IMG/VR virus record: IMGVR_UViG_3300025113_000005
Span: 1-59,813 of that record
Length of the DNA stretch: 59,813 bases
DNA from: a virus
Strand: one strand, 5' to 3'
Made by a program: the position numbers and the translations under genes. Positions within the stretch are counted from its first letter, which is position 1. Each line of letters opens with the position of its first letter. Under the pieces are notes generated by a model. That model did not search any database and was not told the DNA's origin. It was given only the letters and a program-made list of their open reading frames with translations. Positions 1-59,813 of the stretch are shown here, one piece after another.

Positions 1-84
1 GTCCTTCGCGTCCTTGAAACGTCGCTCAACGCCGTCCAGGGACTTGGCAACCCATCTGCCTTCAAGTAGTTCAGTTGTCTTCAT
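1..84 (-). CDS. N-terminus of a CTS-type late protein (partial)
   Basis: Partial gene whose ATG at 84-82 overlaps the end of the next gene by 14 nt. It gives 28 codons before the window ends. The first residues MKTTELLEGRW resemble the capsid-targeting peptides of T4 internal head proteins, with a possible prohead-protease site after LLE. The same type of N-terminus recurs in more than ten genes of this window. The function of the mature part cannot be seen. Confidence 0.6.
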   Translation of the reverse strand, partial: MKTTELLEGRWVAKSLDGVERRFKDAKD

Positions 85-475
85 CGTCGTCAATCCATAT
101 GTCACGTTCAGCCATACCAACCCAGTTCCGAAGCGGGTCACGGCGGTGGGGGCCGTAGCCCGATCGCTTGTCCATGATGACCAGCTCAGCTGCTTTCCGC
201 GCTTCCTCGTCGCTCTCAGCGGTTCGCATCGCGATGACCTTCCGCTGCCCTGAGGTCGGCATCGGCCGCGACAGGACAAGAGAGACGGGGGCCTTAGACG
301 GGCCAGGGTAGTAGCTTGGAAAGCGGGCCGTTCCGACCAGGACCGTGCGCGCCGACCCATCATGCCCAACCGGTCGGACCATGAAGGTCCAGCCGTGCGT
401 GGTGGAGCGAACGGTGTCTCGCTCTGAGGCACTCAGCAGGCGCAGGCCTGAAGGGGAGATCTCAGTCAGCTGCAT
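71..475 (-). CDS. hypothetical protein, 134 aa
   Basis: No family recognised. It starts MQLTEISPSGLRLL and ends in an acidic tail (DIWIDDDEDN). The start overlaps the stop of the upstream gene by 14 nt and the stop overlaps the next gene's start, so it belongs to the minus-strand late operon. The central part alternates beta-like stretches with charged segments. Confidence 0.7.
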   Translation of the reverse strand: MQLTEISPSGLRLLSASERDTVRSTTHGWTFMVRPVGHDGSARTVLVGTARFPSYYPGPSKAPVSLVLSRPMPTSGQRKVIAMRTAESDEEARKAAELVIMDKRSGYGPHRRDPLRNWVGMAERDIWIDDDEDN

Positions 476-986
476 TTGTTGGGATCCCTAGCTTCTTGAG
501 GGCGGCGGCGGCAATGGCGCGCTTGAACCCGTCAGGGCTACCCTTCTCGGTGCTCTTGTTTGCCCAGCTCTTGATGCCGTTGATCAGCATCAGGATCTTC
601 TTCACGTTCTCGGCGCTGTAGCGAAGGCTGTCAGCATTGGATGCCATGAGCTGAAACGCATCCAGCATCGGCTGGAGATAGGGTAACGTGCCAAATGGCG
701 TGCTCTTCAGCCGCTCGAGGTGCTTGATGTGCTCAGCTGTCTCCTCGCCAGACAGGCCGCGCTGGCTGAGGATGCTGTCCATGGCGGTGTAGGAGCTGGC
801 CATGTCCTCGAGCCCCTGCCGGGCAATGCCGATGGCCAGCTCGGCGTCGTTCCAGACGTCGTGGTGGTCAGGGTCGCCCGGCTCGGTCAGCTGGAAGAGC
901 TTTGGGTCGGAGTAGCCCAGCTCCCGCGCTACCTTGCGCAGGAAGGAGGTGGTCTCGTAGGATTCGTGGAGCTGAGAAAGCTTCAT
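462..986 (-). CDS. CTS-type protein, possible packaged head protein
   Basis: The ATG at 986 is chosen over the GTG at 1004 because a late promoter (ATAAATA, 1008-1014) lies 22 nt upstream; the GTG would fall almost inside it. N-terminus MKLSQLHESYE fits a T4-like capsid-targeting peptide with a possible cut after LHE. The rest (174 aa) is predicted helical with no recognised domain. A role as an internal head protein injected with DNA is inference. Confidence 0.65.
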   Translation of the reverse strand: MKLSQLHESYETTSFLRKVARELGYSDPKLFQLTEPGDPDHHDVWNDAELAIGIARQGLEDMASSYTAMDSILSQRGLSGEETAEHIKHLERLKSTPFGTLPYLQPMLDAFQLMASNADSLRYSAENVKKILMLINGIKSWANKSTEKGSPDGFKRAIAAAALKKLGIPTNAAD

Positions 987-1007
987 ATCGGTGCGTAGCT
1001 GCACCGG

Positions 1008-1014
1008 TATTTAT
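1008..1014 (-). promoter_or_regulatory. late promoter box ATAAATA
   Basis: T4-type late -10 element on the minus strand (TATTTAT on plus), 22 nt upstream of the ATG at 986. Confidence 0.75.
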
Positions 1015-1026
1015 GAGAAGCCAGCT

Positions 1027-1617
1027 CTACTCGGCGCGGTAGGGGAGGCCTCCTGAGAGCTCGGCCCACCTCTGCTGGCGCTCGGTGTCCGTGAAAGCGC
1101 GCTCGGACAGGACCTCGGCGGCGTTCAAGGCGGCCACGAACTTGGCACGGTCGATGCGGCGCAGCAGCTCGTCAACCTTCTGTTTTTCAGCCGCGATCTC
1201 CTTCAGGTGCTCCACTGCCGCCCAGTAGCGCTTGGACTGGTTGAGCTTCTGGCCGTTCTCAGATAGAAACTTCCACACTTCAGGGTGAAGTTTCTGGTTG
1301 GTCTTGTTGGCGAGAAAGGTGTTGGCACACTTGACGACGATGGTGAACTTGTCATCGCTGTCTCTGATGCTGTTTGCATCGTAGTACCGACGATGATCAG
1401 CTTCAATAACGACGCCGCACACGATGATGGAGTAGTGCGTCTCGAACTTCGGCTCTGGGCGCTCGTAGTCCTCATCGACTGGGCCGAAGCCAAAACCACC
1501 ACCGACCTGTACCTGCCGAGAATGGAGACCTAGCAGCGTTTCATGCAAGGTGAACGGAGGAATGTAGCCGTCAATCGAGGGTAGGTCCTCGAACATCATT
1601 GAAAGTTGTTCAGCCAT
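1027..1617 (-). CDS. hypothetical protein, 196 aa
   Basis: Start at 1617 (MAEQLSMMFEDLP) is supported by a strong AAGGAGAG ribosome site 6 nt upstream; an upstream GTG-type extension is ignored. The C-terminal half is highly charged and helical (KEIAAEKQKVDELLRRI), suggesting a coiled coil. It ends in TAG. An early-type promoter lies just upstream, so it is probably expressed early. No family recognised. Confidence 0.7.
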   Translation of the reverse strand: MAEQLSMMFEDLPSIDGYIPPFTLHETLLGLHSRQVQVGGGFGFGPVDEDYERPEPKFETHYSIIVCGVVIEADHRRYYDANSIRDSDDKFTIVVKCANTFLANKTNQKLHPEVWKFLSENGQKLNQSKRYWAAVEHLKEIAAEKQKVDELLRRIDRAKFVAALNAAEVLSERAFTDTERQQRWAELSGGLPYRAE

Positions 1618-1636
1618 GGTCGCTCTCCTTGGGACC

Positions 1637-1642
1637 ATTATA
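1637..1642 (-). promoter_or_regulatory. early-type -10 box TATAAT
   Basis: Minus strand reads GTGTGATATAATGG, matching the recurring extended -10 consensus TGnTAnAATG of this window. It lies 20 nt upstream of the ATG at 1617. Confidence 0.65.
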
Positions 1643-1676
1643 TCACACCTGTCGCTGGATGCTTAGCTGTTACACC

Positions 1677-1970
1677 TCAGTAGTGCCAGATCTTGTACCA
1701 GAAGGGAGAGCACATCTCATTGACCTTCTGCATGGCGCGCTCCTCAGCCCACGCCGCGACCCGACCAGATGTAGGATCGCGCAGCACGAGGCTCTTTTCC
1801 TTCTTGTAGTTGCGAAGCAGCAGGGCCTTCGCGGTCGGCGTTTCCGCTTCGATCTTCCACTCGTACCTGAAGCTGTAGCGGCGACTGTCCAGGATGGTGA
1901 TCTTGAAACCGCGATACAGACGGGGTTTACCCATGATATGTGACCGGCGTCGCCGAAGATGGTATCTCAT
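1677..1970 (-). CDS. hypothetical basic protein, 97 aa
   Basis: ATG at 1970 chosen because GAAAGG lies about 8 nt upstream; a second ATG at 1934 (MGKPRLYRGFKITIL) is possible. Sequence from GKPRLYRGF onward looks like a small alpha/beta protein with many Arg, Tyr and Trp. Close upstream neighbour 1982-2218 suggests co-transcription. No family recognised. Confidence 0.6.
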   Translation of the reverse strand: MRYHLRRRRSHIMGKPRLYRGFKITILDSRRYSFRYEWKIEAETPTAKALLLRNYKKEKSLVLRDPTSGRVAAWAEERAMQKVNEMCSPFWYKIWHY

Positions 1971-1981
1971 GTGTAGACCTT

Positions 1982-2218
1982 TCAAATCTGTCGATCTAGG
2001 AAGTAGCGAAGCAGCAGCTTTGCCTTCTCCCGTTCAGGAGCTGTTTGCCGCTCGTAGTTGTCCCAGTCCTTCAGGTTCTGCAGCTCTATCCGCACCTCGG
2101 TGAAGAATCGATCGTCGTGGATGCGACCCGCAAAGAAGTCCCAGGCTCCCTGCGCTGTACGCGCCATCCGTACTGGCGGGGTGATGGTGAGCGGGTTTGA
2201 CGGAAGATCTGGTGTCAT
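1982..2218 (-). CDS. hypothetical protein, 78 aa
   Basis: Start at 2218 (MTPDLPSNPLT) overlaps the stop of the RNA ligase gene as ATGA, so it is translationally coupled to it. The C-terminal half is helical and charged (PEREKAKLLLRYFLDRQI). No family recognised. Confidence 0.65.
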   Translation of the reverse strand: MTPDLPSNPLTITPPVRMARTAQGAWDFFAGRIHDDRFFTEVRIELQNLKDWDNYERQTAPEREKAKLLLRYFLDRQI

Positions 2219-3252
2219 CTCTTGACAAGTCCGTTCGGAGTGAAGCGCTGCCCGGCGCGCCAGTGCTTGGTGGTCTGGACGTGGCCGGCACGCACGTACT
2301 TGGCGACGCTGCTCTTGAAGTCGGCATACCTGAAGGACCTGGCCTTGCGAACGACATAGCCCTCGCGGACGCCCCATTCGACGGTGGTCAGGTCACACTC
2401 CGCGCGGATGGCCTTCTCGTCCCAGGTGCCGCGCCAGATGACCGGCACCGGGGTGATGCCGAGCAGCTCGAAGTACTCCAGCGTCTCGTCCCATGCCAGG
2501 CACTCATTGTGTTCCGTCCAGATGCTGAAGCCGAGGAAGTAGGACGGCAGGTCCGCGTACGGAATGGAGTGTTCCGCCCACAGGTTCTCACCGCATACTC
2601 GCCAGCCGGTGGGGAGGTTGTAGCAGACGTTCTCCGACAGGAATCGCTTGACCCAGGCGCGGTCCTCGCCGCCCCGGCTGTCGATCGAGCGGGCATGCAC
2701 GTGGCCGTCGGCGTAGGCGGTGGTGTTTTCACCGTCCATCTTGACCGAGATCACGACCTCCTCACCTTCGAACTGAGCGCAGCTCTTCAGCGCCTTGTCG
2801 TCGTCATGGATGCCAGGTGACCAGGGCAGGTGGAAGGTGCGGCCGTATTTGACATACGGCACGTAGAGGCTGAGCTTGCCGCCCTTGGCTAGGATCTTCT
2901 GGACGCTCTCGTCATGGAAGAGCTCGCCGTGGGTGCGGCGTCCATCCTCGAGAATGTAGTCGCCCCACTTGGTGATCGGCTGCTCAGGATAGAACTGGTC
3001 GGGGACGTGGACCGTGTGGATGCCGGCGGCGAGGCGGACGTCCTCCACTGAGAGCTCGGTCGTCTCGCACTGTAGGTGATGCTCGGCGCAGACCGAGGCG
3101 CCGTTGTCAAGATAGTATCCGCCGTCCGGCCAGAGCCGGCGCTCAATGACATGGTGGGCATCTTGAGCAGGTTGACCGCAGAAGACGCAGCGGTGCCCGT
3201 CCCTGGAAAGAACGCCTTCCCGAAACTGGTCGCGGGTGAGAAGCTTGGCCAT
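2215..3252 (-). CDS. HNH nuclease - RNA ligase fusion
   Basis: 345 aa. Residues about 1-60 look like an HNH zinc-finger nuclease (HRCVFCGQ, DAHHVIER, CAEHH). From about residue 90 there is an RNA ligase domain with nucleotidyl-lysine motif KMDGENTT, motif IV EGYVVRK and motif V KYVRAGH, most like the T4 Rnl2/Rnl1-associated RNA ligase group. The ligase would seal RNA breaks such as anticodon nicks made by host defence nucleases; the HNH part could cut or bind nucleic acid. The ATG at 3252 follows a TACAAT box by 5 nt, so the mRNA may be leaderless. Which substrate is used is unknown. Confidence 0.85.
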   Translation of the reverse strand: MAKLLTRDQFREGVLSRDGHRCVFCGQPAQDAHHVIERRLWPDGGYYLDNGASVCAEHHLQCETTELSVEDVRLAAGIHTVHVPDQFYPEQPITKWGDYILEDGRRTHGELFHDESVQKILAKGGKLSLYVPYVKYGRTFHLPWSPGIHDDDKALKSCAQFEGEEVVISVKMDGENTTAYADGHVHARSIDSRGGEDRAWVKRFLSENVCYNLPTGWRVCGENLWAEHSIPYADLPSYFLGFSIWTEHNECLAWDETLEYFELLGITPVPVIWRGTWDEKAIRAECDLTTVEWGVREGYVVRKARSFRYADFKSSVAKYVRAGHVQTTKHWRAGQRFTPNGLVKR

Positions 3253-3257
3253 AGTGC

Positions 3258-3263
3258 ATTGTA
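3258..3263 (-). promoter_or_regulatory. early-type -10 box TACAAT
   Basis: Minus strand CGTGATACAATGCAC followed at once by ATG of the ligase gene. The repeated GTTACA sequences upstream (3290-3315) may be -35 or activator elements. Confidence 0.6.
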
Positions 3264-3304
3264 TCACGGTTTTAACCATGATGCTGCCAAATATGTAACA
3301 AGGT

Positions 3305-3829
3305 CTAGGTTGTAACCTGCTTGAGTCGCTGCAGGACCTCATCGAACGTGGTCCTGCGCCAGCTTAGCTGAATGAATCGACGTGGCTTCATTGGTGGCTT
3401 GCGAACTACGCTGTGTATCTGAGATACATCAAGCAGGTACGTGTCACCGTCCGCCGCAGTAAAGGAGTCAATGAAGTCGAGGTCCTTTTCGTTCTTGTAT
3501 ATGTTGGACGTCGCCGCCCCTGGAAAGCGAATCGGAACGGCGCCTTCACGCACGTTCCAGAAGTTAGTGGTTGCGTCACCTGACTGGAAATAGCAGTTCA
3601 ACGCCGTGATGGTGGTGTGGTCGCGGTGCGGGGAAACCTGGTCGTTGCCAATGATCTCGACGTAGCGTATGGCATCAGGAAGCAGCACCCGCAGGTGCTC
3701 GAGAGGCGGTGGTTTGCCCAACACGCGGTAGTATGAGATCGCCCCGTAGGTCATGAAGTGCGCGCCCTTCCGCACCATGTTCACCAAAGAGATATCATAT
3801 GGGATCTTAGCAAACGGGGGTGACTGCAT
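3305..3829 (-). CDS. 2OG-Fe(II) oxygenase-like protein
   Basis: 174 aa. Facial-triad candidates are H and D in SPHRDHT and the distal His in SQIHSV, followed by an Arg-containing strand RRFIQLSW that would bind 2-oxoglutarate. Such enzymes hydroxylate or desaturate C-H bonds using Fe(II), O2 and 2OG. It starts the oxygenase cluster and is transcribed from a late promoter 30 nt upstream, facing the plus-strand gene at 3864. Stop codon is TAG. Substrate unknown. Confidence 0.7.
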   Translation of the reverse strand: MQSPPFAKIPYDISLVNMVRKGAHFMTYGAISYYRVLGKPPPLEHLRVLLPDAIRYVEIIGNDQVSPHRDHTTITALNCYFQSGDATTNFWNVREGAVPIRFPGAATSNIYKNEKDLDFIDSFTAADGDTYLLDVSQIHSVVRKPPMKPRRFIQLSWRRTTFDEVLQRLKQVTT

Positions 3830-3837
3830 GAGGGCCG

Positions 3838-3843
3838 TAAATA
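3838..3843 (+). promoter_or_regulatory. late promoter box TAAATA (plus)
   Basis: GTAAATAC on the plus strand, 20 nt before the ATG at 3864. It faces the minus-strand box at 3859-3865, so two late promoters overlap head to head. Confidence 0.55.
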
Positions 3844-3858
3844 CTGCATCGACAGGGG

Positions 3859-3865
3859 TATTTAT
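3859..3865 (-). promoter_or_regulatory. late promoter box ATAAATA
   Basis: Minus-strand late box, 29 nt upstream of the ATG at 3829. It overlaps the ribosome site and start codon of the plus-strand gene at 3864. Confidence 0.7.
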
Positions 3866-4715
3866 GAGTCAGCAGATGGACATCGGTCGTGAACCTAAGA
3901 GATCCCAGATAGCAGGGCAGTGGTTCGTTGACCTGGATCAATACGTTGACACCGAGCGGTTCGAGAGGTTGCATGAGAGAATGTGCGAAGGTATCGCCCG
4001 CTCCTGGCACCTCTCAGAGCCGGTCGTCATCGGGTCTAAGGAGTCGCAGTATGATATGACCCTTAGCGAGGTGGAGTTTGCCAAAAGCGAGCACCCCGAG
4101 GATGAGACGCTGAAGAGGCTTCTCTCCTACCAACATCGCGAGGCGGCGTACCAGTATGTCAGGTTTCGCTACCCAACTATGGCGCTGGGGCGCAAGATTC
4201 TGCTGCGTACCTATGTGGACTACCACAACGGCTTCGCTCGCAAGCACCTGGCCAGGCTGAACCATGACATGCCCGCCTACTCCTACTTTCCCGAGCTGAA
4301 GCAGTTCATCAGCGACCTGCCTATCTTCAGTGAGGTTGGGCGCGTCATCATTTTTCTGACCGACGGCAACGCCAAGGCCGAGATCCACTGTGACTACGCC
4401 GACGGCAAGAGCCGTAAGGATCAGTTCCTCTGGCTGAACCCGCGTAGGGCCAAGCGGTTCTTCGTGCTTGACACCGAGTTCAATAAGCGCTATCTAACGG
4501 GGATAGCAAACACATTTGACAACGCCTCGTGGCACGGTGGGGACCCATCACCGTATGCCACGTTCACGGTGCGTATAGACGGTCGCTTCAGCCAGAAGTT
4601 CCTAGATGCCTCTAACCTGGCAGAACATTATGAGCGGCCTCGAAAGCAGGTGATCGAACCCGCTGAAGCAGGTCGCGACCTGGGTGTGCAGCTGGCCAGG
4701 CACAGCGCAGCGTGA
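3864..4715 (+). CDS. 2OG-Fe(II) oxygenase-like protein
   Basis: 283 aa. The ATG at 3864 has an AGGGG ribosome site and a plus-strand late box upstream; longer in-frame starts lie over the opposing gene. The motif IHCDYADG supplies H-x-D, and ASWHGGDPSPYATFTVRIDG supplies the distal His and the 2OG-binding Arg, typical of the double-stranded beta-helix oxygenases. It lies opposite to its neighbours, and its last 104 nt overlap the end of the convergent gene 4612-5247. Substrate unknown. Confidence 0.65.
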   Translation: MSQQMDIGREPKRSQIAGQWFVDLDQYVDTERFERLHERMCEGIARSWHLSEPVVIGSKESQYDMTLSEVEFAKSEHPEDETLKRLLSYQHREAAYQYVRFRYPTMALGRKILLRTYVDYHNGFARKHLARLNHDMPAYSYFPELKQFISDLPIFSEVGRVIIFLTDGNAKAEIHCDYADGKSRKDQFLWLNPRRAKRFFVLDTEFNKRYLTGIANTFDNASWHGGDPSPYATFTVRIDGRFSQKFLDASNLAEHYERPRKQVIEPAEAGRDLGVQLARHSAA

Positions 4716-5247
4716 CGTCATACGGCTTGGGGTGGTTACCAAAGACCGCTCGATCAAACTCACTTGTGGGCAGCTCACCTGCCTTCACCTCCCCAAATGG
4801 GTAGATCTCGAAGCGAGGCCAGATCGCAGAGGTCTTCTGAGTGCGGGACGTCGTGCGAGCCCAGGCAGTGGGTAGCGACCACAGGATATTCTGACAGTCG
4901 TAGTAGCGACCGAAGGAGATGGCGCGCAGCCACAGCGCGTCCATTCCGTTTCGCTGATAGTTCCATGGTGCCGGCACCATGGGATTGGTGACCAGAAATG
5001 ACATCAGCCAGTGGTTGGAACAACAGGCTGGAAACGTCTGAACGAGGTAGGCCACAAGCTGCTGCGCCTCATTGAACGCCATCCAGGTGACCGTGCGCTG
5101 GCTTTTCAGTGAGCCTCTTAGTGCCTCCAGCCCCCGCTCAAGTTCAGAGGAGCTGAGCTGCTGCTTACCTACCTGACGCTGTGCGGTAAAGATCTCAACG
5201 GCCAGCGGCAGCAGCTGAGAGGTCAGACGCTGGATCGTGAACTTCAT
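4612..5247 (-). CDS. probable GNAT-like acyltransferase
   Basis: 211 aa. Predicted alternating strands and helices (TVTWMAFNEAQQLVAYLV, a bulky middle, then NILWSLPTAW) suggest a GNAT or FeeM-like acyltransferase fold, but no acetyl-CoA loop is clear. Start ATG overlaps the stop of 5247-5555 (TAATG). The C-terminus runs antisense over the end of the plus-strand oxygenase and stops at TAG. Its place between oxygenases and a desaturase makes an acyl-transfer step plausible, which is inference. Confidence 0.45.
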   Translation of the reverse strand: MKFTIQRLTSQLLPLAVEIFTAQRQVGKQQLSSSELERGLEALRGSLKSQRTVTWMAFNEAQQLVAYLVQTFPACCSNHWLMSFLVTNPMVPAPWNYQRNGMDALWLRAISFGRYYDCQNILWSLPTAWARTTSRTQKTSAIWPRFEIYPFGEVKAGELPTSEFDRAVFGNHPKPYDVTLRCAWPAAHPGRDLLQRVRSPAFEAAHNVLPG

Positions 5248-5555
5248 TACGTGATTGAGACTGTACGGACGGTGTTGATGTCATTCCTGACATCATAGAT
5301 AGCGCGATCCGCAAAGAAGTTCGGAAGCACCTGAAACAGTTCATCCAAGAGAGTCGTAAGCTGATCCTCATCGACGTATTTGGCAACGGAGGTGTGCACC
5401 AAGCCATCCTCAGACAGGGTGAACACAGGTGGTTCAGCAAAGTTTGGTGTGTTGGAAACCAAAGAAATAAAGGTCGAGCGGACAAGCGGCACCGTGAAGA
5501 TGTAGAACGGGGTATCAGAACTTTGGCGCTGCTGGGTGGTTGTAACAGTAATCAT
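5247..5555 (-). CDS. hypothetical protein of oxygenase cluster, 102 aa
   Basis: No family recognised. Begins MITVTTTQQRQ and is predicted mixed alpha/beta with a helical segment DQLTTLLDELFQVLPNFF. Overlaps the desaturase stop (ATGA) upstream and the 4612 gene downstream, so it is part of the same translation-coupled run. Confidence 0.65.
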   Translation of the reverse strand: MITVTTTQQRQSSDTPFYIFTVPLVRSTFISLVSNTPNFAEPPVFTLSEDGLVHTSVAKYVDEDQLTTLLDELFQVLPNFFADRAIYDVRNDINTVRTVSIT

Positions 5556-6361
5556 GTTGAGCTCCTACTAGGTGCGGTGGTCTTGACGGCCGTAGCCAAT
5601 CCAATCTTCTCGAGCAGCTGGATAACCAGGTAACTCACATCAAGCTCGCCGCTCCGCAGTCCAAAGCGAGCTGACCCAGGGTAGCGGTGGTGATTGTTGT
5701 GCCAGCCCTCACCAAAGACCAGGTAGCCCATGATCGGGTTGTTCTGGCTGTCATCACGCAGCGCGAAATTTCGGTAGCTTACGACGCTCTTCTTGTGGCC
5801 GAACCAGTTCAGTGCGTTGCTGACGGTGATGGAGACGAAGATCGGCAGCGCATACACGTACACAAAGGCGTTCAGACTTAGAAGAGCCAAGACCAGGCCG
5901 TAGGCTCCCAGAATGGCGAAGTAGTAGCGGTGCCACCAGGCGTAGTACCTGGTGCGAGCGATGTCACGGATGCCCTGCGTGGAGACGCGTGGGTACACGC
6001 CGAAGAACGTCTTCCACACTAAACCTGGTGGGTGCGGGTCTCCAGGTAGGTCAGCGAATCGGTGGTGCTGACGGTGGGTCATGACCCACATTATCGGAGA
6101 TCCAGTCCCAGCTAGGCAGGCGAAGGTGACGAACAGCTTCTCCACCCAGGGGTGGAACGTTACCGCCTTGTGCGTGAGGGCCCGATGATAGGTGGTGCTG
6201 ATGCCCAGACAGATCAAGCAGAAGTACGTAAACACCGACGCAGCCAACCATGGTAGTGAAAATGTGGCGTAGAGCGGCGATAGCAGAAGCGCCCCGAACA
6301 GCACCAGGTTGAAGCCCAGCAGCGTGAATGGGTTGTTTCCCTTGACGAGGTGCTTGATCAT
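5552..6361 (-). CDS. membrane fatty-acid (acyl) desaturase
   Basis: 269 aa with several hydrophobic segments. It has the three His boxes of the di-iron acyl-CoA/acyl-lipid desaturase family: YHRALTH, THRQHHR and WHNNHHR, plus GHKK. These enzymes insert a double bond into acyl chains in the membrane, usually delta-9. The ATG at 6361 overlaps the upstream stop (ATGA) and sits 4 nt after a TAAATA box (6366-6371), so a leaderless late transcript is possible in addition to readthrough. The neighbouring oxygenases suggest a lipid-modification pathway. Confidence 0.85.
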   Translation of the reverse strand: MIKHLVKGNNPFTLLGFNLVLFGALLLSPLYATFSLPWLAASVFTYFCLICLGISTTYHRALTHKAVTFHPWVEKLFVTFACLAGTGSPIMWVMTHRQHHRFADLPGDPHPPGLVWKTFFGVYPRVSTQGIRDIARTRYYAWWHRYYFAILGAYGLVLALLSLNAFVYVYALPIFVSITVSNALNWFGHKKSVVSYRNFALRDDSQNNPIMGYLVFGEGWHNNHHRYPGSARFGLRSGELDVSYLVIQLLEKIGLATAVKTTAPSRSST

Positions 6362-7071
6362 GCTGTATTTACGACCGACTCATAGTGCCGGCGCAGCCCG
6401 TCTTTTCCACCGTACCTGGTCTCGATGGCTGCCAGGTGCTCGTAGTAGCGATCAAAGGTGCCTGGTGCGATGTAGTTAGGGTTCTTCTTGAAGGTAGGGG
6501 CGTACTGAATGGTCCAGCGCCTATCGATTACATCTGAGATGATGTGCAGGCGGTCAGTTGTGCCAAGGTTGAAGGCCGCGTGCGGGGTGATGTTGTCAAA
6601 GTCATACAGCTGTCCAGCCTCCATCTTTACGACCTCGGCCTCGTGTGTCTCCTCGTCAAAGTACACGTGACCGCAGCGGTCGTTGGTGACCAACACGGCG
6701 TGTACCCGGTGCGAGAGCGCGTGATACAGCCGAGGGTCGATGTGCGGGTTCACCACCCGGTCAGGTACATTACGCACCACCTGGGATCGAAATACCACAT
6801 GGTTTGGGAAGTACCTGGTGGTCAGCAGGGCGTGGTACGGTGCCATGGCGGTGGCCAAGGCCTTGGACGGTAGCACCCCGCTGTAGTAGTTGTGCTGCTC
6901 GTTGAAGTAGCGGGTTTCCGCGTCGTAGCGGTTGCACGCGTCAAAGAAGGCCTCCTCCTTGGTCAGCGACTCAGGAGCCTCTAGATCCACGGCTCGAGTG
7001 ATTGTCCAAAGCTCCTCGAACAGCTGCGGTGATAGGGTGTCCAGCACCTGAATGTGAGGGCTGAGCTTCAT
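6358..7071 (-). CDS. aspartyl/asparaginyl beta-hydroxylase-like 2OG oxygenase
   Basis: 237 aa. NPHIDPRLYHALSHRVHAVL gives the H-x-D and the conserved LSHRVH strand, and ITPHAAFNLGTTDRLHII the distal His and Arg. This layout fits the Asp/Asn beta-hydroxylase fold family (Asp_Arg_Hydrox), which also includes LpxO, the lipid A acyl hydroxylase. One of several such paralogs in a row. Stop and start are coupled by ATGA on both sides. Confidence 0.75.
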   Translation of the reverse strand: MKLSPHIQVLDTLSPQLFEELWTITRAVDLEAPESLTKEEAFFDACNRYDAETRYFNEQHNYYSGVLPSKALATAMAPYHALLTTRYFPNHVVFRSQVVRNVPDRVVNPHIDPRLYHALSHRVHAVLVTNDRCGHVYFDEETHEAEVVKMEAGQLYDFDNITPHAAFNLGTTDRLHIISDVIDRRWTIQYAPTFKKNPNYIAPGTFDRYYEHLAAIETRYGGKDGLRRHYESVVNTA

Positions 7072-7718
7072 TTCCAGTAGTCGATCTCTGTCTGCTTGTT
7101 GCCTGCGTGGTACGTCGTGATGACGTTCACTCCCTGATCAAGTAGCGCGTATCCTTCTTCCTCAAGAAAATCGATGATGATATGTGAGCGCGGTGTAGGC
7201 CCGTTGTTGGTGGCGCGGTGCATAAACATGTTGTTGATCTCGTATGCCGTTCCTATCGCGAAGTGCTTAGAGCAGGCCCTCCGCCCAAGCATGTAGTTGT
7301 AGGTAGCGCCTGGATTGGTGATGATTGGGATGTGGACCTTATGCGAGAGGCTCTGGTAGATGTAGCTGTCGATGTGCCAGAGCAGGGTGGCCTGTGGTGG
7401 TAGGGTGGCCACCTGGACGAGTAGCGGGCAGGCGGTTGGATAGAAGCCACGCAGCCACTCCACCTGTGGCTCTACGATATCCAGCAGCTCCTGGGCTCGA
7501 TTGCCATAGGTGGCATTGTGGGTATCCACGCTGTACATCTTGATGCTCGGGTTCATGGCAATCAGCCGATGCGTTCCTATGAATACCTTCTCGCTCACGA
7601 GCGCCTGGGGTGAAAGCAGATCAAAGGCACCACGTACCGTGGAAGCCAGCTCCTCGACACCAGGTACACCGTCTAGCTGCCTAAATGGTACCTCGCGGTT
7701 CTGTTGGTACACCTTCAT
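7068..7718 (-). CDS. aspartyl/asparaginyl beta-hydroxylase-like 2OG oxygenase
   Basis: 216 aa. LLWHIDSYIYQSLSHKVHIP provides H-x-D and the family's SHKVH strand; FMHRATNNGPTPRSHIIIDF provides distal His and Arg. It is clearly a diverged paralog of the flanking gene at 6358. Coupled by ATGA to both neighbours. Substrate unknown. Confidence 0.75.
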   Translation of the reverse strand: MKVYQQNREVPFRQLDGVPGVEELASTVRGAFDLLSPQALVSEKVFIGTHRLIAMNPSIKMYSVDTHNATYGNRAQELLDIVEPQVEWLRGFYPTACPLLVQVATLPPQATLLWHIDSYIYQSLSHKVHIPIITNPGATYNYMLGRRACSKHFAIGTAYEINNMFMHRATNNGPTPRSHIIIDFLEEEGYALLDQGVNVITTYHAGNKQTEIDYWK

Positions 7719-8326
7719 CGATGCACCTTTGACACACCCTTGGTATCCTTGACGTCAACCACTAGGTGCGTACGAGCCGTATCACCGAGGTTGTCCACCA
7801 TATGGCGGTAGTTGACGTTGATCAGAAAGACGTTGTTCGCCGGCAGGTGGGTTGCCTTTTCTTCAGAGTGAAAGTGGGCCTGCTCATTTGTCTCAATGAC
7901 GATGTGCAGACGCAGAATGGTCTTGGCTGGTGACCCGTCGGTGTGCCAGTTGCTTGCCGCGCCTGGAACAAGCTGAATGAGGCGAGCGCGACAAGGCTGG
8001 AAACCAAGCTCCGTCGCCTGGCCGATAAGGCGCCGCAGCTCGTCGCTCGCTGCCTCGGTGAAGGTAAGGTGCTCAGAGCTACGGTGGTAGCCAGCTCTCG
8101 CTGCACCAAGGCTATCAAAGTAGACCTTCCCATTAGATAGTGTCTTCATGAACACGCTACCATCTACCCAGCCATCCCTGTAGCTACCTGACCGGCTCAT
8201 CACGCTCCACCCGTTGAACATCTCGCCACCAGCTTTAGGAAGCGTAGCCTCAAGCTGGCGAACATGGGCCCGCAGCGCGTCAAAGTCAGGAGCGAACAGC
8301 TCAGTGATGTTCTCGAATTGAATCAT
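7715..8326 (-). CDS. 2OG-Fe(II) oxygenase, Asp-hydroxylase-like
   Basis: 203 aa. NWHTDGSPAKTILRLHIVIE and NYRHMVDNLGDTARTHLVVD carry the H-x-D, distal His and Arg. The same order of motifs as in its two downstream neighbours shows common descent. Translationally coupled to both neighbours. Confidence 0.75.
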   Translation of the reverse strand: MIQFENITELFAPDFDALRAHVRQLEATLPKAGGEMFNGWSVMSRSGSYRDGWVDGSVFMKTLSNGKVYFDSLGAARAGYHRSSEHLTFTEAASDELRRLIGQATELGFQPCRARLIQLVPGAASNWHTDGSPAKTILRLHIVIETNEQAHFHSEEKATHLPANNVFLINVNYRHMVDNLGDTARTHLVVDVKDTKGVSKVHR

Positions 8327-8868
8327 ACCAGCAGCCTCCCCGGATCCGGTGTCAGGCGAAGCGTGAGCGTAATACGAAAGTCCCTGATCAGCGGGTTACA
8401 GAGCACCGAGTGAGGCTCACCGGTTCGAATGATGGTTGGACGGTCAATGCACACCCGTGTTTCTTCCTTGGCATCCAGTTTGTCCAGCCACCAGAAGGCG
8501 TGCCCGTTCTGGAGAAGCCGGCGCTGGATCTTGGTCTTCGGCGCTGAGAAGAAGTAGGTGAATGAGCCTTCGGTGTTGCGCACCGGAAGTTGAAGTCGAG
8601 CTGCTACCCCAAACATATCGTCGACATGGATGTTGTCTAGGTAGGACCCACCATGAGGACGCGCTAGAATGAAGGCTGAGTACTGGATCGTCCAGCCGTG
8701 CTTCAACAAGGCACGGGTAAGCTCAGGGACCTGCGCCTTCAGCGTCGCGATGGGATAGGTGTTCCAGAAGAAACCCGTGCCAAAGAAACCGGCACCGTCA
8801 ACTACCTCGTTCAGCTTTGGTTGAATGATGTCCCAGTTTTCAAGCTGGACGTACTTCCAGTAGAGCAT
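8323..8868 (-). CDS. 2OG-Fe(II) oxygenase-like protein
   Basis: ATG at 8868 (MLYWKYVQLENW) preferred, 29 nt after a late box at 8898-8904. A TTG at 8892 lies 5 nt after the same box and would be a leaderless start. DNIHVDDMFGVAARLQLPV gives H-x-D, and GEPHSVLCN with FRITLTLRL the distal His and Arg. First minus-strand gene of the run 8868 to 4612. Confidence 0.65.
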   Translation of the reverse strand: MLYWKYVQLENWDIIQPKLNEVVDGAGFFGTGFFWNTYPIATLKAQVPELTRALLKHGWTIQYSAFILARPHGGSYLDNIHVDDMFGVAARLQLPVRNTEGSFTYFFSAPKTKIQRRLLQNGHAFWWLDKLDAKEETRVCIDRPTIIRTGEPHSVLCNPLIRDFRITLTLRLTPDPGRLLV

Positions 8869-8897
8869 GCTTGCAGGTTCAGTTGAAGCCAATGAGG

Positions 8898-8904
8898 TAT
8901 TTAT
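8898..8904 (-). promoter_or_regulatory. late promoter box ATAAATA
   Basis: Minus-strand late box that heads the oxygenase operon. A plus-strand TAAATA lies 7 nt away at 8911-8916, forming a second head-to-head pair. Confidence 0.65.
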
Positions 8905-8910
8905 GACGCG

Positions 8911-8916
8911 TAAATA
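8911..8916 (+). promoter_or_regulatory. late promoter box TAAATA (plus)
   Basis: Followed by CCTA and then ATG at 8921. In T4-type promoters transcription starts 5-6 nt after this box, which would put +1 on the start codon. Confidence 0.55.
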
Positions 8917-8920
8917 CCTA

Positions 8921-9919
8921 ATGCTTCCCTACACCTTGGATGACCACTTCACCTTCGGTTATGGCTCGGGGCTGTTCAACCCAGGTGAAAAATCAGTCGA
9001 TGCGCGGCTGTGGTGTGGGTATACCCGGAGCACTCGTGAACCAGGGTCATTCAAAGAGGAGTGCGTAAACACCGCTCGTTTGATCGGTGCCAGAGCAGCA
9101 GAGCTAAACCGACCTGTGTACGTCTGTCTATCTGGTGGTATGGACAGTGAGGTCGTCGTGAAGGCCTTTCTTGCTGCTGAGGTTCCATTCACGACCATTA
9201 CCTTTCGTTTCAACGGCGGCCTCAATTCCCATGAGCTACGTTTCGTAAACCGATTTGTTGCTCGTCACCAACTTAAGCATGTCTTCTTCGACATGTCCAT
9301 CCTTGATTGGATCAAATCCGATGAAGCAGCTGACATGTTTCATGGTGCGCAGGCCGCCGCCTTCAGCTTAATGCCGCACATGAAGATTCTCAGTCACGTA
9401 TGGTTCGAGCTGGGTGGTCTGCCCGTTCTTGGTAATGGGGACATCTACCTCGAGAATGGTGATGAGGGTTGGAAGTACGTCGAGCTGGAATACATGCTGA
9501 GCTGGTTTCGCCATGCCATCAGATTTCGTATTCTTGGCGCCATTGGCTTCTTTCAGTTTACGCCGGAGATAACGCTAGCCATGCTTCGTGACCCTCGTAT
9601 CGAGCGCCTTGGCCGTAACGTGGATTCATACGCCAACAAGATATACCAGACATCGAGATTTATCAAGTACAGCATCTATCGTACGCACTGGCCTGATCTT
9701 GCTATGCGCGCAAAGTACAGCGGCCAGGAGTTCGTGAAGGAAGAATACGAGGAACGAGCGGCTGAGCTACTTGCCCAGCGTTCTGATCAGTTCATCGATA
9801 AATTCCAGTTGGATTATGTCAGCTTTAGGGCCATGCTGGAACCTGACGAAACAGCTTACCTTGCAGGTGTCGCTCAACAACCTCTGCATAAGGTAGATCG
9901 AACGCCATTTGAAAGTTGA
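8921..9919 (+). CDS. asparagine-synthase-like PP-loop ATPase A
   Basis: 332 aa. Start at 8921 (MLPYTLDDHFTFGYG) matches the paralog at 10389 residue for residue in length up to FGYG; an ATG at 8903 would add six residues. The ATP-pyrophosphatase loop is LSGGMDSEV, as in asparagine synthase, QueC and related adenylating enzymes that activate a carboxylate or carbonyl for amide or amine transfer. There is no N-terminal glutaminase domain, so ammonia or another amine donor must come from elsewhere. Ends inside the convergent gene 9825-10376. Confidence 0.75.
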   Translation: MLPYTLDDHFTFGYGSGLFNPGEKSVDARLWCGYTRSTREPGSFKEECVNTARLIGARAAELNRPVYVCLSGGMDSEVVVKAFLAAEVPFTTITFRFNGGLNSHELRFVNRFVARHQLKHVFFDMSILDWIKSDEAADMFHGAQAAAFSLMPHMKILSHVWFELGGLPVLGNGDIYLENGDEGWKYVELEYMLSWFRHAIRFRILGAIGFFQFTPEITLAMLRDPRIERLGRNVDSYANKIYQTSRFIKYSIYRTHWPDLAMRAKYSGQEFVKEEYEERAAELLAQRSDQFIDKFQLDYVSFRAMLEPDETAYLAGVAQQPLHKVDRTPFES

Positions 9920-10376
9920 ATCGAGGAACGCTAACTGAGTTGGTAACACCATGCAGCGCCTGAAGGTTGATGATCGCAGGCATTTCGTCCAGGTGCAGAG
10001 AAAAGCTAGGTTGCAGCTGGGCACGGGTATCCCAGAACAAAGTAGGGGCATAGCCTTCAACAGGAAATAGATGATCGATGATTGCCGTCTGTCTTGCACC
10101 GGTTGGACCATCAACATGACGCTCGAGCTCGGTATTGGGTTCGATGTACATAATGAATGGGATGAATGGCACCGTCACAATAAGTCGCAGGCGGCTGAGT
10201 TCCGGGGCCATGATGCCGAAGAACTCAGGGCGCATGCGTGACAGACCGTTGTAGTGCTTCTCAACAGATGAGATGTGCTGCTCAATGACATCATGGCGTC
10301 GAAGGAGGTAGTTCACTATTCTCTTCTTCGCAGGCTGCGGCAGCAGCGGGAAACCTAGTGACAGATATGGACGCAT
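9825..10376 (-). CDS. 2OG-Fe(II) oxygenase-like protein
   Basis: 183 aa. LERHVDGPTGARQTAI gives H-x-D and LQALHGVTNSVSVPRFNFQ the distal His and Arg. It sits between the two plus-strand PP-loop genes and overlaps the end of the first by 95 nt. The ATG follows a TAAATA box by 4 nt with no ribosome site, so the mRNA is probably leaderless. Confidence 0.65.
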   Translation of the reverse strand: MRPYLSLGFPLLPQPAKKRIVNYLLRRHDVIEQHISSVEKHYNGLSRMRPEFFGIMAPELSRLRLIVTVPFIPFIMYIEPNTELERHVDGPTGARQTAIIDHLFPVEGYAPTLFWDTRAQLQPSFSLHLDEMPAIINLQALHGVTNSVSVPRFNFQMAFDLPYAEVVERHLQGKLFRQVPAWP

Positions 10377-10380
10377 GAGG

Positions 10381-10386
10381 TATTTA
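10381..10386 (-). promoter_or_regulatory. late promoter box TAAATA with start codon 4 nt downstream
   Basis: Minus strand GTAAATACCTCATG. No ribosome site fits between the box and the ATG at 10376. Confidence 0.5.
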
Positions 10387-10388
10387 CT

Positions 10389-11324
10389 TTGACCACCTAC
10401 TCATACCAGAATCAACTGCAGTTCGGATACGGCCCGCAGGCGTTCAATCGTCGGGATCATGGGCTGGATCTGTGGTACAACTTCAATCGCGCTGAGCGAC
10501 AACCCATCTCATTTGTCGATGAGCTGAAGCGCACCGCTCAGGTGGTGTACGAGCAGGCACGTGCCATGGGTCGCCCCATTTACCTGCTGCTTTCTGGCGG
10601 GCTGGATAGCGCCGTTATGGTGAAGGGCTTCAAGGCCGCAGGGGTGCCTTTCAAAACTGCCACATACGTGTTCAACGATGGGCTAAACGAACATGAGATG
10701 CAGTACATACGTCCATTTGAGGCCGCTGAGAACCTCGATGCCGTTCATCTCAATATGGATATTCGAAAATGGATGCACGATGGTGAGGCGCTCGATCTCT
10801 TCCTACGTACCGATTCATGGGAAACAGGAACTCTGCCGCTGATGAAGCTCATGGGTCACGTGTGGAGCGAACTGGGTGGTCTGCCGGTGTTTGGTGGTGG
10901 TGACATCGATATAGTCCAAAAGGAGGGTGCATGGTACTACGGGCGGTATGAGAGCTTCCTTTCGCGTTACTGGTACTGTGACATCGCTGGCATCTCGGAT
11001 TTCGTGTCATTCTTCCAACATACCCCTGAGCTGACGCTTGCCATGCTTTCAGACCCGCTGATCGCGAGGGCTGCGACTGGACAGGATCAGCTGGCGAATC
11101 GAGTGCTGCGCAACCTAAAGATCGTGAAGTTCAAGGTGTATCATCGAGACTTTCCAGACCTGCAGCGACGCATCAAGTTTGGTGGCACTGAGCTCATTCA
11201 CAGCTGGCTTAGCCCACTTGAGGACAGCTGGCGCGCCAAGCGCCAGCTGAGCTATGGTGATCTTTGGATGATCCCATATGATGAGCTAATGGAGAAGCTC
11301 AGACCGCTTGGGTCAGTTTACTGA
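10389..11324 (+). CDS. asparagine-synthase-like PP-loop ATPase B
   Basis: 311 aa from a TTG start with GAGG 8 nt upstream. PP-loop LLSGGLDSAV; further shared blocks with the gene at 8921 (FGYG, AGVPF, NDGLNEHEMQ, GHVWSELGGLPVFGGGD, FFQHTPELTLAMLSDP) show a duplication. It has no glutaminase domain. Probably activates a carboxyl group on the product of the oxygenase cluster or on a macromolecule; the target is unknown. The last 12 nt overlap the convergent gene at 11313. Confidence 0.75.
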   Translation: MTTYSYQNQLQFGYGPQAFNRRDHGLDLWYNFNRAERQPISFVDELKRTAQVVYEQARAMGRPIYLLLSGGLDSAVMVKGFKAAGVPFKTATYVFNDGLNEHEMQYIRPFEAAENLDAVHLNMDIRKWMHDGEALDLFLRTDSWETGTLPLMKLMGHVWSELGGLPVFGGGDIDIVQKEGAWYYGRYESFLSRYWYCDIAGISDFVSFFQHTPELTLAMLSDPLIARAATGQDQLANRVLRNLKIVKFKVYHRDFPDLQRRIKFGGTELIHSWLSPLEDSWRAKRQLSYGDLWMIPYDELMEKLRPLGSVY

Positions 11325-11813
11325 CGACGTCGAAGGCGGATAGAGGCGCTGCTGCTGACGAGTGAGCCCCTCATTCAGCTCCTTCCACGTCTTAGGCTGC
11401 TCCATCGGTGGAGCAGATGCAGGTCGAGCTGGAGCTGTGATCACCTCGGCAGCTGGAGCTCCGCGACCGTGCGCGAGCGGCGGAGGTGGGGGCGGTGAAG
11501 CCATGGCTCTTGGAGATGGAGCTGCCAGCGGAACTGGGACTGGAATCGGCGCAGCGCCTGGTTCTAGCCCTGCGGCAACCTTGTTGCTAAGCAGAGCGAT
11601 CATCGCCTGCTGAAACCCCGCGTTCTGCGCAAGCTCGCGAGCGAGCGCCTCATTACGCGCCTCAAGCCGAGCGACGTGCTCCTTCAGCGCCGTTTCCTTG
11701 GCGTAGCGGCTGTCCAGCTGAAAGAAAAATGGAATGGCGACAACGAGAGCTGATACGACGGCAGCCGCCGTCATAGGCACACCCAACCGCTTCAGCTCAT
11801 CAAAGATGGCCAT
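11313..11813 (-). CDS. membrane-anchored coiled-coil, Pro-rich protein
   Basis: 166 aa. One N-terminal membrane segment (about residues 15-33, AAVVSALVVAIPFFF), then a heptad-like helix (KEHVARLEARNEALARELAQ) and a long Pro/Ala tail with a run of Pro. The layout resembles an inner-membrane spanin, and a tiny lipoprotein gene follows upstream at 11835, but Pro-rich extension and order are atypical. Spanin role is a guess. Confidence 0.6.
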   Translation of the reverse strand: MAIFDELKRLGVPMTAAAVVSALVVAIPFFFQLDSRYAKETALKEHVARLEARNEALARELAQNAGFQQAMIALLSNKVAAGLEPGAAPIPVPVPLAAPSPRAMASPPPPPPLAHGRGAPAAEVITAPARPASAPPMEQPKTWKELNEGLTRQQQRLYPPSTSSVN

Positions 11814-11834
11814 GACAGGTGCTCTGCGCTTAGT

Positions 11835-11933
11835 TTAGCGCTGGCAGTAGTTCTGCTTGTACGGGCACTTGTGCGCGCAGGCACCAAGAAGCAGAACGCT
11901 TACCACGGCTACGGTTGCTACGATGATTCTCAT
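11835..11933 (-). CDS. very small lipoprotein, possible o-spanin-like
   Basis: 32 codons. Start at 11933 has a GGAGGCCTCC ribosome site. Signal peptide with lipobox LLGAC, leaving a mature peptide of about 13 residues (CAHKCPYKQNYCQR) with three Cys. A perfect TATAAATA promoter lies at 11977-11984. Might partner with 11313-11813 in the envelope. Confidence 0.65.
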   Translation of the reverse strand: MRIIVATVAVVSVLLLGACAHKCPYKQNYCQR

Positions 11934-11976
11934 GGAGGCCTCCCTTTGAGCAGGCAGCACAATTGCTGCCTTGGGA

Positions 11977-11984
11977 TATTTATA
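11977..11984 (-). promoter_or_regulatory. late promoter box TATAAATA
   Basis: Perfect T4 late consensus on the minus strand, 43 nt upstream of the lipoprotein ATG. Confidence 0.75.
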
Positions 11985-11998
11985 CCTCGCTTCTCTGG

Positions 11999-12337
11999 TT
12001 AGACTGAGAAGCTGGAACCGCAGCCGCACTTTCCGACGGCATTCGGGTTGTTGATCACGAACTGGGCACCCATCAGCTCCTCGACGTAGTCGACAGATGT
12101 TCCTGCCAGGTACTGATGGCTCATCGAGTCAATCATCACCCTGACCCCGTCAGCGACCACAGCGACGTAGTCGTCCTCAGCGGCCGGTTCTGCGTCTAGG
12201 GTGAAGCCCTGCGTGAAGCCCGAGCAGCCACCTCCCTGCACGAAGACGCGCAGCGCCAGGTCTGGTTGTCCAGCTTCGATAAGAATCTGCTGGATCTTTG
12301 TGATGGCGTTGGGTGTGAAGGTGAGCTGCGGTTCCAT
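11999..12337 (-). CDS. A-type iron-sulfur carrier (IscA/ErpA/HesB-like)
   Basis: 112 aa from ATG 12337 (ribosome site AAGGAGA). The family's three Cys are present: QGGGCSGF and the C-terminal GKCGCGSSF. These proteins bind Fe-S clusters or iron and hand them to apo-enzymes. With eight Fe(II)-dependent oxygenases and a di-iron desaturase in the window, a link to iron supply is plausible but unproven. Overlong in-frame upstream reading runs into the next gene and is not used. Confidence 0.9.
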
Positions 12338-12347
12338 GGGGTTCTCC

Positions 12348-13277
12348 TTACAGAGGGAATAGGGCGGTGCCGCACTCGCGGCAGTGCTTGAAGCCCGAGC
12401 GGTTGGAGGTCCCACACGTCGGGCAGTCAATGCGGGTCTTGACAGTAACGGGCCTCGTGACCTTGTCCTCGCCCAGCTGACCAAGCAGCTTCAGTACCAT
12501 GACGTGCTTCTGCCCGTCGGTCGGGAACCACGCGCCGTGCTGGAACTGCTGGTTGCTCTCCGATCCCGGCACGGTGATGCCGGCGTCGCTGACCTGGTTG
12601 AAGTAGGCAGCCTGAGCGGCGTTCTGCGGAATGCCGGCAGTTCCTGAGGCAGCTGACAGCGAGGCTGAACCGAGAGACGTGCCTCTGCCCCGCGAGGCGC
12701 TTGACTTCAGCGTCGTCGATGCCGCGTTCGCGGTGGTGGTTTTGCTGTTAGATACGTCGCCAATCGAATCTGAGACACTGGTGTTGAACGAGTTAGCGGT
12801 TGAACCGAAAGCACAGTCAGTTGTCGAGCTGTACCACGGGCCTTCTCCCCAGTAGTACGGATACGGGCGGCGGCGCCAGTACTCGTCGACATACGTGCGC
12901 TTGATGGTCTCGATCTTCGCGGCCTGCTGCTCGAATTCAAACTCCACTCGGATCAGGCCATCCTCGGCCTGAATGCCGCGAGGGCCATTCTCGATGCGAG
13001 TGGTACGCTCGATGAACCGAAACCGGTTGCCGTTTGACAGGTTGCCGTTCTTGATGAACCGCTCCAGGTCGATCGACCCGTTGGCTGGCACGATCAGGCT
13101 GGTGCCCTCCGTGGCGTCCACGCCGTCAATTGAGACCCGTACAAGGGATCGCAGGGCGTTTAGGTTCTTGAAGTGGAGGGAGTACTCACTGCCAAAGGGG
13201 ATGAGGACAGTGTCGCCTTGCTCGCGTAGGACGCGGCCATTGTGCTTGACGGCGCAGACAAGCTTTTGCTGATACAT
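12348..13277 (-). CDS. conserved phage protein with C-terminal zinc ribbon
   Basis: 309 aa from ATG 13277 ([11 protein letters not shown]). The N-terminal 115 residues form a beta-rich domain seen in many large phages ([18 protein letters not shown]). The middle is Ser/Thr/Asn-rich and low in complexity, and the tail has a zinc ribbon CPTCGTSN...CRECGTA. Function unknown; a surface or virion-associated role is possible. A perfect late promoter lies 92 nt upstream. Confidence 0.75.
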
Positions 13278-13368
13278 CACGTATCTTCCTTTCCCAACAT
13301 CTTGAAACCGGTCACCCACTAAGACCGCGAAGTTAGCCAGTTACGGCAGTGGAGTTGCGTTGGTAGAC

Positions 13369-13376
13369 TATTTATA
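13369..13376 (-). promoter_or_regulatory. late promoter box TATAAATA
   Basis: Perfect late consensus on the minus strand between the zinc-ribbon gene and 13377-13910. Confidence 0.75.
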
Positions 13377-13910
13377 TCACACTGCGCCAGCGAGATCAGG
13401 ATACTTGTCAGGTTGCTTCACCAAGAAGATCAGGTTTACCTTGACAGGCCGCCTCTCCAGATCAGATTGCTGGCGCCACCACTTCAGGTGGTTGTCCCAT
13501 CCGATAACTCCATCGACTACCTTGGTGTGCACCGCCTCAGCGCTGTCGCTCGGTTCAAACACCTCTTTGCGAAGCCCGTTGTCGCGAAGCGCGGTGACCT
13601 GGTGACCTGACTGTACCAGCCCATGAGCCCAGCGGCTGAGCGCCTTCAGCAACCCAGTCGCGCGTCGGTCAGTCGATAGAAGAGTGGAAGGCCCTGAGGC
13701 CCGCACGATGAGGTCGCCGCCGATGTGGGCCACGCCTGTGTTGTACTTGCTGAAGGTTTCTGGTTTGATGGTACCACCGAACTTGTTCACGATGCCGTTG
13801 AACTCCTTGCGCAGCTCCTTGCGCCAGTAGTCAGGCGCCTCCTTGTCCTTGGCTCGCTCCTCTGGCGAGCGGCGCACCTGCTTCTGTTCAATGAGCTCTG
13901 CTGTCTTCAC
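13377..13910 (-). CDS. CTS-type protein, packaged-protein family I
   Basis: 177 aa from GTG coupled to the upstream stop (GTGA). N-terminus MKTAELIEQK has a possible head-protease site after LIE. Shares with 13907, 15254 and 16096 a block of the type LLKALSRWAHGLVQSGHQVTA: a helix then a beta strand. Likely an internal head protein paralog; enzymatic role unknown. Confidence 0.65.
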   Translation of the reverse strand: MKTAELIEQKQVRRSPEERAKDKEAPDYWRKELRKEFNGIVNKFGGTIKPETFSKYNTGVAHIGGDLIVRASGPSTLLSTDRRATGLLKALSRWAHGLVQSGHQVTALRDNGLRKEVFEPSDSAEAVHTKVVDGVIGWDNHLKWWRQQSDLERRPVKVNLIFLVKQPDKYPDLAGAV

Positions 13911-14449
13911 TTCGACGCCTTCACGACGCGCAGCTGCCGTGGTTTCGGCGGCTCCTCAGCTGGCTTCTCTACCTTCGGCTCATCAAGGCCGTACTGGAAG
14001 ATGATGGTGTAGCCACCAGCGCTGCTGTTGTTGATGTAGAGCTTGTCACTGACACGGTTCTCGATGTAGGCCAGCGTGTCATCGGGGTAGATGGTCTTTG
14101 GGACGGCGTCCTGCAGCTGGTGGTACGCGCCCTTCCAGTAGCCACCAGGCGGAAACTGCCCTAGCCACCGAATGTCGTAGGTGACGACCTCGCGGCCCCG
14201 CTCCTTGTGGTCATGCAGGTGCTTAGCTACCGCCTTCTGCATGGCAGCCACCCGCTTCCCCAGCCGTAGCGCCAGCTCGCCCTTCTCGACGTCCTTCAGC
14301 TCCCCGCCGAAGGTCCAGCGGTCCTTCACCTGCACTGGCTTCTTGCGGTGGGCCAAGCCGTAGCGCTTGGCGAGCGCACGAAAGGCGTCGTCCTCCTCCT
14401 TCACCCAGTCAGGGAGGGCCTTGGCCTCAAGCAGCTCATGCGTTTTCAT
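13907..14449 (-). CDS. CTS-type protein, packaged-protein family I
   Basis: 180 aa. Begins MKTHELLEAKALP with possible cleavage after LLE. FRALAKRYGLAHRKKPVQ and KRVAAMQKAVAKHL match the helix-strand blocks of its paralogs. Coupled by ATGA/GTGA to both neighbours. The C-terminus is basic. Confidence 0.65.
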   Translation of the reverse strand: MKTHELLEAKALPDWVKEEDDAFRALAKRYGLAHRKKPVQVKDRWTFGGELKDVEKGELALRLGKRVAAMQKAVAKHLHDHKERGREVVTYDIRWLGQFPPGGYWKGAYHQLQDAVPKTIYPDDTLAYIENRVSDKLYINNSSAGGYTIIFQYGLDEPKVEKPAEEPPKPRQLRVVKASK

Positions 14450-15264
14450 GGCATCTGCACCCTAAGGATGATGTTGCCCTTCACCCCCTGCACCAGCTTT
14501 GTCAGCAGGTGGTCCTTGAATACCTGCTCAAAGGAGGCAGGATCCTCTATCTGCTGAACGGTGCCCTTGTTAGTAGCCAACGAGAGGACCATGCCTTGTC
14601 GAAAGAGGTCATCGAGCAGCTCACCCATCTGATGGGCGAAGCGGGTAACGCGGGCCTTCATAGGAGCTATCTGATCCTCTTCGTTCTTGGGTGGCATGAC
14701 CCGTAGCGACATCATCAAGGAGCGAGCGTCCTCATGCGGGACCTTCACCTGTGAAACCGGATCTAGATCGAGACCTAGCTGAGTCGCCAGCTCCTGTGCC
14801 TTCTCGAGGTGGGCATCCAGCACCTGGATGGGGGCCTGCTGCGCTTCCTCGAGCTGCTTTGGTCTAGAGGCGTGCAGCGCTACTGGGAGGATCCACTGTG
14901 CGATGCCGCGCTTGAGTCCCTTTGCCATCTCACGAGCCAGCTCAGTGGGGGTAGCTCCGCTGTGCAGCTGATGGGTGACAGCTCCACCGACCATGGCCGA
15001 GAAGTCGGCTCCCTTCAGCTCGCTGAAGAGGTAGGTGGCCAGCTGCCGGCAGGCAAGCTCAAACAGCTTCTGCGGCCCAAGCAGGTGCTCGTCAGCCGTT
15101 GCTCGTAAGGCCTTCAGCATGAAGGACATCAAGACCACCTCGCCGTTGGCCGTCTGCTGAACCGATGGTGAGCTGCTGTCCCATTCCAGCGTTAGGCCTG
15201 CCTTGCGCGCGATGTCCTGCAGGCGGTCCATCTGGTCGAAGCTGAAGGGCTGCTTAGATGGCAC
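14446..15264 (-). CDS. packaged-protein family I member, longer
   Basis: 272 aa from GTG 15264, overlapping the upstream stop by 11 nt. RLQDIARKAGLTLEW near the N-terminus matches the LAKKFDMTL block of 15254 and the following region VLMSFMLKALRATADEHL matches its FLKALAKKLEEL helix. It lacks the MKxxxLLE peptide. Mostly helical; function unknown. Confidence 0.6.
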   Translation of the reverse strand: MPSKQPFSFDQMDRLQDIARKAGLTLEWDSSSPSVQQTANGEVVLMSFMLKALRATADEHLLGPQKLFELACRQLATYLFSELKGADFSAMVGGAVTHQLHSGATPTELAREMAKGLKRGIAQWILPVALHASRPKQLEEAQQAPIQVLDAHLEKAQELATQLGLDLDPVSQVKVPHEDARSLMMSLRVMPPKNEEDQIAPMKARVTRFAHQMGELLDDLFRQGMVLSLATNKGTVQQIEDPASFEQVFKDHLLTKLVQGVKGNIILRVQMP

Positions 15265-16099
15265 CGTGCTTCCTTAGGAAGGGCTCGATGGTGGTGAAGG
15301 GAATGACCTTGGTGCCCTTCGGCACGATGCGCGTCTTCTTGATCCCCATCCATGTGTTGGATAGATTAGGAATGTCAGCTCGCTTGGAGTCGCTTTCCAT
15401 GTGTCCCAGGTCGTGGTCAACTGCCCAGCCCAGCAGGTCTCGGACGAAGTCCGCGTAGCGCTTAGACAGGGTGGTGCCCTGTCCAGCGACGTACTTCTTC
15501 TCCTTCTGCAGCGTGTTGAGCCACTTGATGACCTGCTTGATCTGCTTCTCGTCCTCAGGAAGCGAGACCAGGAAGTTGGCGCGGGCACCGTCTTTGTACT
15601 CACGGTACGCCCCACCGCCAAAGCTCAGCAGGTCGGTGACCTTGACTGAAGGATCAGCGCCCACAAACCAGGCGATGGTCGGGATCTGCTCCTTGTAGCG
15701 CACGTTTCCAGGGGGCCAAGCGATGAGGGCGTGCTTCACGAGCTGCTCCTCCACCTGTCCTTGAACAGCGTCCTCCTGGTGCTTGCTGCGCTCGGCCTTG
15801 GCGGCGATCTTCACCGCGCGGCCGCTGGCCATGAGCTCCTCAAGCTTCTTGGCCAGCGCCTTGAGGAAGCCCTTGCGGCGAGCGGCAATGCCAAGCACCG
15901 ACTCCTCGTCGCTCTTACCGCGGTGAGAGCCAAGTCCGCCGCCGTACCACGCACCGTCCTTGGCGATCTGTGGCCAACCCATGCCCGCGACCAGCGTCAT
16001 GTCGAACTTCTTCGCGAGGTCCTTGAACTCGAGGTTGAGCTTCTTAGAGGACGAGAAGTGGGTTTCGTCCTCTTCATAGAGGAGCTGATGGACCTTCAT
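15254..16099 (-). CDS. CTS-type protein, packaged-protein family I
   Basis: 281 aa. ATG 16099 overlaps the upstream stop as ATGA and gives MKVHQLLYEEDE, whereas longer starts run into the neighbour. FKDLAKKFDMTLVAGMGW, WYGGGLGSHRG and RRKGFLKALAKKLEELMASG are the best-preserved copy of the family blocks. Very likely an ejected or internal head protein by its N-terminus; role unknown. Confidence 0.65.
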   Translation of the reverse strand: MKVHQLLYEEDETHFSSSKKLNLEFKDLAKKFDMTLVAGMGWPQIAKDGAWYGGGLGSHRGKSDEESVLGIAARRKGFLKALAKKLEELMASGRAVKIAAKAERSKHQEDAVQGQVEEQLVKHALIAWPPGNVRYKEQIPTIAWFVGADPSVKVTDLLSFGGGAYREYKDGARANFLVSLPEDEKQIKQVIKWLNTLQKEKKYVAGQGTTLSKRYADFVRDLLGWAVDHDLGHMESDSKRADIPNLSNTWMGIKKTRIVPKGTKVIPFTTIEPFLRKHGAI

Positions 16100-16590
16100 T
16101 TGTTGGGTGCCTCCTTGACAGGTAGAGCGGTAACGTGCCAAAAGATGCGCTGGGCGGGGTGACCGATACGCAGGAGGTCCTCAGTCGTCACTCGACTCAG
16201 TAGGTCGTCGGCGATGCTACCTGGTGACGAGCGCTTTATCCGATCAAAGAGCAGCGGGCTGGATGCCAGCCCGAAGTCGCCGGTGACCCGTATCTCATGA
16301 CCCTGTTCACTCAGCTGCTCCAGCGATTTGCCGAGGGCCTTGAGAAAGCCCTTCGTTCTGGCTGAAAGGCTCACCAACCGGTCAGCTTCCTTCTTGAAAC
16401 CACCACGGGGAAGCAGCAGACCACCGTACCAGGTACCTGCCTTGCGGGTAAGGGGGAAGCCGCTTGAGGCGTTCTTTCCCGATCCGTCGATGGTCAGTTC
16501 GTAGGGAGAGGCAGCGAGGTCGCGCCACTTCGCCATCTGCTGCTTGACCTCATCTGGTGCCGGCGCTTCGAGGAGCTGGCGTATCTTCAT
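16096..16590 (-). CDS. CTS-type protein, packaged-protein family I
   Basis: 164 aa. MKIRQLLEAPAPDE with possible protease site after LLE. WYGGLLLPRGGF and ARTKGFLKALGKSLEQLSEQG align with 15254. A late box lies 25 nt upstream (16615-16620) within a short inverted repeat AATAGCC/GGCTATT. Confidence 0.65.
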   Translation of the reverse strand: MKIRQLLEAPAPDEVKQQMAKWRDLAASPYELTIDGSGKNASSGFPLTRKAGTWYGGLLLPRGGFKKEADRLVSLSARTKGFLKALGKSLEQLSEQGHEIRVTGDFGLASSPLLFDRIKRSSPGSIADDLLSRVTTEDLLRIGHPAQRIFWHVTALPVKEAPNK

Positions 16591-16594
16591 GTGT

Positions 16595-16618
16595 AATAGC
16601 CCGTGTCAACAGGCTATT
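16595..16618. repeat. inverted repeat AATAGCC/GGCTATT
   Basis: Seven-base arms separated by 10 nt; the right arm overlaps the late promoter box for 16096-16590. Could fold at the 5' end of that mRNA. Confidence 0.45.
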
Positions 16619-17051
16619 TACTGAGGATGGACTCAATGGTCTCCACAAACCGGACACGGACGCGCGGTGGGTTGGGTGAGGTCTCGTACTCCTCGACAAG
16701 CTGCTCCACGGTCAGAGGTGCTGGGTCGATGTGCAACCGCGGCAGGTTGTTCTTGGCCGCGTCTCTGTAGACCACGGTAACGCGGCGCCTGTGGGTCTCT
16801 GCGATCTGCTGCAGTCCTTTGGCAAGGCGCAGCAGAAAGCCGCGGGCTCGCAGCTTGAAGGGCAGCGGTGGATCCGGCGGGAAGGCGTCCTCAATCGTGA
16901 AGATGAGGTGCTCCTCCTTCAGGAAGGTGGTGTGGCTGAGCGTCGAGTCCGACTGGACCTTGACCTTCACGTCAAAGTAGATGCAGGCATCCGCCAGCGC
17001 CTGCTCTATCAAGGTAGGGCTGCTGAGGAAGGTGTCAGTTACGACAGCCAT
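16614..17051 (-). CDS. packaged-protein family I, divergent
   Basis: 145 aa. Lacks a CTS-like start (MAVVTDTFLSSPTL), but RARGFLLRLAKGLQQIAETH followed by RRRVTVVYRD matches the family helix-strand block. Start coupled (ATGA) to 17051-18004. Stop is TAG. Confidence 0.55.
   Translation of the reverse strand: MAVVTDTFLSSPTLIEQALADACIYFDVKVKVQSDSTLSHTTFLKEEHLIFTIEDAFPPDPPLPFKLRARGFLLRLAKGLQQIAETHRRRVTVVYRDAAKNNLPRLHIDPAPLTVEQLVEEYETSPNPPRVRVRFVETIESILSK
16615..16620 (-). promoter_or_regulatory. late promoter box TAAATA
   Basis: GTAAATAG on the minus strand, overlapping the TAG stop of 16614-17051 and 25 nt upstream of ATG 16590. Confidence 0.6.
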
Positions 17052-18004
17052 CAGTCGATCAGACCGGCCTGCTTCAGGTGCTTCTTGGAGGCGGTCTTCT
17101 TGGTGGCGTGGTAGAGGCCGTTGGAGCTCAGCTCGTTGGCGCGGCGGGGGTGCAGAAACCCCTTGCCGAGGTGGATCACCCCCTTCTGATCCCGATACAC
17201 TACCTCGTTGGTGAGCAGGTCGCGGGCAGTTCCACCGACGACCTTGGGGGTCCCGAGGCGCTCGCGCTCGGTCTGGTTCAGCTCGTCCCAGGTGCGGACC
17301 TTGCGGTGATCGGGGCTGTTGCCGTAGTGGTAGCCCACGCGGAACTCGTCCTTGTTGCCCGGCTTCATGTAGACGATCTTGGCCTCAGGCAGCGGCTTCA
17401 GCTCGAAGTGGTACCAGACACCGTCGATGAAGTGGAGGACCTCGCGGTCGTTGAGGGGGCGCTTGATGGCCAGCAGCTCCTTGCGCTTGTTGGCCTCCTG
17501 CTCCTTGACGACTGAGCGGCGCGGTGCCTTCTGGGTCTTCTTGAGCGTACCGTCCTTCGGGCAGATGTAGTAGTCCTTGCCGCAGCGACTGATGGGGACC
17601 GCGTCGCCGTGCATCGTCTCCCTGCCACCAGAGCTGTAGCCACGAAAGGCCATCACGGCGCCCTTCTCGCTCACGAAGGCGTGACGTTCCACGCTCTGCC
17701 AGAGGTGCTGCAGGATGTGGGCGTTGATGACGCCGCGCATGTCGAAGGTCTTGCACAGCTCGCTGTAGGACTTGTCCCACTTCTTGCCGACGATGGAGCG
17801 GAGCCAGCCGTAGAGCGGGTTCAGGTTCTCGTTGAAGTCCTTGGTGTCGTACCCGATCTTGTAGTGGTGCTTCATGCCCTCGCGGCCACCGACCTCGTCA
17901 TCCTTGAAGCCCGAGGGGCCCTTCATGTGACGGTAGTTGCAGTGCTTGTCCCACGAGCGGGGACGCTCACGTTCGACCAGCAGCTTGTTGAAGTCAGAGC
18001 GCAT
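17051..18004 (-). CDS. conserved hypothetical protein, 317 aa
   Basis: Basic, Gly/Lys-rich protein with a conserved-looking Trp/Tyr/His core (VWYHFELKPLPEAKIVYMK, GYHYGNSP). Possibly a phage conserved unknown. ATG 18004 follows a TATAAT box by 5 nt, a near-zero leader. No catalytic motif is clear. Confidence 0.65.
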   Translation of the reverse strand: MRSDFNKLLVERERPRSWDKHCNYRHMKGPSGFKDDEVGGREGMKHHYKIGYDTKDFNENLNPLYGWLRSIVGKKWDKSYSELCKTFDMRGVINAHILQHLWQSVERHAFVSEKGAVMAFRGYSSGGRETMHGDAVPISRCGKDYYICPKDGTLKKTQKAPRRSVVKEQEANKRKELLAIKRPLNDREVLHFIDGVWYHFELKPLPEAKIVYMKPGNKDEFRVGYHYGNSPDHRKVRTWDELNQTERERLGTPKVVGGTARDLLTNEVVYRDQKGVIHLGKGFLHPRRANELSSNGLYHATKKTASKKHLKQAGLID

Positions 18005-18009
18005 GTTGC

Positions 18010-18015
18010 ATTATA
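18010..18015 (-). promoter_or_regulatory. early-type -10 box TATAAT
   Basis: Minus strand GGTGTATAATGCAAC then ATG. GGTGTACAACC lies about 15 nt further upstream and recurs before other such boxes (32.2 kb, 46.6 kb). Confidence 0.65.
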
Positions 18016-18048
18016 CACCAGGGGGCGCGGTTGTACACCGTGAGCCTG

Positions 18049-18055
18049 TATTTAT
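18049..18055 (-). promoter_or_regulatory. late promoter box ATAAATA
   Basis: AAATAAATACAGG on the minus strand, 45 nt upstream of ATG 18004, so that gene may have both promoter types. Confidence 0.5.
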
Positions 18056-18098
18056 TTGTTACGCGAAAGCCATCCCGGAGACACCGTGAGGACCAAGC

Positions 18099-18296
18099 TC
18101 ACAGGGCCTCGCTCAGCTCGCATTGGTGGATGTATACGCTGTCGTCACCTGGCCCACCGCGATCGTAGGCCGCGTGCAGCTTCTGCTCGGCCTCCTGCTC
18201 GGACTCAGCCCACACAAGGCGAATGCCGTCCTTATAGGTCGTGTCGCCCATGTAGCGGGTCTTGGACAGCGTGAACACAGCAAGGTAGAGCTTCAT
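18099..18296 (-). CDS. hypothetical protein, 65 aa
   Basis: Start at 18296 (MKLYLAVFTLSKTRYMG) overlaps the stop of a 42-codon gene upstream as ATGA. Small alpha/beta protein with a helix rich in Glu and Ala (WAESEQEAEQKLHAAY). No family recognised. Confidence 0.65.
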   Translation of the reverse strand: MKLYLAVFTLSKTRYMGDTTYKDGIRLVWAESEQEAEQKLHAAYDRGGPGDDSVYIHQCELSEAL

Positions 18297-18421
18297 AGGA
18301 GAATGACCTTCCAGTGGAGACAGAAGCGGCTCAGCCGTCGGTCCAGCAGGCGGCCGGGCTTGGTGTTCTGCGCCCGCCGCCTGAGCAGGCGTACCCGGGT
18401 CTTCCAAACAGGGCACCTCAT
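18293..18421 (-). CDS. very small Arg-rich protein, 42 aa
   Basis: Found by reading the gap: MRCPVWKTRVRLLRRR...FCLHWKVILL. ATGA overlaps join it to both neighbours (start in the stop of 18418-18672, stop in the start of 18099-18296), which is strong support for a real gene. Highly basic, two Cys. Confidence 0.6.
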   Translation of the reverse strand: MRCPVWKTRVRLLRRRAQNTKPGRLLDRRLSRFCLHWKVILL

Positions 18422-18672
18422 TCGCCGCTCCTGTAGGCCTCGACGGCTTCCCGCACGCTCTTGAAGCCGGCTACCGAGATGAGGATCTCGATGGCCAGCC
18501 GCTCGAGGATGGTGACCGACTCCCCATCGATGGCGGCCTTCCAGGCGGTGCGCTCGAGCGAGCGGCAGGCCTCAGCGGCGACGGCGCGATTGAAGTAGGA
18601 GCCACCGATGTTGAGGACCGGATGGGGTGGCAGGCACTCGGCCAGCCACTCACCGAAGGTAGGTTTCGTCAC
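18418..18672 (-). CDS. hypothetical protein, 84 aa
   Basis: GTG at 18672 with AGGAGG ribosome site gives MTKPTFGEWLAECLPPHP. Helical, acidic C-terminus. No family recognised. Confidence 0.6.
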   Translation of the reverse strand: MTKPTFGEWLAECLPPHPVLNIGGSYFNRAVAAEACRSLERTAWKAAIDGESVTILERLAIEILISVAGFKSVREAVEAYRSGE

Positions 18673-18685
18673 GTGGGCCTCCTGC

Positions 18686-19063
18686 TCAGCGCACGAACAC
18701 TCGGGTGTCCGGGGCAAAGATGTCCGTATGAGCGAAGCCGTCCTCATCGACGATGGACTGGCCGCCGATCGCGAACCGATGATCTCCCTGGCTCAGCTTT
18801 CGACTGAGCTCGGCAACATGGGTCTCGTGAGCTACCCGTGCCGTGCGAGCGTCCAGAACTCCTTCCACTGCCGCGACCTGGTTGCGCAGCGCGTTGATCT
18901 GCTGCCGCATGCCATCCTCGCGAAGGTGGCTGGCGGCAAGATGGGACTCCTGCTTTCGAACGAGGTCAGCAGCACCGCTGATGATGCGCTGCTGGCGCCA
19001 GGCAAAGAACGCGGCGCCGGCGGTCGTGGCAGACAGGGTAACGATGGCGATGGTGACGATCAC
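18686..19063 (-). CDS. membrane-anchored coiled-coil protein, 125 aa
   Basis: GTG 19063 with AAAGGA upstream. N-terminal membrane segment (MIVTIAIVTLSATTAGAAFF), then a helical stretch with repeated Arg/Gln/Leu (LREDGMRQQINALRNQVAAVEG), then a short globular tail. Could be a periplasmic or cytoplasmic scaffold in the inner membrane; function unknown. Confidence 0.6.
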   Translation of the reverse strand: MIVTIAIVTLSATTAGAAFFAWRQQRIISGAADLVRKQESHLAASHLREDGMRQQINALRNQVAAVEGVLDARTARVAHETHVAELSRKLSQGDHRFAIGGQSIVDEDGFAHTDIFAPDTRVFVR

Positions 19064-19076
19064 GGTGAGTTTCCTT

Positions 19077-19406
19077 TCAGGCGGTGTTGAGAGTAGCGCC
19101 GACGGTCTTGGTGACCTCGCGTTCACGTTGGTGGGCTTCAGCCTTGCCGCGGACCTTCTCGAGGACCTCGACCTTGAAGGCCTCCGCACCGAAGGTGCGG
19201 ATTGCCTGGCAGAGAGTCCATTCCTTGGCCTGCGTCAGGGCTCGCGTCACGTGCCGCTTCCATCGACCCTCGACCGCGCGCTTCGGCGAAACGCCGCCGC
19301 AGACGGTGAGACCGACGTAGCGCGCACCGGTCGGAAGACACGTCACCTGGTAGATGACGTGCATGCGGTCCGACCGCTTCTTTCGCTTGTTGACTTGCTG
19401 CTCCAT
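19077..19406 (-). CDS. GIY-YIG family endonuclease, small
   Basis: 109 aa from ATG 19406. HVIYQVTCLPTGARYVGLT is the GIY-YIG core with the following conserved Arg/Glu-containing helices (RWKRHVTRAL, EAFKVEVLEKV). Such nucleases act in homing in T4-like phages. TATAAT lies 6 nt before the ATG, giving a near-leaderless early transcript. No DNA-binding tail, so it may be a minimal nuclease. Confidence 0.75.
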   Translation of the reverse strand: MEQQVNKRKKRSDRMHVIYQVTCLPTGARYVGLTVCGGVSPKRAVEGRWKRHVTRALTQAKEWTLCQAIRTFGAEAFKVEVLEKVRGKAEAHQREREVTKTVGATLNTA

Positions 19407-19412
19407 AGGTGC

Positions 19413-19418
19413 ATTATA
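19413..19418 (-). promoter_or_regulatory. early-type -10 box TATAAT
   Basis: GTTGGTGTATAATGCACC on the minus strand directly before ATG 19406. Confidence 0.65.
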
Positions 19419-19456
19419 CACCAACTGGAGCAAAGATGTAGGTTAGATTGTAACGC

Positions 19457-20170
19457 TCAGTCGGCTGTTACAGGATCCGGGACGCTTGCGAACTTCTTGC
19501 CTGAGGCCTGGTAGGCCTTGAAGAGGTCGCGCGACATGTTCAGCAGGAAGTAGTGGATGCCGAGCGCTGCCTGGCGGCGCTGGGTCTCAGGGGTCTGATC
19601 GATGGCCTTCTTGATGTTGTTGGTCACAGTGGCGATGTCAAACGTGATCTCGTTGTCGTAGACCGCGATGAGCTTCTGCAGAAGCGCGGTGTGCTGAGTT
19701 AGAAACTGCGCCACCAACGTGCTGTTGGGAATCCCAACAGGTCCGCCCTGGTTGGCAAAGTGCGCCTTGAAGTTGGCACCTTCGTCCTTCGTGATGACCC
19801 CATCACGAACAAGCTGGTCAGTAACCAGGGTGTTCACCTCGCTCAAGCTGCTGCTCAGCGCGAGGAAGGTCGAGGCCACGAACGCCGCCTCGTTCTTGTC
19901 CTGTACCGTGACGGTGTCTAGGTCCACCGTGTTGTCAGGGTTGTTGAAGAGGTGGCGTACCAGCCCAGTGAAGGTCGTCTTCAACCGCTGCTGCTGAGCA
20001 GGGGTCAGCTTGCGCCACAGGGTCTTCTGCTCCTTCTTGATGCTGCTGAAGTTCGATGACCAACCCGATCGAATGGCGCTGATCAGCTTGCGCAGGCCGG
20101 AGATGATGTCCTCGTCGTCAGCCTCAGCTAGAAACTCTTGAAGGCGTGGAAACTCACGCGGTTGTGACAC
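19457..20170 (-). CDS. CTS-type helical protein, 237 aa
   Basis: GTG 20170 start. The N-terminus MSQPREFPRLQEFLAEADDED resembles the T4 internal-protein leader (LQEFLAE followed by A), with cleavage possible after LAE. The body is almost entirely helical (ISGLRKLISAIRSGW onward). Overlaps 20154-20978, so it is co-expressed from the late promoter at 21006. Possibly scaffold core or ejected protein. Confidence 0.6.
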   Translation of the reverse strand: MSQPREFPRLQEFLAEADDEDIISGLRKLISAIRSGWSSNFSSIKKEQKTLWRKLTPAQQQRLKTTFTGLVRHLFNNPDNTVDLDTVTVQDKNEAAFVASTFLALSSSLSEVNTLVTDQLVRDGVITKDEGANFKAHFANQGGPVGIPNSTLVAQFLTQHTALLQKLIAVYDNEITFDIATVTNNIKKAIDQTPETQRRQAALGIHYFLLNMSRDLFKAYQASGKKFASVPDPVTAD

Positions 20171-20978
20171 TGGTGGTCTCCTCAGCTGGGGAGGCCTCAG
20201 CTGGTTCTTCAGCGGCAGGCGGGGCGTTGAGCTTGTCGAACTCCGCTTCCAACGTGTTAAACGCCGCTGAGAGGGCGTCGGTTGCCTCCACTACATCATG
20301 GCCGGCTTCCTCGCAGTTCGTATCGAAGTTGTGGTCGGTGATCTTCATCCAGCCCATCCAGCGCGGTGACTTCACCACCGACTTGATGTCATTGACCTTC
20401 TGGTGCAGGCCGTAGAACTCCTCGGTGAAGTCGGCGCTGTCACCGTAGACCTTGCCTTCTCCAAGCATGGAAGACAGGCGAGGCAGCTTGTGTTCTTCTT
20501 CCTCTGTCTGCTTTCCTGCAAGACCGAGCTGGTAGCCCCTGATGAAGTACCTGTCGTACTTCTTCATCTCGTCATCAGTCAGCGGCGCATGCTTCTTGTT
20601 ATGCACATCTAGGCCAAACCGCCATCCATTGAGCTTGCTGCTCTCGGGGTCGGTGCCTTCAGCGACCTGCGTGACCATGGCCTCGGCCTCGATCATCAGC
20701 TTCTCGACGGCCTTCTTGTACTCCTTGGTGAGCTTGTCCAGCTTCTTGAAGACGGTCAGCCCGTCCTTGTCCTTGACGGTGTCCAGCTTGGTGGCGCCGG
20801 TGTCGTCAGCTAGATCGACCAGCTGCTCGACCTTCTCGCTCAGGTCATTTAGGCAGTCATCGATGACCGACGAGATGCCTTGAAAGTCGGCGGTGGCTGA
20901 GCGCTTGGCGCTGGCTTCAACGAGGGGCTCGTCCAGCTCCAGAAGACCAGTCAGGTCGGATAGGTGGGTAAACTGCAT
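20154..20978 (-). CDS. CTS-type protein, 274 aa
   Basis: MQFTHLSDLTGLLELDEPLVEASAK contains two possible head-protease sites (LLE, LVE). The body has helices rich in Lys/Asp and a long acidic-Ala C-terminus. A late box 28 nt upstream and a good GGAG site support the start. Candidate packaged protein. Confidence 0.6.
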   Translation of the reverse strand: MQFTHLSDLTGLLELDEPLVEASAKRSATADFQGISSVIDDCLNDLSEKVEQLVDLADDTGATKLDTVKDKDGLTVFKKLDKLTKEYKKAVEKLMIEAEAMVTQVAEGTDPESSKLNGWRFGLDVHNKKHAPLTDDEMKKYDRYFIRGYQLGLAGKQTEEEEHKLPRLSSMLGEGKVYGDSADFTEEFYGLHQKVNDIKSVVKSPRWMGWMKITDHNFDTNCEEAGHDVVEATDALSAAFNTLEAEFDKLNAPPAAEEPAEASPAEETTSVTTA

Positions 20979-21005
20979 GGGGTGGCTCCGTGTGGCATTG
21001 CTGGC

Positions 21006-21012
21006 TATTTAT
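21006..21012 (-). promoter_or_regulatory. late promoter box ATAAATA
   Basis: Minus-strand late box for the pair 20154-20978 and 19457-20170. Confidence 0.7.
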
Positions 21013-21029
21013 GGGAGCGGGCAACAGAA

Positions 21030-21050
21030 AGGGCCCTCGTTGAGGGCCCT
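21030..21050 (-). terminator. intrinsic terminator
   Basis: Perfect hairpin AGGGCCCTC/GAGGGCCCT with a 3-nt loop followed on the minus strand by TTTC; ends transcripts of the 21079 operon just before the next late promoter. Confidence 0.75.
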
Positions 21051-21078
21051 TGGTGCGCGCGCTATCTATGCGCTAATG

Positions 21079-21771
21079 CTATAAACCGCGCGGCGCGTGC
21101 AGTGTAAGCTCCTCGTAGTAGCCGAGAAACTCCTCATAGACCACGATCGGCTCCTTGGGCTGGGTGAAGATCTGCAGCTCAGACATGCCCAGTGGGAGCA
21201 GCCGGGTCCAGTTTGCCCCTCGGCTTCGGATGAGGTGGTAGGCCTCGATGGTCAGCGCCACCTGGTCAGCCCAGCGCAGGAAGAGCTCATGCACCGGGGA
21301 CAGCGTTTGCATCCCGAAGGCCTCTCGGATGGCGGTCATCATGACGGCCTCCAGGTGCAGGTAGACCTGCTTGAAGCCGTCGGCCTGCTTGAGCGGGGTC
21401 GGGACATCGACGATGTAGGCCTCAGACGCGTCGTGCATGAGGCACTCCAGCAGCAGCGTCGGCGACGCCAGCTTCTTCAGCAGCTCATAGGCGGCGTCGC
21501 GCAGTTGATCAGCTGACTTTTCGTCGATGAAGGTAAAGAGCGACTGGCGTAGGCCGTGTGGGGCGTCCTTGGCAAAGACCCGCTGCACCAGCTCGGCGAC
21601 GTAGATCGAGTGCTGACCGATCGTGTAGGGGATCGCTGAGACGGTGTGGCCAACGTAGCGCGGCATTCGACTGATTGCCCAGGCGATGTCGCTGATGACG
21701 ATGGTGCTGGGATCGGGGTTGACGAGGTCAACGAAGCGCCCGCTAACGGTCTCGATGGAGGTGGGAGTCAA
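21079..21771 (-). CDS. HD-domain phosphohydrolase
   Basis: 230 aa from TTG 21771. HD-superfamily metal ligands are visible: IGQHSIYVAEL (H), CLMHDASEAYIVDVPTPLK (HD, then D). Similar enzymes remove phosphates from nucleotides (YfbR-like 5'-nucleotidase). In a phage this fits nucleotide pool control, which is inference. Start coupled to 21768-22316 (TTGA overlap). Stop TAG. Confidence 0.75.
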   Translation of the reverse strand: MTPTSIETVSGRFVDLVNPDPSTIVISDIAWAISRMPRYVGHTVSAIPYTIGQHSIYVAELVQRVFAKDAPHGLRQSLFTFIDEKSADQLRDAAYELLKKLASPTLLLECLMHDASEAYIVDVPTPLKQADGFKQVYLHLEAVMMTAIREAFGMQTLSPVHELFLRWADQVALTIEAYHLIRSRGANWTRLLPLGMSELQIFTQPKEPIVVYEEFLGYYEELTLHAPRGL

Positions 21772-22316
21772 GAGCGGTCCTTTCGAAGGGCGAGCAGGCG
21801 AACGTCAGTTCGCCTTGGGTGGTGACGCTTGGGCTCCTGGTAGATCTCGAGATCGCACAGCAGCTCATCAGCGTCGGTGTCTATCTCAACGAGCGAGGTT
21901 CGATCCAGGTGCTTGAAGTCCTGCGCCCAGATGGTGAAGGTGCCTGCGCGGATGAACTTGCGCCAGAGCGCCTGCGAGTACTGCGTGTGCAGGTTACCCG
22001 ATGCCAGCAGCAGGCCGTCGGTGTTGACCGCTGATCGATAGAGCAGCGATGCCAGCCCTCGCCCGCGCTGCTCAGGAAATGTCCAGACAGAGGTGACCTC
22101 CCATGCCTTCCAGCCGGGGCGCTGCCACAGCCATATCCAGGAAGTTGGCCAACCGGCTCGATCAACTGTGTAGTAGAGCTTCAGGTGGGCACCGCTGTCG
22201 ATGCGCCAGACCCCGTCGCGCACGCGCTGACTCTCGATTCGAGCCATGCGGTTGCAGAGATATTCCAGGCCCTGTGACCAGTGAACTCGATTAACGGCGT
22301 TGCGCAGCACGAGCAT
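21768..22316 (-). CDS. GNAT-like acetyltransferase
   Basis: 182 aa. FPEQRGRGLASLLY is the acetyl-CoA pyrophosphate loop of the GNAT fold, preceded by EVTSVWTF as beta-4. Substrate unknown. Part of the small operon 22925 to 21079. Confidence 0.65.
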   Translation of the reverse strand: MLVLRNAVNRVHWSQGLEYLCNRMARIESQRVRDGVWRIDSGAHLKLYYTVDRAGWPTSWIWLWQRPGWKAWEVTSVWTFPEQRGRGLASLLYRSAVNTDGLLLASGNLHTQYSQALWRKFIRAGTFTIWAQDFKHLDRTSLVEIDTDADELLCDLEIYQEPKRHHPRRTDVRLLALRKDRS

Positions 22317-22319
22317 AGG

Positions 22320-22529
22320 TCACCACTTGTTTAAGGGACAGGTTGATTGGAGCAGCTTGACCTTTACATCCATGAAGCAGCTGCAGCGAGCGCACTGACG
22401 CGTCAGCTTTCGAAACTCGGGGCAGCTCTCACAGACCTGTAGCCGAGCAGCGGCAAACTCGTCAAGCGCCAGCCTAGGCAGCCGGCCCTGTAGCATACCT
22501 TGGGCGATCTCACGCAGGGACAGGCTCAA
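22320..22529 (-). CDS. Cys-rich small protein (DUF6171-like)
   Basis: 69 aa, TTG start coupled to the upstream stop. CESCPEF...CARCSCFMDVKVKL...CPLNKW has six Cys in a zinc-binding pattern found in small phage and bacterial proteins of unknown function. The N-terminal helix carries Arg/Leu. Confidence 0.65.
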   Translation of the reverse strand: MSLSLREIAQGMLQGRLPRLALDEFAAARLQVCESCPEFRKLTRQCARCSCFMDVKVKLLQSTCPLNKW

Positions 22530-22925
22530 TCAGTTTCTCCGTCGGGTCGCACCAGTCATGATGTCCTTCATCAGCTCATCGGTAATCAGCACATCTCCAC
22601 CCTTGTTGTAGGCAGGGGCGGTCGTGAATTTTCGCTCGCGGGCCTTAAGCTCCCGTGCTAGCAGCTCAGGGTTGTCGCGGTACAGCAGCTCAGGGCGCGA
22701 AACCGGCTTGGTGGCACCTCCAACCGTGTACCGGGCAGCACGGGCGCCGACCTCCTGGGGAGTCGTGACTGGCACCTTTCGGACGAAGGTCAGCGTTCTC
22801 GGCTTGATACCGCTTGGCATCGTACACACCCCTTTCAACCAGGCCTCGTACTCTACCTGCTTCTGCTGCCAGCCCGGCTTTCGCTTCGGCTTGGCACACC
22901 TCTCGTGAATGCGAATGATACCCAT
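22530..22925 (-). CDS. conserved phage hypothetical protein, 131 aa
   Basis: Basic protein (MGIIRIHERCAKPKRKPGW) with LYRDNPELLARELKARERK; this composition and order is common to small proteins of unknown role in large phages and prophages. TATAAT lies 6 nt upstream of the ATG, so the transcript is near leaderless and probably early. Confidence 0.65.
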   Translation of the reverse strand: MGIIRIHERCAKPKRKPGWQQKQVEYEAWLKGVCTMPSGIKPRTLTFVRKVPVTTPQEVGARAARYTVGGATKPVSRPELLYRDNPELLARELKARERKFTTAPAYNKGGDVLITDELMKDIMTGATRRRN

Positions 22926-22931
22926 TCAACC

Positions 22932-22937
22932 ATTATA
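22932..22937 (-). promoter_or_regulatory. early-type -10 box TATAAT
   Basis: GGTGGTATAATGGTTGA then ATG on the minus strand. Confidence 0.65.
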
Positions 22938-22982
22938 CCACCCCCATCTGGTAGGTGTGACTAGAGGTTGGTTAGATGGGCG

Positions 22983-23579
22983 TCAGCTAAAGCACAGGTA
23001 CACCAAGATTGACACAACTGCCACCACGACGGTGATCAGCGCCACAAGCGCGCCACCGCTGGGCAGCTCAATCTCTTCAACCTCGTCTTCATCAGGCTGG
23101 TCCCAGAAGACCAGGAACGCCTCACGGCGACGGGTCAGCCCTGCCTCGACGTTCGACCCGGGCGAGCACCACTTGGGATACTCGGCGCGGGCGCCGTCGT
23201 AGTCGCCCTCATTGAGCTTCCGCAGCAGGGTGCTGGGGCTCCCGTCCTTCAGGCGGATGATGCCGTCCTTGCTTGACGAGCCAGGACCGACGTTGTAGAC
23301 GATGTCGACCATCGCGTCGTAGATGCCCTGGGTGATAGGCACCTTCACCTCTTGGCGAATGACGTCCTCGAACCAGAGAACGTCTTCATCGAACCAGTCG
23401 GCGGCCTGGTCCTGCGTACAGGAGTCACCGGCGCACACCCCGCTGGTGTGGCCGTAGCCAATCGTGTAGGGCTCGCCGCCGCTCTTCGGGTCGGGGTAGG
23501 CCTCTAGCTCGCAGCCCTCAAATTCCTGCGTGGTGCCCCTCGCCTCGAGGGACATGCTGAAGGAAGCAGCTGGCTTCAT
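22983..23579 (-). CDS. GH24 lysozyme (endolysin) with C-terminal membrane segment
   Basis: 198 aa from ATG 23579 (ATGA overlap with the gene before). FEGCELEAYPDPKSGGEP followed by YTIGYGHTSG carries the catalytic Glu and Thr of the T4-lysozyme family, with an insertion relative to T4 lysozyme; VDIVYNVGPG and LTRRREAF are conserved downstream. It cuts the MurNAc-GlcNAc bond of peptidoglycan. After an acidic linker the last 22 residues are hydrophobic (ALVALITVVVAVVSILVYL), a tail anchor that endolysins normally lack. Sits with GH16 and L,D-transpeptidase genes. Confidence 0.85.
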   Translation of the reverse strand: MKPAASFSMSLEARGTTQEFEGCELEAYPDPKSGGEPYTIGYGHTSGVCAGDSCTQDQAADWFDEDVLWFEDVIRQEVKVPITQGIYDAMVDIVYNVGPGSSSKDGIIRLKDGSPSTLLRKLNEGDYDGARAEYPKWCSPGSNVEAGLTRRREAFLVFWDQPDEDEVEEIELPSGGALVALITVVVAVVSILVYLCFS

Positions 23580-24391
23580 GGCAGCGGCGTGTAGGCGAAC
23601 CGCTTGACCCATAGGTAGCGCGGGGTCCCGACGGTGGCCGTGCCACCCCAGTTCGTGTTGTTCGTGCCCCAGTGGTTGATGAAGGCGGGGCAGGCGGTGG
23701 TTGGAACGACGGTCGTGTGGTGGGCGACCTCCTCGTCATCCACGAAGAAGGTGATGTCAGTAGGCGTCCAGACGTACTTGTAGTTGTAGAAGCGGGTGTG
23801 CGGCGCCTCGTTCGGGGTGAACTCGTTGTGCTCGTTCGGGTTCGTGTCCCCCTTCCAGCTGGTGAGCTGAATAAGGCGGTTGCGGGAACCACCTTCCACC
23901 TCGATATCAACCTCAGTGAGGGAGCGGGTCGCGTAGTTGAAGAGCCCCGTGATGGAGCCGCTCACTGGCTGGCCGACGGCGTTAGGGGTGGCGGCGGTGG
24001 AGGACGCGCGGGCCGTGAACTCGTAGGTACCGAAACCGAAGCTCTGCTTGGTGGCGATTTCACCACCAATCGAAAGGAAGTCACCACGGTCAACACCTGA
24101 GGTGACCTTCTCCTGCGTCAGCTTCAGGCAGAGCATGCCGTCTTTGATGAAGGCATGGTCGGCTGACCAGGTGCCCTTGTGGGTCTCGTTGCCGCCTGGG
24201 GCAGTCCAGGTTGAAACCGTCCACTTGGTGGTGTCCAGCGTCGAGAAGTCATCGACAAAGGTTGGTTCAGGCTCAGGCTCAGGCTCAGTCACAGGCGGTG
24301 GAGAGGTGATAAGCCCAAGGCGCACGTAGAGCCCAGCGATAAGCGCTACCAGGATAAGCCAAAGGAGGATAAGCAGGGCAGTGGGTGTCAT
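23576..24391 (-). CDS. GH16 beta-glucanase-like, membrane-anchored
   Basis: 271 aa. N-terminal membrane anchor (LLILLWLILVALIAGLYV), a Pro-Glu linker (EPEPEPEP), then a concanavalin-fold GH16 domain whose catalytic motif EVDIEVEG matches E-x-D-x-x-E. GH16 enzymes hydrolyse beta-1,3/1,4-glucans or related galactans. Exposed on the periplasmic side it could trim an exopolysaccharide. Late box and GGAG site upstream. Confidence 0.85.
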   Translation of the reverse strand: MTPTALLILLWLILVALIAGLYVRLGLITSPPPVTEPEPEPEPTFVDDFSTLDTTKWTVSTWTAPGGNETHKGTWSADHAFIKDGMLCLKLTQEKVTSGVDRGDFLSIGGEIATKQSFGFGTYEFTARASSTAATPNAVGQPVSGSITGLFNYATRSLTEVDIEVEGGSRNRLIQLTSWKGDTNPNEHNEFTPNEAPHTRFYNYKYVWTPTDITFFVDDEEVAHHTTVVPTTACPAFINHWGTNNTNWGGTATVGTPRYLWVKRFAYTPLP

Positions 24392-24419
24392 GGAGTCTCC
24401 TGACAGTTGCTAACAGTCG

Positions 24420-24425
24420 CTATTT
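24420..24425 (-). promoter_or_regulatory. late promoter box TAAATA
   Basis: CCTAAATAGCG on the minus strand, 28 nt before ATG 24391. Confidence 0.6.
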
Positions 24426-24432
24426 AGGATCT

Positions 24433-24777
24433 CTAGCGGATCTGCAGGGGTTCGTTGAGACAGCAGGAAACGAGCCTGTCGTAGACCTCGGGGGCCACGT
24501 TGACGCAGCCATTGGTGATGCCGACGCGGTCAGCTGGGTTTGGTGAGGCAAGGCGCTCGAGGCGTCGCTGCTTGGGGCTGAGCGTCCACACGCGATGGAT
24601 GGCGAAGACGAGGGTGTCGTTTTCAGCAAACTTCACTACGTCACCGCCGTACCCTGGATCGGCGGTAATTCTGAGCCGCATACCAAAATCGCCCTTCGGT
24701 GTCGTCGGCCCGACTAGGACCGGATAACACTGAAGGGCGAAGCAGATTGTGGCAGCTGCTAGGTCTACTACGACCGT
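24433..24777 (-). CDS. L,D-transpeptidase-like protein, non-canonical start
   Basis: Close paralog of 27723-28073: shared DLAAA-ICFA, QCYP-LVG, PGYGG and the ITNGCVNVAP block with the predicted catalytic Cys of the YkuD fold. The first ATG (24681) would remove the first third of the fold; homology continues 32 codons upstream to ACG 24777, which has AAGGGG 7 nt before it, and no ATG, GTG or TTG occurs between. So either an ACG start is used or the gene has lost its start. L,D-transpeptidases cross-link or edit peptidoglycan in the periplasm; the N-terminal hydrophobic stretch is a likely signal. Stop TAG. Confidence 0.6.
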   Translation of the reverse strand, partial: TVVVDLAAATICFALQCYPVLVGPTTPKGDFGMRLRITADPGYGGDVVKFAENDTLVFAIHRVWTLSPKQRRLERLASPNPADRVGITNGCVNVAPEVYDRLVSCCLNEPLQIR

Positions 24778-24778
24778 T

Positions 24779-25198
24779 TTACTGCCCCTTCTTCTTGACT
24801 TCTACTTCCTTGATGACTTCCTTGATCACCACCACCGGCTTCTCCACCGTGACCACCTTCTCCGTGACGACCGGTGCAGCGGCTACCCGCTGCGATGGTA
24901 CAACGAAGAGGTATTCACCGCGGCCGTACTTCGGTGACCAGCGGTAGCCGTCACACGTAGTTCCGGCGCAGTCCACCGAGATAGCCCGCGGCCAGATGGT
25001 CGCGGCGGTCGGGTAGCCAGGCATGTACTGCGGGGCGTGGTAGTAGTCAGAACCTGGTCCCACCGATGAGGCGGTCTCAGTTCCTGTCGTTCCCGGCGTT
25101 CCGCTACCTAGCTGCTTGCGACCGAGCTGGATGTCATCAGCGAAAGCAGGAGAGGCGACGACTGCGGCTGCAGCGAGAGCAAGCGCGTAGATCTTCAT
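24779..25198 (-). CDS. secreted protein, 139 aa
   Basis: Signal peptide MKIYALALAAAAVVASPAFA with cleavage after AFA. The mature part is Gly/Tyr-rich, then ends in a charged Val/Lys/Glu repeat (EKPVVVIKEVIKEVEVKKK). Probably periplasmic or outer-surface; no family recognised. One of four secreted proteins in a row. Confidence 0.65.
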   Translation of the reverse strand: MKIYALALAAAAVVASPAFADDIQLGRKQLGSGTPGTTGTETASSVGPGSDYYHAPQYMPGYPTAATIWPRAISVDCAGTTCDGYRWSPKYGRGEYLFVVPSQRVAAAPVVTEKVVTVEKPVVVIKEVIKEVEVKKKGQ

Positions 25199-25220
25199 TT
25201 ACCTTCTCCTTCCGTTCTGG

Positions 25221-25898
25221 TTACTTGAGCGCTGGCAGGCCGAGGCGAGCACGCACGATTGGGTCAGTTCCCTGGTAGCCACCAGCGTCTGTCGTCTTCG
25301 CGCAGTTCACGCAGCTTGAGCCGCCGCCAGTCGGGTTCACCACCGGTGGCGGTGTCGCTGACGGGCAGGTGTAGCCAGTCATCTGCAGCGCAGCGCGGTT
25401 GAGCGGGTCCATGCACATCAGCGCCATCGAGGCCGCCTTCATGCCCATGTTCCACAGCTCACGGCTGTTCTTCAGCAGCTTGCAGTTGTCGTCCGTCCAG
25501 GTGGTACCGATGCCGAGACCGAAGCCAGCTGCGTTGACCGACGCGGAGGTCGAGCCCATGCAGGTGTCGTTTGAGGTCACGAGCGGGGGCCCGTTGACTG
25601 ACGGCACGTTCTTGATCTTCTGGTCGCCCGAGAAGTGGTGATTGACCGTGGAGGTCGTATCGGCTGGCGCGGTGAAGACGTTCGTGCTGTTACCGCCGGT
25701 GTTGCCGACAGAAGCAGCGTTTGATCCGGAGATTGATCCCGATGTAGAACCAGCATCGACTTCTACCCGCGTGCGGTTAGAAGAGTCGTTGGCCGAATTC
25801 GATCCCGAGACTGACGTCGAGCTTGAATTCGCGTTCTGAGCGTAGGCCCCCGTCGTCAGGGCGATGAGACAGCCAATTACGGCGAGGTGCTTCATCAT
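25221..25898 (-). CDS. secreted Ser/Asn-rich protein, 225 aa
   Basis: Signal peptide MMKHLAVIGCLIALTTGAYA then a low-complexity Ser/Gly/Asn region (SSTSVSGSNSANDSS) and a C-terminal domain with six Cys (DNCKLL, MCMDPLN, YTCPS, SCVNCAK). Likely exported; adhesion or surface coat is a guess. Confidence 0.65.
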   Translation of the reverse strand: MMKHLAVIGCLIALTTGAYAQNANSSSTSVSGSNSANDSSNRTRVEVDAGSTSGSISGSNAASVGNTGGNSTNVFTAPADTTSTVNHHFSGDQKIKNVPSVNGPPLVTSNDTCMGSTSASVNAAGFGLGIGTTWTDDNCKLLKNSRELWNMGMKAASMALMCMDPLNRAALQMTGYTCPSATPPPVVNPTGGGSSCVNCAKTTDAGGYQGTDPIVRARLGLPALK

Positions 25899-25923
25899 TT
25901 GTTGGGTCCTTTCGTGTGAATTG

Positions 25924-25950
25924 AAAAAGGGGGTGGGAGTTCCACCCCCT
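25924..25950 (-). terminator. intrinsic terminator
   Basis: GGGGGTGG/CCACCCCC hairpin followed by TTTTT on the minus strand, just past the stop of 25975-26670. Confidence 0.8.
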
Positions 25951-25974
25951 CGGGTCTAACTGGTCAGCCGTGAA

Positions 25975-26670
25975 TTACGGGCCGACGGCAACCACACCAC
26001 CTGACAGAGCCACACCAGCCGAGCCAGCGTTGCCGAAGTTGGTGTTCACCAGAACCGCGGCGTTGCCGACTGCACCAGCAGTGTTGAAGCTGTTGGAGCT
26101 GTTGGTGGTCGTGACCGACGCGATGTTCGTGACCGACACCGGGGCCAGCGTCACGAGGCGTGCGGAAGTAGCAACAACTGCGGTTTGGCTGTCGTTGCCA
26201 GAGAGAACAGCGGCGCCGCCGTTCGTGCCAGAGGCAACGAGCTGCGTGTTCTGCGAGGTCGAACCAGCGATTGCACCACCAGTCGGGGCAAGGCCACCAC
26301 CAGTGTCATAGGCGCCGATGCCGAGCGTACTGGCGCTTGACGTGCCACCCGCGACACCGAAGCCAGCGCCTGAACCCGTCGATGAGTTAGCAGCGTAGCT
26401 GAGACCAGTGGTCGTCGACTGACCAGCGAGAGCCACACCACCAGCGGCGGAAGGACCAGCGGTGACGGCGAAGTCACCAGCAGCAACGGTTGCGCTGGAC
26501 ACCTGGGTGGCGCCGGCGACCGAGGTCGAGGTGCCGTTGCCGCTCGAGGTGGCAAACGAACCTGCACCGGTGGCCGACGTTGCGGTACCGACGTTGACGG
26601 CGAACGACTGTGCGAACGCACCACCGGAGAAGGCGGCGAGAACGGCGAGGGAGAGAAGGGTCTTCTTCAT
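25975..26670 (-). CDS. secreted Gly/Ser/Ala-rich protein, 231 aa
   Basis: Signal peptide MKKTLLSLAVLAAFSGGAFA-Q. The mature chain is almost free of charge and consists of short Gly/Ala/Ser/Thr/Val repeats with alternating hydrophobics, like amyloid or fibrous surface proteins. Two late boxes and a long leader (133 nt) upstream and a strong terminator downstream make it a separate, probably highly expressed late unit. Confidence 0.65.
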   Translation of the reverse strand: MKKTLLSLAVLAAFSGGAFAQSFAVNVGTATSATGAGSFATSSGNGTSTSVAGATQVSSATVAAGDFAVTAGPSAAGGVALAGQSTTTGLSYAANSSTGSGAGFGVAGGTSSASTLGIGAYDTGGGLAPTGGAIAGSTSQNTQLVASGTNGGAAVLSGNDSQTAVVATSARLVTLAPVSVTNIASVTTTNSSNSFNTAGAVGNAAVLVNTNFGNAGSAGVALSGGVVAVGP

Positions 26671-26802
26671 GGGGTTTTCCTTTCAAAGGAAGCCATTGGG
26701 ATGTTGGAGCTTACCTGATTATGGCTATCACCAGGGTCGGCAGAGAGTGTGAGAACGAGAGCTACGAGCGCCTTGCGGAGCACCTGCTCTCTTGGCGCAG
26801 CG

Positions 26803-26810
26803 TATTTATA
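26803..26810 (-). promoter_or_regulatory. late promoter box TATAAATA
   Basis: Perfect late consensus 133 nt upstream of 26670; the stretch between holds no minus-strand gene, giving a long 5' leader. Confidence 0.75.
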
Positions 26811-26910
26811 GAGACGGGTGTTTGTTTCTTCATCCTGTAGTTAGCTGTGGTACATGATCCTCCTCTATCAATTCAGGTTGAAGGCGAGAGATGATCGCTA
26901 ACGTAGGTGT

Positions 26911-26917
26911 TATTTAT
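26911..26917 (-). promoter_or_regulatory. late promoter box ATAAATA
   Basis: Second late box upstream of the secreted protein gene, in the gap before 26950-27726. Confidence 0.5.
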
Positions 26918-26949
26918 CATCTCCTGGCTATTGTAGTCCTTTTTCAGCC

Positions 26950-27726
26950 CTACTTGCACGACTTGTAGGTTGATAGCAGCACCATCTCCCGCAGGTCGGC
27001 TGCGGTGCATAGTCCGCTGACGTTCAACCGCTGCAGGTCAAAGACATTCGTGCCCCGTCCGTTCAACGTCAGCGAGTGAACCCCGGCCACCGAGGTGTAG
27101 CCTAGCTTCGCGAAGGCAGGCAGCAGCGCTGGAAGCGAGTGGCCAAACGGCCAGGCAAATGACACAACTTCCCGGCGTGTGAGATCCTGCAGCGTAAACT
27201 TCGAGAGCAGTGCCTCGCTGATGGCGTCGTTGGGGCTGGGTGGAACGAGGTTGCCGGCAGCGTCCATGAAGTGCGAGTGCGAGTGCGAGCCGATCTCCAT
27301 GCCAGGTATACGTGCTAGGAGCTGCAGCTCCCCTATTGAGAGGTAGCGCGGGTCACTGAAGAACCCAGTCAGCACGTAGAACGTGGCGGTAAGGCTGCGC
27401 TTCTCGAGATCCTGAGCTACCTCGAGGTGCTCCTTCCACCCGTCGTCGAAGGTCAGTACGACCGTTCTTGGTGGAATGGGGCGGTGGTTGACAATGAGGG
27501 CCTGCAGCGCCGCGATGGTGATTGTCGAGTAGCCTTCCTGCTTGAGAACGTCAAGGTGCTCACGCAGGCGGGTCGGCGAGATGACGGTATCGCCAGGCGG
27601 CTTGGAGTCGGTGACCTGGTGGTAGATCAGGACGGGCACCGTGCTTTCCGATGGTGGCCTCTGACTGTAACCTTGAGCCAGAACTGGGAGCGCCAGAAGA
27701 GAGAACAGCAACGCGACGAGCTTCAC
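26950..27726 (-). CDS. polysaccharide deacetylase (NodB domain), secreted
   Basis: 258 aa with signal peptide (MKLVALLFSLLALPVLA). NodB motifs: VLTFDDGWKEH (metal Asp) and IGSHSHSH (metal His pair). The VPVLIYHQV start and length resemble PgaB/IcaB-type deacetylases that remove acetyl groups from poly-GlcNAc. Near a GT2 polysaccharide synthase, it may modify the same polymer in the periplasm. Stop TAG. Confidence 0.85.
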   Translation of the reverse strand: MKLVALLFSLLALPVLAQGYSQRPPSESTVPVLIYHQVTDSKPPGDTVISPTRLREHLDVLKQEGYSTITIAALQALIVNHRPIPPRTVVLTFDDGWKEHLEVAQDLEKRSLTATFYVLTGFFSDPRYLSIGELQLLARIPGMEIGSHSHSHFMDAAGNLVPPSPNDAISEALLSKFTLQDLTRREVVSFAWPFGHSLPALLPAFAKLGYTSVAGVHSLTLNGRGTNVFDLQRLNVSGLCTAADLREMVLLSTYKSCK

Positions 27727-28073
27727 TTGATGAGTACCTCAGCGTCAGAGCAGCAGTCGATGAGCAGGTCCATGACATCAGGCTGGATGTTCACGCAGCC
27801 CGCGGTGACCTTGATTCGTGAATCGGCGCTTGGTGAGAGCAGCCGAGTTGGGCGGTTTTGCCCAGGAACATCGATGACTGGGTGAATGCCCCAGAGCTCA
27901 GTGGCCGTCTCCTGAAAGACCAGGATGTTGCCGCCATAGCCAGGAGTGGTGGTGGAGTAGTGCGTCAGGCGAAAGTTGCCACGCGGCGTTGCCTCACCGA
28001 CCAGTGCAGGGTAGCACTGGCCAGCGAAGCAGATGAGCGCCGCCGCGAGGTCAATGAACACGTGCGCAAACAC
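27723..28073 (-). CDS. L,D-transpeptidase-like protein
   Basis: 116 aa. Hydrophobic N-terminus, GIHPVID, and KVTAGCVNIQPDVMD with the candidate catalytic Cys; TRLLSPSADSRI precedes it as in YkuD-type enzymes. ATG overlaps into the NodB gene stop (ATGA). Paralog of 24433-24777. Expected to edit peptidoglycan 3-3 links or tether proteins. Confidence 0.65.
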   Translation of the reverse strand: MFAHVFIDLAAALICFAGQCYPALVGEATPRGNFRLTHYSTTTPGYGGNILVFQETATELWGIHPVIDVPGQNRPTRLLSPSADSRIKVTAGCVNIQPDVMDLLIDCCSDAEVLIK

Positions 28074-28081
28074 GCTTCACC

Positions 28082-28342
28082 TTAGCCCTTCTTCTTTTTC
28101 TTGGGTGGTTCAGGAAGTGGAGCAGGTCTCGGCACCGAAGCCGCTGGTGCCGGAGCGGCAAGCGCCTTCGGTACAGCGGCCGGCGGAGGTGCTGGGGCGA
28201 CCTGTACCACTGCTGGTGGGGGTGGGGGTGGAGGCTCGTAGCTGACAGCAGCAAGTCCTGCTCCGAAGAGCCCCGCACCGACAACGGGCCAGCGCATCGC
28301 AAAGTTCACGATCAGCGCGTTACCGGTAACTGGCATCGTCAT
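28082..28342 (-). CDS. membrane protein with Pro-rich tail, 86 aa
   Basis: One hydrophobic segment (MRWPVVGAGLFGAGLAAV) followed by a Pro/Ala/Val-rich tail with seven Pro in a row and a final KKKKKG. Could span the periplasm like a TonB or spanin linker. Start context has GGAG. Confidence 0.6.
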   Translation of the reverse strand: MTMPVTGNALIVNFAMRWPVVGAGLFGAGLAAVSYEPPPPPPPAVVQVAPAPPPAAVPKALAAPAPAASVPRPAPLPEPPKKKKKG

Positions 28343-28354
28343 GGCGATGGCTCC

Positions 28355-28798
28355 TTATTTTCTGGCACCGTCCCAGCCGAACCAGTAGCTGGCATAGACC
28401 TGGACGATGGTGCCGTCGGCGTTGCTGCCCTTGAAGTACTTCTGGTAGACGCCCTGGACACCGAGGTCCACGGTGCCGTTGTCGAAGTACCGCGTCATCT
28501 TCACACCGATGGCAGGGGTGACGTAGTTGTTGTAGACCAACCCTTCGCTGTCAACAGTGTAGCTGGCAGCAATGTAGGTGTTGAGAGCCCACTCCTTGCG
28601 CTCACCGAAGCGAGCCCAGATGGCGCCCTGTTCGATGCGTCCTTGGTAGAGCAGGTTCTCGCGGTCAGCGCCCTGCGTACCTGACGGGTACGAGAGCACG
28701 CCCCAGGTGGAGCCCGGCAGCGCCAGTGGCTTGAGGCCCTCGGCGAGGGCAGAGGTGGAGGCCATCACGATGGCCGAAGCAAGCAGCAGCTTCTTCAT
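28355..28798 (-). CDS. small outer-membrane beta-barrel-like protein
   Basis: 147 aa, signal peptide MKKLLLASAIVMASTSALA. Mature chain alternates polar and aromatic residues (NTYIAASYTVDSEGLVYNNY, VQVYASYWFGW) and ends near an aromatic residue, as in outer-membrane barrels. It resembles the C-terminal domain of exopolysaccharide porins such as NfrA, but this is a pattern match only. Next to the GT2 synthase gene. Confidence 0.55.
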   Translation of the reverse strand: MKKLLLASAIVMASTSALAEGLKPLALPGSTWGVLSYPSGTQGADRENLLYQGRIEQGAIWARFGERKEWALNTYIAASYTVDSEGLVYNNYVTPAIGVKMTRYFDNGTVDLGVQGVYQKYFKGSNADGTIVQVYASYWFGWDGARK

Positions 28799-28824
28799 TT
28801 CAAATTTCCTTTAGGAGTTGAGGG

Positions 28825-29874
28825 TTAGGAAAAGTTATACCGCTTGACCTTGTTCCAGACAAGCAGTTCTTTCTTGAAGATGGTTATCTCAAGGAAAGAC
28901 CGGAAAAACGTGTAGGGATTGATGAAGTACGCAACCCAGAAGTAAGCTGGAAACTTGATGATCACATCCCACCGACGGGTACGACGAGCGGTGTACATCA
29001 CCAGGAGGAAGGTGATGGCAACATGGAGTGCCAAACCACCCAGCACGAATGGAGGAAAGAAGATCCCAATAACAAGCGCCCACAGCAGCGGGTTGAAAAG
29101 AAGCGCGTCAAGGGACATGACGATCATGTAGAGGTCCACTGCCTGTTTCTTGGTTCGGAGAGAGAATACGCGGTGCTTTCGGACAACCTGCCAGAAACCG
29201 CGGTACCAGCGCAGCATCTGCTTGGTATAGTCCCGAACGGTGAGCGGGTCCTGTGTCCAAACAAATGCTTCAGGAGTATATTTTACCTTACCACCAGCGC
29301 GGTGCACCTGCATGGTCAGGTCCATGTCCTCTGCGAGGGTGGTGCTGTCAATCTCCAGGGTCTTGAGCACAGCGGTGCGATACATGGACGCGCAACCAGG
29401 GGCGACGAAGACGCAGCCCCAGTTGTCCTGCCCCACCTTCGCGACGTCCTGCCCGTAGGTGTAGTCGAAAGCACGCATCGCAGAGACGAGGTGATCACCT
29501 CGATCGGACTTCACCTGTCCCAGGAAGAGCGCGACGTCCGGATCATTTCTCGCCGCCGCGTAGAGAGCATTGTAGAAGTAGATGTCGACCTTGGTGTCGC
29601 CGTCCATGAAGATGACGTAGTCGTAGCGATCGAGCAGCTTGAAGTGCTCTAGCGCGGCGCGCTGCGCCGCCGCCTTGCCGCCGTTCTTCTCAACCGTCAG
29701 CACGTTGACCCTCATTGCCAGTGCCAGCTCCGCGGTACGGTCAGTCGAGCGGTCGTCCACTACGTAGATGTCCTCGCGTCGCACGTCAGCAGCTACCAGC
29801 GCGGCGATGGTGCCCTGGATAACGGGCTCCTCGTTGTAGGCGGGAACCAGTACGGCGATGGTTAGATCAGTCAT
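28825..29874 (-). CDS. GT2 processive polysaccharide synthase (PgaC/NfrB-like)
   Basis: 349 aa from ATG 29874. VLVPAYNEEP, VVDDRSTDRT, MDGDTKVD (DxD), TLAEDMDL and KQMLRWYRGFWQ (QxxRW) are the hallmarks of cellulose, poly-GlcNAc and hyaluronan synthases; two to three membrane segments follow. It polymerises a beta-linked glycan from UDP-sugars at the inner membrane. Context: deacetylase, outer-membrane barrel, glucanase. A phage-made surface glycan is the simplest inference. Confidence 0.85.
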   Translation of the reverse strand: MTDLTIAVLVPAYNEEPVIQGTIAALVAADVRREDIYVVDDRSTDRTAELALAMRVNVLTVEKNGGKAAAQRAALEHFKLLDRYDYVIFMDGDTKVDIYFYNALYAAARNDPDVALFLGQVKSDRGDHLVSAMRAFDYTYGQDVAKVGQDNWGCVFVAPGCASMYRTAVLKTLEIDSTTLAEDMDLTMQVHRAGGKVKYTPEAFVWTQDPLTVRDYTKQMLRWYRGFWQVVRKHRVFSLRTKKQAVDLYMIVMSLDALLFNPLLWALVIGIFFPPFVLGGLALHVAITFLLVMYTARRTRRWDVIIKFPAYFWVAYFINPYTFFRSFLEITIFKKELLVWNKVKRYNFS

Positions 29875-29878
29875 TGGT

Positions 29879-30196
29879 TCAGCGAAGATCAGCAGTTGGT
29901 TGAAGAACAGGTCGTCGGATGCGAACGAAGCCGTGGATGACCAACCACGAGCGGTCAACCTCCTTCACTCCAAGTGGAACCAAGAAGGACCGCCCTGTCT
30001 TGTTCTTCAAGACCTTGCGGGCATCGCAGTCATACACCCAGACCGCCGCGAGGCTCAGTTTTGTCGGCACATGTATCAAGCCGTTGTTGTCCAGCCAGCA
30101 CGGGACGAGAGCCTCCTCACCATTTTCCAGCTTGACGTGGACCTGGTGGGTTTCAGGTGCCTGCACCTGCCTGACGATGATGTCACTGGCTGTCAC
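29879..30196 (-). CDS. hypothetical protein, 105 aa
   Basis: GTG start inside the end of the preceding gene. MTASDIIVRQVQAPE resembles the start of 31664-32059 (MTASDIVKQEM). Mixed beta protein (HQVHVKLENGEEALVPCWL). No family recognised. Confidence 0.6.
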   Translation of the reverse strand: MTASDIIVRQVQAPETHQVHVKLENGEEALVPCWLDNNGLIHVPTKLSLAAVWVYDCDARKVLKNKTGRSFLVPLGVKEVDRSWLVIHGFVRIRRPVLQPTADLR

Positions 30197-30392
30197 TGGC
30201 TTCCTCTGGCCGCCGGCCTTTCTTGCCGCCCTTGATGAAGGCGCTGTAGGTGCCGCTGCCGCTCTGCCACCAGGCCTTTACCTTGCCGTGCTTCGAGCCG
30301 GTGCGGCTGGGACCCTTCTCACCTTTCAGGTGGAGGGCGGTGATCTCGCGGGCCTTGGCCATCACGCGGGCATTCTTGCTGTTACGGGACAC
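30183..30392 (-). CDS. small basic protein, 69 aa
   Basis: MSRNSKNARVMAKAREITALHLKG... Lys/Arg-rich, likely nucleic-acid binding. It lies just downstream of the CCA-adding enzyme with a ribosome site AAGGAGA. No family recognised. Confidence 0.6.
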   Translation of the reverse strand: MSRNSKNARVMAKAREITALHLKGEKGPSRTGSKHGKVKAWWQSGSGTYSAFIKGGKKGRRPEEASDSQ

Positions 30393-30408
30393 TTTATCTC
30401 CTTGTGGT

Positions 30409-31506
30409 TCAGTCGTTCAAAAAGCTCAGGGCGTTCAGGCGCTCCGAGCGGATAGCGGCGCCAATGGCTGGGCCGCTTCGGCCATCAGCGACCAGCTTGG
30501 CACCCAGGTCGTTGAGCGGCGTTGTCACCGCCTCGGCCTGTACCAGCTCGCTGAAGCTCACCGCTGTGGGGCGACCGAGGCTCGATGCCAGCCGCACACC
30601 ATGGAGCACCGTATTGAAGACGGGGTTGTTGTTCCAGGCTCCTGACCGACGCAGCACCTCGAGCACCACCAGGTCGCGGCGCATGTTCAGCGGTAGGGGC
30701 TCCAGCAGGTCAAAGACCTGACGGGCATCACGTGCCAGAGCACCACCGACCTGCTCGCAGAAGTCAAGGGTGTGACCAGCCAGCAGCGCGAAGTAGGTAG
30801 GGCGCATCGACTCAACGACCTCAGAGCGGACCGCTGACGCCACCAGCGCCGCGCGGATCGGGCTAAAGCCCCTGAAGAAGTCGACGTGCACATGCACATC
30901 CAGCTGCTGCAGGATGGAGAAGAAGGCCACAGCGCCATCGGGGGTGCAGGTGCTCAGGACCTTGTTGATCTCCGCCGCGAAGCGCTCGGGCGGCAGCTGG
31001 TTGAGGTCGCCGCGGCTGACCATCAGCTTCGCCAGCGCGAAGGTCTCGGGGGCAGCAGTGAGACCAGGCAGCCGCGCGAGGAAGCGTGCCAGGCGGATGA
31101 CGCGCAGCGGGTCCTCGCTGAAGGCGACGCTCGTGTGACGCAGCACCTTCGCGGCGAGGTCGCCGCGACCGTTGAACGGGTCGATGTACAGCTCCGTCTC
31201 GGGGTCGTAGGCGATGGAGTTGATGGTGAAGTCGCGGCGTGCCAGGTCGTCGACCAGCGTAACCGACGGGTCGAAGACGGTCTCGAAGCCGTGGTAACCC
31301 GGGCCGACCTTGCGCTCCGTGCGGGCGAGGGCGTGCTCCTCACGCGTCGTCGGGTGCAGGAAGACAGGGAAGGACGCGCCGACCTGCTCGAAGCCCTGGT
31401 TCAGCAGGTCCTGCGGTGTGGCGCCGACCACGACCCAGTCGCGGTCCTGAGCGACGCCGCCCAGCAGCTGGTCACGAACGGCGCCTCCAACGAGATAGGT
31501 CTTCAC
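30409..31506 (-). CDS. cca: CCA-adding tRNA nucleotidyltransferase
   Basis: 365 aa, GTG start coupled to a tiny zinc-ribbon gene. [13 protein letters not shown] (nucleotide-binding GGxVRD), DRDWVVVG (catalytic DxD-type), [11 protein letters not shown] and the [12 protein letters not shown] block define a class II CCA-adding enzyme or poly(A) polymerase relative; length and motifs fit CCA addition. It adds or repairs the 3' CCA of tRNAs. Most tRNA genes here encode CCA, but at least three do not, so the enzyme has clear work to do. Confidence 0.92.
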
Positions 31507-31670
31507 TTTGATTTTTCCTCGGTCTTGTGGCTACCGCAGCGGCTGCAGCGGTAGACGGTTGACCAGTGATCGTAGCCGCCACGTAGGCTCTGTTCGTGAA
31601 CGTCCTGCACAAAGATCCAGGTATGACGGCACCAGAGGTACCGCTCAAACCACTCTCTCAGTTTTACCAC
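31503..31670 (-). CDS. small zinc-ribbon-like protein, 55 aa
   Basis: Read from the gap before cca: GTG 31670, [18 protein letters not shown]...[20 protein letters not shown] pairs with the single earlier Cys and His. Its stop overlaps the cca start (GTGA) and its start overlaps the end of 31664-32059, so it is clearly coupled. Confidence 0.65.
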
Positions 31671-32059
31671 GCCAGTAGCTTGTTGGCGTTGATGGCCAGG
31701 CAGATGAAGGTCTCTCCCTGGTAGTCAAGACGCGCCCATGTGAGGGCGTCCCGATCGATCTGCTCTCTATCAAGCAACCGATCCAGTGAGATGCGCAGGT
31801 TCTGATCGGTGATGGCGTGACCATGAGTTGAGGCGATATAGCCGTTCAGAAAGATCCGTACGTAGGCCTCGATCTCGGCGGTGTCGTCCGAGCAGCCAAC
31901 AACGTCAATGTCGAAGCACCGCACCGATGCGGTCACCGGGTAGGTAGCTTGACCGTACAGGCCATTGCCGTCTTCACCGAAGAAGGTGAGGTCCTGGGCG
32001 TGAAACACCCGGTCCAGCAGCACGGTCATCTCCTGCTTGACAATGTCAGAGGCTGTCAT
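31664..32059 (-). CDS. hypothetical protein, 131 aa
   Basis: MTASDIVKQEMTVLLDRVFH, then beta-rich ENDIVGC-type segments (RCFDIDVVGCSDDTAEIEAY) and a C-terminal helix-strand. No family recognised. Precedes the zinc-ribbon and cca genes in one run. Confidence 0.6.
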   Translation of the reverse strand: MTASDIVKQEMTVLLDRVFHAQDLTFFGEDGNGLYGQATYPVTASVRCFDIDVVGCSDDTAEIEAYVRIFLNGYIASTHGHAITDQNLRISLDRLLDREQIDRDALTWARLDYQGETFICLAINANKLLAW

Positions 32060-32198
32060 TCAGGGCCCTCCGAGCTTCACTGATCAGAGCGCGCTGCAGC
32101 CGATCACGCCTGGTGCTGTGGGCACCAGCCTTCCGAAACCGAGCGACCGCGACAAACGGGTTCCTCGGCTTGAGGAGAGGGACAGTGAGCTTCTGCAT
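32046..32198 (-). CDS. small KPRNPxVA protein, 50 aa
   Basis: Found by reading the gap: MQKLTVPLLKPRNPFVAVAR followed by FRKAGAHSTRR. The KPRNP-VA-A-FRKAGAH pattern is a recognisable small conserved protein of phages and proteobacteria of unknown role. ATG 32198 follows a TAAAAT box by 9 nt. Confidence 0.7.
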   Translation of the reverse strand: MQKLTVPLLKPRNPFVAVARFRKAGAHSTRRDRLQRALISEARRALNDSL

Positions 32199-32207
32199 GA
32201 TAGGGCC

Positions 32208-32213
32208 ATTTTA
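32208..32213 (-). promoter_or_regulatory. early-type -10 box TAAAAT
   Basis: CCTGTGATAAAATGG on the minus strand with GGTGTACAACC 15 nt upstream, as at 18.0 kb. Confidence 0.6.
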
Positions 32214-32238
32214 TCACAGGCGGTGGGGTTGTACACCC

Positions 32239-32448
32239 TTAATTTGTAACAGTTACAAGCTGCAGGTTCCAGCGTACGTTCTCAAGATCGATCTCAGCGG
32301 CGGCGATTTGATGGCCTGGATGGCGTCGCTCGACCAGGCGAACAAGCCGTTCACGCTCACCTGGTGCCACGTAGAGCTGCGCTTGGTTCAGCAGGTGCTC
32401 CGCGATGAGCTCCTCCTGCTCCATCGAGCACCCGACTGAGACGTTCAC
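32239..32448 (-). CDS. hypothetical protein, 69 aa
   Basis: GTG 32448 coupled by GTGA to the gene before; ATG 32424 (MEQEELIAEHLLNQ) is the alternative. Helical N-terminus, beta-like end (VRWNLQLVTVTN). No family recognised. Confidence 0.55.
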   Translation of the reverse strand: MNVSVGCSMEQEELIAEHLLNQAQLYVAPGERERLVRLVERRHPGHQIAAAEIDLENVRWNLQLVTVTN

Positions 32449-32648
32449 TTCGCCTTGAGCAGCAGGCGCTGTAGGTCCTCGGCCCCGTGGCGCAGTGCCA
32501 TCCGCTGCGTTTGCACCAGGTGGTGCATGGACCCTGGGGCCTGCATCTGGTCGATGATGCCATCTAGCTTGGAGACAGCGTCCTGGATCTTCTTCATCTG
32601 GACGTTGAAGGCGTCATCCAGCGCCGCCTCTTGAATCAGCTTGCTCAT
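32445..32648 (-). CDS. hypothetical helical protein, 67 aa
   Basis: MSKLIQEAALDDAFNVQMKK; entirely helical with heptad spacing, probably a coiled coil. Coupled to both neighbours. Confidence 0.6.
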   Translation of the reverse strand: MSKLIQEAALDDAFNVQMKKIQDAVSKLDGIIDQMQAPGSMHHLVQTQRMALRHGAEDLQRLLLKAK

Positions 32649-32860
32649 TTCTTCACCCGTGCTGCTTCCATCTTGTTGTAGATGTCGCCGATCTTTTCAC
32701 TAGCAAGCCACACGCTCTTCAGCTGATCGCTGCTAGGCACCGCGCCGCGCAGCAGGTGATCAATGGTGTCCAGCGTTCGATCCAGGTTCTTCACCGTGGT
32801 GGCCAGTCGATCTAGCTCTTCCAGCTCTGTCAGGTCAATCAGTTCCTTTAGTGTCTTCAT
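32645..32860 (-). CDS. helical protein, possible CTS type, 71 aa
   Basis: MKTLKELIDLTELEELDRL then a coiled-coil-like helix. The leader has LxE sites compatible with head protease processing, but the protein is short. A late box (32883-32888) is 22 nt upstream. Confidence 0.5.
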   Translation of the reverse strand: MKTLKELIDLTELEELDRLATTVKNLDRTLDTIDHLLRGAVPSSDQLKSVWLASEKIGDIYNKMEAARVKK

Positions 32861-33813
32861 GTGCCCGCCTTTGTTTGTAGGCTATTTACAACGAGTGGCT
32901 CCGCTGTCCTAAACTCCGTTTCAGTGGCCTGGTAGAAGATCCAGCTACCGAGGTCCACCGCAGTCAAGCACTTCCAGCTGGCTGCGTCGCTTTTATAGGA
33001 CCCGAAGGCACAGGTGTCGATGTTCGTCTGTCCAAAGATCGTCGTCGGTCGCTGCAGGATGGTGTGCCCGCTGATGATGTGGCTTAGAGCGGGGTTGTAG
33101 ATGCCAGTGCCCTTCTTGAAGTGATAGTCGACGATTCGCTGGGCCTTGCTCTCATTGACCTGTAGGTTGTAGAACTGGTAGTAGATGTGCCGGCCCCAGC
33201 AGAGGAAGTCGCCGTCACGCGTCTGAACTGTCGCCAGTCGCAGCACCTCCTCAGGGTTGGTCAGCAGCTCGTCGGTGATGGGCCCCCTGTCTGGTGGAAA
33301 CTCCGCGTGAATGACGTGAAATCGCCGCCCATCTGGTCGAAGCACCGTCAGCAGGTAGGGCAGCTCACGCACGTAATCAAGCAGGTCCCAGAGTCGCAGG
33401 CTCTCGTGCTTTGGTGGCGGCGGACGATCAAGCTCGTTGATGATCAGCTTCTTGGAGGCCCGCCATTCTTCCAGCGCGTTGAAGCCCCACAGCCCGCCGT
33501 TTTGAGCCCAAAACGCACCGAGGTAGCCACCATCGAAGGCCTCAATCATCAGCTGCTCGTGGTTGGCCAGCACGCAGTGAAACCACGGTTCCTTCAGCAG
33601 GGCAAGACATTCCAGGCTGTCAGGCCCGCGGTCAACGAGATCACCCACGCTGAACATGCGGTCAACTGCCTTGTTGAAGTTGATGCCGCTTAGCAGCCGC
33701 TCAAACGCCGTAAGAGACCCATGTAGGTCTCCCACGACGAAATCACGGCCGTTCAGGTTCGGTTCGAAGGTCTTAATCGGGTTCTTCATGACGTGGAATA
33801 CAGTCGGCTCCAT
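32857..33813 (-). CDS. PPP-family serine/threonine phosphatase
   Basis: 318 aa. Metallophosphoesterase motifs in order: VVGDLHG, GDLVDRGPDS, LANHEQ, and later SGHTILQRP. This is the lambda-phosphatase/PrpA/ApaH-like class. Start at 33813 taken; an ATG at 33789 (MKNPIKTF) would reduce the overlap with the next gene and is equally possible. Could act on phosphoproteins or dinucleotide alarmones. Confidence 0.88.
   Translation of the reverse strand: MEPTVFHVMKNPIKTFEPNLNGRDFVVGDLHGSLTAFERLLSGINFNKAVDRMFSVGDLVDRGPDSLECLALLKEPWFHCVLANHEQLMIEAFDGGYLGAFWAQNGGLWGFNALEEWRASKKLIINELDRPPPPKHESLRLWDLLDYVRELPYLLTVLRPDGRRFHVIHAEFPPDRGPITDELLTNPEEVLRLATVQTRDGDFLCWGRHIYYQFYNLQVNESKAQRIVDYHFKKGTGIYNPALSHIISGHTILQRPTTIFGQTNIDTCAFGSYKSDAASWKCLTAVDLGSWIFYQATETEFRTAEPLVVNSLQTKAGT
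32883..32888 (-). promoter_or_regulatory. late promoter box TAAATA
   Basis: GTAAATAGCC on the minus strand inside the 3' end of the phosphatase gene. Confidence 0.6.
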
Positions 33814-34018
33814 AGACGGCCCGTATCATTTCTCGGTGAGCTGCTAGGCATGCGTCCTGAACTACCCAAGGGTTTGAGTCTAGGTAGCCGCGCAGGATAT
33901 CCAGCGCAACTGGTGTGATGTCACCGACACCTCCATCAGCGCCAAGGTCCTTTGCGGCCTGCTCGAGAGCCTGCATGATTTCACGCGTGGTGACTGGGTA
34001 CTCGAGCAGGTTACGCAT
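33773..34018 (-). CDS. hypothetical protein, 81 aa
   Basis: MRNLLEYPVTTREIMQALEQ; helical, acidic C-terminus overlapping the phosphatase start by up to 41 nt. No family recognised. Confidence 0.6.
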   Translation of the reverse strand: MRNLLEYPVTTREIMQALEQAAKDLGADGGVGDITPVALDILRGYLDSNPWVVQDACLAAHREMIRAVYGADCIPRHEEPD

Positions 34019-34021
34019 GGC

Positions 34022-34876
34022 TTAGACCTTGAAGACGCCAGCGAAGCTGAAGCGCACGAAGCGGCCGCCCATCTTGGCAAACAGGTCGCCGAGCATGCGG
34101 AAGATCTCAACCAGAAAGTCGCCAATCAGGAGGCTGACGGCGTACGCCGGCCACAGGAACGTCCAGGCGCCGATGAAGCCAGCCAGGCGCTTCCGGTTGA
34201 TGACAGGCTGCACCTGGTGGGTCTCATCGTTCAGCTCGACCTGGATGAAGTCCTTCTTGAGGTCGGACATGATGTACTCTTCGCTGCGCAGGTACTCGGT
34301 GACAAGCTGCGCGGCCACGTCGATGTCCTTGGGAGTGGCTGCCTCGGACTGGGCGGCACGGAGGGCATCGCGGTAGTTGAGCTCGGTCCGCGTGGCTTCC
34401 TTCTTGTCGTTCTTGTTGCCGTCGTTGTTGCTGTTGTCGTCTTTACGCCAAATGGTGCGGTTCGAGGCATTGACGAAGTACTTTCCGTCGCGTTCCTTGA
34501 CCCATTGGGGATCAACGGCCTCGCCGTCTACAGAGAAGGTGACCTTCACTGTCTTGATGAACTTGGCCCAGCTTTCAGCGTGGACGCGGGCCATCTTGCG
34601 CACCGAGAGAACGAACTCGAGCACCGAGTAGGCAAGGCCCGCCGCCAGGTAGATGGCCGCCGGCTTCCAAAACGACCACGACTGAACGGTCTCCCAGACG
34701 CCCGTGAAGGACAGGTCCTGCCAGAACCACGCCGCTGCGATGGCAAGGCCGAGACCGAGAATGTACCACTTGGGGCTCTCGTTGTAGCGGCGGTCAAGGG
34801 CGGTGCCGATGACCATCAGGATGAAGAAGAAGCCAAAAGCGAGAAGTTCGATTAGGCCCAGTCCAAGTTCTATCAT
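34022..34876 (-). CDS. multi-pass membrane protein, 284 aa
   Basis: Three N-terminal hydrophobic segments (residues about 5-25, 40-52, 70-90), a cytoplasmic domain of about 130 residues with a Asn/Asp/Lys linker (DDNSNNDGNKNDKKE), then one more hydrophobic region (FIGAWTFLWPAYAVSLLIG). No family recognised. Might sense or reshape the inner membrane. Confidence 0.65.
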   Translation of the reverse strand: MIELGLGLIELLAFGFFFILMVIGTALDRRYNESPKWYILGLGLAIAAAWFWQDLSFTGVWETVQSWSFWKPAAIYLAAGLAYSVLEFVLSVRKMARVHAESWAKFIKTVKVTFSVDGEAVDPQWVKERDGKYFVNASNRTIWRKDDNSNNDGNKNDKKEATRTELNYRDALRAAQSEAATPKDIDVAAQLVTEYLRSEEYIMSDLKKDFIQVELNDETHQVQPVINRKRLAGFIGAWTFLWPAYAVSLLIGDFLVEIFRMLGDLFAKMGGRFVRFSFAGVFKV

Positions 34877-34907
34877 GATTTACCTCAAATTGCGGTTGCG
34901 GAAGTTC

Positions 34908-34913
34908 ATTCTA
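34908..34913 (-). promoter_or_regulatory. early-type -10 box TAGAAT
   Basis: AGTATAGAATG on the minus strand, 31 nt upstream of ATG 34876. Confidence 0.45.
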
Positions 34914-34938
34914 TACTGCTTCGGGGAGAGCAACGGTC

Positions 34939-34945
34939 ATAAATA
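34939..34945 (+). promoter_or_regulatory. late promoter box ATAAATA (plus)
   Basis: CATAAATACC 25 nt before ATG 34971 on the plus strand. Confidence 0.7.
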
Positions 34946-34970
34946 CCAGGATAGAAAGCTGGAGACACCG

Positions 34971-35642
34971 ATGCTCACCATTCAAGGTACCAAGGAATCA
35001 GTTCACGCCGTCGCAACGGTAAACCTGAACGCCGTTTACGACAATGGAGATCAGCCCGATCCGACACTCGGATGGCCATCGACCCTGACCGCGACCGCCA
35101 ACGGGGTGCTCGTGGTGGATGGATACGCTCCAGCTATCACCAACCGGGTGTTGGTAACCGCCCAGACCAACCCAGCGCACAACGGAATCTATCGCGTGAT
35201 CGATGCAGGATCCTCTACGACGCCGTGGTTTCTCAAGCGCTACTCCGATGCCAACAACTCTGATGAAGGTCTTGCCGCCAAGATGGTTACTGGGCTGCTT
35301 GCCTTCGTTCGCTACGGGACCGTAAACGGGACCAGCACGTGGCTCTCTACCACTACGGTGGATGTCGTTGGAACCGATCCGAACGTTTGGGTCCGGGCCC
35401 ACACCGCCCTCTACGCCTTCGCTCCGAGCGCCAAGGTGTGGGTCGTCAAGGCCGATACCTTTGGCGTCGGCAAGGGCACCGTCAACGCCGTCGCTGTGGC
35501 GTCCACCACGACCGCACCGACCACCATCTCCTACGCGATCATCTACGACAACACGACGCGGCCAACCGCCAGCGTCGACAGCAGTCTCGTCTTTGGTGAC
35601 GTCGACTCGGCGCTCGCCTTCTACAAGCCGCTGATCACCTGA
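34971..35642 (+). CDS. tail-fibre/virion-surface-like protein
   Basis: 223 aa. ATG 34971 has GGAG at the right distance and a plus-strand late box. Blocks such as NRVLVTAQTNPAHNGIYRVI and DAGSSTTPWFLKRYSDAN match a repeated module of phage tail-fibre and baseplate decoration proteins. One of four plus-strand genes in the window. Probably on the virion surface; binding partner unknown. Confidence 0.7.
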   Translation: MLTIQGTKESVHAVATVNLNAVYDNGDQPDPTLGWPSTLTATANGVLVVDGYAPAITNRVLVTAQTNPAHNGIYRVIDAGSSTTPWFLKRYSDANNSDEGLAAKMVTGLLAFVRYGTVNGTSTWLSTTTVDVVGTDPNVWVRAHTALYAFAPSAKVWVVKADTFGVGKGTVNAVAVASTTTAPTTISYAIIYDNTTRPTASVDSSLVFGDVDSALAFYKPLIT

Positions 35643-35645
35643 GCG

Positions 35646-36338
35646 TCAGTCGTCACCGAACCCGGTGAAAGCCAGCAGCAGCTGCAGCAGGCTGGAGAAA
35701 ATGTTGAGCAGGTCCAGGTAGATGCCCACCGTGGCCAGCACGTAGTTGTCTTGGCCACCGTTGACGACCTGCTGAACGTCGTAGATCAGGAACACCGTAA
35801 AGACGACCAGCGCCACCGCGGCGAGCAGGACCACCAGCCACGAGAGCTGCAGCAGGATGTTCAGGACCCCGACGACAACGATCGCCAGCACCGCCCCGAG
35901 CAGGAAACCACCCATCCCAGAGAAGTCCCGCTTCGTCGTAGCGGCGTAGGCGGAGCAGCCCACCAGCGCCGCACAGGTTCCAGCGAAGGCCAGCGCAATG
36001 AGCCCTGCCCCGTTGGTGACGCCAAGCGCGAGTGAGATCAACCCAGACATGCCACCGCCCATCACGAAGGTGAAGAGCAGCGTCAGCGGAATGGCCACTG
36101 CATGGTTGGCCGTGAGATGGATGCCAAAGAGGAAGCTGAAGGCCAGCAGCAGGAAGCCGCCCAGCGACAGCCAGGGGGACTCGCGCATCAGCTCCGGCAC
36201 GCCGAGGTCGATGCCGAGATAGACCCCCAGGATCGTTGGTAGCAGCGTCAGGGCGAGCAGCAGGAAGGTGTTGCGCAGCACCTTGTTGGTGGCAGCGGTG
36301 CCACGAAACGCGGATTCGCGAAGCATGCTTGTGTACAT
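35646..36338 (-). CDS. Bax-inhibitor-1/YccA family membrane protein
   Basis: 230 aa, seven hydrophobic segments, with the family C-terminus VFLIYDVQQVVNGGQDNYV and LYLDL-type ending (IYLDLLNIFSSLLQLL). Bacterial YccA is a substrate and inhibitor of the membrane protease FtsH; BI-1 proteins also act as pH-sensitive leak channels. ATG 36338 has AGGAGAG upstream. A phage copy could shield proteins from FtsH or affect membrane ion balance (inference). Confidence 0.88.
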   Translation of the reverse strand: MYTSMLRESAFRGTAATNKVLRNTFLLLALTLLPTILGVYLGIDLGVPELMRESPWLSLGGFLLLAFSFLFGIHLTANHAVAIPLTLLFTFVMGGGMSGLISLALGVTNGAGLIALAFAGTCAALVGCSAYAATTKRDFSGMGGFLLGAVLAIVVVGVLNILLQLSWLVVLLAAVALVVFTVFLIYDVQQVVNGGQDNYVLATVGIYLDLLNIFSSLLQLLLAFTGFGDD

Positions 36339-36373
36339 GGACTCTCCTGTCATCAGGTTGAAAGGTAGCTCGG

Positions 36374-36380
36374 TATTTAC
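36374..36380 (-). promoter_or_regulatory. late promoter box GTAAATA
   Basis: Overlaps the TAA stop of 36377-36868 and lies 35 nt upstream of ATG 36338. Confidence 0.55.
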
Positions 36381-36868
36381 TTCGCCCCGAACTTAGGCGG
36401 GTCACGGAACTGCCTGAAGGCACCGCCACATAGCGCTGGAACATGGGCAGACAGCACGTTGTCAAGATGGTTCTGTGCGTGCTGGGTGCGCAGAAAGAAC
36501 CCTCGAAGCACGTAGTGCAGGCCAGCCTGCGGCACCACCGCAGGTAACAGGCTGAACGAGGCATGGTAGATAGCCACGTGCTCCTGTTCGTGCCTGTAGA
36601 CCTCGTTCTGCATGCAGCCACCATCCAGCACCTCGGTGGCTAGGTAGACGGTGACGTTGCGGTAGCCGACCTGCATCGAGCACTCGCCCGGATTGAGGTA
36701 CATCTCAGCCTCGGTGAGCCCAAGGTACGGCTCACCCTTCTGGTCCCGGAGCTGCTCACGAGTAAGCGTGAAGTTCTCGGAGTAGAAGAACGTTTGGGGG
36801 TCGAGGCGCACCTCCTCGCAGTTCGCCAGTGAGGCGGTAACGGCAATAATGAGGGCGCCAAGCGTCAA
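36377..36868 (-). CDS. exported HExxH protein, possible metalloprotease
   Basis: 163 aa, TTG start coupled to the gene before. Signal-like N-terminus (MTLGALIIAVTASLANC), then YRHEQEHVAIYHASF with a HExxH zinc-binding motif. Several Cys. Likely a periplasmic zinc peptidase; substrate unknown. Confidence 0.55.
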   Translation of the reverse strand: MTLGALIIAVTASLANCEEVRLDPQTFFYSENFTLTREQLRDQKGEPYLGLTEAEMYLNPGECSMQVGYRNVTVYLATEVLDGGCMQNEVYRHEQEHVAIYHASFSLLPAVVPQAGLHYVLRGFFLRTQHAQNHLDNVLSAHVPALCGGAFRQFRDPPKFGAK

Positions 36869-37116
36869 CGCAGGACCTTCAGCTTCGGGTCGAGGTGGGC
36901 GAGCGCGAAGTTGCCCATGCCAAGGCAGAGCTGGCGGATGGAGTGAGCGCTGCGGACCATGGCGCGGGCCTTGGCCACGTTGTCCGGGTGCGCGCCTTCA
37001 GCCGCATCGATGCGATCGAAGCAGGCACCCTGCGCGATGACAAGGTTGGCCTTCTTTTCGATTTCCCCGATGAAGGCGAAGTCGAAGAACCCGGTACCGC
37101 GCTGCTTGGCTGCCAT
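36865..37116 (-). CDS. hypothetical protein, 83 aa
   Basis: ATG 37116 with AAAGGA 6 nt upstream gives MAAKQRGTGFFDFAFIGE. Helical core with two Cys. No family recognised. An early-type promoter lies at 37144-37149. Confidence 0.6.
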   Translation of the reverse strand: MAAKQRGTGFFDFAFIGEIEKKANLVIAQGACFDRIDAAEGAHPDNVAKARAMVRSAHSIRQLCLGMGNFALAHLDPKLKVLR

Positions 37117-37143
37117 GTGTGTTCCTTTTGAGGTTGATAGGCT

Positions 37144-37149
37144 ATTATA
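37144..37149 (-). promoter_or_regulatory. early-type -10 box TATAAT
   Basis: GAAGGTGTATAATAGCC on the minus strand, upstream of ATG 37116. Confidence 0.6.
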
Positions 37150-37654
37150 CACCTTCGGTCATCGCAGGTACACTGGCTGTCTGTAACTTGTAACCAGCTG
37201 GGAAGCCAAGCTCGGCGTAGGCCTCATAGAAGTCCAGCTTGAGGTCCAAGCCAAAGCTTACCGCCAGGGCCTGCATCTTCGTGTTGTACCGCAGGCAGGA
37301 CATGCAGAGCTTCTGCAGCTTCAGCTCCCGCCCACGGCGAATCACGGCGCGCATGAGCTCGCGTGCCAGCCCGGTGCCTCGCTCATTGGCGTCGATCGAG
37401 AAGGCCGCCTCGGCGCTGGTGGAGGTGGCCTTTGCCAGGCACGCCATGCCGATGAGGTCCTTGCCACGAAAGGCCCCAAAGACGGTCGTTGTTTTGAAGT
37501 CGAGGATGGTGCTGGCGTAGTGCCTAACGCCGTCATCTGAGATGGTGCAGAAGAACCGCAGGCGGCGGTCATCTGAGCTGAGCCGCAGCAGGTGGGCTTG
37601 AATGGCTGGTCGGTCAACCTCAGTGAGGATGACGATAGGTGGGGTGGAGGACAT
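37145..37654 (-). CDS. GNAT acetyltransferase
   Basis: 169 aa. AAFSIDANERGTGLARELMRAV contains the acetyl-CoA loop (RGTGLA). Similar to stress-type GNATs with the RLSSDDRRLRFF N-terminal block seen in protein or small-molecule acetyltransferases. Target unknown. A late box is 45 nt upstream. Confidence 0.75.
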   Translation of the reverse strand: MSSTPPIVILTEVDRPAIQAHLLRLSSDDRRLRFFCTISDDGVRHYASTILDFKTTTVFGAFRGKDLIGMACLAKATSTSAEAAFSIDANERGTGLARELMRAVIRRGRELKLQKLCMSCLRYNTKMQALAVSFGLDLKLDFYEAYAELGFPAGYKLQTASVPAMTEGV

Positions 37655-37698
37655 GAAGGCTCCCTGTGGTGTGTGTAGCCTTCCAGTTGAAGGCAGGG

Positions 37699-37706
37699 CT
37701 ATTTAT
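37699..37706 (-). promoter_or_regulatory. late promoter box ATAAATAG
   Basis: CATAAATAGCC overlaps the TAG stop of the PBP gene and drives 37145-37654. Confidence 0.6.
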
Positions 37707-38463
37707 GCCGGCGCTTCTTAGCTGCTGGCTTTACAACCTTCACCGGTACGTAGAAGTCGGTATCTCCAAGCCGCCGTCGCAGCTCAATGAGGTCAGCCCA
37801 CCGCTGCCGTGTGTTGGCAGCACCGAGAATCACAACGGTGAGGAGCTCGCTCTTCACTCTCAGCACCACCGTCAGGCAGCCGCCGCTGGAGTTGATGAAC
37901 CCCGTCTTAGAGAGCAGGAAGTACCAGCCGTCCTTTTCAAGAAGGGGGTTCGTGCTGTGACGAGCACCGATCTCAGCGGTGAGCTCAATCGATCGAGGCC
38001 CTACCTCGGTCAGGTAGAGCTCGCGCGCCGCCTCAGCCAGCTGCCGAGCGGTGGAGCGGTTGGCGGGATCCAGCCCTGAGCCCTCGACCAGCGTGGCGTA
38101 GCGCGTGTCTGGTGGAGCGGTGCGAGCGAGGGTGAGGGCGGCGACGTTGTCAGAGGAGATGAGCGCGAGCTCGATGAGCTGGCGTCGCTTGTAGCTGTGT
38201 CCGACCCGCAACGGAGTGGAGCGCATCCGCCCGGTGTGGTAGTCTCCCTTGGTGACCGTGAGCAGCTCATCTTGGTCCAGCTTGACTGCCTGCTCAGCCA
38301 CGAAGAGCTTCGTGATGCTGGCGATTGGACGCTCTCGGTCTGGGTTGTGCTCAAGGAGCACCTCCCCGTTGAGGTTGGTAACGATGTACGCCTCAGCGGT
38401 GATAGGAGTAGACGCCCAGCTCCACAGCGGGCAGAGCACCAGCAGAAGCGCGAGCGGCTTCAT
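37699..38463 (-). CDS. S11-family penicillin-binding protein (PBP7/DacA-like)
   Basis: 254 aa with signal peptide (MKPLALLLVLCPLWSWA). Active-site motifs in order: ASITKLF (SxxK), SSDN (SxN), LSKTGFIN (KTG). S11 enzymes act as D,D-carboxypeptidases or endopeptidases on peptidoglycan stems. The C-terminal anchor helix is missing and ends in a basic tail, so it is more like soluble PBP7. Unusual in phages. Stop TAG. Confidence 0.88.
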   Translation of the reverse strand: MKPLALLLVLCPLWSWASTPITAEAYIVTNLNGEVLLEHNPDRERPIASITKLFVAEQAVKLDQDELLTVTKGDYHTGRMRSTPLRVGHSYKRRQLIELALISSDNVAALTLARTAPPDTRYATLVEGSGLDPANRSTARQLAEAARELYLTEVGPRSIELTAEIGARHSTNPLLEKDGWYFLLSKTGFINSSGGCLTVVLRVKSELLTVVILGAANTRQRWADLIELRRRLGDTDFYVPVKVVKPAAKKRRHK

Positions 38464-38693
38464 CGTCGCTTCAAATTCCAGAAGGCGTGATCGATACGGA
38501 CCTGCTGCTCCTTCTCGGAGAGCTCGCCGTTGCCCGAGCGGTGGGCGTAGCTCCAGCCGCAGATCTTGCCAACGAGAGCGCGCACGGCGTCGGGCCGCAT
38601 CGTCACCTCGGCGTGTAGCTGGATGTCGTGCAGCAGCTGCTCGTAGACCTCTACCTTCTCGCGCAGAGTGGGGTGCTTTGGTTTTTGGATCAT
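38460..38693 (-). CDS. hypothetical protein, 77 aa
   Basis: MIQKPKHPTLREKVEVYEQLLHDI; helical, basic. ATGA coupling on both sides. No family recognised. Confidence 0.6.
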   Translation of the reverse strand: MIQKPKHPTLREKVEVYEQLLHDIQLHAEVTMRPDAVRALVGKICGWSYAHRSGNGELSEKEQQVRIDHAFWNLKRR

Positions 38694-39019
38694 ACGATGG
38701 CCCAGGTGTCTCCAAACTTGCGTAGCTTCATGCTCTCGAAGGTCTCAATCGGGATGCGGGTGTCGGCCTTCTCATCAGGGCCAAGCGGTCCGTCGATGGT
38801 GCCACGCAGCATCACGTCTTGCCTGACGCGCGTGATAACCTTCTGGACACCGTTGTAGGTAACAACGTCTTCCGTTTCCACGTCAGTTTCAATCGTGAAG
38901 TCAGTCACAGCTAGATTGTAGCCGTTGTCGTGCAGCGACATGAAGCGCGTCACGGTCTCGCCCTTCTCGATGAGCTTCCGCAGCAGCGTGAAGATGAGAG
39001 GGTTGTCAGAGGAGGACAA
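38690..39019 (-). CDS. PLxxxLLxKLxxKG repeat-domain protein, one copy
   Basis: 109 aa consisting of one unit of the repeat domain expanded at 40.5-44.6 kb: NPLIFTLLRKLIEKGETVTRF at the start and LKLRKFGDTWAIV at the end, with beta strands between. Function unknown; its separate position shows the domain is self-contained. Confidence 0.65.
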   Translation of the reverse strand: MSSSDNPLIFTLLRKLIEKGETVTRFMSLHDNGYNLAVTDFTIETDVETEDVVTYNGVQKVITRVRQDVMLRGTIDGPLGPDEKADTRIPIETFESMKLRKFGDTWAIV

Positions 39020-39611
39020 GACCTGGCTCCTTAAGACAGAGCAGTCGACACGCCTCAGCGTAGTTGCTGAAGGTAAGGCCGTGCTCGGCGTTAACGAGCA
39101 CGAGCGGCTGCCCTAGCAGCATGTCGTTGCTGTCATCGAGGATGACGTAGGTCGGATCGAAGGCGTTGAAGTCCTCCGTCCAGCGGTCGATGAACGCGTG
39201 GATCTCCTCACCTCGAGGGCGGTGAAGAACGGGCGTCACGCCGAAGTGAGAAGGTACCTCGAGCCCCATGGCGGTGAGGTACAGCTTCAGCCGGCGCAGG
39301 TGCTCAGGCGAGGCGTAGGGTACCTTGCTGTGGCAGAAGAACTTGCGGTGCGTGGAGCTAAGGATGAGCCCCATCTCGGGGTCGGCTTCGAGCAGCTTGT
39401 TCACCAGCGCGACGCAGACAGGATCCACCGTCTGCAACCCGAAGCGGGCACCGTACTCCAGGCCGTCCTCGTCCACCATGTCGAAGTCCTCCTCGTCCAG
39501 GCGGCACAGCTGCCGCACCAGCTCTGAGGTCACCGGCGTGGGGCCTATCTTCACGACCACCGAGCGGCTGCTGTTGAGCACCCCGTCGATGTCGAGAAAG
39601 AGAAGCTTCAT
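39006..39611 (-). CDS. HAD-superfamily phosphatase-like protein
   Basis: 201 aa from ATG 39611 (ATGA overlap). LLFLDIDGVLNSSRS is HAD motif I; ILSSTHR and YVILDDSNDM fit motifs II and IV. Similar phage proteins act as nucleic-acid 3'-phosphatases or 5'-nucleotidases. Substrate unknown. Confidence 0.75.
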   Translation of the reverse strand: MKLLFLDIDGVLNSSRSVVVKIGPTPVTSELVRQLCRLDEEDFDMVDEDGLEYGARFGLQTVDPVCVALVNKLLEADPEMGLILSSTHRKFFCHSKVPYASPEHLRRLKLYLTAMGLEVPSHFGVTPVLHRPRGEEIHAFIDRWTEDFNAFDPTYVILDDSNDMLLGQPLVLVNAEHGLTFSNYAEACRLLCLKEPGLVLL

Positions 39612-40051
39612 TGGATCTTCCACGAGCCATCTGCCTGCCGGCAGGCAGTGCCAACGAGTTCCTCGCGCTTGCCGCCGATGTAGCCGACCTGGGTGAATTC
39701 ACGGCAGACGGTGCCCTGGTGCGGGCGAGCAGGGCGCGGCGTCACCTCGTAGCGGGTGTTGGTATCCGGGTTGTTCCACTGAGTCGTGCGACCGGATGGT
39801 GAGGTCTCGAGGGCGTAGGCAACCTTGCGGCGGTCGGCCTCGTCCATGCGGCGGCCGATATTGCTACCGACTGCCACACCAATGAGGGTACCTACGACGG
39901 TTGCAACGATCTTTCCTGTGCCACCGCCAACCTGGTTACCGACGATGCCGCCGGCGGCCCCACCGATGATGGCGCCTTGCTGCTCATTGGTCAGAGTGCC
40001 GCAGGCGGAGAGAGCGAGCGCCGCTGAAAGCGCAAGAACAGTTAGCTTCAC
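39608..40051 (-). CDS. glycine-zipper outer-membrane lipoprotein (17-kDa antigen/SlyB-like)
   Basis: 147 aa from GTG 40051 with AAGGGG. Lipobox LALSAC. Glycine zipper GAIIGGAAGGIVGNQVGGGTG with a second hydrophobic hairpin (VVGTLIGVAVGSNIG), then a C-terminal domain with VCREF and GTACRQADGSWKI, as in rickettsial 17-kDa antigen family. Would sit in the outer membrane; effect on phage exclusion or envelope stress is possible. Confidence 0.8.
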   Translation of the reverse strand: MKLTVLALSAALALSACGTLTNEQQGAIIGGAAGGIVGNQVGGGTGKIVATVVGTLIGVAVGSNIGRRMDEADRRKVAYALETSPSGRTTQWNNPDTNTRYEVTPRPARPHQGTVCREFTQVGYIGGKREELVGTACRQADGSWKIQ

Positions 40052-40061
40052 AGAAATCCCC

Positions 40062-40334
40062 TTAGGAGATGCAGGTGTCGGGAGCGTCGGTGACGGGCGC
40101 ATGCCGGCGCTCGTATCCCAGGTTGCGAATGGTGGCGCTGCCCACCTCGGGATCGATGGTCCAGACGAGGTCGTCGCCGACCCGCCAGTCAGCGGCCTCG
40201 ATCCAGGCGGCGCTCAGCGTCATGAGCCCCGAGCCGTCAGGCAAATCGTGAAACTGGATGTCAGGCCCTTCAGGATCGTGCGATGGGTCGCCTGGCAGCT
40301 TGTCGTCTGAAACGGAGAGGTTGAAGGTAGTCAT
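40062..40334 (-). CDS. hypothetical small protein, 90 aa
   Basis: MTTFNLSVSDDKLPGDPS..., with ADWRVGDDLVWTID, a pattern like AbrB/SpoVT-type swapped hairpins. ATG 40334 follows a TAGAAT box by 6 nt. No firm family. Confidence 0.6.
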   Translation of the reverse strand: MTTFNLSVSDDKLPGDPSHDPEGPDIQFHDLPDGSGLMTLSAAWIEAADWRVGDDLVWTIDPEVGSATIRNLGYERRHAPVTDAPDTCIS

Positions 40335-40340
40335 AGCAGC

Positions 40341-40346
40341 ATTCTA
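40341..40346 (-). promoter_or_regulatory. early-type -10 box TAGAAT
   Basis: GATATAGAATGCTGCT then ATG 40334 on the minus strand. Confidence 0.5.
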
Positions 40347-40374
40347 TATCAACTGTGCCGAAAAAGATACTGGC

Positions 40375-40518
40375 TCAAGCAGGTTGATCGTCCTTAGGCG
40401 GGTCATCTTTTGGTTGATCAGGTGGCTTAGGTACAGGTGGCTGGTGTACAGGAGGGACGGGGCTTGTCCCCTTCTTGACTGGTGGGTGTCGTTTTGGCAG
40501 GTGCTTGAACCAGCTCAT
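40375..40518 (-). CDS. small Pro-rich protein, 47 aa
   Basis: Found by reading the gap: MSWFKHLPKRHPPVKKGTS, then PPVHQPPVPKPPDQPKDD. Starts 2 nt after the stop of 40521-41231, so it is probably the last gene of that operon. Extended, basic then acidic; no family recognised. Confidence 0.55.
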   Translation of the reverse strand: MSWFKHLPKRHPPVKKGTSPVPPVHQPPVPKPPDQPKDDPPKDDQPA

Positions 40519-40520
40519 AC

Positions 40521-41231
40521 TTACTGGTCGGTTCGATTCAACCACTCAGGCTTGTCGACCCAGGAGTTGGAAATAAGTGCCCAGTGCCCATCGCTTTTCT
40601 TTAGATTCAGCGCGTCGAAGTGATGGGGACGAATATATGTTATGACCCTATCTGCGTCCCTCTTGTAGGTAACGGCGAGGGATCCACTTGACTGCTGCAT
40701 CTCGATCTTTTCAATGCGGCCTTGAAGCTCCTGCACAAATGGTTTGCCGGGGCGCGCCACCAGATAGGACGTGGCGGCGTAGTCAACAGGTACCCCCTTG
40801 TCAAGGAGCTTCTTCGTCAGCTTGGCCGCCAGCGGCAGGCCCGCCTCATCGTCCAGCGCCTCCTCAACTGATTTTGTCTTGTCTCGATTGACGATGACAA
40901 GCCCACCTTTGCCGTCTGGCTTTAGCGTCAGGTGCTCGTCGCTGTCAGGCGGCAGCAGGTGCCTACGGGTCTTGACAGTTGGATCACGAGTAAGCGACCC
41001 GTTGAAGACCAGTCGAAGATGGACCGTGTAGGGCCTATCCAGCGGGGCATCCATGAAGTGGACGGTTGACTGCTTCGTGACCTTGACCGGTTCCGCCATG
41101 GTGACCTCACCGTCGGCGCCGCGTGAGCGAATGTAGACCTTCGTGCCCTTCTTGAGGGCGTTCATGATGAGCGTCCAGAAAAGCGGGCTCTCCTTCTCGT
41201 CTCTAATCTCAAGCAGCTGGCGGACCTTCAT
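40521..41231 (-). CDS. CTS-type repeat-domain protein, two copies
   Basis: 236 aa. Leader MKVRQLLEIRDEKE with possible head-protease site after LLE, then repeat 1 from SPLFWTLIMNALKKGTKVYI and repeat 2 from LPLAAKLTKKLLDKGVPVDY. Each unit ends in a strand like LNLKKSDGHWALI. ATG lies 5 nt after a TAAATA box. Likely packaged in the head. Confidence 0.65.
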   Translation of the reverse strand: MKVRQLLEIRDEKESPLFWTLIMNALKKGTKVYIRSRGADGEVTMAEPVKVTKQSTVHFMDAPLDRPYTVHLRLVFNGSLTRDPTVKTRRHLLPPDSDEHLTLKPDGKGGLVIVNRDKTKSVEEALDDEAGLPLAAKLTKKLLDKGVPVDYAATSYLVARPGKPFVQELQGRIEKIEMQQSSGSLAVTYKRDADRVITYIRPHHFDALNLKKSDGHWALISNSWVDKPEWLNRTDQ

Positions 41232-41236
41232 GCTGG

Positions 41237-41242
41237 TATTTA
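41237..41242 (-). promoter_or_regulatory. TAAATA box with start codon 5 nt downstream
   Basis: CTAAATACCAGCATG on the minus strand; the box overlaps the TAA stop of the upstream gene, so it may be coincidental. Confidence 0.35.
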
Positions 41243-41815
41243 GACCTCAACGGTGACAAACCACCTGTCACCGCTCTTTTTCAGCTTTAGGTTGCGGTGA
41301 TGCACGTAGCTACCTGGGTAGACCACGTCACGGAATCCATGGGAACCGCCCTTCACGTTCAATGCCAGCGCGTCATCTCTCCACGTGTAGCCGCGCACCA
41401 GCATCGGCTCATCTCCAAACTCGGAGTCCACCAGGTAGACCGCAGGCCCGCCCTTCTTGAAATGCGCCGCAAGCAGCTTTGCCAGCATGGACGCGAAGAT
41501 TGGTCGATCTTTCTCCTCAGTCAGATCCTCTTCGTCGGAGTACCTGTGTTGAACAACCTGCCTGTCCCCTTCTTTGCGGATGGTGTAGACCTCGTCCATG
41601 CCGTTGAACTTCAGGAAGCGGGTGAGCTGCCCGCCTTCAGGGTCGTGGAGATGCAGGGATGCCAGGTGTCTTCCCACTGCATCGACTACACGTGAAACCT
41701 GAAGCACCTCCCTGCGCACGGCGTCGCTGTCGGCGTAGTAGAGTGTTCCACTGTCGACCAGCCTGCGCATCATCGTCATCAGCAGAGGCTCCTGGTGGAG
41801 TTCGAGCAGCTTCAT
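41240..41815 (-). CDS. CTS-type repeat-domain protein, two copies
   Basis: 191 aa from ATG 41815 (ATGA overlap). MKLLELHQEPLLMTMMRRLVDSGT opens repeat 1; repeat 2 begins RPIFASMLAKLLAAHFKKGG. It ends LKLKKSGDRWFVTVEV. Start upstream (41839) rejected because it enters the neighbour. Confidence 0.65.
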   Translation of the reverse strand: MKLLELHQEPLLMTMMRRLVDSGTLYYADSDAVRREVLQVSRVVDAVGRHLASLHLHDPEGGQLTRFLKFNGMDEVYTIRKEGDRQVVQHRYSDEEDLTEEKDRPIFASMLAKLLAAHFKKGGPAVYLVDSEFGDEPMLVRGYTWRDDALALNVKGGSHGFRDVVYPGSYVHHRNLKLKKSGDRWFVTVEV

Positions 41816-42972
41816 CTGTCGTGTCCCTTTACCCACCACTCATCACCGCTCTTTGACTTCTCAAGACCGAGGTTCTTGATCTTGTCGCTGCCGAGCACCC
41901 TCTTTACATCTGAGATGGCGGCATCGTTGGTGTGAAAGATGTCCACGAATGGGGGATTATACCGCGGAGGGATTCCAGTTTCTACGTCGTAGACCTGGCG
42001 CACCTTCGGCCCAATTCGAATGTTGATCGTCTTGCCCGTTTTCAGCAGCTTCTTTAACAGCGTCATGAACAACGGGTCTTTTCCATCATCAAGATCTTCA
42101 CTTACCTGGCCCTTCTTTCCAAGCACCCACTTACCGTCCATTGGGCGCCTCTTCAGCGTGAGGTCCTCACCTTCCTCAAATGTGTAGCCGAAGGTATCGT
42201 TCTGGATGTGAACACCGTCATAGAACTCCACCTCGAGATCAATGGTGCCGAAGTGATGATTCACGAGCATACCGTTGATCTTGCAGGCGGTTGCACCGTT
42301 GCCGTCACCGAAGTCGTGGTACAGCACGACGGTCTCCTTCGCCTTCAGGAGGCGGTCGATCATGCCAGCGATGATTGGCTCCTTATGGCCGGCCTCTTCT
42401 TTGAGGTCTACCTGGTCAGGGCCATCCAGCAGAAAGCCATCCTTGGTCTTGACCAGCTTCCAGTCGCGTAGCTCCTCAGGATAGATCTCAAAGGCAGCTA
42501 CCTTGGAGTCATGTCGGCCCATGTAGACGACCTCTATCTCCAGCTTTCCATCTGGGTGCATGAGCAGGTTGTCAATCTCACCATAGACCTGGTCGTCATC
42601 GATGCGCAGCCAGGTATGCAGCTTTCCAGCGCGCGAGTGCTTCTTCAACAGGTCGTAGAAGACCTGGCTGGCCAGCGGGGCCTCAGACCCTTCCTCCACC
42701 TTGTCGCGCTGGGTCAGCTCAAAGCTGCCATCGGGTTGGCGCTTCAGCTGCCAGATGGCGTCGCTGTCGTCATGAAAGCGACGAAACGTTCCTGTGCCGC
42801 TCGGTTTGACGCTGAAGAACGCCTTGACGTGGGCGTCGTTGTTGACCTGGTCGCCATCTGGAAGGTCCTCAATCCTCTGAAGTCGGTAACGCAGGCTACC
42901 AATCGGCAGGTAGACCTCTGTGCCTTCCTTGTGGAACTTGCGAAGGAGCCGCACGATGAGCGGGTCAGTCAT
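41812..42972 (-). CDS. repeat-domain protein, four copies
   Basis: 386 aa. Four units starting DPLIVRLLRKFHKEGTEVYL, APLASQVFYDLLKKHSRAG, EPIIAGMIDRLLKAKETVVL and DPLFMTLLKKLLKTGKTINI, each about 95 residues and closing with a strand of type LTLKRRPMDGKWVLG. It lacks the MKxxxLLE leader. The clearest example of the tandem domain. Confidence 0.7.
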   Translation of the reverse strand: MTDPLIVRLLRKFHKEGTEVYLPIGSLRYRLQRIEDLPDGDQVNNDAHVKAFFSVKPSGTGTFRRFHDDSDAIWQLKRQPDGSFELTQRDKVEEGSEAPLASQVFYDLLKKHSRAGKLHTWLRIDDDQVYGEIDNLLMHPDGKLEIEVVYMGRHDSKVAAFEIYPEELRDWKLVKTKDGFLLDGPDQVDLKEEAGHKEPIIAGMIDRLLKAKETVVLYHDFGDGNGATACKINGMLVNHHFGTIDLEVEFYDGVHIQNDTFGYTFEEGEDLTLKRRPMDGKWVLGKKGQVSEDLDDGKDPLFMTLLKKLLKTGKTINIRIGPKVRQVYDVETGIPPRYNPPFVDIFHTNDAAISDVKRVLGSDKIKNLGLEKSKSGDEWWVKGHDR

Positions 42973-43318
42973 CGTCGTTCTCCCTCTCGCGCCGCATGAA
43001 GGTCAGCACTCCGTTTCGTTTCCTTAAGGTGAAAGCGGCGTCAAACATCGCAGGTGTCGGGGCGCGCCAGCGCCAGTCCTTGCTTACAGTATCTCCATCA
43101 GCATCGGTGGTGTGATAGCCGATGTTGAAGATATCCTCAGCAGACCAGTAGTCAATGGTGCTGATCAACCCGAAGTGGCGGGTATCAGCCTTCTTGCCAA
43201 GTAGCTCAGGTGTAGTGATGTCGATGAAGATCGGCTCACCTTTTTGTCTGGCCTTGTCCATCATTGTTATGACCAAACTTTCTCGAGCCTTCGGTGTTAT
43301 GATTTCAACTAGCTTCAT
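42965..43318 (-). CDS. CTS-type repeat-domain protein, one copy
   Basis: 117 aa. MKLVEIITPKARESLVITMM leads into one repeat unit (DKARQKGEPIFIDI) and ends FTLRKRNGVLTFMRRE plus an acidic tail. Overlaps both neighbours. Confidence 0.6.
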   Translation of the reverse strand: MKLVEIITPKARESLVITMMDKARQKGEPIFIDITTPELLGKKADTRHFGLISTIDYWSAEDIFNIGYHTTDADGDTVSKDWRWRAPTPAMFDAAFTLRKRNGVLTFMRRERENDDD

Positions 43319-43667
43319 CGTCAGACCCAGGTTTGCGGTTGCCGAAGAACCACCTGCCTTCGTGCTTGTAGAGCTGCATGCGGTCGAACTTCAGGCGGTT
43401 CACACGAACGTTCTCCTTCCTGAAGCTGGCTGGCTTGTCCAGCGTCGCAGCGAGCGGTACCTTGTACCAGATGAGAAAGGTCTCTGGAAAGTTGGAGCCT
43501 GCTGGGGACGCCGTGTGAATGATGTCATCGAGGTAGCCGCTGTGCCAGCGCGTGTAGTCGTTGTGGTACTCCATCCAGTCGAAGGTGACCTGCTCTCCCT
43601 TTTGAAGTAGCTTCTGCAGCAGCGTGAACTGCAGCGGCGTCTCACCAAGGACCTCACGCAGCTTCAC
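43305..43667 (-). CDS. CTS-type repeat-domain protein, one copy
   Basis: 120 aa, GTG start. MKLREVLGETPLQFTLLQKL then LLQKGEQVTFDWMEYH; closing strand MQLYKHEGRWFFGNR and acidic tail. Possible protease site after LGE. Confidence 0.6.
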   Translation of the reverse strand: MKLREVLGETPLQFTLLQKLLQKGEQVTFDWMEYHNDYTRWHSGYLDDIIHTASPAGSNFPETFLIWYKVPLAATLDKPASFRKENVRVNRLKFDRMQLYKHEGRWFFGNRKPGSDDEAS

Positions 43668-44616
43668 GGTTGGTGACCTCGATGACGGGGTTGTTATTCA
43701 TGTCCTTCTTGTTTCGGAGCGTGTAGGCGCTGTCGGCGTCCGCACCGAAGTAGAAGACTGAGACGCCACCACGGGGTCCCTTGACAAGCGCCTTGTACTG
43801 GTTCGGTCCACCTTGGGCAAAAGCCAAGGCCGGGACCGGTTCCAGCGGCTTGATTATCCAGCCCGTCAGCCTACCAGCCGACAGTTTTTTGAGGTTTACC
43901 CTGACCGCTCCCTGCTTCTCGAGGCGGCGGTTCATAAGGGTGACGATAAGAGGTTCCTCCTTCCCCTCAGCGATATCCACGCTGCGTGGTACGCTGACCA
44001 TTCGAAGGGCGTGGCCATCTTTGAACTTGACCAGCTTCCAGCTGTCGTAGATCTCACTGGCGATGGTGTAGGTCTGCTTCTTGCCGGTCTTTCCGTTCTC
44101 TAGCTGTAGCTTGACGAAGTCGTGACCGAAGCCGCCTGGCTTGTAGGAGTGGTCCAGCCGCATGATCTCGTTGCCACCGGCGGCGAAGTAGAACCTGCGG
44201 TCCTTTCCAAGTCCGTCGAAGATGATGCTGGCCCAGAGCGGGGCTTGCCCTTCAGCATGCAGCCCCTCCTTTACCTTCTCGGTACGGTTGACCAACTTGA
44301 TGTAGCTGCCTCCATCGGCGGTCGGAAACTTCTTCAGCGTCAGGGTGTCCCAGATGGCAGCGTCTATGGTGGCATAGATGGGGCTATCATGCGGGGCCTT
44401 GTGTCGCCTAACAGCAACTCGCCAGGCAGGCTTGCCATCACCGCCCACCTTTAGCGGTTTCTCAGGTGGTTGCTCAACCCATCCGTTCTTTCGGCCGCTG
44501 GAGACGTAGAAGTCAGCCTGAATCCGACCGTGCTTGCTGAGGGCGCGCCGCAGCATGGAGACGGTGAGGGGCTCATCTTCAGCTTCACGCAGCAGGCAAA
44601 GTTCAGCAAGGCGCAT
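43654..44616 (-). CDS. CTS-type repeat-domain protein, three copies
   Basis: 320 aa. Leader MRLAELCLLREAEDEPL with possible cut after LRE. Units start EPLTVSMLRRALSKHGRIQA, APLWASIIFDGLGKDRRFYF and EPLIVTLMNRRLEKQGAVRV. First gene of the operon 44616-40375, right after a terminator; ATG is 4 nt from a TAAATA box. Confidence 0.68.
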   Translation of the reverse strand: MRLAELCLLREAEDEPLTVSMLRRALSKHGRIQADFYVSSGRKNGWVEQPPEKPLKVGGDGKPAWRVAVRRHKAPHDSPIYATIDAAIWDTLTLKKFPTADGGSYIKLVNRTEKVKEGLHAEGQAPLWASIIFDGLGKDRRFYFAAGGNEIMRLDHSYKPGGFGHDFVKLQLENGKTGKKQTYTIASEIYDSWKLVKFKDGHALRMVSVPRSVDIAEGKEEPLIVTLMNRRLEKQGAVRVNLKKLSAGRLTGWIIKPLEPVPALAFAQGGPNQYKALVKGPRGGVSVFYFGADADSAYTLRNKKDMNNNPVIEVTNREAA

Positions 44617-44620
44617 CTGC

Positions 44621-44626
44621 TATTTA
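44621..44626 (-). promoter_or_regulatory. late promoter box TAAATA with start codon 4 nt downstream
   Basis: GTAAATAGCAGATG; it is the only promoter candidate between the terminator at 44641 and the first gene of the repeat-domain operon. Confidence 0.6.
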
Positions 44627-44640
44627 CGGAGCAAAAGAAA

Positions 44641-44662
44641 GGGGCTCCCAGCTGGGAGCCCC
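44641..44662 (-). terminator. intrinsic terminator
   Basis: Perfect hairpin GGGGCTCCCAG/CTGGGAGCCCC, followed on the minus strand by TTTCTTTT; ends the 46496-44690 operon. Confidence 0.85.
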
Positions 44663-44689
44663 TGAAACCACAAGGAGATATGGGTATGG

Positions 44690-45022
44690 CTATAGAGCTG
44701 GGTAGATCATGTTGAGCCAGATGTTGGTGATGCGCTTCACCATGCGTTTCTCGTACGAGGCGGCAGCGTGCTCAGGTGTAAACCGTCGCAGCTTCTTGCC
44801 ATCGGGACCCCACTTACCAAGGACCTCGCTTTCGACCTCACAGACGACCTGCTGTTTGAGGTTCTTGGAGTAGTACGACTTGTACTCGCGGTACCCGAGG
44901 TAGGTGCCGAGGTAGGTGTTGATGCCACCGCTGTAGCCCTTGGTCACGACCACCACCTTCTGACCGGGCTGGATGACCTGGTTGAAGTTGTTGGTGAAGG
45001 GCTCCGCGAGGTAGGGCTTCAC
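44690..45022 (-). CDS. hypothetical protein, 110 aa
   Basis: MKPYLAEPFTNNFNQVIQPG with a KOW/SH3-like strand (PGQKVVVVTKGYSGG) and Tyr-rich middle, then LRRFTPEHAAASYEKR. No family recognised. Stop TAG. Confidence 0.6.
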   Translation of the reverse strand: MKPYLAEPFTNNFNQVIQPGQKVVVVTKGYSGGINTYLGTYLGYREYKSYYSKNLKQQVVCEVESEVLGKWGPDGKKLRRFTPEHAAASYEKRMVKRITNIWLNMIYPAL

Positions 45023-45231
45023 TTGACCTCTCCCAGGGTCACGGTCACGGGCACCGCCTCCCAGCGCTCGCGCCAGTCGTGCTTGATGGCGCGCTTGTTC
45101 TTGCGACCTACCACCGAGTTGGCGGAACCACGGGTGTACAGCTTCGGCACCGCGTAGGCACCGTAGCCCGATTCGTAGGCGTGCGATCCCACTGCGCGGA
45201 TCACAAAGAGCGGCTGGTCAAAGGTGCTCAT
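45019..45231 (-). CDS. hypothetical basic protein, 70 aa
   Basis: MSTFDQPLFVIRAVGSHAYE; small beta-rich basic protein, coupled by ATGA to 44690. No family recognised. Confidence 0.6.
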   Translation of the reverse strand: MSTFDQPLFVIRAVGSHAYESGYGAYAVPKLYTRGSANSVVGRKNKRAIKHDWRERWEAVPVTVTLGEVK

Positions 45232-45438
45232 TCACTTCTCCACGATTCGAAGGGTGATGCCCTGCTCGGTCAGCTCAAGCTGGCCAAAGTGCTCATTGGC
45301 ACGAAGATGGCCGACCCCAGCCGCCCGTAGCACCTCAGCGAGCTTTGACCACGATACCGAGGAGGACATCCCGCTGCCAGTTACGTCAGACGTCCCGACC
45401 ACCTCGTGGTGGCGGTCCAGCTGGATAACTGGCTTCAT
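45232..45438 (-). CDS. hypothetical protein, 68 aa
   Basis: ATG 45438 (MKPVIQLDRHHEVVGTSD) overlaps the VWA gene stop as ATGA. Ends LELTEQGITLRIVEK. No family recognised. Confidence 0.55.
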   Translation of the reverse strand: MKPVIQLDRHHEVVGTSDVTGSGMSSSVSWSKLAEVLRAAGVGHLRANEHFGQLELTEQGITLRIVEK

Positions 45439-46496
45439 GCCGACTTTCCTTCGGTGAACGCCTTTCCGACGCCGGGCCAGTAGAGGAGCGTCGTGCCGGC
45501 GACCACCTTGCGGTTGACGCTGGTCGACTGGATGAAGACGTTCCACTCGCCGAGGTCGGCAGGAGCGACGCGGCAGTCACCGTACTGCGGCAGCCCGGCC
45601 ATCTGGCGAGCAGCGGGACCGGCGTAGACCGCGCCGGTCTGCTTGTTCTGCACAGCGATCAGCTTGTAGTCCTGGACCTTCGGCTCGGTCTTGGTGAGCT
45701 GGTAGAACGCGGCGCCCTTCAGCATCTTGCCGCCGATGCGACCTTCCACGAAGTCACGGATCTGCACGTCGTGGTCCTTCTGGGCGACCGGCAGCAGCTG
45801 GACCTCGGCGCCGATGTCCTTGCAGACCAGCTTGACGTCCTCGAGCTTGACGTCGGCCATGTTCGCGTAGAACTTGGTCGTGCTCTTGACGCCGCGCGAG
45901 CGGTCGGTCATGTAGGCAGTGAAGGCCTGGGTCGTCGCCTGGCTGGCGGCCTCAACACCGCGCTGCGACTGGTCCCATTCGAGGATGTTGCCCTCGGGGA
46001 TGCCGTGGCGGGCCAGGGTGCGTGCATCGCCGCGCGGCACGCGGAAGACGAAGGTCCAGCGGTCGGTGTTCTGCAGGCGCTTGATCTCGGCAACGAGAGA
46101 GGAGGCGGTCCAGCGGCGGCTGGAGTTCTCCTGGCCGTCGGTCGTGACCATCACGAGGAAAGCGACGTCTGGGTCATCGAAGTCGGGGAGGGCCTTGAAG
46201 TCGTCGATGACGGCGCCAACGGCGTCCCAGAGCGGGGTGCCGCGGCCGCGAGCCGAGTACTGGCTTTCGACGATGGGCTGGAGGGCGTTGACGGAGGAGT
46301 TGCGGACAACGTGGCGCACCTGGTCGGTGCCTTCGTAGCCGAGCTCGACTACTGAGACGACGGTGTCCTGTCCGGTGGCGTGGGACGCCTCACGAACGGA
46401 GGCGATGGTGGCGTTGTAGTCGCGGGCGGCGTGACGAGCGATGCTGCTCATGGAGCCGGAGTGGTCGCGGGCGAAGCCGATGTAGCTCTTGGTCAT
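45435..46496 (-). CDS. von Willebrand factor A domain protein
   Basis: 353 aa from ATG 46496 (AAAGG site). ARDHSGSMSS is the MIDAS DxSxS metal site; a Thr (GTPLWDAVG) and Asp (VTTDGQENS) complete it. Residues about 1-200 form the VWA domain; the C-terminal part (from residue about 240) is unassigned. VWA proteins mediate metal-dependent binding in multi-protein machines. It has both late and early type boxes upstream. Confidence 0.85.
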   Translation of the reverse strand: MTKSYIGFARDHSGSMSSIARHAARDYNATIASVREASHATGQDTVVSVVELGYEGTDQVRHVVRNSSVNALQPIVESQYSARGRGTPLWDAVGAVIDDFKALPDFDDPDVAFLVMVTTDGQENSSRRWTASSLVAEIKRLQNTDRWTFVFRVPRGDARTLARHGIPEGNILEWDQSQRGVEAASQATTQAFTAYMTDRSRGVKSTTKFYANMADVKLEDVKLVCKDIGAEVQLLPVAQKDHDVQIRDFVEGRIGGKMLKGAAFYQLTKTEPKVQDYKLIAVQNKQTGAVYAGPAARQMAGLPQYGDCRVAPADLGEWNVFIQSTSVNRKVVAGTTLLYWPGVGKAFTEGKSA

Positions 46497-46564
46497 TTGT
46501 AAACCTTTCAAAGTTGGGTCAAACTGAAACGAGTGGAAAACTGCCGGCTACCTTGCCGACTGGG

Positions 46565-46572
46565 TATTTATA
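46565..46572 (-). promoter_or_regulatory. late promoter box TATAAATA
   Basis: Perfect late consensus on the minus strand upstream of the VWA gene. Confidence 0.75.
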
Positions 46573-46583
46573 CTGGCTGGGCC

Positions 46584-46589
46584 ATAATA
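46584..46589 (-). promoter_or_regulatory. early-type -10 box TATTAT
   Basis: CGTGATATTATGG with GGTGTACAACC upstream; 12 nt from the late box, so the VWA gene may be expressed in two phases. Confidence 0.5.
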
Positions 46590-46629
46590 TCACGGATCGC
46601 TGAGGTTGTACACCTTCAACCTGCATGTC

Positions 46630-47016
46630 CTATCCCCTGGCTGAGGTCTGCACGTTGACCATCCATACGTTCTCATACAGCTTCTTGAGGAGAAGCGAAC
46701 CAGATACGACACGAACTGGAATGTTGAACAGGACGGGTTTGCGGGTGAACTTGAACTTGGTGGGGTCGGTGACCTTACCAGGGTCCTTCGGTCGAGGAGC
46801 GTAGGTTAGCTGCACGCAGGGCTCCATCTGCTGATCAGTCGATCGGCAGTCTTGGTAGGTAGCTGCCGGAAGGGCTGAGTCAAGGTGTTCGATTGAGACC
46901 AGCTTGCCACGAAGGTTGCCAGCCGAGAACACGAAGACCCGCTCTTCGCGCTCCAGGCGGGTGCGAATGAGCCTCAACGCGAACAGCTCGAGGTCGGTGC
47001 TATCATCTTTGATCAT
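46630..47016 (-). CDS. divergent repeat-domain protein
   Basis: 128 aa from ATG 47016. LELFALRLIRTRLEREERVFVF followed by strands and a closing LLKKLYENVWMVNV fits the repeat domain of 40.5-44.6 kb. TACAAT lies 5 nt before the ATG, so unlike its relatives it looks early. Confidence 0.55.
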   Translation of the reverse strand: MIKDDSTDLELFALRLIRTRLEREERVFVFSAGNLRGKLVSIEHLDSALPAATYQDCRSTDQQMEPCVQLTYAPRPKDPGKVTDPTKFKFTRKPVLFNIPVRVVSGSLLLKKLYENVWMVNVQTSARG

Positions 47017-47021
47017 GGTGC

Positions 47022-47027
47022 ATTGTA
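47022..47027 (-). promoter_or_regulatory. early-type -10 box TACAAT
   Basis: GCTGTGATACAATGCACC then ATG 47016 on the minus strand. Confidence 0.6.
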
Positions 47028-47073
47028 TCACAGCTGCGCGAGCTGAGATGTAACAAATCCACCTGTTACAGTT

Positions 47074-47871
47074 TCACCTGATGGAACAGGTGCGCGCCTT
47101 CAGGCTGGCCGCCGAGGCTGTCAAGGGCCAGACCTGCTCAGCGAGGGTGGCTCCCGACGGTACCGGCAGAGTGTACCCGGCGCGGCGCTGCACCTCATAG
47201 AGGCTCGTGCGGAAGGCCTCAGGAGGCGCCTGTGAGGCCTGGTGCGGGTAGATGAAGGCCACTACCTCCTTTGTCTGGGTGTCAACCAGGACCTTCCAGA
47301 AGGCGGTGGGCACGGCCACTTGGTTACGACCGATGGTCGTGGCCCCCTTGGTGGGGGAGATGGTCCCGACGTAGATGAGAAGCGGGCTAGAGCGACCAAC
47401 GGCCCAGGAGCGGGTGCGGTTCTCAAGCGCCTTCCACGCGCCGCGGTTCAGCCCGCGCAGCTGTGGAGCGGCGTTGCTCAGCACGTTGACGTCGATCGAC
47501 GCCTGGGCTGACCAGCGAAAGTCGGCGCTGCTGGCGAGGTGTCCTATCTCATGACCGCTCTTAGAGTAGTCCTTGAGCTCCGCGCGGCCACCGCGCTTAA
47601 GAGCAGGGTCAGGCACGAAGCCGGTGTCGCGTGAGGCGCAGCCAACGGCCCGCTCGGGGGTCAGAACGTAGGCGACCCACAGGGCCGTCTTGCCGACGTT
47701 GTCGTGCTCAAGCGCGTAGCCTGGTCGGCAGATCAGCGTCGTGTTTGAACGCGCGCTCTTCGGTTGCCCAAAGGGCAGGTGCTGAGCGCACTGCTCTATC
47801 GGAAGAGGTGGGCTAGGCGCCGCTGTAGCAAGCAGCGGAAGCAGCGCTAGAAACGTGGTTAGCAGCTTCAA
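47074..47871 (-). CDS. secreted NucA-like DNA/RNA endonuclease
   Basis: 265 aa, TTG start coupled to the gene before. Signal peptide (KLLTTFLALLPLLATAA). DYSKSGHEIGHLASSADFRW matches the catalytic block of the DNA/RNA non-specific endonuclease family, where the usual DRGH is EIGH: the His is kept but the Asp-Arg pair is not. Would degrade nucleic acids in the periplasm, or be an inactive relative. Confidence 0.75.
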   Translation of the reverse strand: MKLLTTFLALLPLLATAAPSPPLPIEQCAQHLPFGQPKSARSNTTLICRPGYALEHDNVGKTALWVAYVLTPERAVGCASRDTGFVPDPALKRGGRAELKDYSKSGHEIGHLASSADFRWSAQASIDVNVLSNAAPQLRGLNRGAWKALENRTRSWAVGRSSPLLIYVGTISPTKGATTIGRNQVAVPTAFWKVLVDTQTKEVVAFIYPHQASQAPPEAFRTSLYEVQRRAGYTLPVPSGATLAEQVWPLTASAASLKARTCSIR

Positions 47872-48593
47872 CGCAGCTTGTGCTTGTGCTTGTCGATGAG
47901 GTCGATCAGCCATTCCTCAGGCTGTCCACCATTCGTCACGTCCTTGGGCAGGCTGACTACGTAGACTTCTGAGCCTTCGCCCTGAGCCATGGCTCTCATC
48001 TTCATCATGTTGCCCATTTGATGGGCATGGGCGTCGTATGGGTCAACCTTGACCAGGTTCTCAATCTCAAGCGACTTGCGGAAGTTGCCCGACCCCTCAG
48101 GCGTCTCCTTGAAGGAGGGTCGGGCAATGAAGATGAAGCGGTCGTTCTCGTCGTCGAAGTCCTCGTCGTCCTTGGTGCGCGCCGCCTTCTTGAGGGCCAG
48201 CTGCAGCTTGATCGCGGTCTCACGGTTGACGTGCGTCTTCAGGGTGTTCAGCGGAACCTTGTCGAGCAGCTGGTGAAGGGCAGCTGGACCAAGCTCAAGA
48301 GCTCCTTCAGCCATGGCTCCGAGCATGACGCCGGCCTGCTGGTGCAGCGTGCCGTCCCAGTTTCCTCGGTTGTCAGGATGAGCAGCGGCCTTCAGGATGG
48401 AGGGCAGGAAGCTGAACAGCTTCGTGGGGTCGAATGCCGCGTGTTTATGGATGCTCTTGTCGAGGATGTCGCCGAGCATCTCCTCGTTGCCGCCGAGCTT
48501 CTGCAGCAGCTTTACCATGCCGCCGGCAGTGTCAGACTGCCAGAACTTGGTTAGGCGGTTAGGAGCTGATTCGCGAAGTTGATGAAGTAGCAT
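47868..48593 (-). CDS. CTS-type protein, 241 aa
   Basis: ATG 48593, 4 nt after a TAAATA box. Leader MLLHQLRESAPNRL with possible head-protease site after LRE. Helical N-terminal two-thirds, then a beta-rich end (RFIFIARPSF, SEVYVVSLPK). Candidate packaged protein. Confidence 0.62.
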   Translation of the reverse strand: MLLHQLRESAPNRLTKFWQSDTAGGMVKLLQKLGGNEEMLGDILDKSIHKHAAFDPTKLFSFLPSILKAAAHPDNRGNWDGTLHQQAGVMLGAMAEGALELGPAALHQLLDKVPLNTLKTHVNRETAIKLQLALKKAARTKDDEDFDDENDRFIFIARPSFKETPEGSGNFRKSLEIENLVKVDPYDAHAHQMGNMMKMRAMAQGEGSEVYVVSLPKDVTNGGQPEEWLIDLIDKHKHKLR

Positions 48594-48597
48594 CTCG

Positions 48598-48604
48598 TAT
48601 TTAT
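48598..48604 (-). promoter_or_regulatory. late promoter box ATAAATA with start codon 4 nt downstream
   Basis: CATAAATACGAGATG on the minus strand; leaves no room for a ribosome site. Confidence 0.6.
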
Positions 48605-48661
48605 GCTCTAACAACCTGGGACACTGCCACTGAAGCCACGAACAAGGACTGCGATCGGCCG

Positions 48662-48730
48662 TTAGACCGAGGATTCGAACCTCCCCTCCTGATCTTCCGA
48701 TCAGGCGTGCAACCAATACACCTGGCCCCC
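48662..48730 (-). pseudogene. degenerate tRNA-like gene
   Basis: T-arm GAGGTTCGAATCCTC, D-arm GTGTATTGGTTGCAC and an anticodon stem CCTGA/TCAGG are clear, but the anticodon loop has eight bases (TCGGAAGA) and the acceptor strands pair poorly. No CCA. Either a tRNA relic or an odd RNA. Confidence 0.45.
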
Positions 48731-48767
48731 GAATGGTGGAGGATAACCAATCAGCTTCGGTTCACGA

Positions 48768-48924
48768 CTTCTCCAAGGAGCCAGGCTGGCGACAGCTCTC
48801 GCTGCAGGCTTGGCGTCACACTAAGCACCCTACCTTTTCAGGGGTATCATGCAGCTTTGAACGCTGACCTTAAGGTTCGCGAACCGTTGGTCAGTCAGAT
48901 CAGGGCGCCGGCCCCTTGGAGAAG
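48768..48924 (-). ncRNA. candidate structured RNA, 157 nt
   Basis: An 11-bp stem (CTTCTCCAAGG at 48914-48924 in minus sense with CCTTGGAGAAG at 48768-48778) closes a region with internal hairpins such as TGACC...GGTCA around GGTTCGCGAACC. The stretch 48605-49000 has no gene and lies behind a late box at 49001-49007. Confidence 0.35.
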
Positions 48925-49000
48925 CGGTGAGGACAGCAAAGGAGGCGCAAGACGGAGTTCAGAATGATTGATAACCGTCTTGCTACGGCTGTCGTCGTTC

Positions 49001-49007
49001 TATTTAT
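49001..49007 (-). promoter_or_regulatory. late promoter box ATAAATA
   Basis: AAATAAATAGAAC on the minus strand, reading into the gene-free stretch 48605-49000. Confidence 0.55.
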
Positions 49008-49273
49008 TTCAGAGCTACGGCCTCCTCAGCCAGTACCTCAGAACGGTCAGCGGCCGCAAACAGATCGCTTGCAAACCCTGGACACTTCTTTGAGATTGAG
49101 TAGGCGTACGCTCGTACATCCGCGACGGACATGCTGTCCTCGGGTCGTACAGGGTCATCGCGAACAATTGACACAGCGGCATCACCGATAGCACGAAGCT
49201 TGTCAGCGAGCCAAACGAAGGCGCTGGCGGCCCAAGCGGCCCCACGCGGGATCTTTAGTTCCTCGTAGTCCAT
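49004..49273 (-). CDS. hypothetical protein, 89 aa
   Basis: MDYEELKIPRGAAWAASAFVWLADKL; helical protein with one Cys, partly hydrophobic N-terminus. Follows 49276-49539 closely. No family recognised. Confidence 0.6.
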   Translation of the reverse strand: MDYEELKIPRGAAWAASAFVWLADKLRAIGDAAVSIVRDDPVRPEDSMSVADVRAYAYSISKKCPGFASDLFAAADRSEVLAEEAVALK

Positions 49274-49275
49274 GA

Positions 49276-49539
49276 TCAGTCCTTCTTGAGGACGAAGGCA
49301 TAGAGCTCTCCGGCTTTCTTGGTGACCTCATCGATCGTGTAGGCCTTCGGTACCAGGCGCTGCCATTCCTCGAGGGTGGCCTTGTTCGACGCGACAAGGG
49401 CGTCGAACGCGCGGGCGGCGAAGTCCTGCTGGGTGTGGTAGAGGGTCTCGAGGTGCTCCTTGGCCATCTGAAGCAGCTCAAGGCGGATCTCGTAGGGGGT
49501 CTTGCCCGAATAGGGCTTGATAGGTTGGGGGTGTGCCAT
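49276..49539 (-). CDS. hypothetical helical protein, 87 aa
   Basis: MAHPQPIKPYSGKTPYEIRLELLQ then a long helix; pattern similar to small conserved proteins of T4-like phages. AGGAGG-type ribosome site; a late box lies 51 nt upstream. Confidence 0.65.
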   Translation of the reverse strand: MAHPQPIKPYSGKTPYEIRLELLQMAKEHLETLYHTQQDFAARAFDALVASNKATLEEWQRLVPKAYTIDEVTKKAGELYAFVLKKD

Positions 49540-49590
49540 GTTGGCCTCCTGTGTGTGTTTCGGTGATCAAGGCTCACCGTGTGCCTGAAG

Positions 49591-49597
49591 TATTTAT
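49591..49597 (-). promoter_or_regulatory. late promoter box ATAAATA
   Basis: CATAAATACTTC on the minus strand for 49276-49539 and 49004-49273. Confidence 0.65.
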
Positions 49598-50028
49598 GTC
49601 CCGACCAGGACAACCACGAACGTGTCACGGTCCAGCTGGTTATCAGCCCACATTCGGGACAGCAGCGCGTAGAATTTGTTCTGTGTTTCAGTTAGAAGAT
49701 CAAGGCCTTCATCTACGAGGGCCAGCGTGATTGGTGTCTTCACGATGACGCTCTGGATAAGCCGATTGTCGAGCGCTGTCAGCTCGATAACCTCTAGCGC
49801 GTGTATGCGCTCAATTTGTCGAGCTAGCGGCGAGGTAGGAGCAAAGAAGATCGCGGGCTCAGAGCGCGCGAGGGCTACAAGTGCGGTGGTCTTGCCAAGC
49901 TGCCGTGGTATCCCGAGACGCACTGTACGAAACTCACGAATGAAGGTGCCAGGGTCCATCACCGACGGTGCGGTGTCGGGACGGCGTGCCAGCTTAATGA
50001 GCTGCTTCAGCAGGATGTCAACGACCAT
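49594..50028 (-). CDS. small P-loop NTPase-like protein
   Basis: 144 aa from ATG 50028, chosen because the longer reading enters tRNA-Ser. GIPRQLGKTTALVALA is a Walker A-type loop and PITLALVDEG a Walker B-type strand ending in DE. Looks like a reduced RecA/DEAD-like core; no family assigned. Confidence 0.65.
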   Translation of the reverse strand: MVVDILLKQLIKLARRPDTAPSVMDPGTFIREFRTVRLGIPRQLGKTTALVALARSEPAIFFAPTSPLARQIERIHALEVIELTALDNRLIQSVIVKTPITLALVDEGLDLLTETQNKFYALLSRMWADNQLDRDTFVVVLVGT

Positions 50029-50038
50029 GGGTGTCCTT

Positions 50039-50130
50039 TGGTGGTAGCGGTGGGATTCGAACCCACGGGCCCCTTTCGGGACCTTCACCTTTCCAGGGTG
50101 AAACGATAAGCCGGACTCTGACACGCTACC
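50039..50130 (-). tRNA. tRNA-Ser (GGA)
   Basis: Loop CTGGAAA, long variable arm, acceptor GGTAGCG/CGCTACC and encoded CCA. Reads UCC. A TAGAAT box (50139-50144) precedes it. Confidence 0.9.
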
Positions 50131-50138
50131 AATGGTTC

Positions 50139-50144
50139 ATTCTA
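50139..50144 (-). promoter_or_regulatory. early-type -10 box TAGAAT
   Basis: GCGTGTTAGAATGAACC on the minus strand, 8 nt before the tRNA-Ser(GGA) 5' end. Confidence 0.5.
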
Positions 50145-50171
50145 ACACGCTGGATGGGCAGCGCGTCAGTG

Positions 50172-50611
50172 AAAGAAGATTCAAGGCCCCGTAGCCGGGT
50201 TTCTGTTCTATCCCATCATCCATCTACGGCCGAAGCCGTCCTCGCCAGGTTTCAACCTGGGTCATAGGTGCCACAACCCGTTCTCTCGGCGAGCAGCGTC
50301 AACGAGAACTGTTTGTGTTGCTGCGGAATCGTTGTCGTACGAGCGAGAAGGCCGGGTGATAGGACCGGTCGTCGTATTCAGCTGGACGGTGGGTCTTGCG
50401 ACCTGGTCAGGCTACCGTGTCAGCCTATTCACCCCTTGCGGGCTTCTCTCCGACAGAGCGATGAGCCCTGCTCTGTGCAGTCCCGAACTTCCTCGAACCG
50501 AACTAGGTTCGTACCACACGGACGGGCTTCAGCGACTTGTGGTCTCTGCCCGAGGCTCAGTACGATTATCGTTGACACCTAGCCGGCCCGCGATGGGTCG
50601 GACCTTGAATT
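50172..50611 (-). ncRNA. rnpB: RNase P RNA, class A-like
   Basis: About 435 nt. The 5' and 3' ends pair in a 10-bp P1 (TTCAAGGTCC at 50600-50609 with GGGCCTTGAA at 50180-50189, minus sense). The 5' core GAGGAAGTTCGGGAC and 3' core ACAGAAACCCGGCTACG match the universally conserved regions of bacterial RNase P RNA (GAGGAAAGUCCGGGC, ACAGAACCCGGCUUA). AAGGGGTGAA in the middle also fits. RNase P removes 5' leaders from precursor tRNAs; host RnpA protein would be needed. It lies within the tRNA array it would serve. Confidence 0.88.
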
Positions 50612-50613
50612 CG

Positions 50614-50790
50614 TTAGATGTTGAGGTACGACATCAAACCAAACGCCTTGAGCAGCCACACTATGACAGCGATGACTACCACGATGTTCAGGATGTTCTT
50701 GATCTTGGCGTCCATCGGGATGTACGCGTTGACAGCCCAAAGAATGACGCCGACCACAACGAGCGTGATGATGAGGGAAATGAGGGACAT
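50614..50790 (-). CDS. Thivi_2564-family small membrane protein
   Basis: 58 aa, too short for routine calling: MSLISLIITLVVVGVILWAV, then IPMDAKIKNILNIVVVIA. Two membrane segments with the conserved turn NxYIPMD-KIK-ILN. GGAGAAC ribosome site. The family is widespread in proteobacteria and of unknown function. It lies directly upstream of RNase P RNA. Confidence 0.8.
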   Translation of the reverse strand: MSLISLIITLVVVGVILWAVNAYIPMDAKIKNILNIVVVIAVIVWLLKAFGLMSYLNI

Positions 50791-50834
50791 GGTGTTCTCC
50801 TGTTAGGTTGATACCCGGTCGATGTTCGACCAAA

Positions 50835-50918
50835 GGAGGAGGTAATGGGTTGGAACCCATGGACCCGTCTTTCAACAGGTCTCCGGCTTAGCAAACCGGC
50901 ACCAACAGCCTCTCTTGC
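50835..50918 (-). pseudogene. tRNA-Ser (GCT), degenerate
   Basis: Anticodon arm CCGGTTTGCTAAGCCGG and long variable arm are intact, but the 5' acceptor strand is missing (replaced by AAATAGAAAAG), the T-loop has six bases, and no pairing partner for TACCTCC exists. A sound copy of the same tRNA is at 58980. Confidence 0.6.
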
Positions 50919-50931
50919 TTTTCTATTTAGC

Positions 50932-51008
50932 TGGTACCCCCGGAAGGATTCGGACCTTCAACCACTCCCTTTTGAGAAGAGCCGCACTGCCAATTAGCGT
51001 ACGGGGGC
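50932..51008 (-). tRNA. tRNA with CAA anticodon (Leu UUG by anticodon)
   Basis: Acceptor GCCCCCG/CGGGGGT, loop CTCAAAA, T-arm GAAGG/CCTTC, CCA encoded. The variable loop has only five bases, not the long arm expected of tRNA-Leu, so the amino acid is uncertain. Confidence 0.75.
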
Positions 51009-51017
51009 CTAGATTTG

Positions 51018-51107
51018 TGGAGGAAGGTAAGGGAATCGAACTCTCCCCGATTCATCACCGAGGGCCCAGCTTTCGAAACTGGTTACGCGCCATGCGTGCT
51101 ACCTTCC
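51018..51107 (-). tRNA. tRNA-Ser (CGA)
   Basis: Loop TTCGAAA, long variable arm, acceptor GGAAGGT/ACCTTCC, CCA encoded. Reads UCG. Confidence 0.88.
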
Positions 51108-51237
51108 AGAATTCTTGAGCTGCTCCACCCTTCCTAGGGGCTTTGCTACGGTGGCTCACACCGGTCCATTGATTACAGTGTGGATAGGACTGAACCAGCA
51201 CAGGGGTTCTTCACTGAGCCCTGCCCTCCGACTTGCT

Positions 51238-51687
51238 TTAACGAGATAAGCTGCTCGAGGATCGTAGTTCGTTGCGCACCTGCATTAAGATCTTGCCGAG
51301 GTGGTTGTCGCCAACTCCGTTGCAGACTCCCCAGTAGATGTCGTTCCACGAGTTTGTTTCTTCTAGGTAGAGGTCCTTAGTTTCAAGGAGCCACTGCCTG
51401 AGTGGATCAGCCGCGAACTTCTGTCGGGTGAGGTCCAGCATGACCTCAAACTTGCGTCCTTCATGCCAGCCGGGTGGAGCTTGCAGCTCGTGAGAGAGCC
51501 TCTTGGCCTCTCGACCGGTCTTGAGGCTGGCAAAGAGGCGTCGAATGCTGAGGTCATCGGTCTTCGCGGCCTGGTAGGCGGCCTCAGTTGTGTGGTACTT
51601 GAGACCATCTAGCACCACCTCAACAAGGTGGAAGTTACTGAGGAAGCGAAAGGGGCCAAAGAACCCGTAGATGCCGGGCGGCTTCAC
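51238..51687 (-). CDS. NADAR-family protein (ADP-ribose/N-glycosidase type)
   Basis: 149 aa. FLSNFHL, YHTTEAAYQAAK, SWNDIYWGV and GDNHLGKILMQVR are the conserved NADAR (YbiA-like) blocks. Members cleave N-glycosidic bonds in riboflavin intermediates or remove ADP-ribose from guanine in DNA and NAD-linked products. In a phage it could undo host DarT-type DNA ADP-ribosylation or other NAD-based defence (inference). ATGA coupling to the next gene. Confidence 0.9.
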   Translation of the reverse strand: MKPPGIYGFFGPFRFLSNFHLVEVVLDGLKYHTTEAAYQAAKTDDLSIRRLFASLKTGREAKRLSHELQAPPGWHEGRKFEVMLDLTRQKFAADPLRQWLLETKDLYLEETNSWNDIYWGVCNGVGDNHLGKILMQVRNELRSSSSLSR

Positions 51688-51875
51688 GGGCAGGAAGCAC
51701 CGTAGCGAAGGGCGTTGAGCACCTGCTGCGGTGTCTGTTGAATCTTGAGAAGCTCCTCCTCAGTCAGCGTCGGAACCTCAGCTGGTTTCACGGGTGCGAC
51801 GATCCTTTTCTGGAGAATCGTTGAGATCTCGCTGTAGCGAAGAGGTTCGCGGGCAGTGGTGGAGTTGTTGCGCAT
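51684..51875 (-). CDS. hypothetical protein, 63 aa
   Basis: MRNNSTTAREPLRYSEISTI; helical C-terminus (LTEEELLKIQQTPQQVLNAL). Its ATGA overlap with NADAR suggests a shared role. No family recognised. Confidence 0.6.
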   Translation of the reverse strand: MRNNSTTAREPLRYSEISTILQKRIVAPVKPAEVPTLTEEELLKIQQTPQQVLNALRYGASCP

Positions 51876-51891
51876 GGCACTCTTTCAAAGG

Positions 51892-51967
51892 TGGCTCCCC
51901 AGGCTGGGCTCGAACCAACGACCTACGGATTAACAGTCCGACGCTCTACCGACTGAGCTACTGGGGA
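51892..51967 (-). tRNA. tRNA-Asn (GTT)
   Basis: Canonical cloverleaf: acceptor TCCCCAG/CTGGGGA, loop CTGTTAA, T-arm TTGGTTCGAGCCCAG, CCA encoded. Confidence 0.93.
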
Positions 51968-51972
51968 AGGGA

Positions 51973-52194
51973 TCAGGTACGGGCTTCAATTACATCGGTA
52001 AGGACCTTCAGCCACTGAGTGGCGTGCATGTCGATCAGGTAGCTAAGCTCCTCAACGTCATCGCCGGTCCGCTCATGGGCCAGGGTACGCAGCATTGAGC
52101 GTACCAGCTCTGGCTTCGGGTGGGCGTAGACCATCGCCTTCACGACCATGTGAAGGACAGCGTACTGTGCTGCGAAGTCTTTCTGGTTATCCAT
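51973..52194 (-). CDS. hypothetical helical protein, 73 aa
   Basis: ATG 52194 (MDNQKDFAAQYAVLHMVVKA) chosen because the longer frame enters tRNA-Leu. Four-helix-like pattern. No family recognised. Confidence 0.6.
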   Translation of the reverse strand: MDNQKDFAAQYAVLHMVVKAMVYAHPKPELVRSMLRTLAHERTGDDVEELSYLIDMHATQWLKVLTDVIEART

Positions 52195-52197
52195 ATG

Positions 52198-52282
52198 TGG
52201 TGCGCCCGGTCGGATTCGAACCGACACGCCTTTCGGCACTGGCTTCTAAGGCCAGCGTGACTGCCAATTCCACCACGGGCGC
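52198..52282 (-). tRNA. tRNA-Leu (TAG)
   Basis: Loop CTTAGAA, long variable arm TGCCGAAAGGCG, acceptor GCGCCCG/CGGGCGC, CCA encoded. A TACAAT box (52290-52295) is 7 nt upstream. Confidence 0.92.
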
Positions 52283-52287
52283 GTTGT

Positions 52288-52923
52288 CTATTGTACCTGT
52301 GTCACACATCTCAGGTTGGACCTGCCGATGTCATTGACGTTTCCTAACCAGTTGATGTTCACGTTCACGTTGTCAGTTCGAAACCCAGGATTGCCGATGA
52401 ACGGCACATCCACTGTTCCCATCCATTTGATGGCGCCGTTCACTCTGACCACCAGCAGAGGGTCGTCGTATGTTGCTTCGAACCAGTAGCGCGCGCCGTT
52501 TACCAGCGGCGCGACAGTTCGTGAGAGCGTGGGGGTCTGCTTGATGTAGCCTTTTGCACCGCACTGCTTGCTGGTCATCAGCAGCGGGTTGCTCTTGACG
52601 CTGACGCCGAGTTCACCACCGACCGAGGGCCACATGATGTACATCGCGTTGCAGTCATCTCGAACGTGAAGGCGAAGACCGAGCTGTCGAAGAATGGCTC
52701 CTGAGGCGGCTGGCACCTCACCTGAGTTTCCTTGAAAGGTGAAGATCACCCCAGCGTAGTCACCTCGTTCGTCCTGCCACACCAGACGCGTGATAGGATC
52801 ATTGATCTTGATGAGGGGGTACTCTGAAATTGGCGAGCCTGATGTAACACAGGCAGCGGTTGCAGCAGCTCCACCTAGCGCTGTTGCCAGCGCAGCTAGA
52901 ACCTTCTTGATACGAAGCTTCAT
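52288..52923 (-). CDS. exported lipoprotein-like protein, 211 aa
   Basis: ATG 52923 (MKLRIKKVLAALATALG). Signal peptide with Cys at AATAACVTS, a weak lipobox. Mature part is beta-rich with Trp (VWQDERGDYAGVIFTFQG, RYWFEATYDDPLLVVRVN), like a jelly-roll fold. Longer frame upstream overlaps a structured RNA and is not used. Confidence 0.65.
   Translation of the reverse strand: MKLRIKKVLAALATALGGAAATAACVTSGSPISEYPLIKINDPITRLVWQDERGDYAGVIFTFQGNSGEVPAASGAILRQLGLRLHVRDDCNAMYIMWPSVGGELGVSVKSNPLLMTSKQCGAKGYIKQTPTLSRTVAPLVNGARYWFEATYDDPLLVVRVNGAIKWMGTVDVPFIGNPGFRTDNVNVNINWLGNVNDIGRSNLRCVTQVQ
52290..52295 (-). promoter_or_regulatory. early-type -10 box TACAAT
   Basis: CAGGTACAATAGACAAC then the tRNA-Leu(TAG) 5' end on the minus strand. 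Confidence 0.45.
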
Positions 52924-52950
52924 TTTGTCTAACGTTTGTTGTACCTGGCA

Positions 52951-53088
52951 CTTTCCACAGAGGCCGACAAGGGGCGGCGTCGGGCATTTGCCCACCTTAG
53001 CCATAAGGGCTGGACGAATCGAACGTCCTCGGTTCAGTTTCAAAGGTTGAAGATAACCAACATCCAGTCGGTCAGCTTCTGTGGAAAG
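52951..53088 (-). ncRNA. candidate structured RNA with 10-bp closing stem
   Basis: CTTTCCACAG (53079-53088) pairs with CTGTGGAAAG (52951-52960) in minus sense, then CCGAC with GTCGG. Inside are GGACG/CGTCC around a T-loop-like TTCGATT, AGCC/GGCT and GGGC/GCCC hairpins. A TGTTACAATG promoter ends 12 nt upstream (53100-53105). It resembles a tRNA-like multi-branched RNA and has no match I can name. Confidence 0.5.
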
Positions 53089-53099
53089 TATCAGAGATC

Positions 53100-53105
53100 A
53101 TTGTA
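53100..53105 (-). promoter_or_regulatory. early-type -10 box TACAAT
   Basis: GATGTTACAATGATC on the minus strand; places a start just before the structured RNA 52951-53088. Confidence 0.5.
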
Positions 53106-53147
53106 ACATCGAGTAGCGACGCAGTCGTTACTTTAGTGAGGTTGGAT

Positions 53148-53222
53148 GGGTGTCTTCGGCGGGTGCTGGACTCCGCATCCCACCCCTACAATGGAGTGAC
53201 TCTACCCTTAAGCTACGAAGAC
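53148..53222 (-). tRNA. tRNA-like, anticodon probably TGT (Thr)
   Basis: Perfect acceptor GTCTTCG/CGAAGAC and normal D-arm, but the anticodon loop has six bases (ATTGTA), the T-stem carries a bulge and the 3' end is ACCCA rather than ACCA. May be a decaying tRNA. Confidence 0.55.
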
Positions 53223-53232
53223 CATCGAAACT

Positions 53233-53317
53233 TGGAGCTGGTGGCAGGATTCGAACCTGCGTGGGGTTGCCCCGGCTGCTTACAAAACAGCTGCAATCGC
53301 CGCTATGCGACACCAGC
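53233..53317 (-). tRNA. tRNA with TGT anticodon and long variable arm
   Basis: Loop TTTGTAA, anticodon stem GCTGT/GCAGC, variable arm CGGGGCAACCCCAC, acceptor GCTGGTG/CACCAGC, CCA encoded. TGT would read ACA (Thr), yet a long variable arm is normal only for Leu, Ser and Tyr. Confidence 0.8.
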
Positions 53318-53322
53318 ATGGT

Positions 53323-53397
53323 TGGCCCCCGCTGTCGGATTCGAACCGACGACCCGACGTTTTAGAGGCATCCGCTCTACCACTGAGCTAAGCAGGG
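53323..53397 (-). tRNA. amber suppressor tRNA (CTA)
   Basis: Loop CTCTAAA gives anticodon CTA, which pairs with UAG. Acceptor CCCTGCT/AGCGGGG, regular D-arm, T-arm GTCGGTTCGAATCCGAC, discriminator G and CCA encoded. One C-A mismatch closes the anticodon stem. Amino acid identity unknown. Confidence 0.8.
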
Positions 53398-53405
53398 AAA
53401 TTCAA

Positions 53406-53477
53406 TGGAGCCCCCGGCAGGACTCGAACCTGCAGTAGGTCGCTTAGAAGGCGTCCGTCCGCTCCTTCGGCGGGGGC
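53406..53477 (-). tRNA. tRNA-Arg (TCT)
   Basis: Loop CTTCTAA, acceptor GCCCCCG/CGGGGGC, CCA encoded. Only 72 nt because the D-arm is unusually short (CCG-AAGGAG-CGG). Reads AGA. Confidence 0.85.
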
Positions 53478-53482
53478 GTGTT

Positions 53483-53559
53483 TGGTAGGCCGGGTGGGAC
53501 TCGAACCCACTGTCGACGGCTTATGAGGCCGCTGCCTATACCTGTTATGCTTCCGGCCC
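53483..53559 (-). tRNA. tRNA-Met (CAT)
   Basis: Loop CTCATAA, anticodon stem GCGGC/GCCGT, acceptor GGGCCGG/CCGGCCT, CCA encoded. Could be elongator Met or an Ile2-type (lysidine) tRNA. Confidence 0.85.
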
Positions 53560-53565
53560 GGGATG

Positions 53566-53654
53566 TAGGACCGCAGGGATTCGAACCCTGATCGTGCGCT
53601 AATCTGGCGCTCATGGCTTATAAGGCCACCGCTCTACCGTTGAGCTACAGTCCC
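53566..53654 (-). tRNA. tRNA-Ile (TAT), long variable arm, no CCA
   Basis: Loop CTTATAA, acceptor GGGACTG/CGGTCCT, a variable region of about 22 nt with GCGC/GCGC pairing, and CAT instead of CCA at the 3' end. Needs CCA addition. Reads AUA. Confidence 0.82.
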
Positions 53655-53683
53655 GTGGACTGAGCTCGATATTCGAGATGTAT

Positions 53684-54343
53684 TCATGTCAGTTTCCTTC
53701 CTAGTTTCCACCCATTTTCAAAATAGGTGGTCATTTGTTGTATCAAAACGGGTTTGGATACAATTCCGTTTGTCATCCATCTTTTCCCGTTCATTGAATT
53801 TTTGACGCCTTGCTGATGGCCAATCCTAGCAAATGTGTTCTTTCGTCTGGCAATGCTGTCAACTGAACGGGCGGTTGCAACACCCAATTTTCTACCGCAG
53901 TCCAGATTGCGCTTGGTTGCTTGCAGGGCTACTGATGGGTTCAACCACTGTCGCTTCCGCATTGCAGACAGGTTGTCACGCATTTTTTCAAGTGCTGCAG
54001 CCTGTCCTTTACGATGAAAGTCATTGACCTTGTTTTTCTCTGCTAGAAAACCTCCGCCATCACCGCCGTATTTCAGGTTGATGTTGAGCGGATCAGCAAG
54101 CAACTGTTCATTGACTATCTCTGTTTCACGGAGCTTCAACGCTTCACGTGTCGGCAGCAACTCAAGTATCTCGCGTTTGTGGTTCTCATCACCATGCTTT
54201 CGGCGCGAGTAACCAAGAATCTTTCCACTCCCGAGATAACCGTCATCAAGGTCATCAGTTGAATGCATTCCTACGTAGAACTTGCCGGTCACTAGACAGG
54301 TAGTTCGGTAGATGTAGTGGTAAAGCTTCTGTCGTCTTGGCAT
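53684..54343 (-). CDS. GIY-YIG homing endonuclease (Seg-like)
   Basis: 219 aa. HYIYRTTCLVTGKFYVGMHS is the GIY-YIG core; DDGYLGSGK and Arg/Glu follow as in T4 Seg enzymes. The C-terminal part has repeated basic NUMOD-like segments (MNGKRWMTNG). Lower GC than neighbours, consistent with recent transfer. Homing into tRNA clusters is typical of Seg proteins. Confidence 0.88.
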   Translation of the reverse strand: MPRRQKLYHYIYRTTCLVTGKFYVGMHSTDDLDDGYLGSGKILGYSRRKHGDENHKREILELLPTREALKLRETEIVNEQLLADPLNINLKYGGDGGGFLAEKNKVNDFHRKGQAAALEKMRDNLSAMRKRQWLNPSVALQATKRNLDCGRKLGVATARSVDSIARRKNTFARIGHQQGVKNSMNGKRWMTNGIVSKPVLIQQMTTYFENGWKLGRKLT

Positions 54344-54359
54344 ACTGTTCTCTTCTGTC

Positions 54360-54365
54360 TATTTA
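54360..54365 (-). promoter_or_regulatory. late promoter box TAAATA
   Basis: TGTAAATAGACAG on the minus strand, 16 nt before the endonuclease ATG. Confidence 0.5.
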
Positions 54366-54393
54366 CAGGCTTCAGGAACAATACAACCTCATG

Positions 54394-54469
54394 TTGCGGA
54401 ACCGAGGAATCGCACCTCGCTTCATCGTGGCTTATGAGACCTCGCCCGACAACTAGCCGGCCGCCCGCG
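54394..54469 (-). tRNA. tRNA-Met (CAT), initiator-like ends, no CCA
   Basis: Loop CTCATAA. 5' end CGCGGGC and 3' end CCGCAA leave C1 opposite A72, as in bacterial initiator tRNA. The lower acceptor and anticodon stems have mismatches, and CAT rather than CCA follows. May be a decaying initiator-type tRNA. Confidence 0.55.
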
Positions 54470-54478
54470 TCTGTTACG

Positions 54479-54485
54479 TATTTAT
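54479..54485 (-). promoter_or_regulatory. late promoter box ATAAATA
   Basis: Overlaps the encoded CCA of tRNA-Leu(TAA) (CCATAAATACG) and reads into tRNA 54394 and the endonuclease. Confidence 0.5.
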
Positions 54486-54569
54486 GGTGCCCGAGGTGGG
54501 ACTCGAACCCACACTCCCGAAGGAAGGAGGGTTTAAGCCTCCTGCGACTACCTCTTCCGCCACCCGGGC
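54485..54569 (-). tRNA. tRNA-Leu (TAA)
   Basis: Loop CTTAAAC, long variable arm TTCCTTCGGGAGT, acceptor GCCCGGG/CTCGGGC, CCA encoded. Reads UUA. Confidence 0.92.
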
Positions 54570-54576
54570 AGGGTGT

Positions 54577-54651
<75 letters not shown>

Positions 54652-54655
54652 GTGA

Positions 54656-54889
54656 TTACTTCACGAAGTGCGGTTGCCCGTTCTTCGCCTTCCACTTCAG
54701 GTGAAGCCAGCCCTTTGGAATGTAGTGGCTGACGCCCTCCGCGTCGAACAGACGGTGACCGCCTGTGCTTATGGATAGCTGAAGTGGGCCGTCGATCTTC
54801 ACCTCGTCTCCACCTGGAAACCGGTAGACCCGGAATTCCTCACTGGAGATATCGATGAACTTGTTGGTTGAGTCATTTACAAACTGCAT
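54656..54889 (-). CDS. conserved small phage protein, 77 aa
   Basis: ATG 54889 (MQFVNDSTNKFIDISSEEFR). FRVYRFPGGDEVKIDGP and GGHRLFDAEGVSHYIPKGW read like a conserved small protein of large phages. Ends just before tRNA-Thr. Function unknown. Confidence 0.7.
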   Translation of the reverse strand: MQFVNDSTNKFIDISSEEFRVYRFPGGDEVKIDGPLQLSISTGGHRLFDAEGVSHYIPKGWLHLKWKAKNGQPHFVK

Positions 54890-54970
54890 GGGATTTTCCC
54901 CTACATCGTTGTGCCCACATTGCCTCTTGCTGGAGGACCGGGGCTCGCGGCAAGATTGCCAGCGAAATTT

Positions 54971-55045
54971 TGGTGGAGGCCGGGGGAGTTGGACCCCTCT
55001 AGTCATGATCGCTGCCAGCGATCACCGCAGCCCGCTGCTGCCCCC
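54971..55045 (-). tRNA. tRNA-Ala (GGC), compact D-arm
   Basis: Anticodon arm GATCG-CTGGCAG-CGATC, acceptor GGGGGCA/GGCCTCC with one mismatch, D-arm reduced to GCAG-CGGG-CTGC, CCA encoded. A more regular Ala(GGC) gene follows at 55052. Confidence 0.65.
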
Positions 55046-55051
55046 ATGTCT

Positions 55052-55127
55052 TGGTGGAAGTGATGGGACTCGAACCCACTACCTCAACAATGCCATTGTT
55101 GCGCTCTCCCAGCTGAGCTACACCCCC
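55052..55127 (-). tRNA. tRNA-Ala (GGC)
   Basis: Anticodon arm CAACA-ATGGCAT-TGTTG, normal D- and T-arms, acceptor GGGGGTG/CACTTCC, CCA encoded. Confidence 0.9.
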
Positions 55128-55132
55128 ATGAA

Positions 55133-55207
55133 TGGTCAGGGTACCTGGAGTTGAACCAGGACTGCTAGTCTCCCGAACTAACCGGCTGCCACACGCCTCC
55201 TACCCTG
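55133..55207 (-). tRNA. tRNA-Pro (GGG)
   Basis: Loop TCGGGAG, acceptor CAGGGTA/TACCCTG, CCA encoded. Shares acceptor and T-arm type with the Pro tRNAs at 58058 and 58140. Confidence 0.88.
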
Positions 55208-55308
55208 TTGTGTTCTTAGACCGTCACGGCTTTCAGGTCCATCGCTTCCTTCATCACCCTGCAGTTTGGGTGCCGTCCGTACGACTTGCGGTCGTAGAAG
55301 CTAACGTT

Positions 55309-55393
55309 TGGTGCGCATGGTCGGAGTCGAACCGACACGCCTTTCGGCACTGAGCTCTCGACCCAGCAAGACTACCAATTCCATCACACGCGC
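55309..55393 (-). tRNA. tRNA-Leu (GAG)
   Basis: Loop TCGAGAG, long variable arm TGCCGAAAGGCG, acceptor GCGCGTG/CATGCGC, CCA encoded. The 100 nt before it (55208-55308) hold only an ORF tail without a start. Confidence 0.9.
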
Positions 55394-55398
55394 AAAGC

Positions 55399-55483
55399 TG
55401 GTGCGGATAGTCGGAGTCGAACCGACACGCCTCGCGGCGCCGCCTTCTGAAGACGGTGGGTCTACCAATTCCCCCATACCCGC
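55399..55483 (-). tRNA. tRNA-Leu (CAG)
   Basis: Loop TTCAGAA, long variable arm GCCGCGAGGCG, acceptor GCGGGTA/TATCCGC, CCA encoded. Reads CUG. Confidence 0.92.
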
Positions 55484-55495
55484 ATGAAAACTAAG

Positions 55496-55578
55496 TCGAT
55501 CGGCTGGGATTCGAACCCGACGCAACGGCATCAGCTGCGCCATAACCAAACCCAGGTGCCCTAGGGACTGGCCGATCG
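55496..55578 (-). tRNA. tRNA-like gene, anticodon unclear, no CCA
   Basis: Seven-base acceptor CGATCGG/CCGATCG and a T-arm GGGTTCGAATCCC are clear. The anticodon arm ATGGC/GCCGT encloses nine bases (GCAGCTGAT), and CCA is not encoded. May be a decayed or highly unusual tRNA. Confidence 0.5.
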
Positions 55579-55589
55579 AAGAAAATCAA

Positions 55590-55735
55590 AGCAACAAAGG
55601 AGCGACAACGGAGATGCCTTGCGGCTATACCAGTGCGTTTACCATTCCGCCACAACTAGGTTTCCCCAGAAGGTAGGACTCGAACCTACAGCGTGCCGGT
55701 TCCATGATAACCATCATCTATCGGTTGCTTGTGTC
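55590..55735 (-). pseudogene. degenerate tRNA-like segments
   Basis: One part has a Leu-type D-arm (GTGGCGGAATGGTAAACGC), another an anticodon-like arm TGGTT-ATCATGG-AACCG (CAT) and T-arm GTAGGTTCGAGTCCTAC. No acceptor pairs can be found for either. Contains one of the repeated GGTTATC elements (55706-55712). Confidence 0.4.
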
Positions 55736-55736
55736 T

Positions 55737-55815
55737 TGGTAGCGGGGGCAGGATTCGCACCTGCGATCTCCGGCTTATGAGGCCGGCGGGAACGACTGGG
55801 CTTCCCTACCCCGCA
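55737..55815 (-). tRNA. tRNA-Met (CAT), possible initiator type
   Basis: Anticodon arm CCGGC-CTCATAA-GCCGG. Acceptor pairs GCGGGG/CCCCGC leave a T-T mismatch at position 1-72, a trait of initiator tRNAs. CCA encoded. Confidence 0.75.
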
Positions 55816-55820
55816 TCAGA

Positions 55821-56045
55821 TTATTTGAAGAGGTCGAGCAGCTCAGCTGGTATCGTGTCCAGCTCAGCTACATCGCAGCCTTGTTTCAGATCGAAAGCGG
55901 ACTCCTGTAGGGAGCCTCTGCGCTCATGGCGAACTTCCTTCGCAGCACCGGTAAACGGGTGGTAGTCACTCGTTGGCGCGGAGTCGAAGCTGGTATCTAC
56001 CCAATCTCGAACGCTGGCTCGATCACCAGCAGCGCGTGCGTTCAT
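55821..56045 (-). CDS. hypothetical protein, 74 aa
   Basis: MNARAAGDRASVRDWVDTSF; acidic C-terminus (ELDTIPAELLDLF). AGGAGA ribosome site. Probably follows the small gene 56059-56211. No family recognised. Confidence 0.6.
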   Translation of the reverse strand: MNARAAGDRASVRDWVDTSFDSAPTSDYHPFTGAAKEVRHERRGSLQESAFDLKQGCDVAELDTIPAELLDLFK

Positions 56046-56058
56046 CAGGATCTCCTTA

Positions 56059-56211
56059 CTACTTCAAAAAGGCAGTGCGGCAGGCTACAGTGATTGCTTC
56101 GCCATCTAGATCCCCGAAGAGAATTGAAGGGGTTAGGAGAGCAGGCTCTCCATAAGACGTGCTTCCGCCGCCTCCTATAGGTAACCAGCGGTCAACTTGA
56201 CCACTATTCAA
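56059..56211 (-). CDS. possible small protein, 50 aa
   Basis: Read from the gap: TTG start, then GGGGSTSYGEPALLTPS and ILFGDLDGEAITVACRTAF, TAG stop. A TAGAAT box (56211-56216) lies at its start. Sequence looks protein-like, but start and expression are uncertain. Confidence 0.4.
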   Translation of the reverse strand: MNSGQVDRWLPIGGGGSTSYGEPALLTPSILFGDLDGEAITVACRTAFLK

Positions 56212-56258
56212 TTCTACTTCATTTTGAGCTGTTTGTACACCGTTAGTTGCAGGTTACA

Positions 56259-56834
56259 CTAGCGAACTATCGTTGCCCACCCTGAGATGATGTACTTTTC
56301 TTGGGTAGAAGATGGAACTCCGCGGTGGGTAAACATCCAGTCTGCACCCCAGATAAGCGTAAGCCCCTTCTCAGGTTGTATCTTTAGGTTCTGATGGAAG
56401 AACTCGGTCTGTCCGCCATCAGTTACATCGTTAAGGTAGGTCATGAACACCAGCAGCCGCCCGATGTTTCCGCTTCGAACTGACGTTCGCTCAGTGTGCC
56501 AGGCGTAGTAGCCATCAGTTGGGCGGTATTTCGAGACCTTCATCGGTTCGACTATTCCCCAGGTGCTGAACTTGGCGCAGTAGGGGTACTTCTGCTTGTA
56601 GAGCTCGAAGCACTGAAGAAGAGTGGGGGTGTAGGCCATGAAGGCCTCTGACCTAGGGTCAAGAGTGGTGTCAACGCTCTTCTTCACCTGTTCATTCACG
56701 ACGCCGTTAGCGATGTAACCAGGGTAGGTGGCTGCCTTAGAGTGGTACTCGATGATGTGATCGCACACGCTGAGATCGTCCATATACCAGCCAGCAACGA
56801 AGTTGTCTAGCTGATTGATGTCGTGTTCGCGCAT
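56259..56834 (-). CDS. 2OG-Fe(II) oxygenase, prolyl-4-hydroxylase-like
   Basis: 191 aa with AGGTTG ribosome site. GYYAWHTERTS supplies the metal His (with Glu in place of the usual Asp), MFTHRGVPSS the distal His and EKYIISGW the strand with the 2OG-binding Lys or Arg. TYLNDVTDGGQTEFF is typical of the P4H family. Similar proteins are common in T4-like phages; substrate unknown. Stop TAG. Confidence 0.85.
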   Translation of the reverse strand: MREHDINQLDNFVAGWYMDDLSVCDHIIEYHSKAATYPGYIANGVVNEQVKKSVDTTLDPRSEAFMAYTPTLLQCFELYKQKYPYCAKFSTWGIVEPMKVSKYRPTDGYYAWHTERTSVRSGNIGRLLVFMTYLNDVTDGGQTEFFHQNLKIQPEKGLTLIWGADWMFTHRGVPSSTQEKYIISGWATIVR

Positions 56835-56850
56835 GCAACCTCCTGTAATT

Positions 56851-56936
56851 TGGAGCGGGAGAAGGGAATCGAACCCTCATGCGACTTGCGTCTGCCGGTT
56901 TGGAAGACCGGTGCCCTGCCAATGGACCACTCCCGC
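56851..56936 (-). tRNA. tRNA-Gly (TCC), long variable arm
   Basis: Anticodon arm CCGGT-CTTCCAA-ACCGG, acceptor GCGGGAG/CTCCCGC, CCA encoded. The variable region is about 16 nt (CAGACGCAAGTCGCAT), unusual for Gly. Reads GGA. Confidence 0.85.
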
Positions 56937-57089
56937 GAGGTCCCGGAGTATCTTCACCTTCACGGAGGACCGGGCTCCACGTGAGGCTAAGATCCTCCCT
57001 GACTTCCATGCCGTCATCGTGCAACGTGAGGATCAGACGCTGCACGCACTTCGGCGACATGGAAGCGTGAAGCTTGCGCCTCACTGAAC

Positions 57090-57163
57090 TGGAGCGGAAG
57101 ACCGGAATCGAACCGGCGCATGAACCTTGGCAAGGTCCTAGGCTACCATTACATCACATCCGC
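57090..57163 (-). tRNA. tRNA-Gly (GCC)
   Basis: Loop TTGCCAA, acceptor GCGGATG/CTTCCGC with one mismatch, CCA encoded. The 150 nt between it and tRNA-Gly(TCC) hold an open frame (from ATG 57060) that runs into that tRNA and is not called. Confidence 0.82.
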
Positions 57164-57171
57164 ATGAAACT

Positions 57172-57245
57172 TGGAGCGGGTACCCAGTATCGAACTGGGG
57201 ACTAAACCTTGGCAAGGTTTCGAGTTACCACTACACCATACCCGC
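57172..57245 (-). tRNA. tRNA-Gly (GCC)
   Basis: Anticodon arm AAACC-TTGCCAA-GGTTT, acceptor GCGGGTA/TACCCGC, CCA encoded. Its 5' half is also the last 15 codons and the stop of the endonuclease gene 57202-57828. Confidence 0.92.
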
Positions 57246-57828
57246 GTATAAACCTTCTCACCTGTGTATGTGAGACATTCCACAACTGAGACAATCTCTT
57301 TGTGCTTCCTCTTTTCGGATAGTCTGAGTGAATTACATCAAGCTGTCGCTTTTCGACTTCTTCGGTCGACAGCGTCATTGCACTGTTGGCACTGATTTTT
57401 GATTTTGCTTCATTGGTATGCTTGAAAGATTTTCCTAGTGTACCACCTAACGGTGGCTTCCAGATTCCGAGCAATGCTCTGCGTTTCATTTCGATGGAGT
57501 GAGCTTCTCGCTTTTCGTTATTCCACCTAGCTCCCGATTTGTTGATGTAATCCCAACCACCTTCTCCACCTACTTTCAAATTGTAGGTGTCTGGTCTAGC
57601 TACCCAATCCATGGTTACTAACTGTGATTCAGCGAAGAACATATCTTCAATTGAAGCACAATCTAGCAAAATGATTCGTTGAAAGTTGCTAGCGCCATAC
57701 TTAGCAATTGCCTTCTTGAGAAGCTTGCCACTTCCTAGATATCCATCATCGAGTGTTTCACACACGTGAACACCACGGTATTTCTTACCGTTGATGAGGT
57801 TGGCAGTTTCATAGACAATGAATTTCAT
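57202..57828 (-). CDS. GIY-YIG homing endonuclease, C-terminus inside tRNA-Gly
   Basis: 208 aa. FIVYETANLINGKKYRGVHV is the GIY-YIG core and YLGSGK-L-KAI-KYG follows; the C-terminal RLSQLWNVSHTQVRRFIRG is a DNA-binding helix-turn-helix of the IENR/NUMOD type. AT-rich compared with neighbours. The frame continues 44 nt into tRNA-Gly(GCC) and stops at a TAG there. TACAAT sits 6 nt before the ATG. Confidence 0.88.
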   Translation of the reverse strand: MKFIVYETANLINGKKYRGVHVCETLDDGYLGSGKLLKKAIAKYGASNFQRIILLDCASIEDMFFAESQLVTMDWVARPDTYNLKVGGEGGWDYINKSGARWNNEKREAHSIEMKRRALLGIWKPPLGGTLGKSFKHTNEAKSKISANSAMTLSTEEVEKRQLDVIHSDYPKRGSTKRLSQLWNVSHTQVRRFIRGYGVVVTRNLAKV

Positions 57829-57834
57829 TTATTC

Positions 57835-57840
57835 ATTGTA
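57835..57840 (-). promoter_or_regulatory. early-type -10 box TACAAT
   Basis: TTGTGTTACAATGAATAA then ATG 57828 on the minus strand. Confidence 0.55.
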
Positions 57841-57848
57841 ACACAAGT

Positions 57849-57934
57849 TGGTCTCGGTGGCAGGATTCGAACCTGCGATGCGTTTCCGCGCTAGCTCCCA
57901 AAGCTAGTGACATACCTGGCTTGCCGACACCGAG
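57849..57934 (-). tRNA. tRNA-Pro (TGG), long variable arm
   Basis: Anticodon arm CTAGC-TTTGGGA-GCTAG, variable arm CGCGGAAACGCATC, acceptor CTCGGTG/CACCGAG, CCA encoded. Long variable arm is unusual for Pro. Confidence 0.85.
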
Positions 57935-57989
57935 GAATTGGGCAAACGAAAATGAAGAAGGAGTGCCTCCCGAACGAGGCTGACCTTGG

Positions 57990-58057
57990 GTTTCCCCTCG
58001 GTCTGGAGTCGAACCAGATCATCGTATGATAACCTTCTGTCAGCGGTTTGCTGTTCT
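57990..58057 (-). pseudogene. degenerate tRNA-like gene
   Basis: T-arm TCTGGTTCGACTCCAGA is perfect, but no acceptor strand or anticodon stem pairs. Contains AACCG-N9-GGTTATC, shared with five other places in the array. Confidence 0.4.
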
Positions 58058-58132
58058 TGGTCAGGGTACCTGGAGTTGAACCAGGACTGAAGCCTTCCAA
58101 AGGCAACTGGCTACCACACGCCTCCCACCCTG
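58058..58132 (-). tRNA. tRNA-Pro (TGG)
   Basis: Loop TTTGGAA with a short paired stem (GCC/GGC), acceptor CAGGGTG/TACCCTG, CCA encoded. Second TGG gene; weaker anticodon stem than 57849. Confidence 0.75.
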
Positions 58133-58139
58133 TAGATCG

Positions 58140-58214
58140 TGGTCAGGGTACTCAGAGTCGAACTGAGACTACTCGGCTCCGGACCGAATCGGCTGCCACA
58201 CGCCTCCTACCCTG
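58140..58214 (-). tRNA. tRNA-Pro (CGG)
   Basis: Anticodon arm TTCGG-TCCGGAG-CCGAG, acceptor CAGGGTA/TACCCTG, CCA encoded. Reads CCG. Confidence 0.9.
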
Positions 58215-58326
58215 TTGAATGAAAGAGAACGAAGGTCGTCAAGGGGTTTTTTCCAGATAACCCTTAACAGCGGTTCTCGTATTTGGAGCCGGCACATGGA
58301 TTCACATGTGGTTCGCCCGGCGTAGA

Positions 58327-58707
58327 TTATGTTGTGCGATGGAAGATGACCAGCATCATCACCGCTGCCGAAAGAAGAAGAGCGGCGCCGATCAGCAGTC
58401 CTGGAACCAGGACTAGAGGCCAGGCTTTACCGCTGAGCATGAAGAATAGACACACCGTGAAGAACACGGTTCCAACTCGATGCGTTCCGAGCTGAGCTCG
58501 AGCGAGCATTGTTGGCGGTCCATCGGGGACCCACAGCCGAAACACGGAGGCGTAGAGCAGCGAGAGCACCATTCCAACGAGGTTGATGTGGGCGTGCACT
58601 CCACCGTATGCGTGGTTTCCCGTGATACCCATGTAGATTCCGAGGCACATACCGATGAGGAGCAGGACAAGCCCGAAGTAGGTATGACGCCTGGCGATAT
58701 CTCTCAT
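58327..58707 (-). CDS. four-helix membrane protein with HAHxNLxG motif
   Basis: 126 aa from ATG 58707 (GGAG site). GVHAHINLVGMVLSLLYASV and an early conserved YFGLVLLLIGMCLGIYMG resemble a small bacterial integral-membrane family related to heme-copper oxidase subunit I helices, with the two His possible heme ligands. Likely picked up from a host. Late box 24 nt upstream. Confidence 0.7.
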   Translation of the reverse strand: MRDIARRHTYFGLVLLLIGMCLGIYMGITGNHAYGGVHAHINLVGMVLSLLYASVFRLWVPDGPPTMLARAQLGTHRVGTVFFTVCLFFMLSGKAWPLVLVPGLLIGAALLLSAAVMMLVIFHRTT

Positions 58708-58730
58708 GTTGTTCTCCAACGCTGTTGGAG

Positions 58731-58737
58731 TATTTAT
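58731..58737 (-). promoter_or_regulatory. late promoter box ATAAATA
   Basis: CCATAAATACTCC; overlaps the CCA of tRNA-Leu(GAG) and drives 58327-58707. Confidence 0.65.
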
Positions 58738-58821
58738 GGTGCACCCGAGAGGACTCGAACCTCCACCCCTTGCGGGACAGCCACCTCAAAGCTGCGCGGC
58801 TACCAATTACGCCACGGGTGC
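58737..58821 (-). tRNA. tRNA-Leu (GAG), second copy
   Basis: Anticodon arm CAGCT-TTGAGGT-GGCTG, long variable arm, acceptor GCACCCG/CGGGTGC, CCA encoded. Stretch 58822-58895 after it holds two hairpins (GAGGACG/CGTCCTC and CCAGCG/CGCTGG) of unknown role. Confidence 0.82.
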
Positions 58822-58895
58822 AGAAACTCTCGAGGACGGTTGCAGCGTCCTCTTCCCAGCGCCGGCTGATTGCAACTACCGTCGCTGGAGTACCT

Positions 58896-58971
58896 TGGTG
58901 GACCTGAGGGGGATCGAACCCCTGGCCTCAGCGTTGCGAACGCTGCGCTCTCCCAGCTGAGCTACAAGCCC
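58896..58971 (-). tRNA. tRNA-Ala (CGC)
   Basis: Anticodon arm CAGCG-TTCGCAA-CGCTG, acceptor GGGCTTG/CAGGTCC, CCA encoded. Reads GCG. Confidence 0.92.
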
Positions 58972-58979
58972 AAGAAACC

Positions 58980-59071
58980 TGGCGGTGATGGTGGGATTCG
59001 AACCCACGGACCCCCTTTCGAGGATCTCCGGTTTAGCAAACCGGTGCGATAGGCCTCTCTGCCACATCACC
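58980..59071 (-). tRNA. tRNA-Ser (GCT)
   Basis: Loop TTGCTAA, long variable arm, acceptor GGTGATG/CATCACC, discriminator G, CCA encoded. Intact relative of the degenerate copy at 50835. Confidence 0.92.
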
Positions 59072-59078
59072 TTGTGTC

Positions 59079-59168
59079 TGGCGGCGTCGGTAGGATTCGA
59101 ACCCACGGGCCCCTTGCGGAACCTTCTGCTTTCAAGGCAGCTGCCATAGACCACTCGACCACGACGCC
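59079..59168 (-). tRNA. tRNA-Ser (TGA)
   Basis: Loop CTTGAAA, long variable arm, acceptor GGCGTCG/CGACGCC, CCA encoded. Reads UCA. Confidence 0.9.
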
Positions 59169-59395
59169 ATATTCTAGAGGACGGTGGGTTGTCAAGCCCA
59201 ACATGTTTCAATCACAGTGCGTTGTTATGCGATAAGACTCAACGTGCTAGCTAGGCTCGTATCAGCGTCAGAGGGCGTCTAACCCATGGACTCGTTCGTG
59301 TGACCGTTTTGTCCATCCAACTGCCTCCTTCGTTCGCTGCAATCAACACAACGAGATCGGCATGCACTACACTCCTGTGACCTAATCAGCCTGAG
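59169..59395. other. gap without a clear gene
   Basis: Holds a 21-codon minus-strand frame starting MDKTVTRTSPW with a good AAGGAGG site (ATG near 59313), but nothing else recognisable. No tRNA could be folded here. Confidence 0.35.
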
Positions 59396-59548
59396 CTATT
59401 GCCTGCCCAGCACCTTTTCCCCCACGACGAGGGCCTTATCAGTCACGTCCTCAAAAACTTGTTCGGCCGAGGCTTGCACTCGGATCACCGTCTTCACGGC
59501 TTCGGCTGGGGTCCATCGAGCAGCGGCGTGGCGCACCTCGAGTTCCAT
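59396..59548 (-). CDS. hypothetical small protein, 50 aa
   Basis: ATG 59548 (MELEVRHAAARWTPAEAVKT), because the longer frame runs through tRNA-Cys. Helix-rich, ends EKVLGRQ and TAG. No family recognised. Confidence 0.5.
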   Translation of the reverse strand: MELEVRHAAARWTPAEAVKTVIRVQASAEQVFEDVTDKALVVGEKVLGRQ

Positions 59549-59603
59549 ACCGTTCAGGAGCGACCACACGCAGAGCCACGATGCCGGGTGGAAGCTGAAG
59601 GAC

Positions 59604-59678
59604 TGGAGTGCACTGAGGGAATCGAACCCCCGATCACTTCGTTTGCAGCGAAGGCTGTTACCATTCCAGCAAGTGCAC
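59604..59678 (-). tRNA. tRNA-Cys (GCA)
   Basis: Anticodon arm CTTCG-CTGCAAA-CGAAG, acceptor GTGCACT/AGTGCAC, CCA encoded. Confidence 0.92.
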
Positions 59679-59686
59679 ACGAATTC

Positions 59687-59767
59687 TGGTGGGGTGTAGT
59701 GGGGTCGAACCACTGCGGTTGTTGCAGCCGAAGCCACTCACCATGCCGGACCCGATCCGGACACTCC
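59687..59767 (-). tRNA. tRNA-like gene, anticodon unclear
   Basis: Acceptor GGAGTGT/ACACCCC (six pairs), D-arm CCGGA/TCCGG, T-arm AGTGGTTCGACCCCACT and encoded CCA are present, but no five-pair anticodon stem with a seven-base loop can be found by eye. Confidence 0.55.
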
Positions 59768-59772
59768 AATCT

Positions 59773-59813
59773 TGGTGGACCCGAAGGGAGTTGAACCCTC
59801 CACACAATGCTTG
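59773..59813 (-). tRNA. partial tRNA (3' part)
   Basis: T-arm GAGGGTTCAACTCCCTT, acceptor 3' strand CGGGTCC and CCA; the rest lies beyond the window. Confidence 0.75.

Follow-up and report, generated by a model that had tools for sequence, protein, structure and literature searches.

A recurring phage gene cassette of 2OG oxygenases, a desaturase and PP-loop enzymes, with a possible role in acyl compound biosynthesis

Several bacterial pathways combine enzymes of the kinds described below. Polyynes are made with several desaturases and an acyl-carrier protein (ACP), while ornithine-lipid pathways bring together a GNAT-like acyltransferase, a member of the Asp_Arg_Hydrox family and di-iron hydroxylases. 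The Asp_Arg_Hydrox family also includes LpxO, and AspH-like enzymes are able to act on proteins.

Among phages, the known pattern is that of single auxiliary metabolic genes. Lipid desaturase genes of cyanophages and of Lake Baikal phages share with the present locus a phage-encoded fatty-acyl desaturase, and in the part of the Lake Baikal report drawn on here the acyl-CoA desaturase is treated as a single auxiliary gene (PMC7678222). In the Pelagibacter phage Mosig EXVC030M (MT647606), genes for Asp_Arg_Hydrox, FA_desaturase, GNAT and TauD proteins lie side by side; the region has been annotated gene by gene only, and a word search of the announcement text gave no mention of desaturase or auxiliary. 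A modular phage pathway for an oxidised fatty-acyl compound is apparently undescribed: word searches of the papers covered here returned no description of such a module.

Position and make-up of the cassette

The window, that is, the whole stretch of 59,813 nucleotides of viral DNA analyzed here, contains an 8.0-kb cassette that is an insertion in a large phage genome, since its flanking genes adjoin each other, with no insert, in two related phages (L020 and L005). In L020, the gap between the RNA ligase gene and the counterpart of gene 11313-11813 amounts to only ~28 bp. Most cassette genes have a G+C content below the ~60% of their neighbours. All genes named in the first-pass annotation were found as open frames, and the complete set comprises 12 genes: seven oxygenases, one desaturase, two PP-loop proteins, one GNAT-like protein and one small protein, f13s (Table 1). 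Three of them are on the plus strand (3864, 8867 and 10389); the frame open from 8867 probably starts at 8921, judging by the alignment of relatives, and for OX5 the ATG at 8868 appears preferable to the TTG at 8892. Neither the insertion nor the near restriction of the PP-loop family to viruses had been noticed in the first-pass annotation. Elsewhere, the window carries genes for a polysaccharide deacetylase and a GT2 glycosyltransferase, as well as 29 tRNA genes.

Table 1. Coordinates of the cassette and its features in the window
Feature	Position	Strand	Evidence or remark
Whole cassette	~3305-11312 (8.0 kb)		Insertion between RNA ligase gene and gene 11313-11813
2OG oxygenase, family OX29	3305..3829	-	H68 D70 H139 R150 invariant in 6 sequences
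2OG oxygenase, family OX4	3864..4715	+	H175 D177 H224 R237 invariant in 14 sequences
GNAT-like protein, family GNATx	4612..5247	-	Family profile match to GNATs
Conserved 102-aa protein f13s	5247..5555	-	Overlooked in the first-pass annotation
Membrane di-iron fatty-acyl desaturase (DES)	5552..6361	-	PF00487 FA_desaturase, 9e-18
2OG oxygenase, Asp_Arg_Hydrox family (AAH)	6358..7071	-	PF05118, 30.4 bits, over cut-off
2OG oxygenase, AAH	7068..7718	-	Triad aligned in alignment A1
2OG oxygenase, AAH	7715..8326	-	PF05118, 38.6 bits, over cut-off
2OG oxygenase, family OX5	8323..8868	-	H89 D91 H161 R173 invariant in 21 sequences
Divergent spacer with face-to-face TAAATAC late-promoter-like motifs	8869..8920	.	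Motif positions and enrichment
PP-loop ATP pyrophosphatase, family PPL	8921..9919	+	SGG-DS motif; PF00733, 23.5 bits, over cut-off
2OG oxygenase, family OX58	9825..10376	-	H87 D89 H142 R152 invariant in 3 sequences
PP-loop ATP pyrophosphatase, family PPL, second copy	10389..11324	+	Predicted model, pLDDT 94

The paired promoters proposed earlier correspond to TAAATA motifs that face each other at 3838(+)/3864(-) and 8911(+)/8903(-). TAAATAC is ~12-fold enriched upstream of called genes; an excess of sigma-70 promoters was looked for and not found. The motifs would fit late expression of the cassette.

Enzyme families

The H-x-D...H...R triad reported for the seven proposed 2OG oxygenases is indeed present in every one, with strict or near-strict conservation among relatives. 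In the AAH alignment, H, D and H are invariant and Arg is present in most sequences; the AAH protein at 7068-7718 scores 19.9 bits with PF05118, just under the 22.6-bit cut-off, and an NCBIfam scan of all three AAH proteins gave no match. The window proteins of OX29, OX4, OX5 and OX58 matched no Pfam family, and their triads align with Asp_Arg_Hydrox or with each other in profile–profile comparisons (E 1e-4 to 1e-12), including hhalign matches to OX5 of 1.4e-12 for OX29 and 2e-9 for OX58. OX4 also gave a weak match to the proline oxidase 1e5r (E 0.025). OX29 is known from six distinct loci, and both OX4 and the AAH protein at 6358-7071 are 40% identical to their relatives in L115. For OX5, a predicted model (pLDDT 91) with matches to the solved 2OG oxygenases PtlH (6e-4) and AspH (1e-3) indicates a double-stranded beta-helix fold, which profiles alone suggest for the other oxygenases.

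By profile, the nearest solved relatives of the AAH proteins are L-proline cis-4-hydroxylase (3e-18) and a 'beta-hydroxylase' (1e-14), and these structural relatives suggest that an amino-acid moiety is as likely a target as a lipid. They lend no support to the LPS or lipid A target that had been suggested in view of LpxO, a member of this family.

The desaturase had been recognized by its three His boxes, all of which are conserved in the alignment. Its profile matches the acyl-CoA desaturase 4zyo (3e-16), and the window protein is 57-59% identical to relatives in L115 and L030. The gene for f13s, whose family is found at nine distinct loci, comes after the desaturase gene in the window, in L124/L115 and in L125/L030; the single weak match of f13s to a solved structure was dismissed as implausible. 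The GNAT-like gene is likewise present as claimed, although its assignment depends on a weak match of the 17-member family profile to solved GNATs (E 1.6e-3 and 2.2e-3), the window protein alone having no Pfam match. In relatives, this gene frequently adjoins the PP-loop gene.

Both PP-loop proteins, previously noted as SGGxDS ATPases, belong to a single family, PPL, of which 28 members were aligned, with the SGG-DS motif. A fold search with the predicted model returned asparagine synthetase and beta-lactam synthetase as nearest folds, a likeness that concerns the PP-loop core, global TM-scores being low. In a Pfam scan, the N-terminal glutaminase-like domain was absent from the protein, which has 311 residues and its PP-loop motif at residues 69-74. 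The family appears close to virus-restricted: when 84,980 prokaryote genomes were scanned with a profile built from a seven-sequence alignment, only two relatives came up, both weak and with no other module genes alongside. The PP-loop relatives found in phage G003 are remote, and no desaturase lies near them. Scans of viral contigs with a single protein as query (the second PP-loop protein or one AAH protein) found nothing, so that alignments were needed, and tblastn of the PP-loop protein against phage records was equally empty.

Recurrence and linkage in other phages

Judged by its relatives, the cassette is a real, linked and recurring enzyme set. Every one of its families was found again in other viral loci, many of them in phages that have mostly not been studied, and, in agreement with the linked cluster originally claimed, the genes are not scattered: an independent scan anchored on OX4, six contigs of which were new relative to earlier scans, placed DES, AAH, PPL and GNATx within ~10 kb at all eight loci, whereas no cassette family turned up at any of 20 control loci (350 kb) for which the neighbouring RNA ligase served as anchor. 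A desaturase accompanies all six PPL-anchored loci, and one locus (L053) has up to eight. In L124/L115 and L125/L030, all cassette families, or almost all, have relatives. Gene order and strand are strongly shuffled across loci, genes switching strand, and the pairs PPL-GNATx and AAH-ACP-OX4 recur with genes that overlap or lie within a few bases of each other. The host contigs measure 156-453 kb, include jumbo phages and carry gp23 capsid and/or terminase genes. A desaturase of Acinetobacter phage MD-2021a was set aside, as its neighbours (tryptophan synthesis, a B12 transporter, a two-component system) look bacterial chromosomal. The cassette genes seem to be mostly under purifying selection, since almost every measurable comparison between relatives gave a dN/dS of 0.02-0.32. 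In several comparisons dS was saturated, and one, that of f13s in L034/L035, gave dN/dS >1.

In several relatives, ACP genes with a DS[L/I] site abut module genes, as AAH-ACP-OX4 in L129-L131, ACP-DES in L113 and L117, and ACP-GNATx in L048. PF00550 (ACP) is found in 14 of 38 related records and a ketoacyl synthase in 8 of the 38, some copies of both being far from the module. The window record, a fragment, has no ACP gene, and no ketoacyl synthase was noticed in it. Some related clusters add Rieske, B12-binding radical-SAM and TauD proteins, and the cluster in L027 includes a QueC-like protein.

Proposed pathway, alternatives and known systems

The reading we prefer, to which we give an even chance, is that the phage gained a biosynthetic cassette by horizontal transfer and uses it to synthesize or tailor an acyl compound, oxidised and unsaturated, that is probably an acyl-amide or lipo-amino-acid. 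A lipid or acyl substrate is favoured because ACP genes of relatives abut desaturase, oxygenase and GNAT genes, and because some relatives carry a ketoacyl synthase; of the lipid, LPS or small-molecule target first suggested, LPS or lipid A is unsupported. A carrier-protein-bound acyl chain would be supplied, in the window phage probably by the host ACP, and the membrane desaturase would add a double bond. As many as seven 2OG oxygenases could then act on the acyl chain, on an amino-acid unit attached to it or on both, by hydroxylation or further oxidation. The PP-loop enzymes may activate a carboxylate by adenylation and couple it to an amine, the reaction of asparagine synthetase and beta-lactam synthetase; such amidation, already proposed, is plausible because the predicted model resembles these two enzymes. 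The GNAT-like protein, by its putative fold, may move an acyl group, the acyl donor being suggested by gene adjacency. The product might, for instance, be an altered lipid of the cell envelope or a metabolite that is set free, and act on the infected cell or outward from it.

Since phages combine these gene families in different ways, the compound made probably varies from one phage to another. More tentatively, and with somewhat less than an even chance, the module may represent a combinatorial route to natural products or lipids (acyl chain on a carrier, desaturases, many 2OG oxygenases, AsnB-like ligase, GNAT) that is for the most part confined to viruses, is reassorted among phages and yields a range of small molecules while the phage infects its host. 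If real, an acyl pathway of several enzymes that recurs in this way, and that sequenced prokaryotes mostly lack if one family is a guide, would supply new chemistry and give phages a new means of remodelling infected cells or sending signals from them. At 8 kb, the gene set is small enough for tests by expression and metabolomics.

An unlikely alternative, yet the one that survives best, is envelope modification, in which the set would hydroxylate and desaturate membrane lipids of the host, such as lipid A or ornithine-type aminolipids, for example to block superinfection. Asp_Arg_Hydrox membership, the acyl-CoA-type desaturase, the similar enzyme mix of ornithine-lipid pathways and the deacetylase and glycosyltransferase genes elsewhere in the window are consistent with it. 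However, the cassette lacks an LPS-specific enzyme, the nearest solved relatives of its AAH proteins are amino-acid hydroxylases, and seven oxygenases with two ligase-like proteins exceed the known needs of lipid A or ornithine-lipid tailoring. The shuffled order and alternating strands would also suit a hot spot where unrelated morons of one gene each have gathered without serving a common pathway; linkage of the same families from independent anchors, the repeated tight pairs and purifying selection make this improbable. Post-translational modification of phage structural proteins, above all tail fibres, is in our view quite improbable. It would draw on the capacity of AspH-like enzymes to use proteins, and related clusters directly adjoin tail-fibre genes in Mosig and L034. 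Fe(II)-dependent oxygenases are also among the genes listed for host-recognition islands of marine phages (PMC3909814). It leaves unexplained, however, the desaturases, the ACP and the ketoacyl synthase, and the neighbour of the window cassette is a gene for RNA ligase and not for a tail protein. Modification of tRNA or DNA, with the PP-loop proteins as QueC/TtuA/MnmA-like enzymes, is very improbable, for the weak QueC and thiolase matches of PPL, the tRNA genes of the window and the QueC-like protein of L027 are outweighed by best folds among asparagine and beta-lactam synthetases and by desaturases and ACP that find no place in it.

The acyl pathway that we favour differs from each of the closest known systems. 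Compared with the single desaturase genes in the part of the Lake Baikal report used here (PMC7678222), the cassette desaturase sits among nine recurring families, to which relatives add ACP genes. The Mosig region adjoins tail fibres, unlike the window cassette, and no PP-loop gene of the PPL family was detected in the stretch of it examined. Asparagine, beta-lactam and carbapenam synthetases offer the nearest folds to PPL, which has 311 residues against ~500, has no N-terminal glutaminase-type domain and, in one profile scan, is nearly absent from prokaryote genomes. The AAH proteins resemble L-proline cis-4-hydroxylase and AspH-type enzymes in profile and triad, but form short phage subfamilies in tandem. 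A polyyne cluster (fatty acyl-AMP ligase, desaturases and ACP) was considered and rejected, as the window has no ACP and the AMP-binding family occurs in only 5 of 37 related records. From both polyyne and ornithine-lipid pathways, the cassette is set apart by its 2OG-rich make-up and its PP-loop family.

Layout and enzyme classes of the cassette

The window, a 59.8-kb virus record with a G+C content of 58% and 29 tRNA genes, carries the twelve-gene cassette as an 8.0-kb block bounded by an HNH/RNA-ligase gene and a second flanking gene. Nine cassette genes lie on the minus strand and three on the plus strand, and their G+C content (49 to 58.5%) is mostly lower than that of their neighbors (about 60%).

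Features of the cassette and of other parts of the window
Feature	Position (nt)	Remark
HNH/RNA-ligase gene	2215-3342	Cassette flank; start probably 3252; RNA ligase domain fused to HNH-like N-terminal part; relatives in Caulobacter phages and other large phages
Seven candidate 2OG oxygenases	3305, 3864, 6358, 7068, 7715, 8323, 9825	
GNAT-like gene	4612	Weakest of the cassette enzyme assignments
102-aa gene	5247	
Desaturase	5552	
Two PP-loop genes	8867/8921 and 10389	
Other flanking gene	11313-11813	
Polysaccharide deacetylase and family 2 glycosyltransferase	26950-29958	Possible surface-polysaccharide function
NADAR-domain protein	51238-51687	
tRNA-Pyl, anticodon CUA (ARAGORN)	53323-53397	One of the 29 tRNA genes; may be amber-suppressor-like
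Eighth oxygenase gene (2OG-FeII_Oxy_3)	56259-56834	Distant from the cassette

Pfam supports the desaturase and two Asp_Arg_Hydrox (AAH, PF05118) proteins and places the first PP-loop protein in Asn_synthase, over the cut-off. The desaturase comes closest to acyl-CoA desaturases, and AAH to L-proline cis-4-hydroxylase. The oxygenases without Pfam support were tested through alignments of relatives. Each of four further 2OG oxygenase families (OX4, OX5, OX29, and OX58) keeps H, D, H, and R without exception, and the triads of these families were superposed by profile–profile alignments. The predicted OX5 model (pLDDT 91) finds 2OG enzymes, PtlH and AspH among them, although the TM-scores are modest: the few top matches reach about 0.4-0.54 when scaled to the query. 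The PP-loop model (pLDDT 94) resembles asparagine synthetase, beta-lactam synthetase, and carbapenam synthetase; NAD synthetase, LarE, and TtuA were matched as well. Since no global TM-score rises above about 0.4, only a PP-loop synthetase core is secure.

The first-pass annotation had placed these genes under paired late promoters, which is borne out in part: TAAATA motifs face each other at 3838/3864 and 8911/8903. In the 100 nt preceding the called window genes, TAAATAC shows an enrichment of about 12-fold, and it is likely a late promoter element.

Insertion and recurrence in other phages

A scan with the RNA ligase as query yielded 20 related phage loci. In two of them (L020 and L005), relatives of the second flanking gene and of gene 12348-13319 directly adjoin the ligase, and the gap between the ligase and the former is about 28 bp in L020 compared with 8 kb in the window. 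Judged from this gene order, the cassette is an insertion. Within this group of phages the trait occurs sporadically, as PF05118 was found in two of the 17 relatives' records searched: as one weak match in G014, and in a similar yet different cluster placed elsewhere in the 358-kb G008. The latter comprises two AAH genes, a desaturase, a GNAT-like gene, an epimerase, an aldehyde dehydrogenase, a QueC-like PP-loop gene, and two further ORFs with H-x-D/H motifs, judged by eye.

Viral loci were also scanned with the desaturase (80 loci) and PP-loop (6 loci) alignments, leaving 65 after near-duplicates were merged, counting the window, L027, and L028. All nine families of the window are represented among these loci, the number of loci per family ranging from 3 to 65; the desaturase count of 65/65 is largely a product of selection by the desaturase scan. 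For this reason, OX4 was chosen as an independent anchor, and desaturase, AAH, PP-loop, and GNAT-like genes were all present in 8/8 loci; none of the 20 RNA-ligase-anchored control loci (350 kb) holds any of the nine families. Two of the eight lie on contigs met earlier (L115, L030) and the other six represent about two lineages, so that the independent lineages number about four. L124/L115 and L125/L030 match the window family by family at 24-59% identity. Some loci have arrays of desaturase-family ORFs within 20 kb, L053 with eight and L110 with six. The related 343-kb phage G003 has distant PP-loop relatives (L134, L135), but their surroundings contain no further module genes.

For contigs of 156-453 kb, the presence of T4-type gp23 and/or terminase genes places the module on phage genomes. 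Among close relatives (window genes excluded), nearly all module genes for which dN/dS was measurable fall at 0.02-0.32; the ratio exceeds 1 in one small gene pair, and several comparisons are saturated. Across 84,980 prokaryote genomes, the PP-loop profile, in a scan relying on short conserved patterns, gave two weak matches among the matches listed, and no other module families were found beside them.

Proposed acyl chemistry and relation to known phage metabolism

In relatives, acyl carrier protein (ACP) genes with a DS[L/I] attachment motif directly adjoin module genes, in the orders AAH-ACP-OX4 (L129-L131), DES-ACP-DES (L117), ACP-DES (L113), DES-ACP (L066), and ACP-GNATx (L048), where DES is the desaturase and GNATx the GNAT-like gene. 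PF00550 occurs in 14/38 records and ketoacyl synthase in 8/38, some copies far from the module. TauD, Rieske, radical-SAM, and B12-binding radical-SAM proteins accompany related clusters. It is chiefly these acyl-gene neighbors that point to an acyl substrate, which for the window, in whose record no ACP was found, would hold by analogy.

The enzyme classes and the linkage of the cassette genes are directly seen or well supported; step order, substrate, product, and role we infer. The most likely reading, about as probable as not, is that an oxidized, amidated acyl compound is synthesized or modified by the cassette enzymes. Its rivals are modification of envelope lipids, of proteins, or of nucleic acids, and a shared hot spot whose genes form no pathway.

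Desaturase genes in phages are already known (PMC7678222), and no description of the module itself was found in the literature searched, the coverage of which was limited. The module is therefore placed within phage auxiliary metabolism, as a form of a known kind, with a real possibility of something new in kind.
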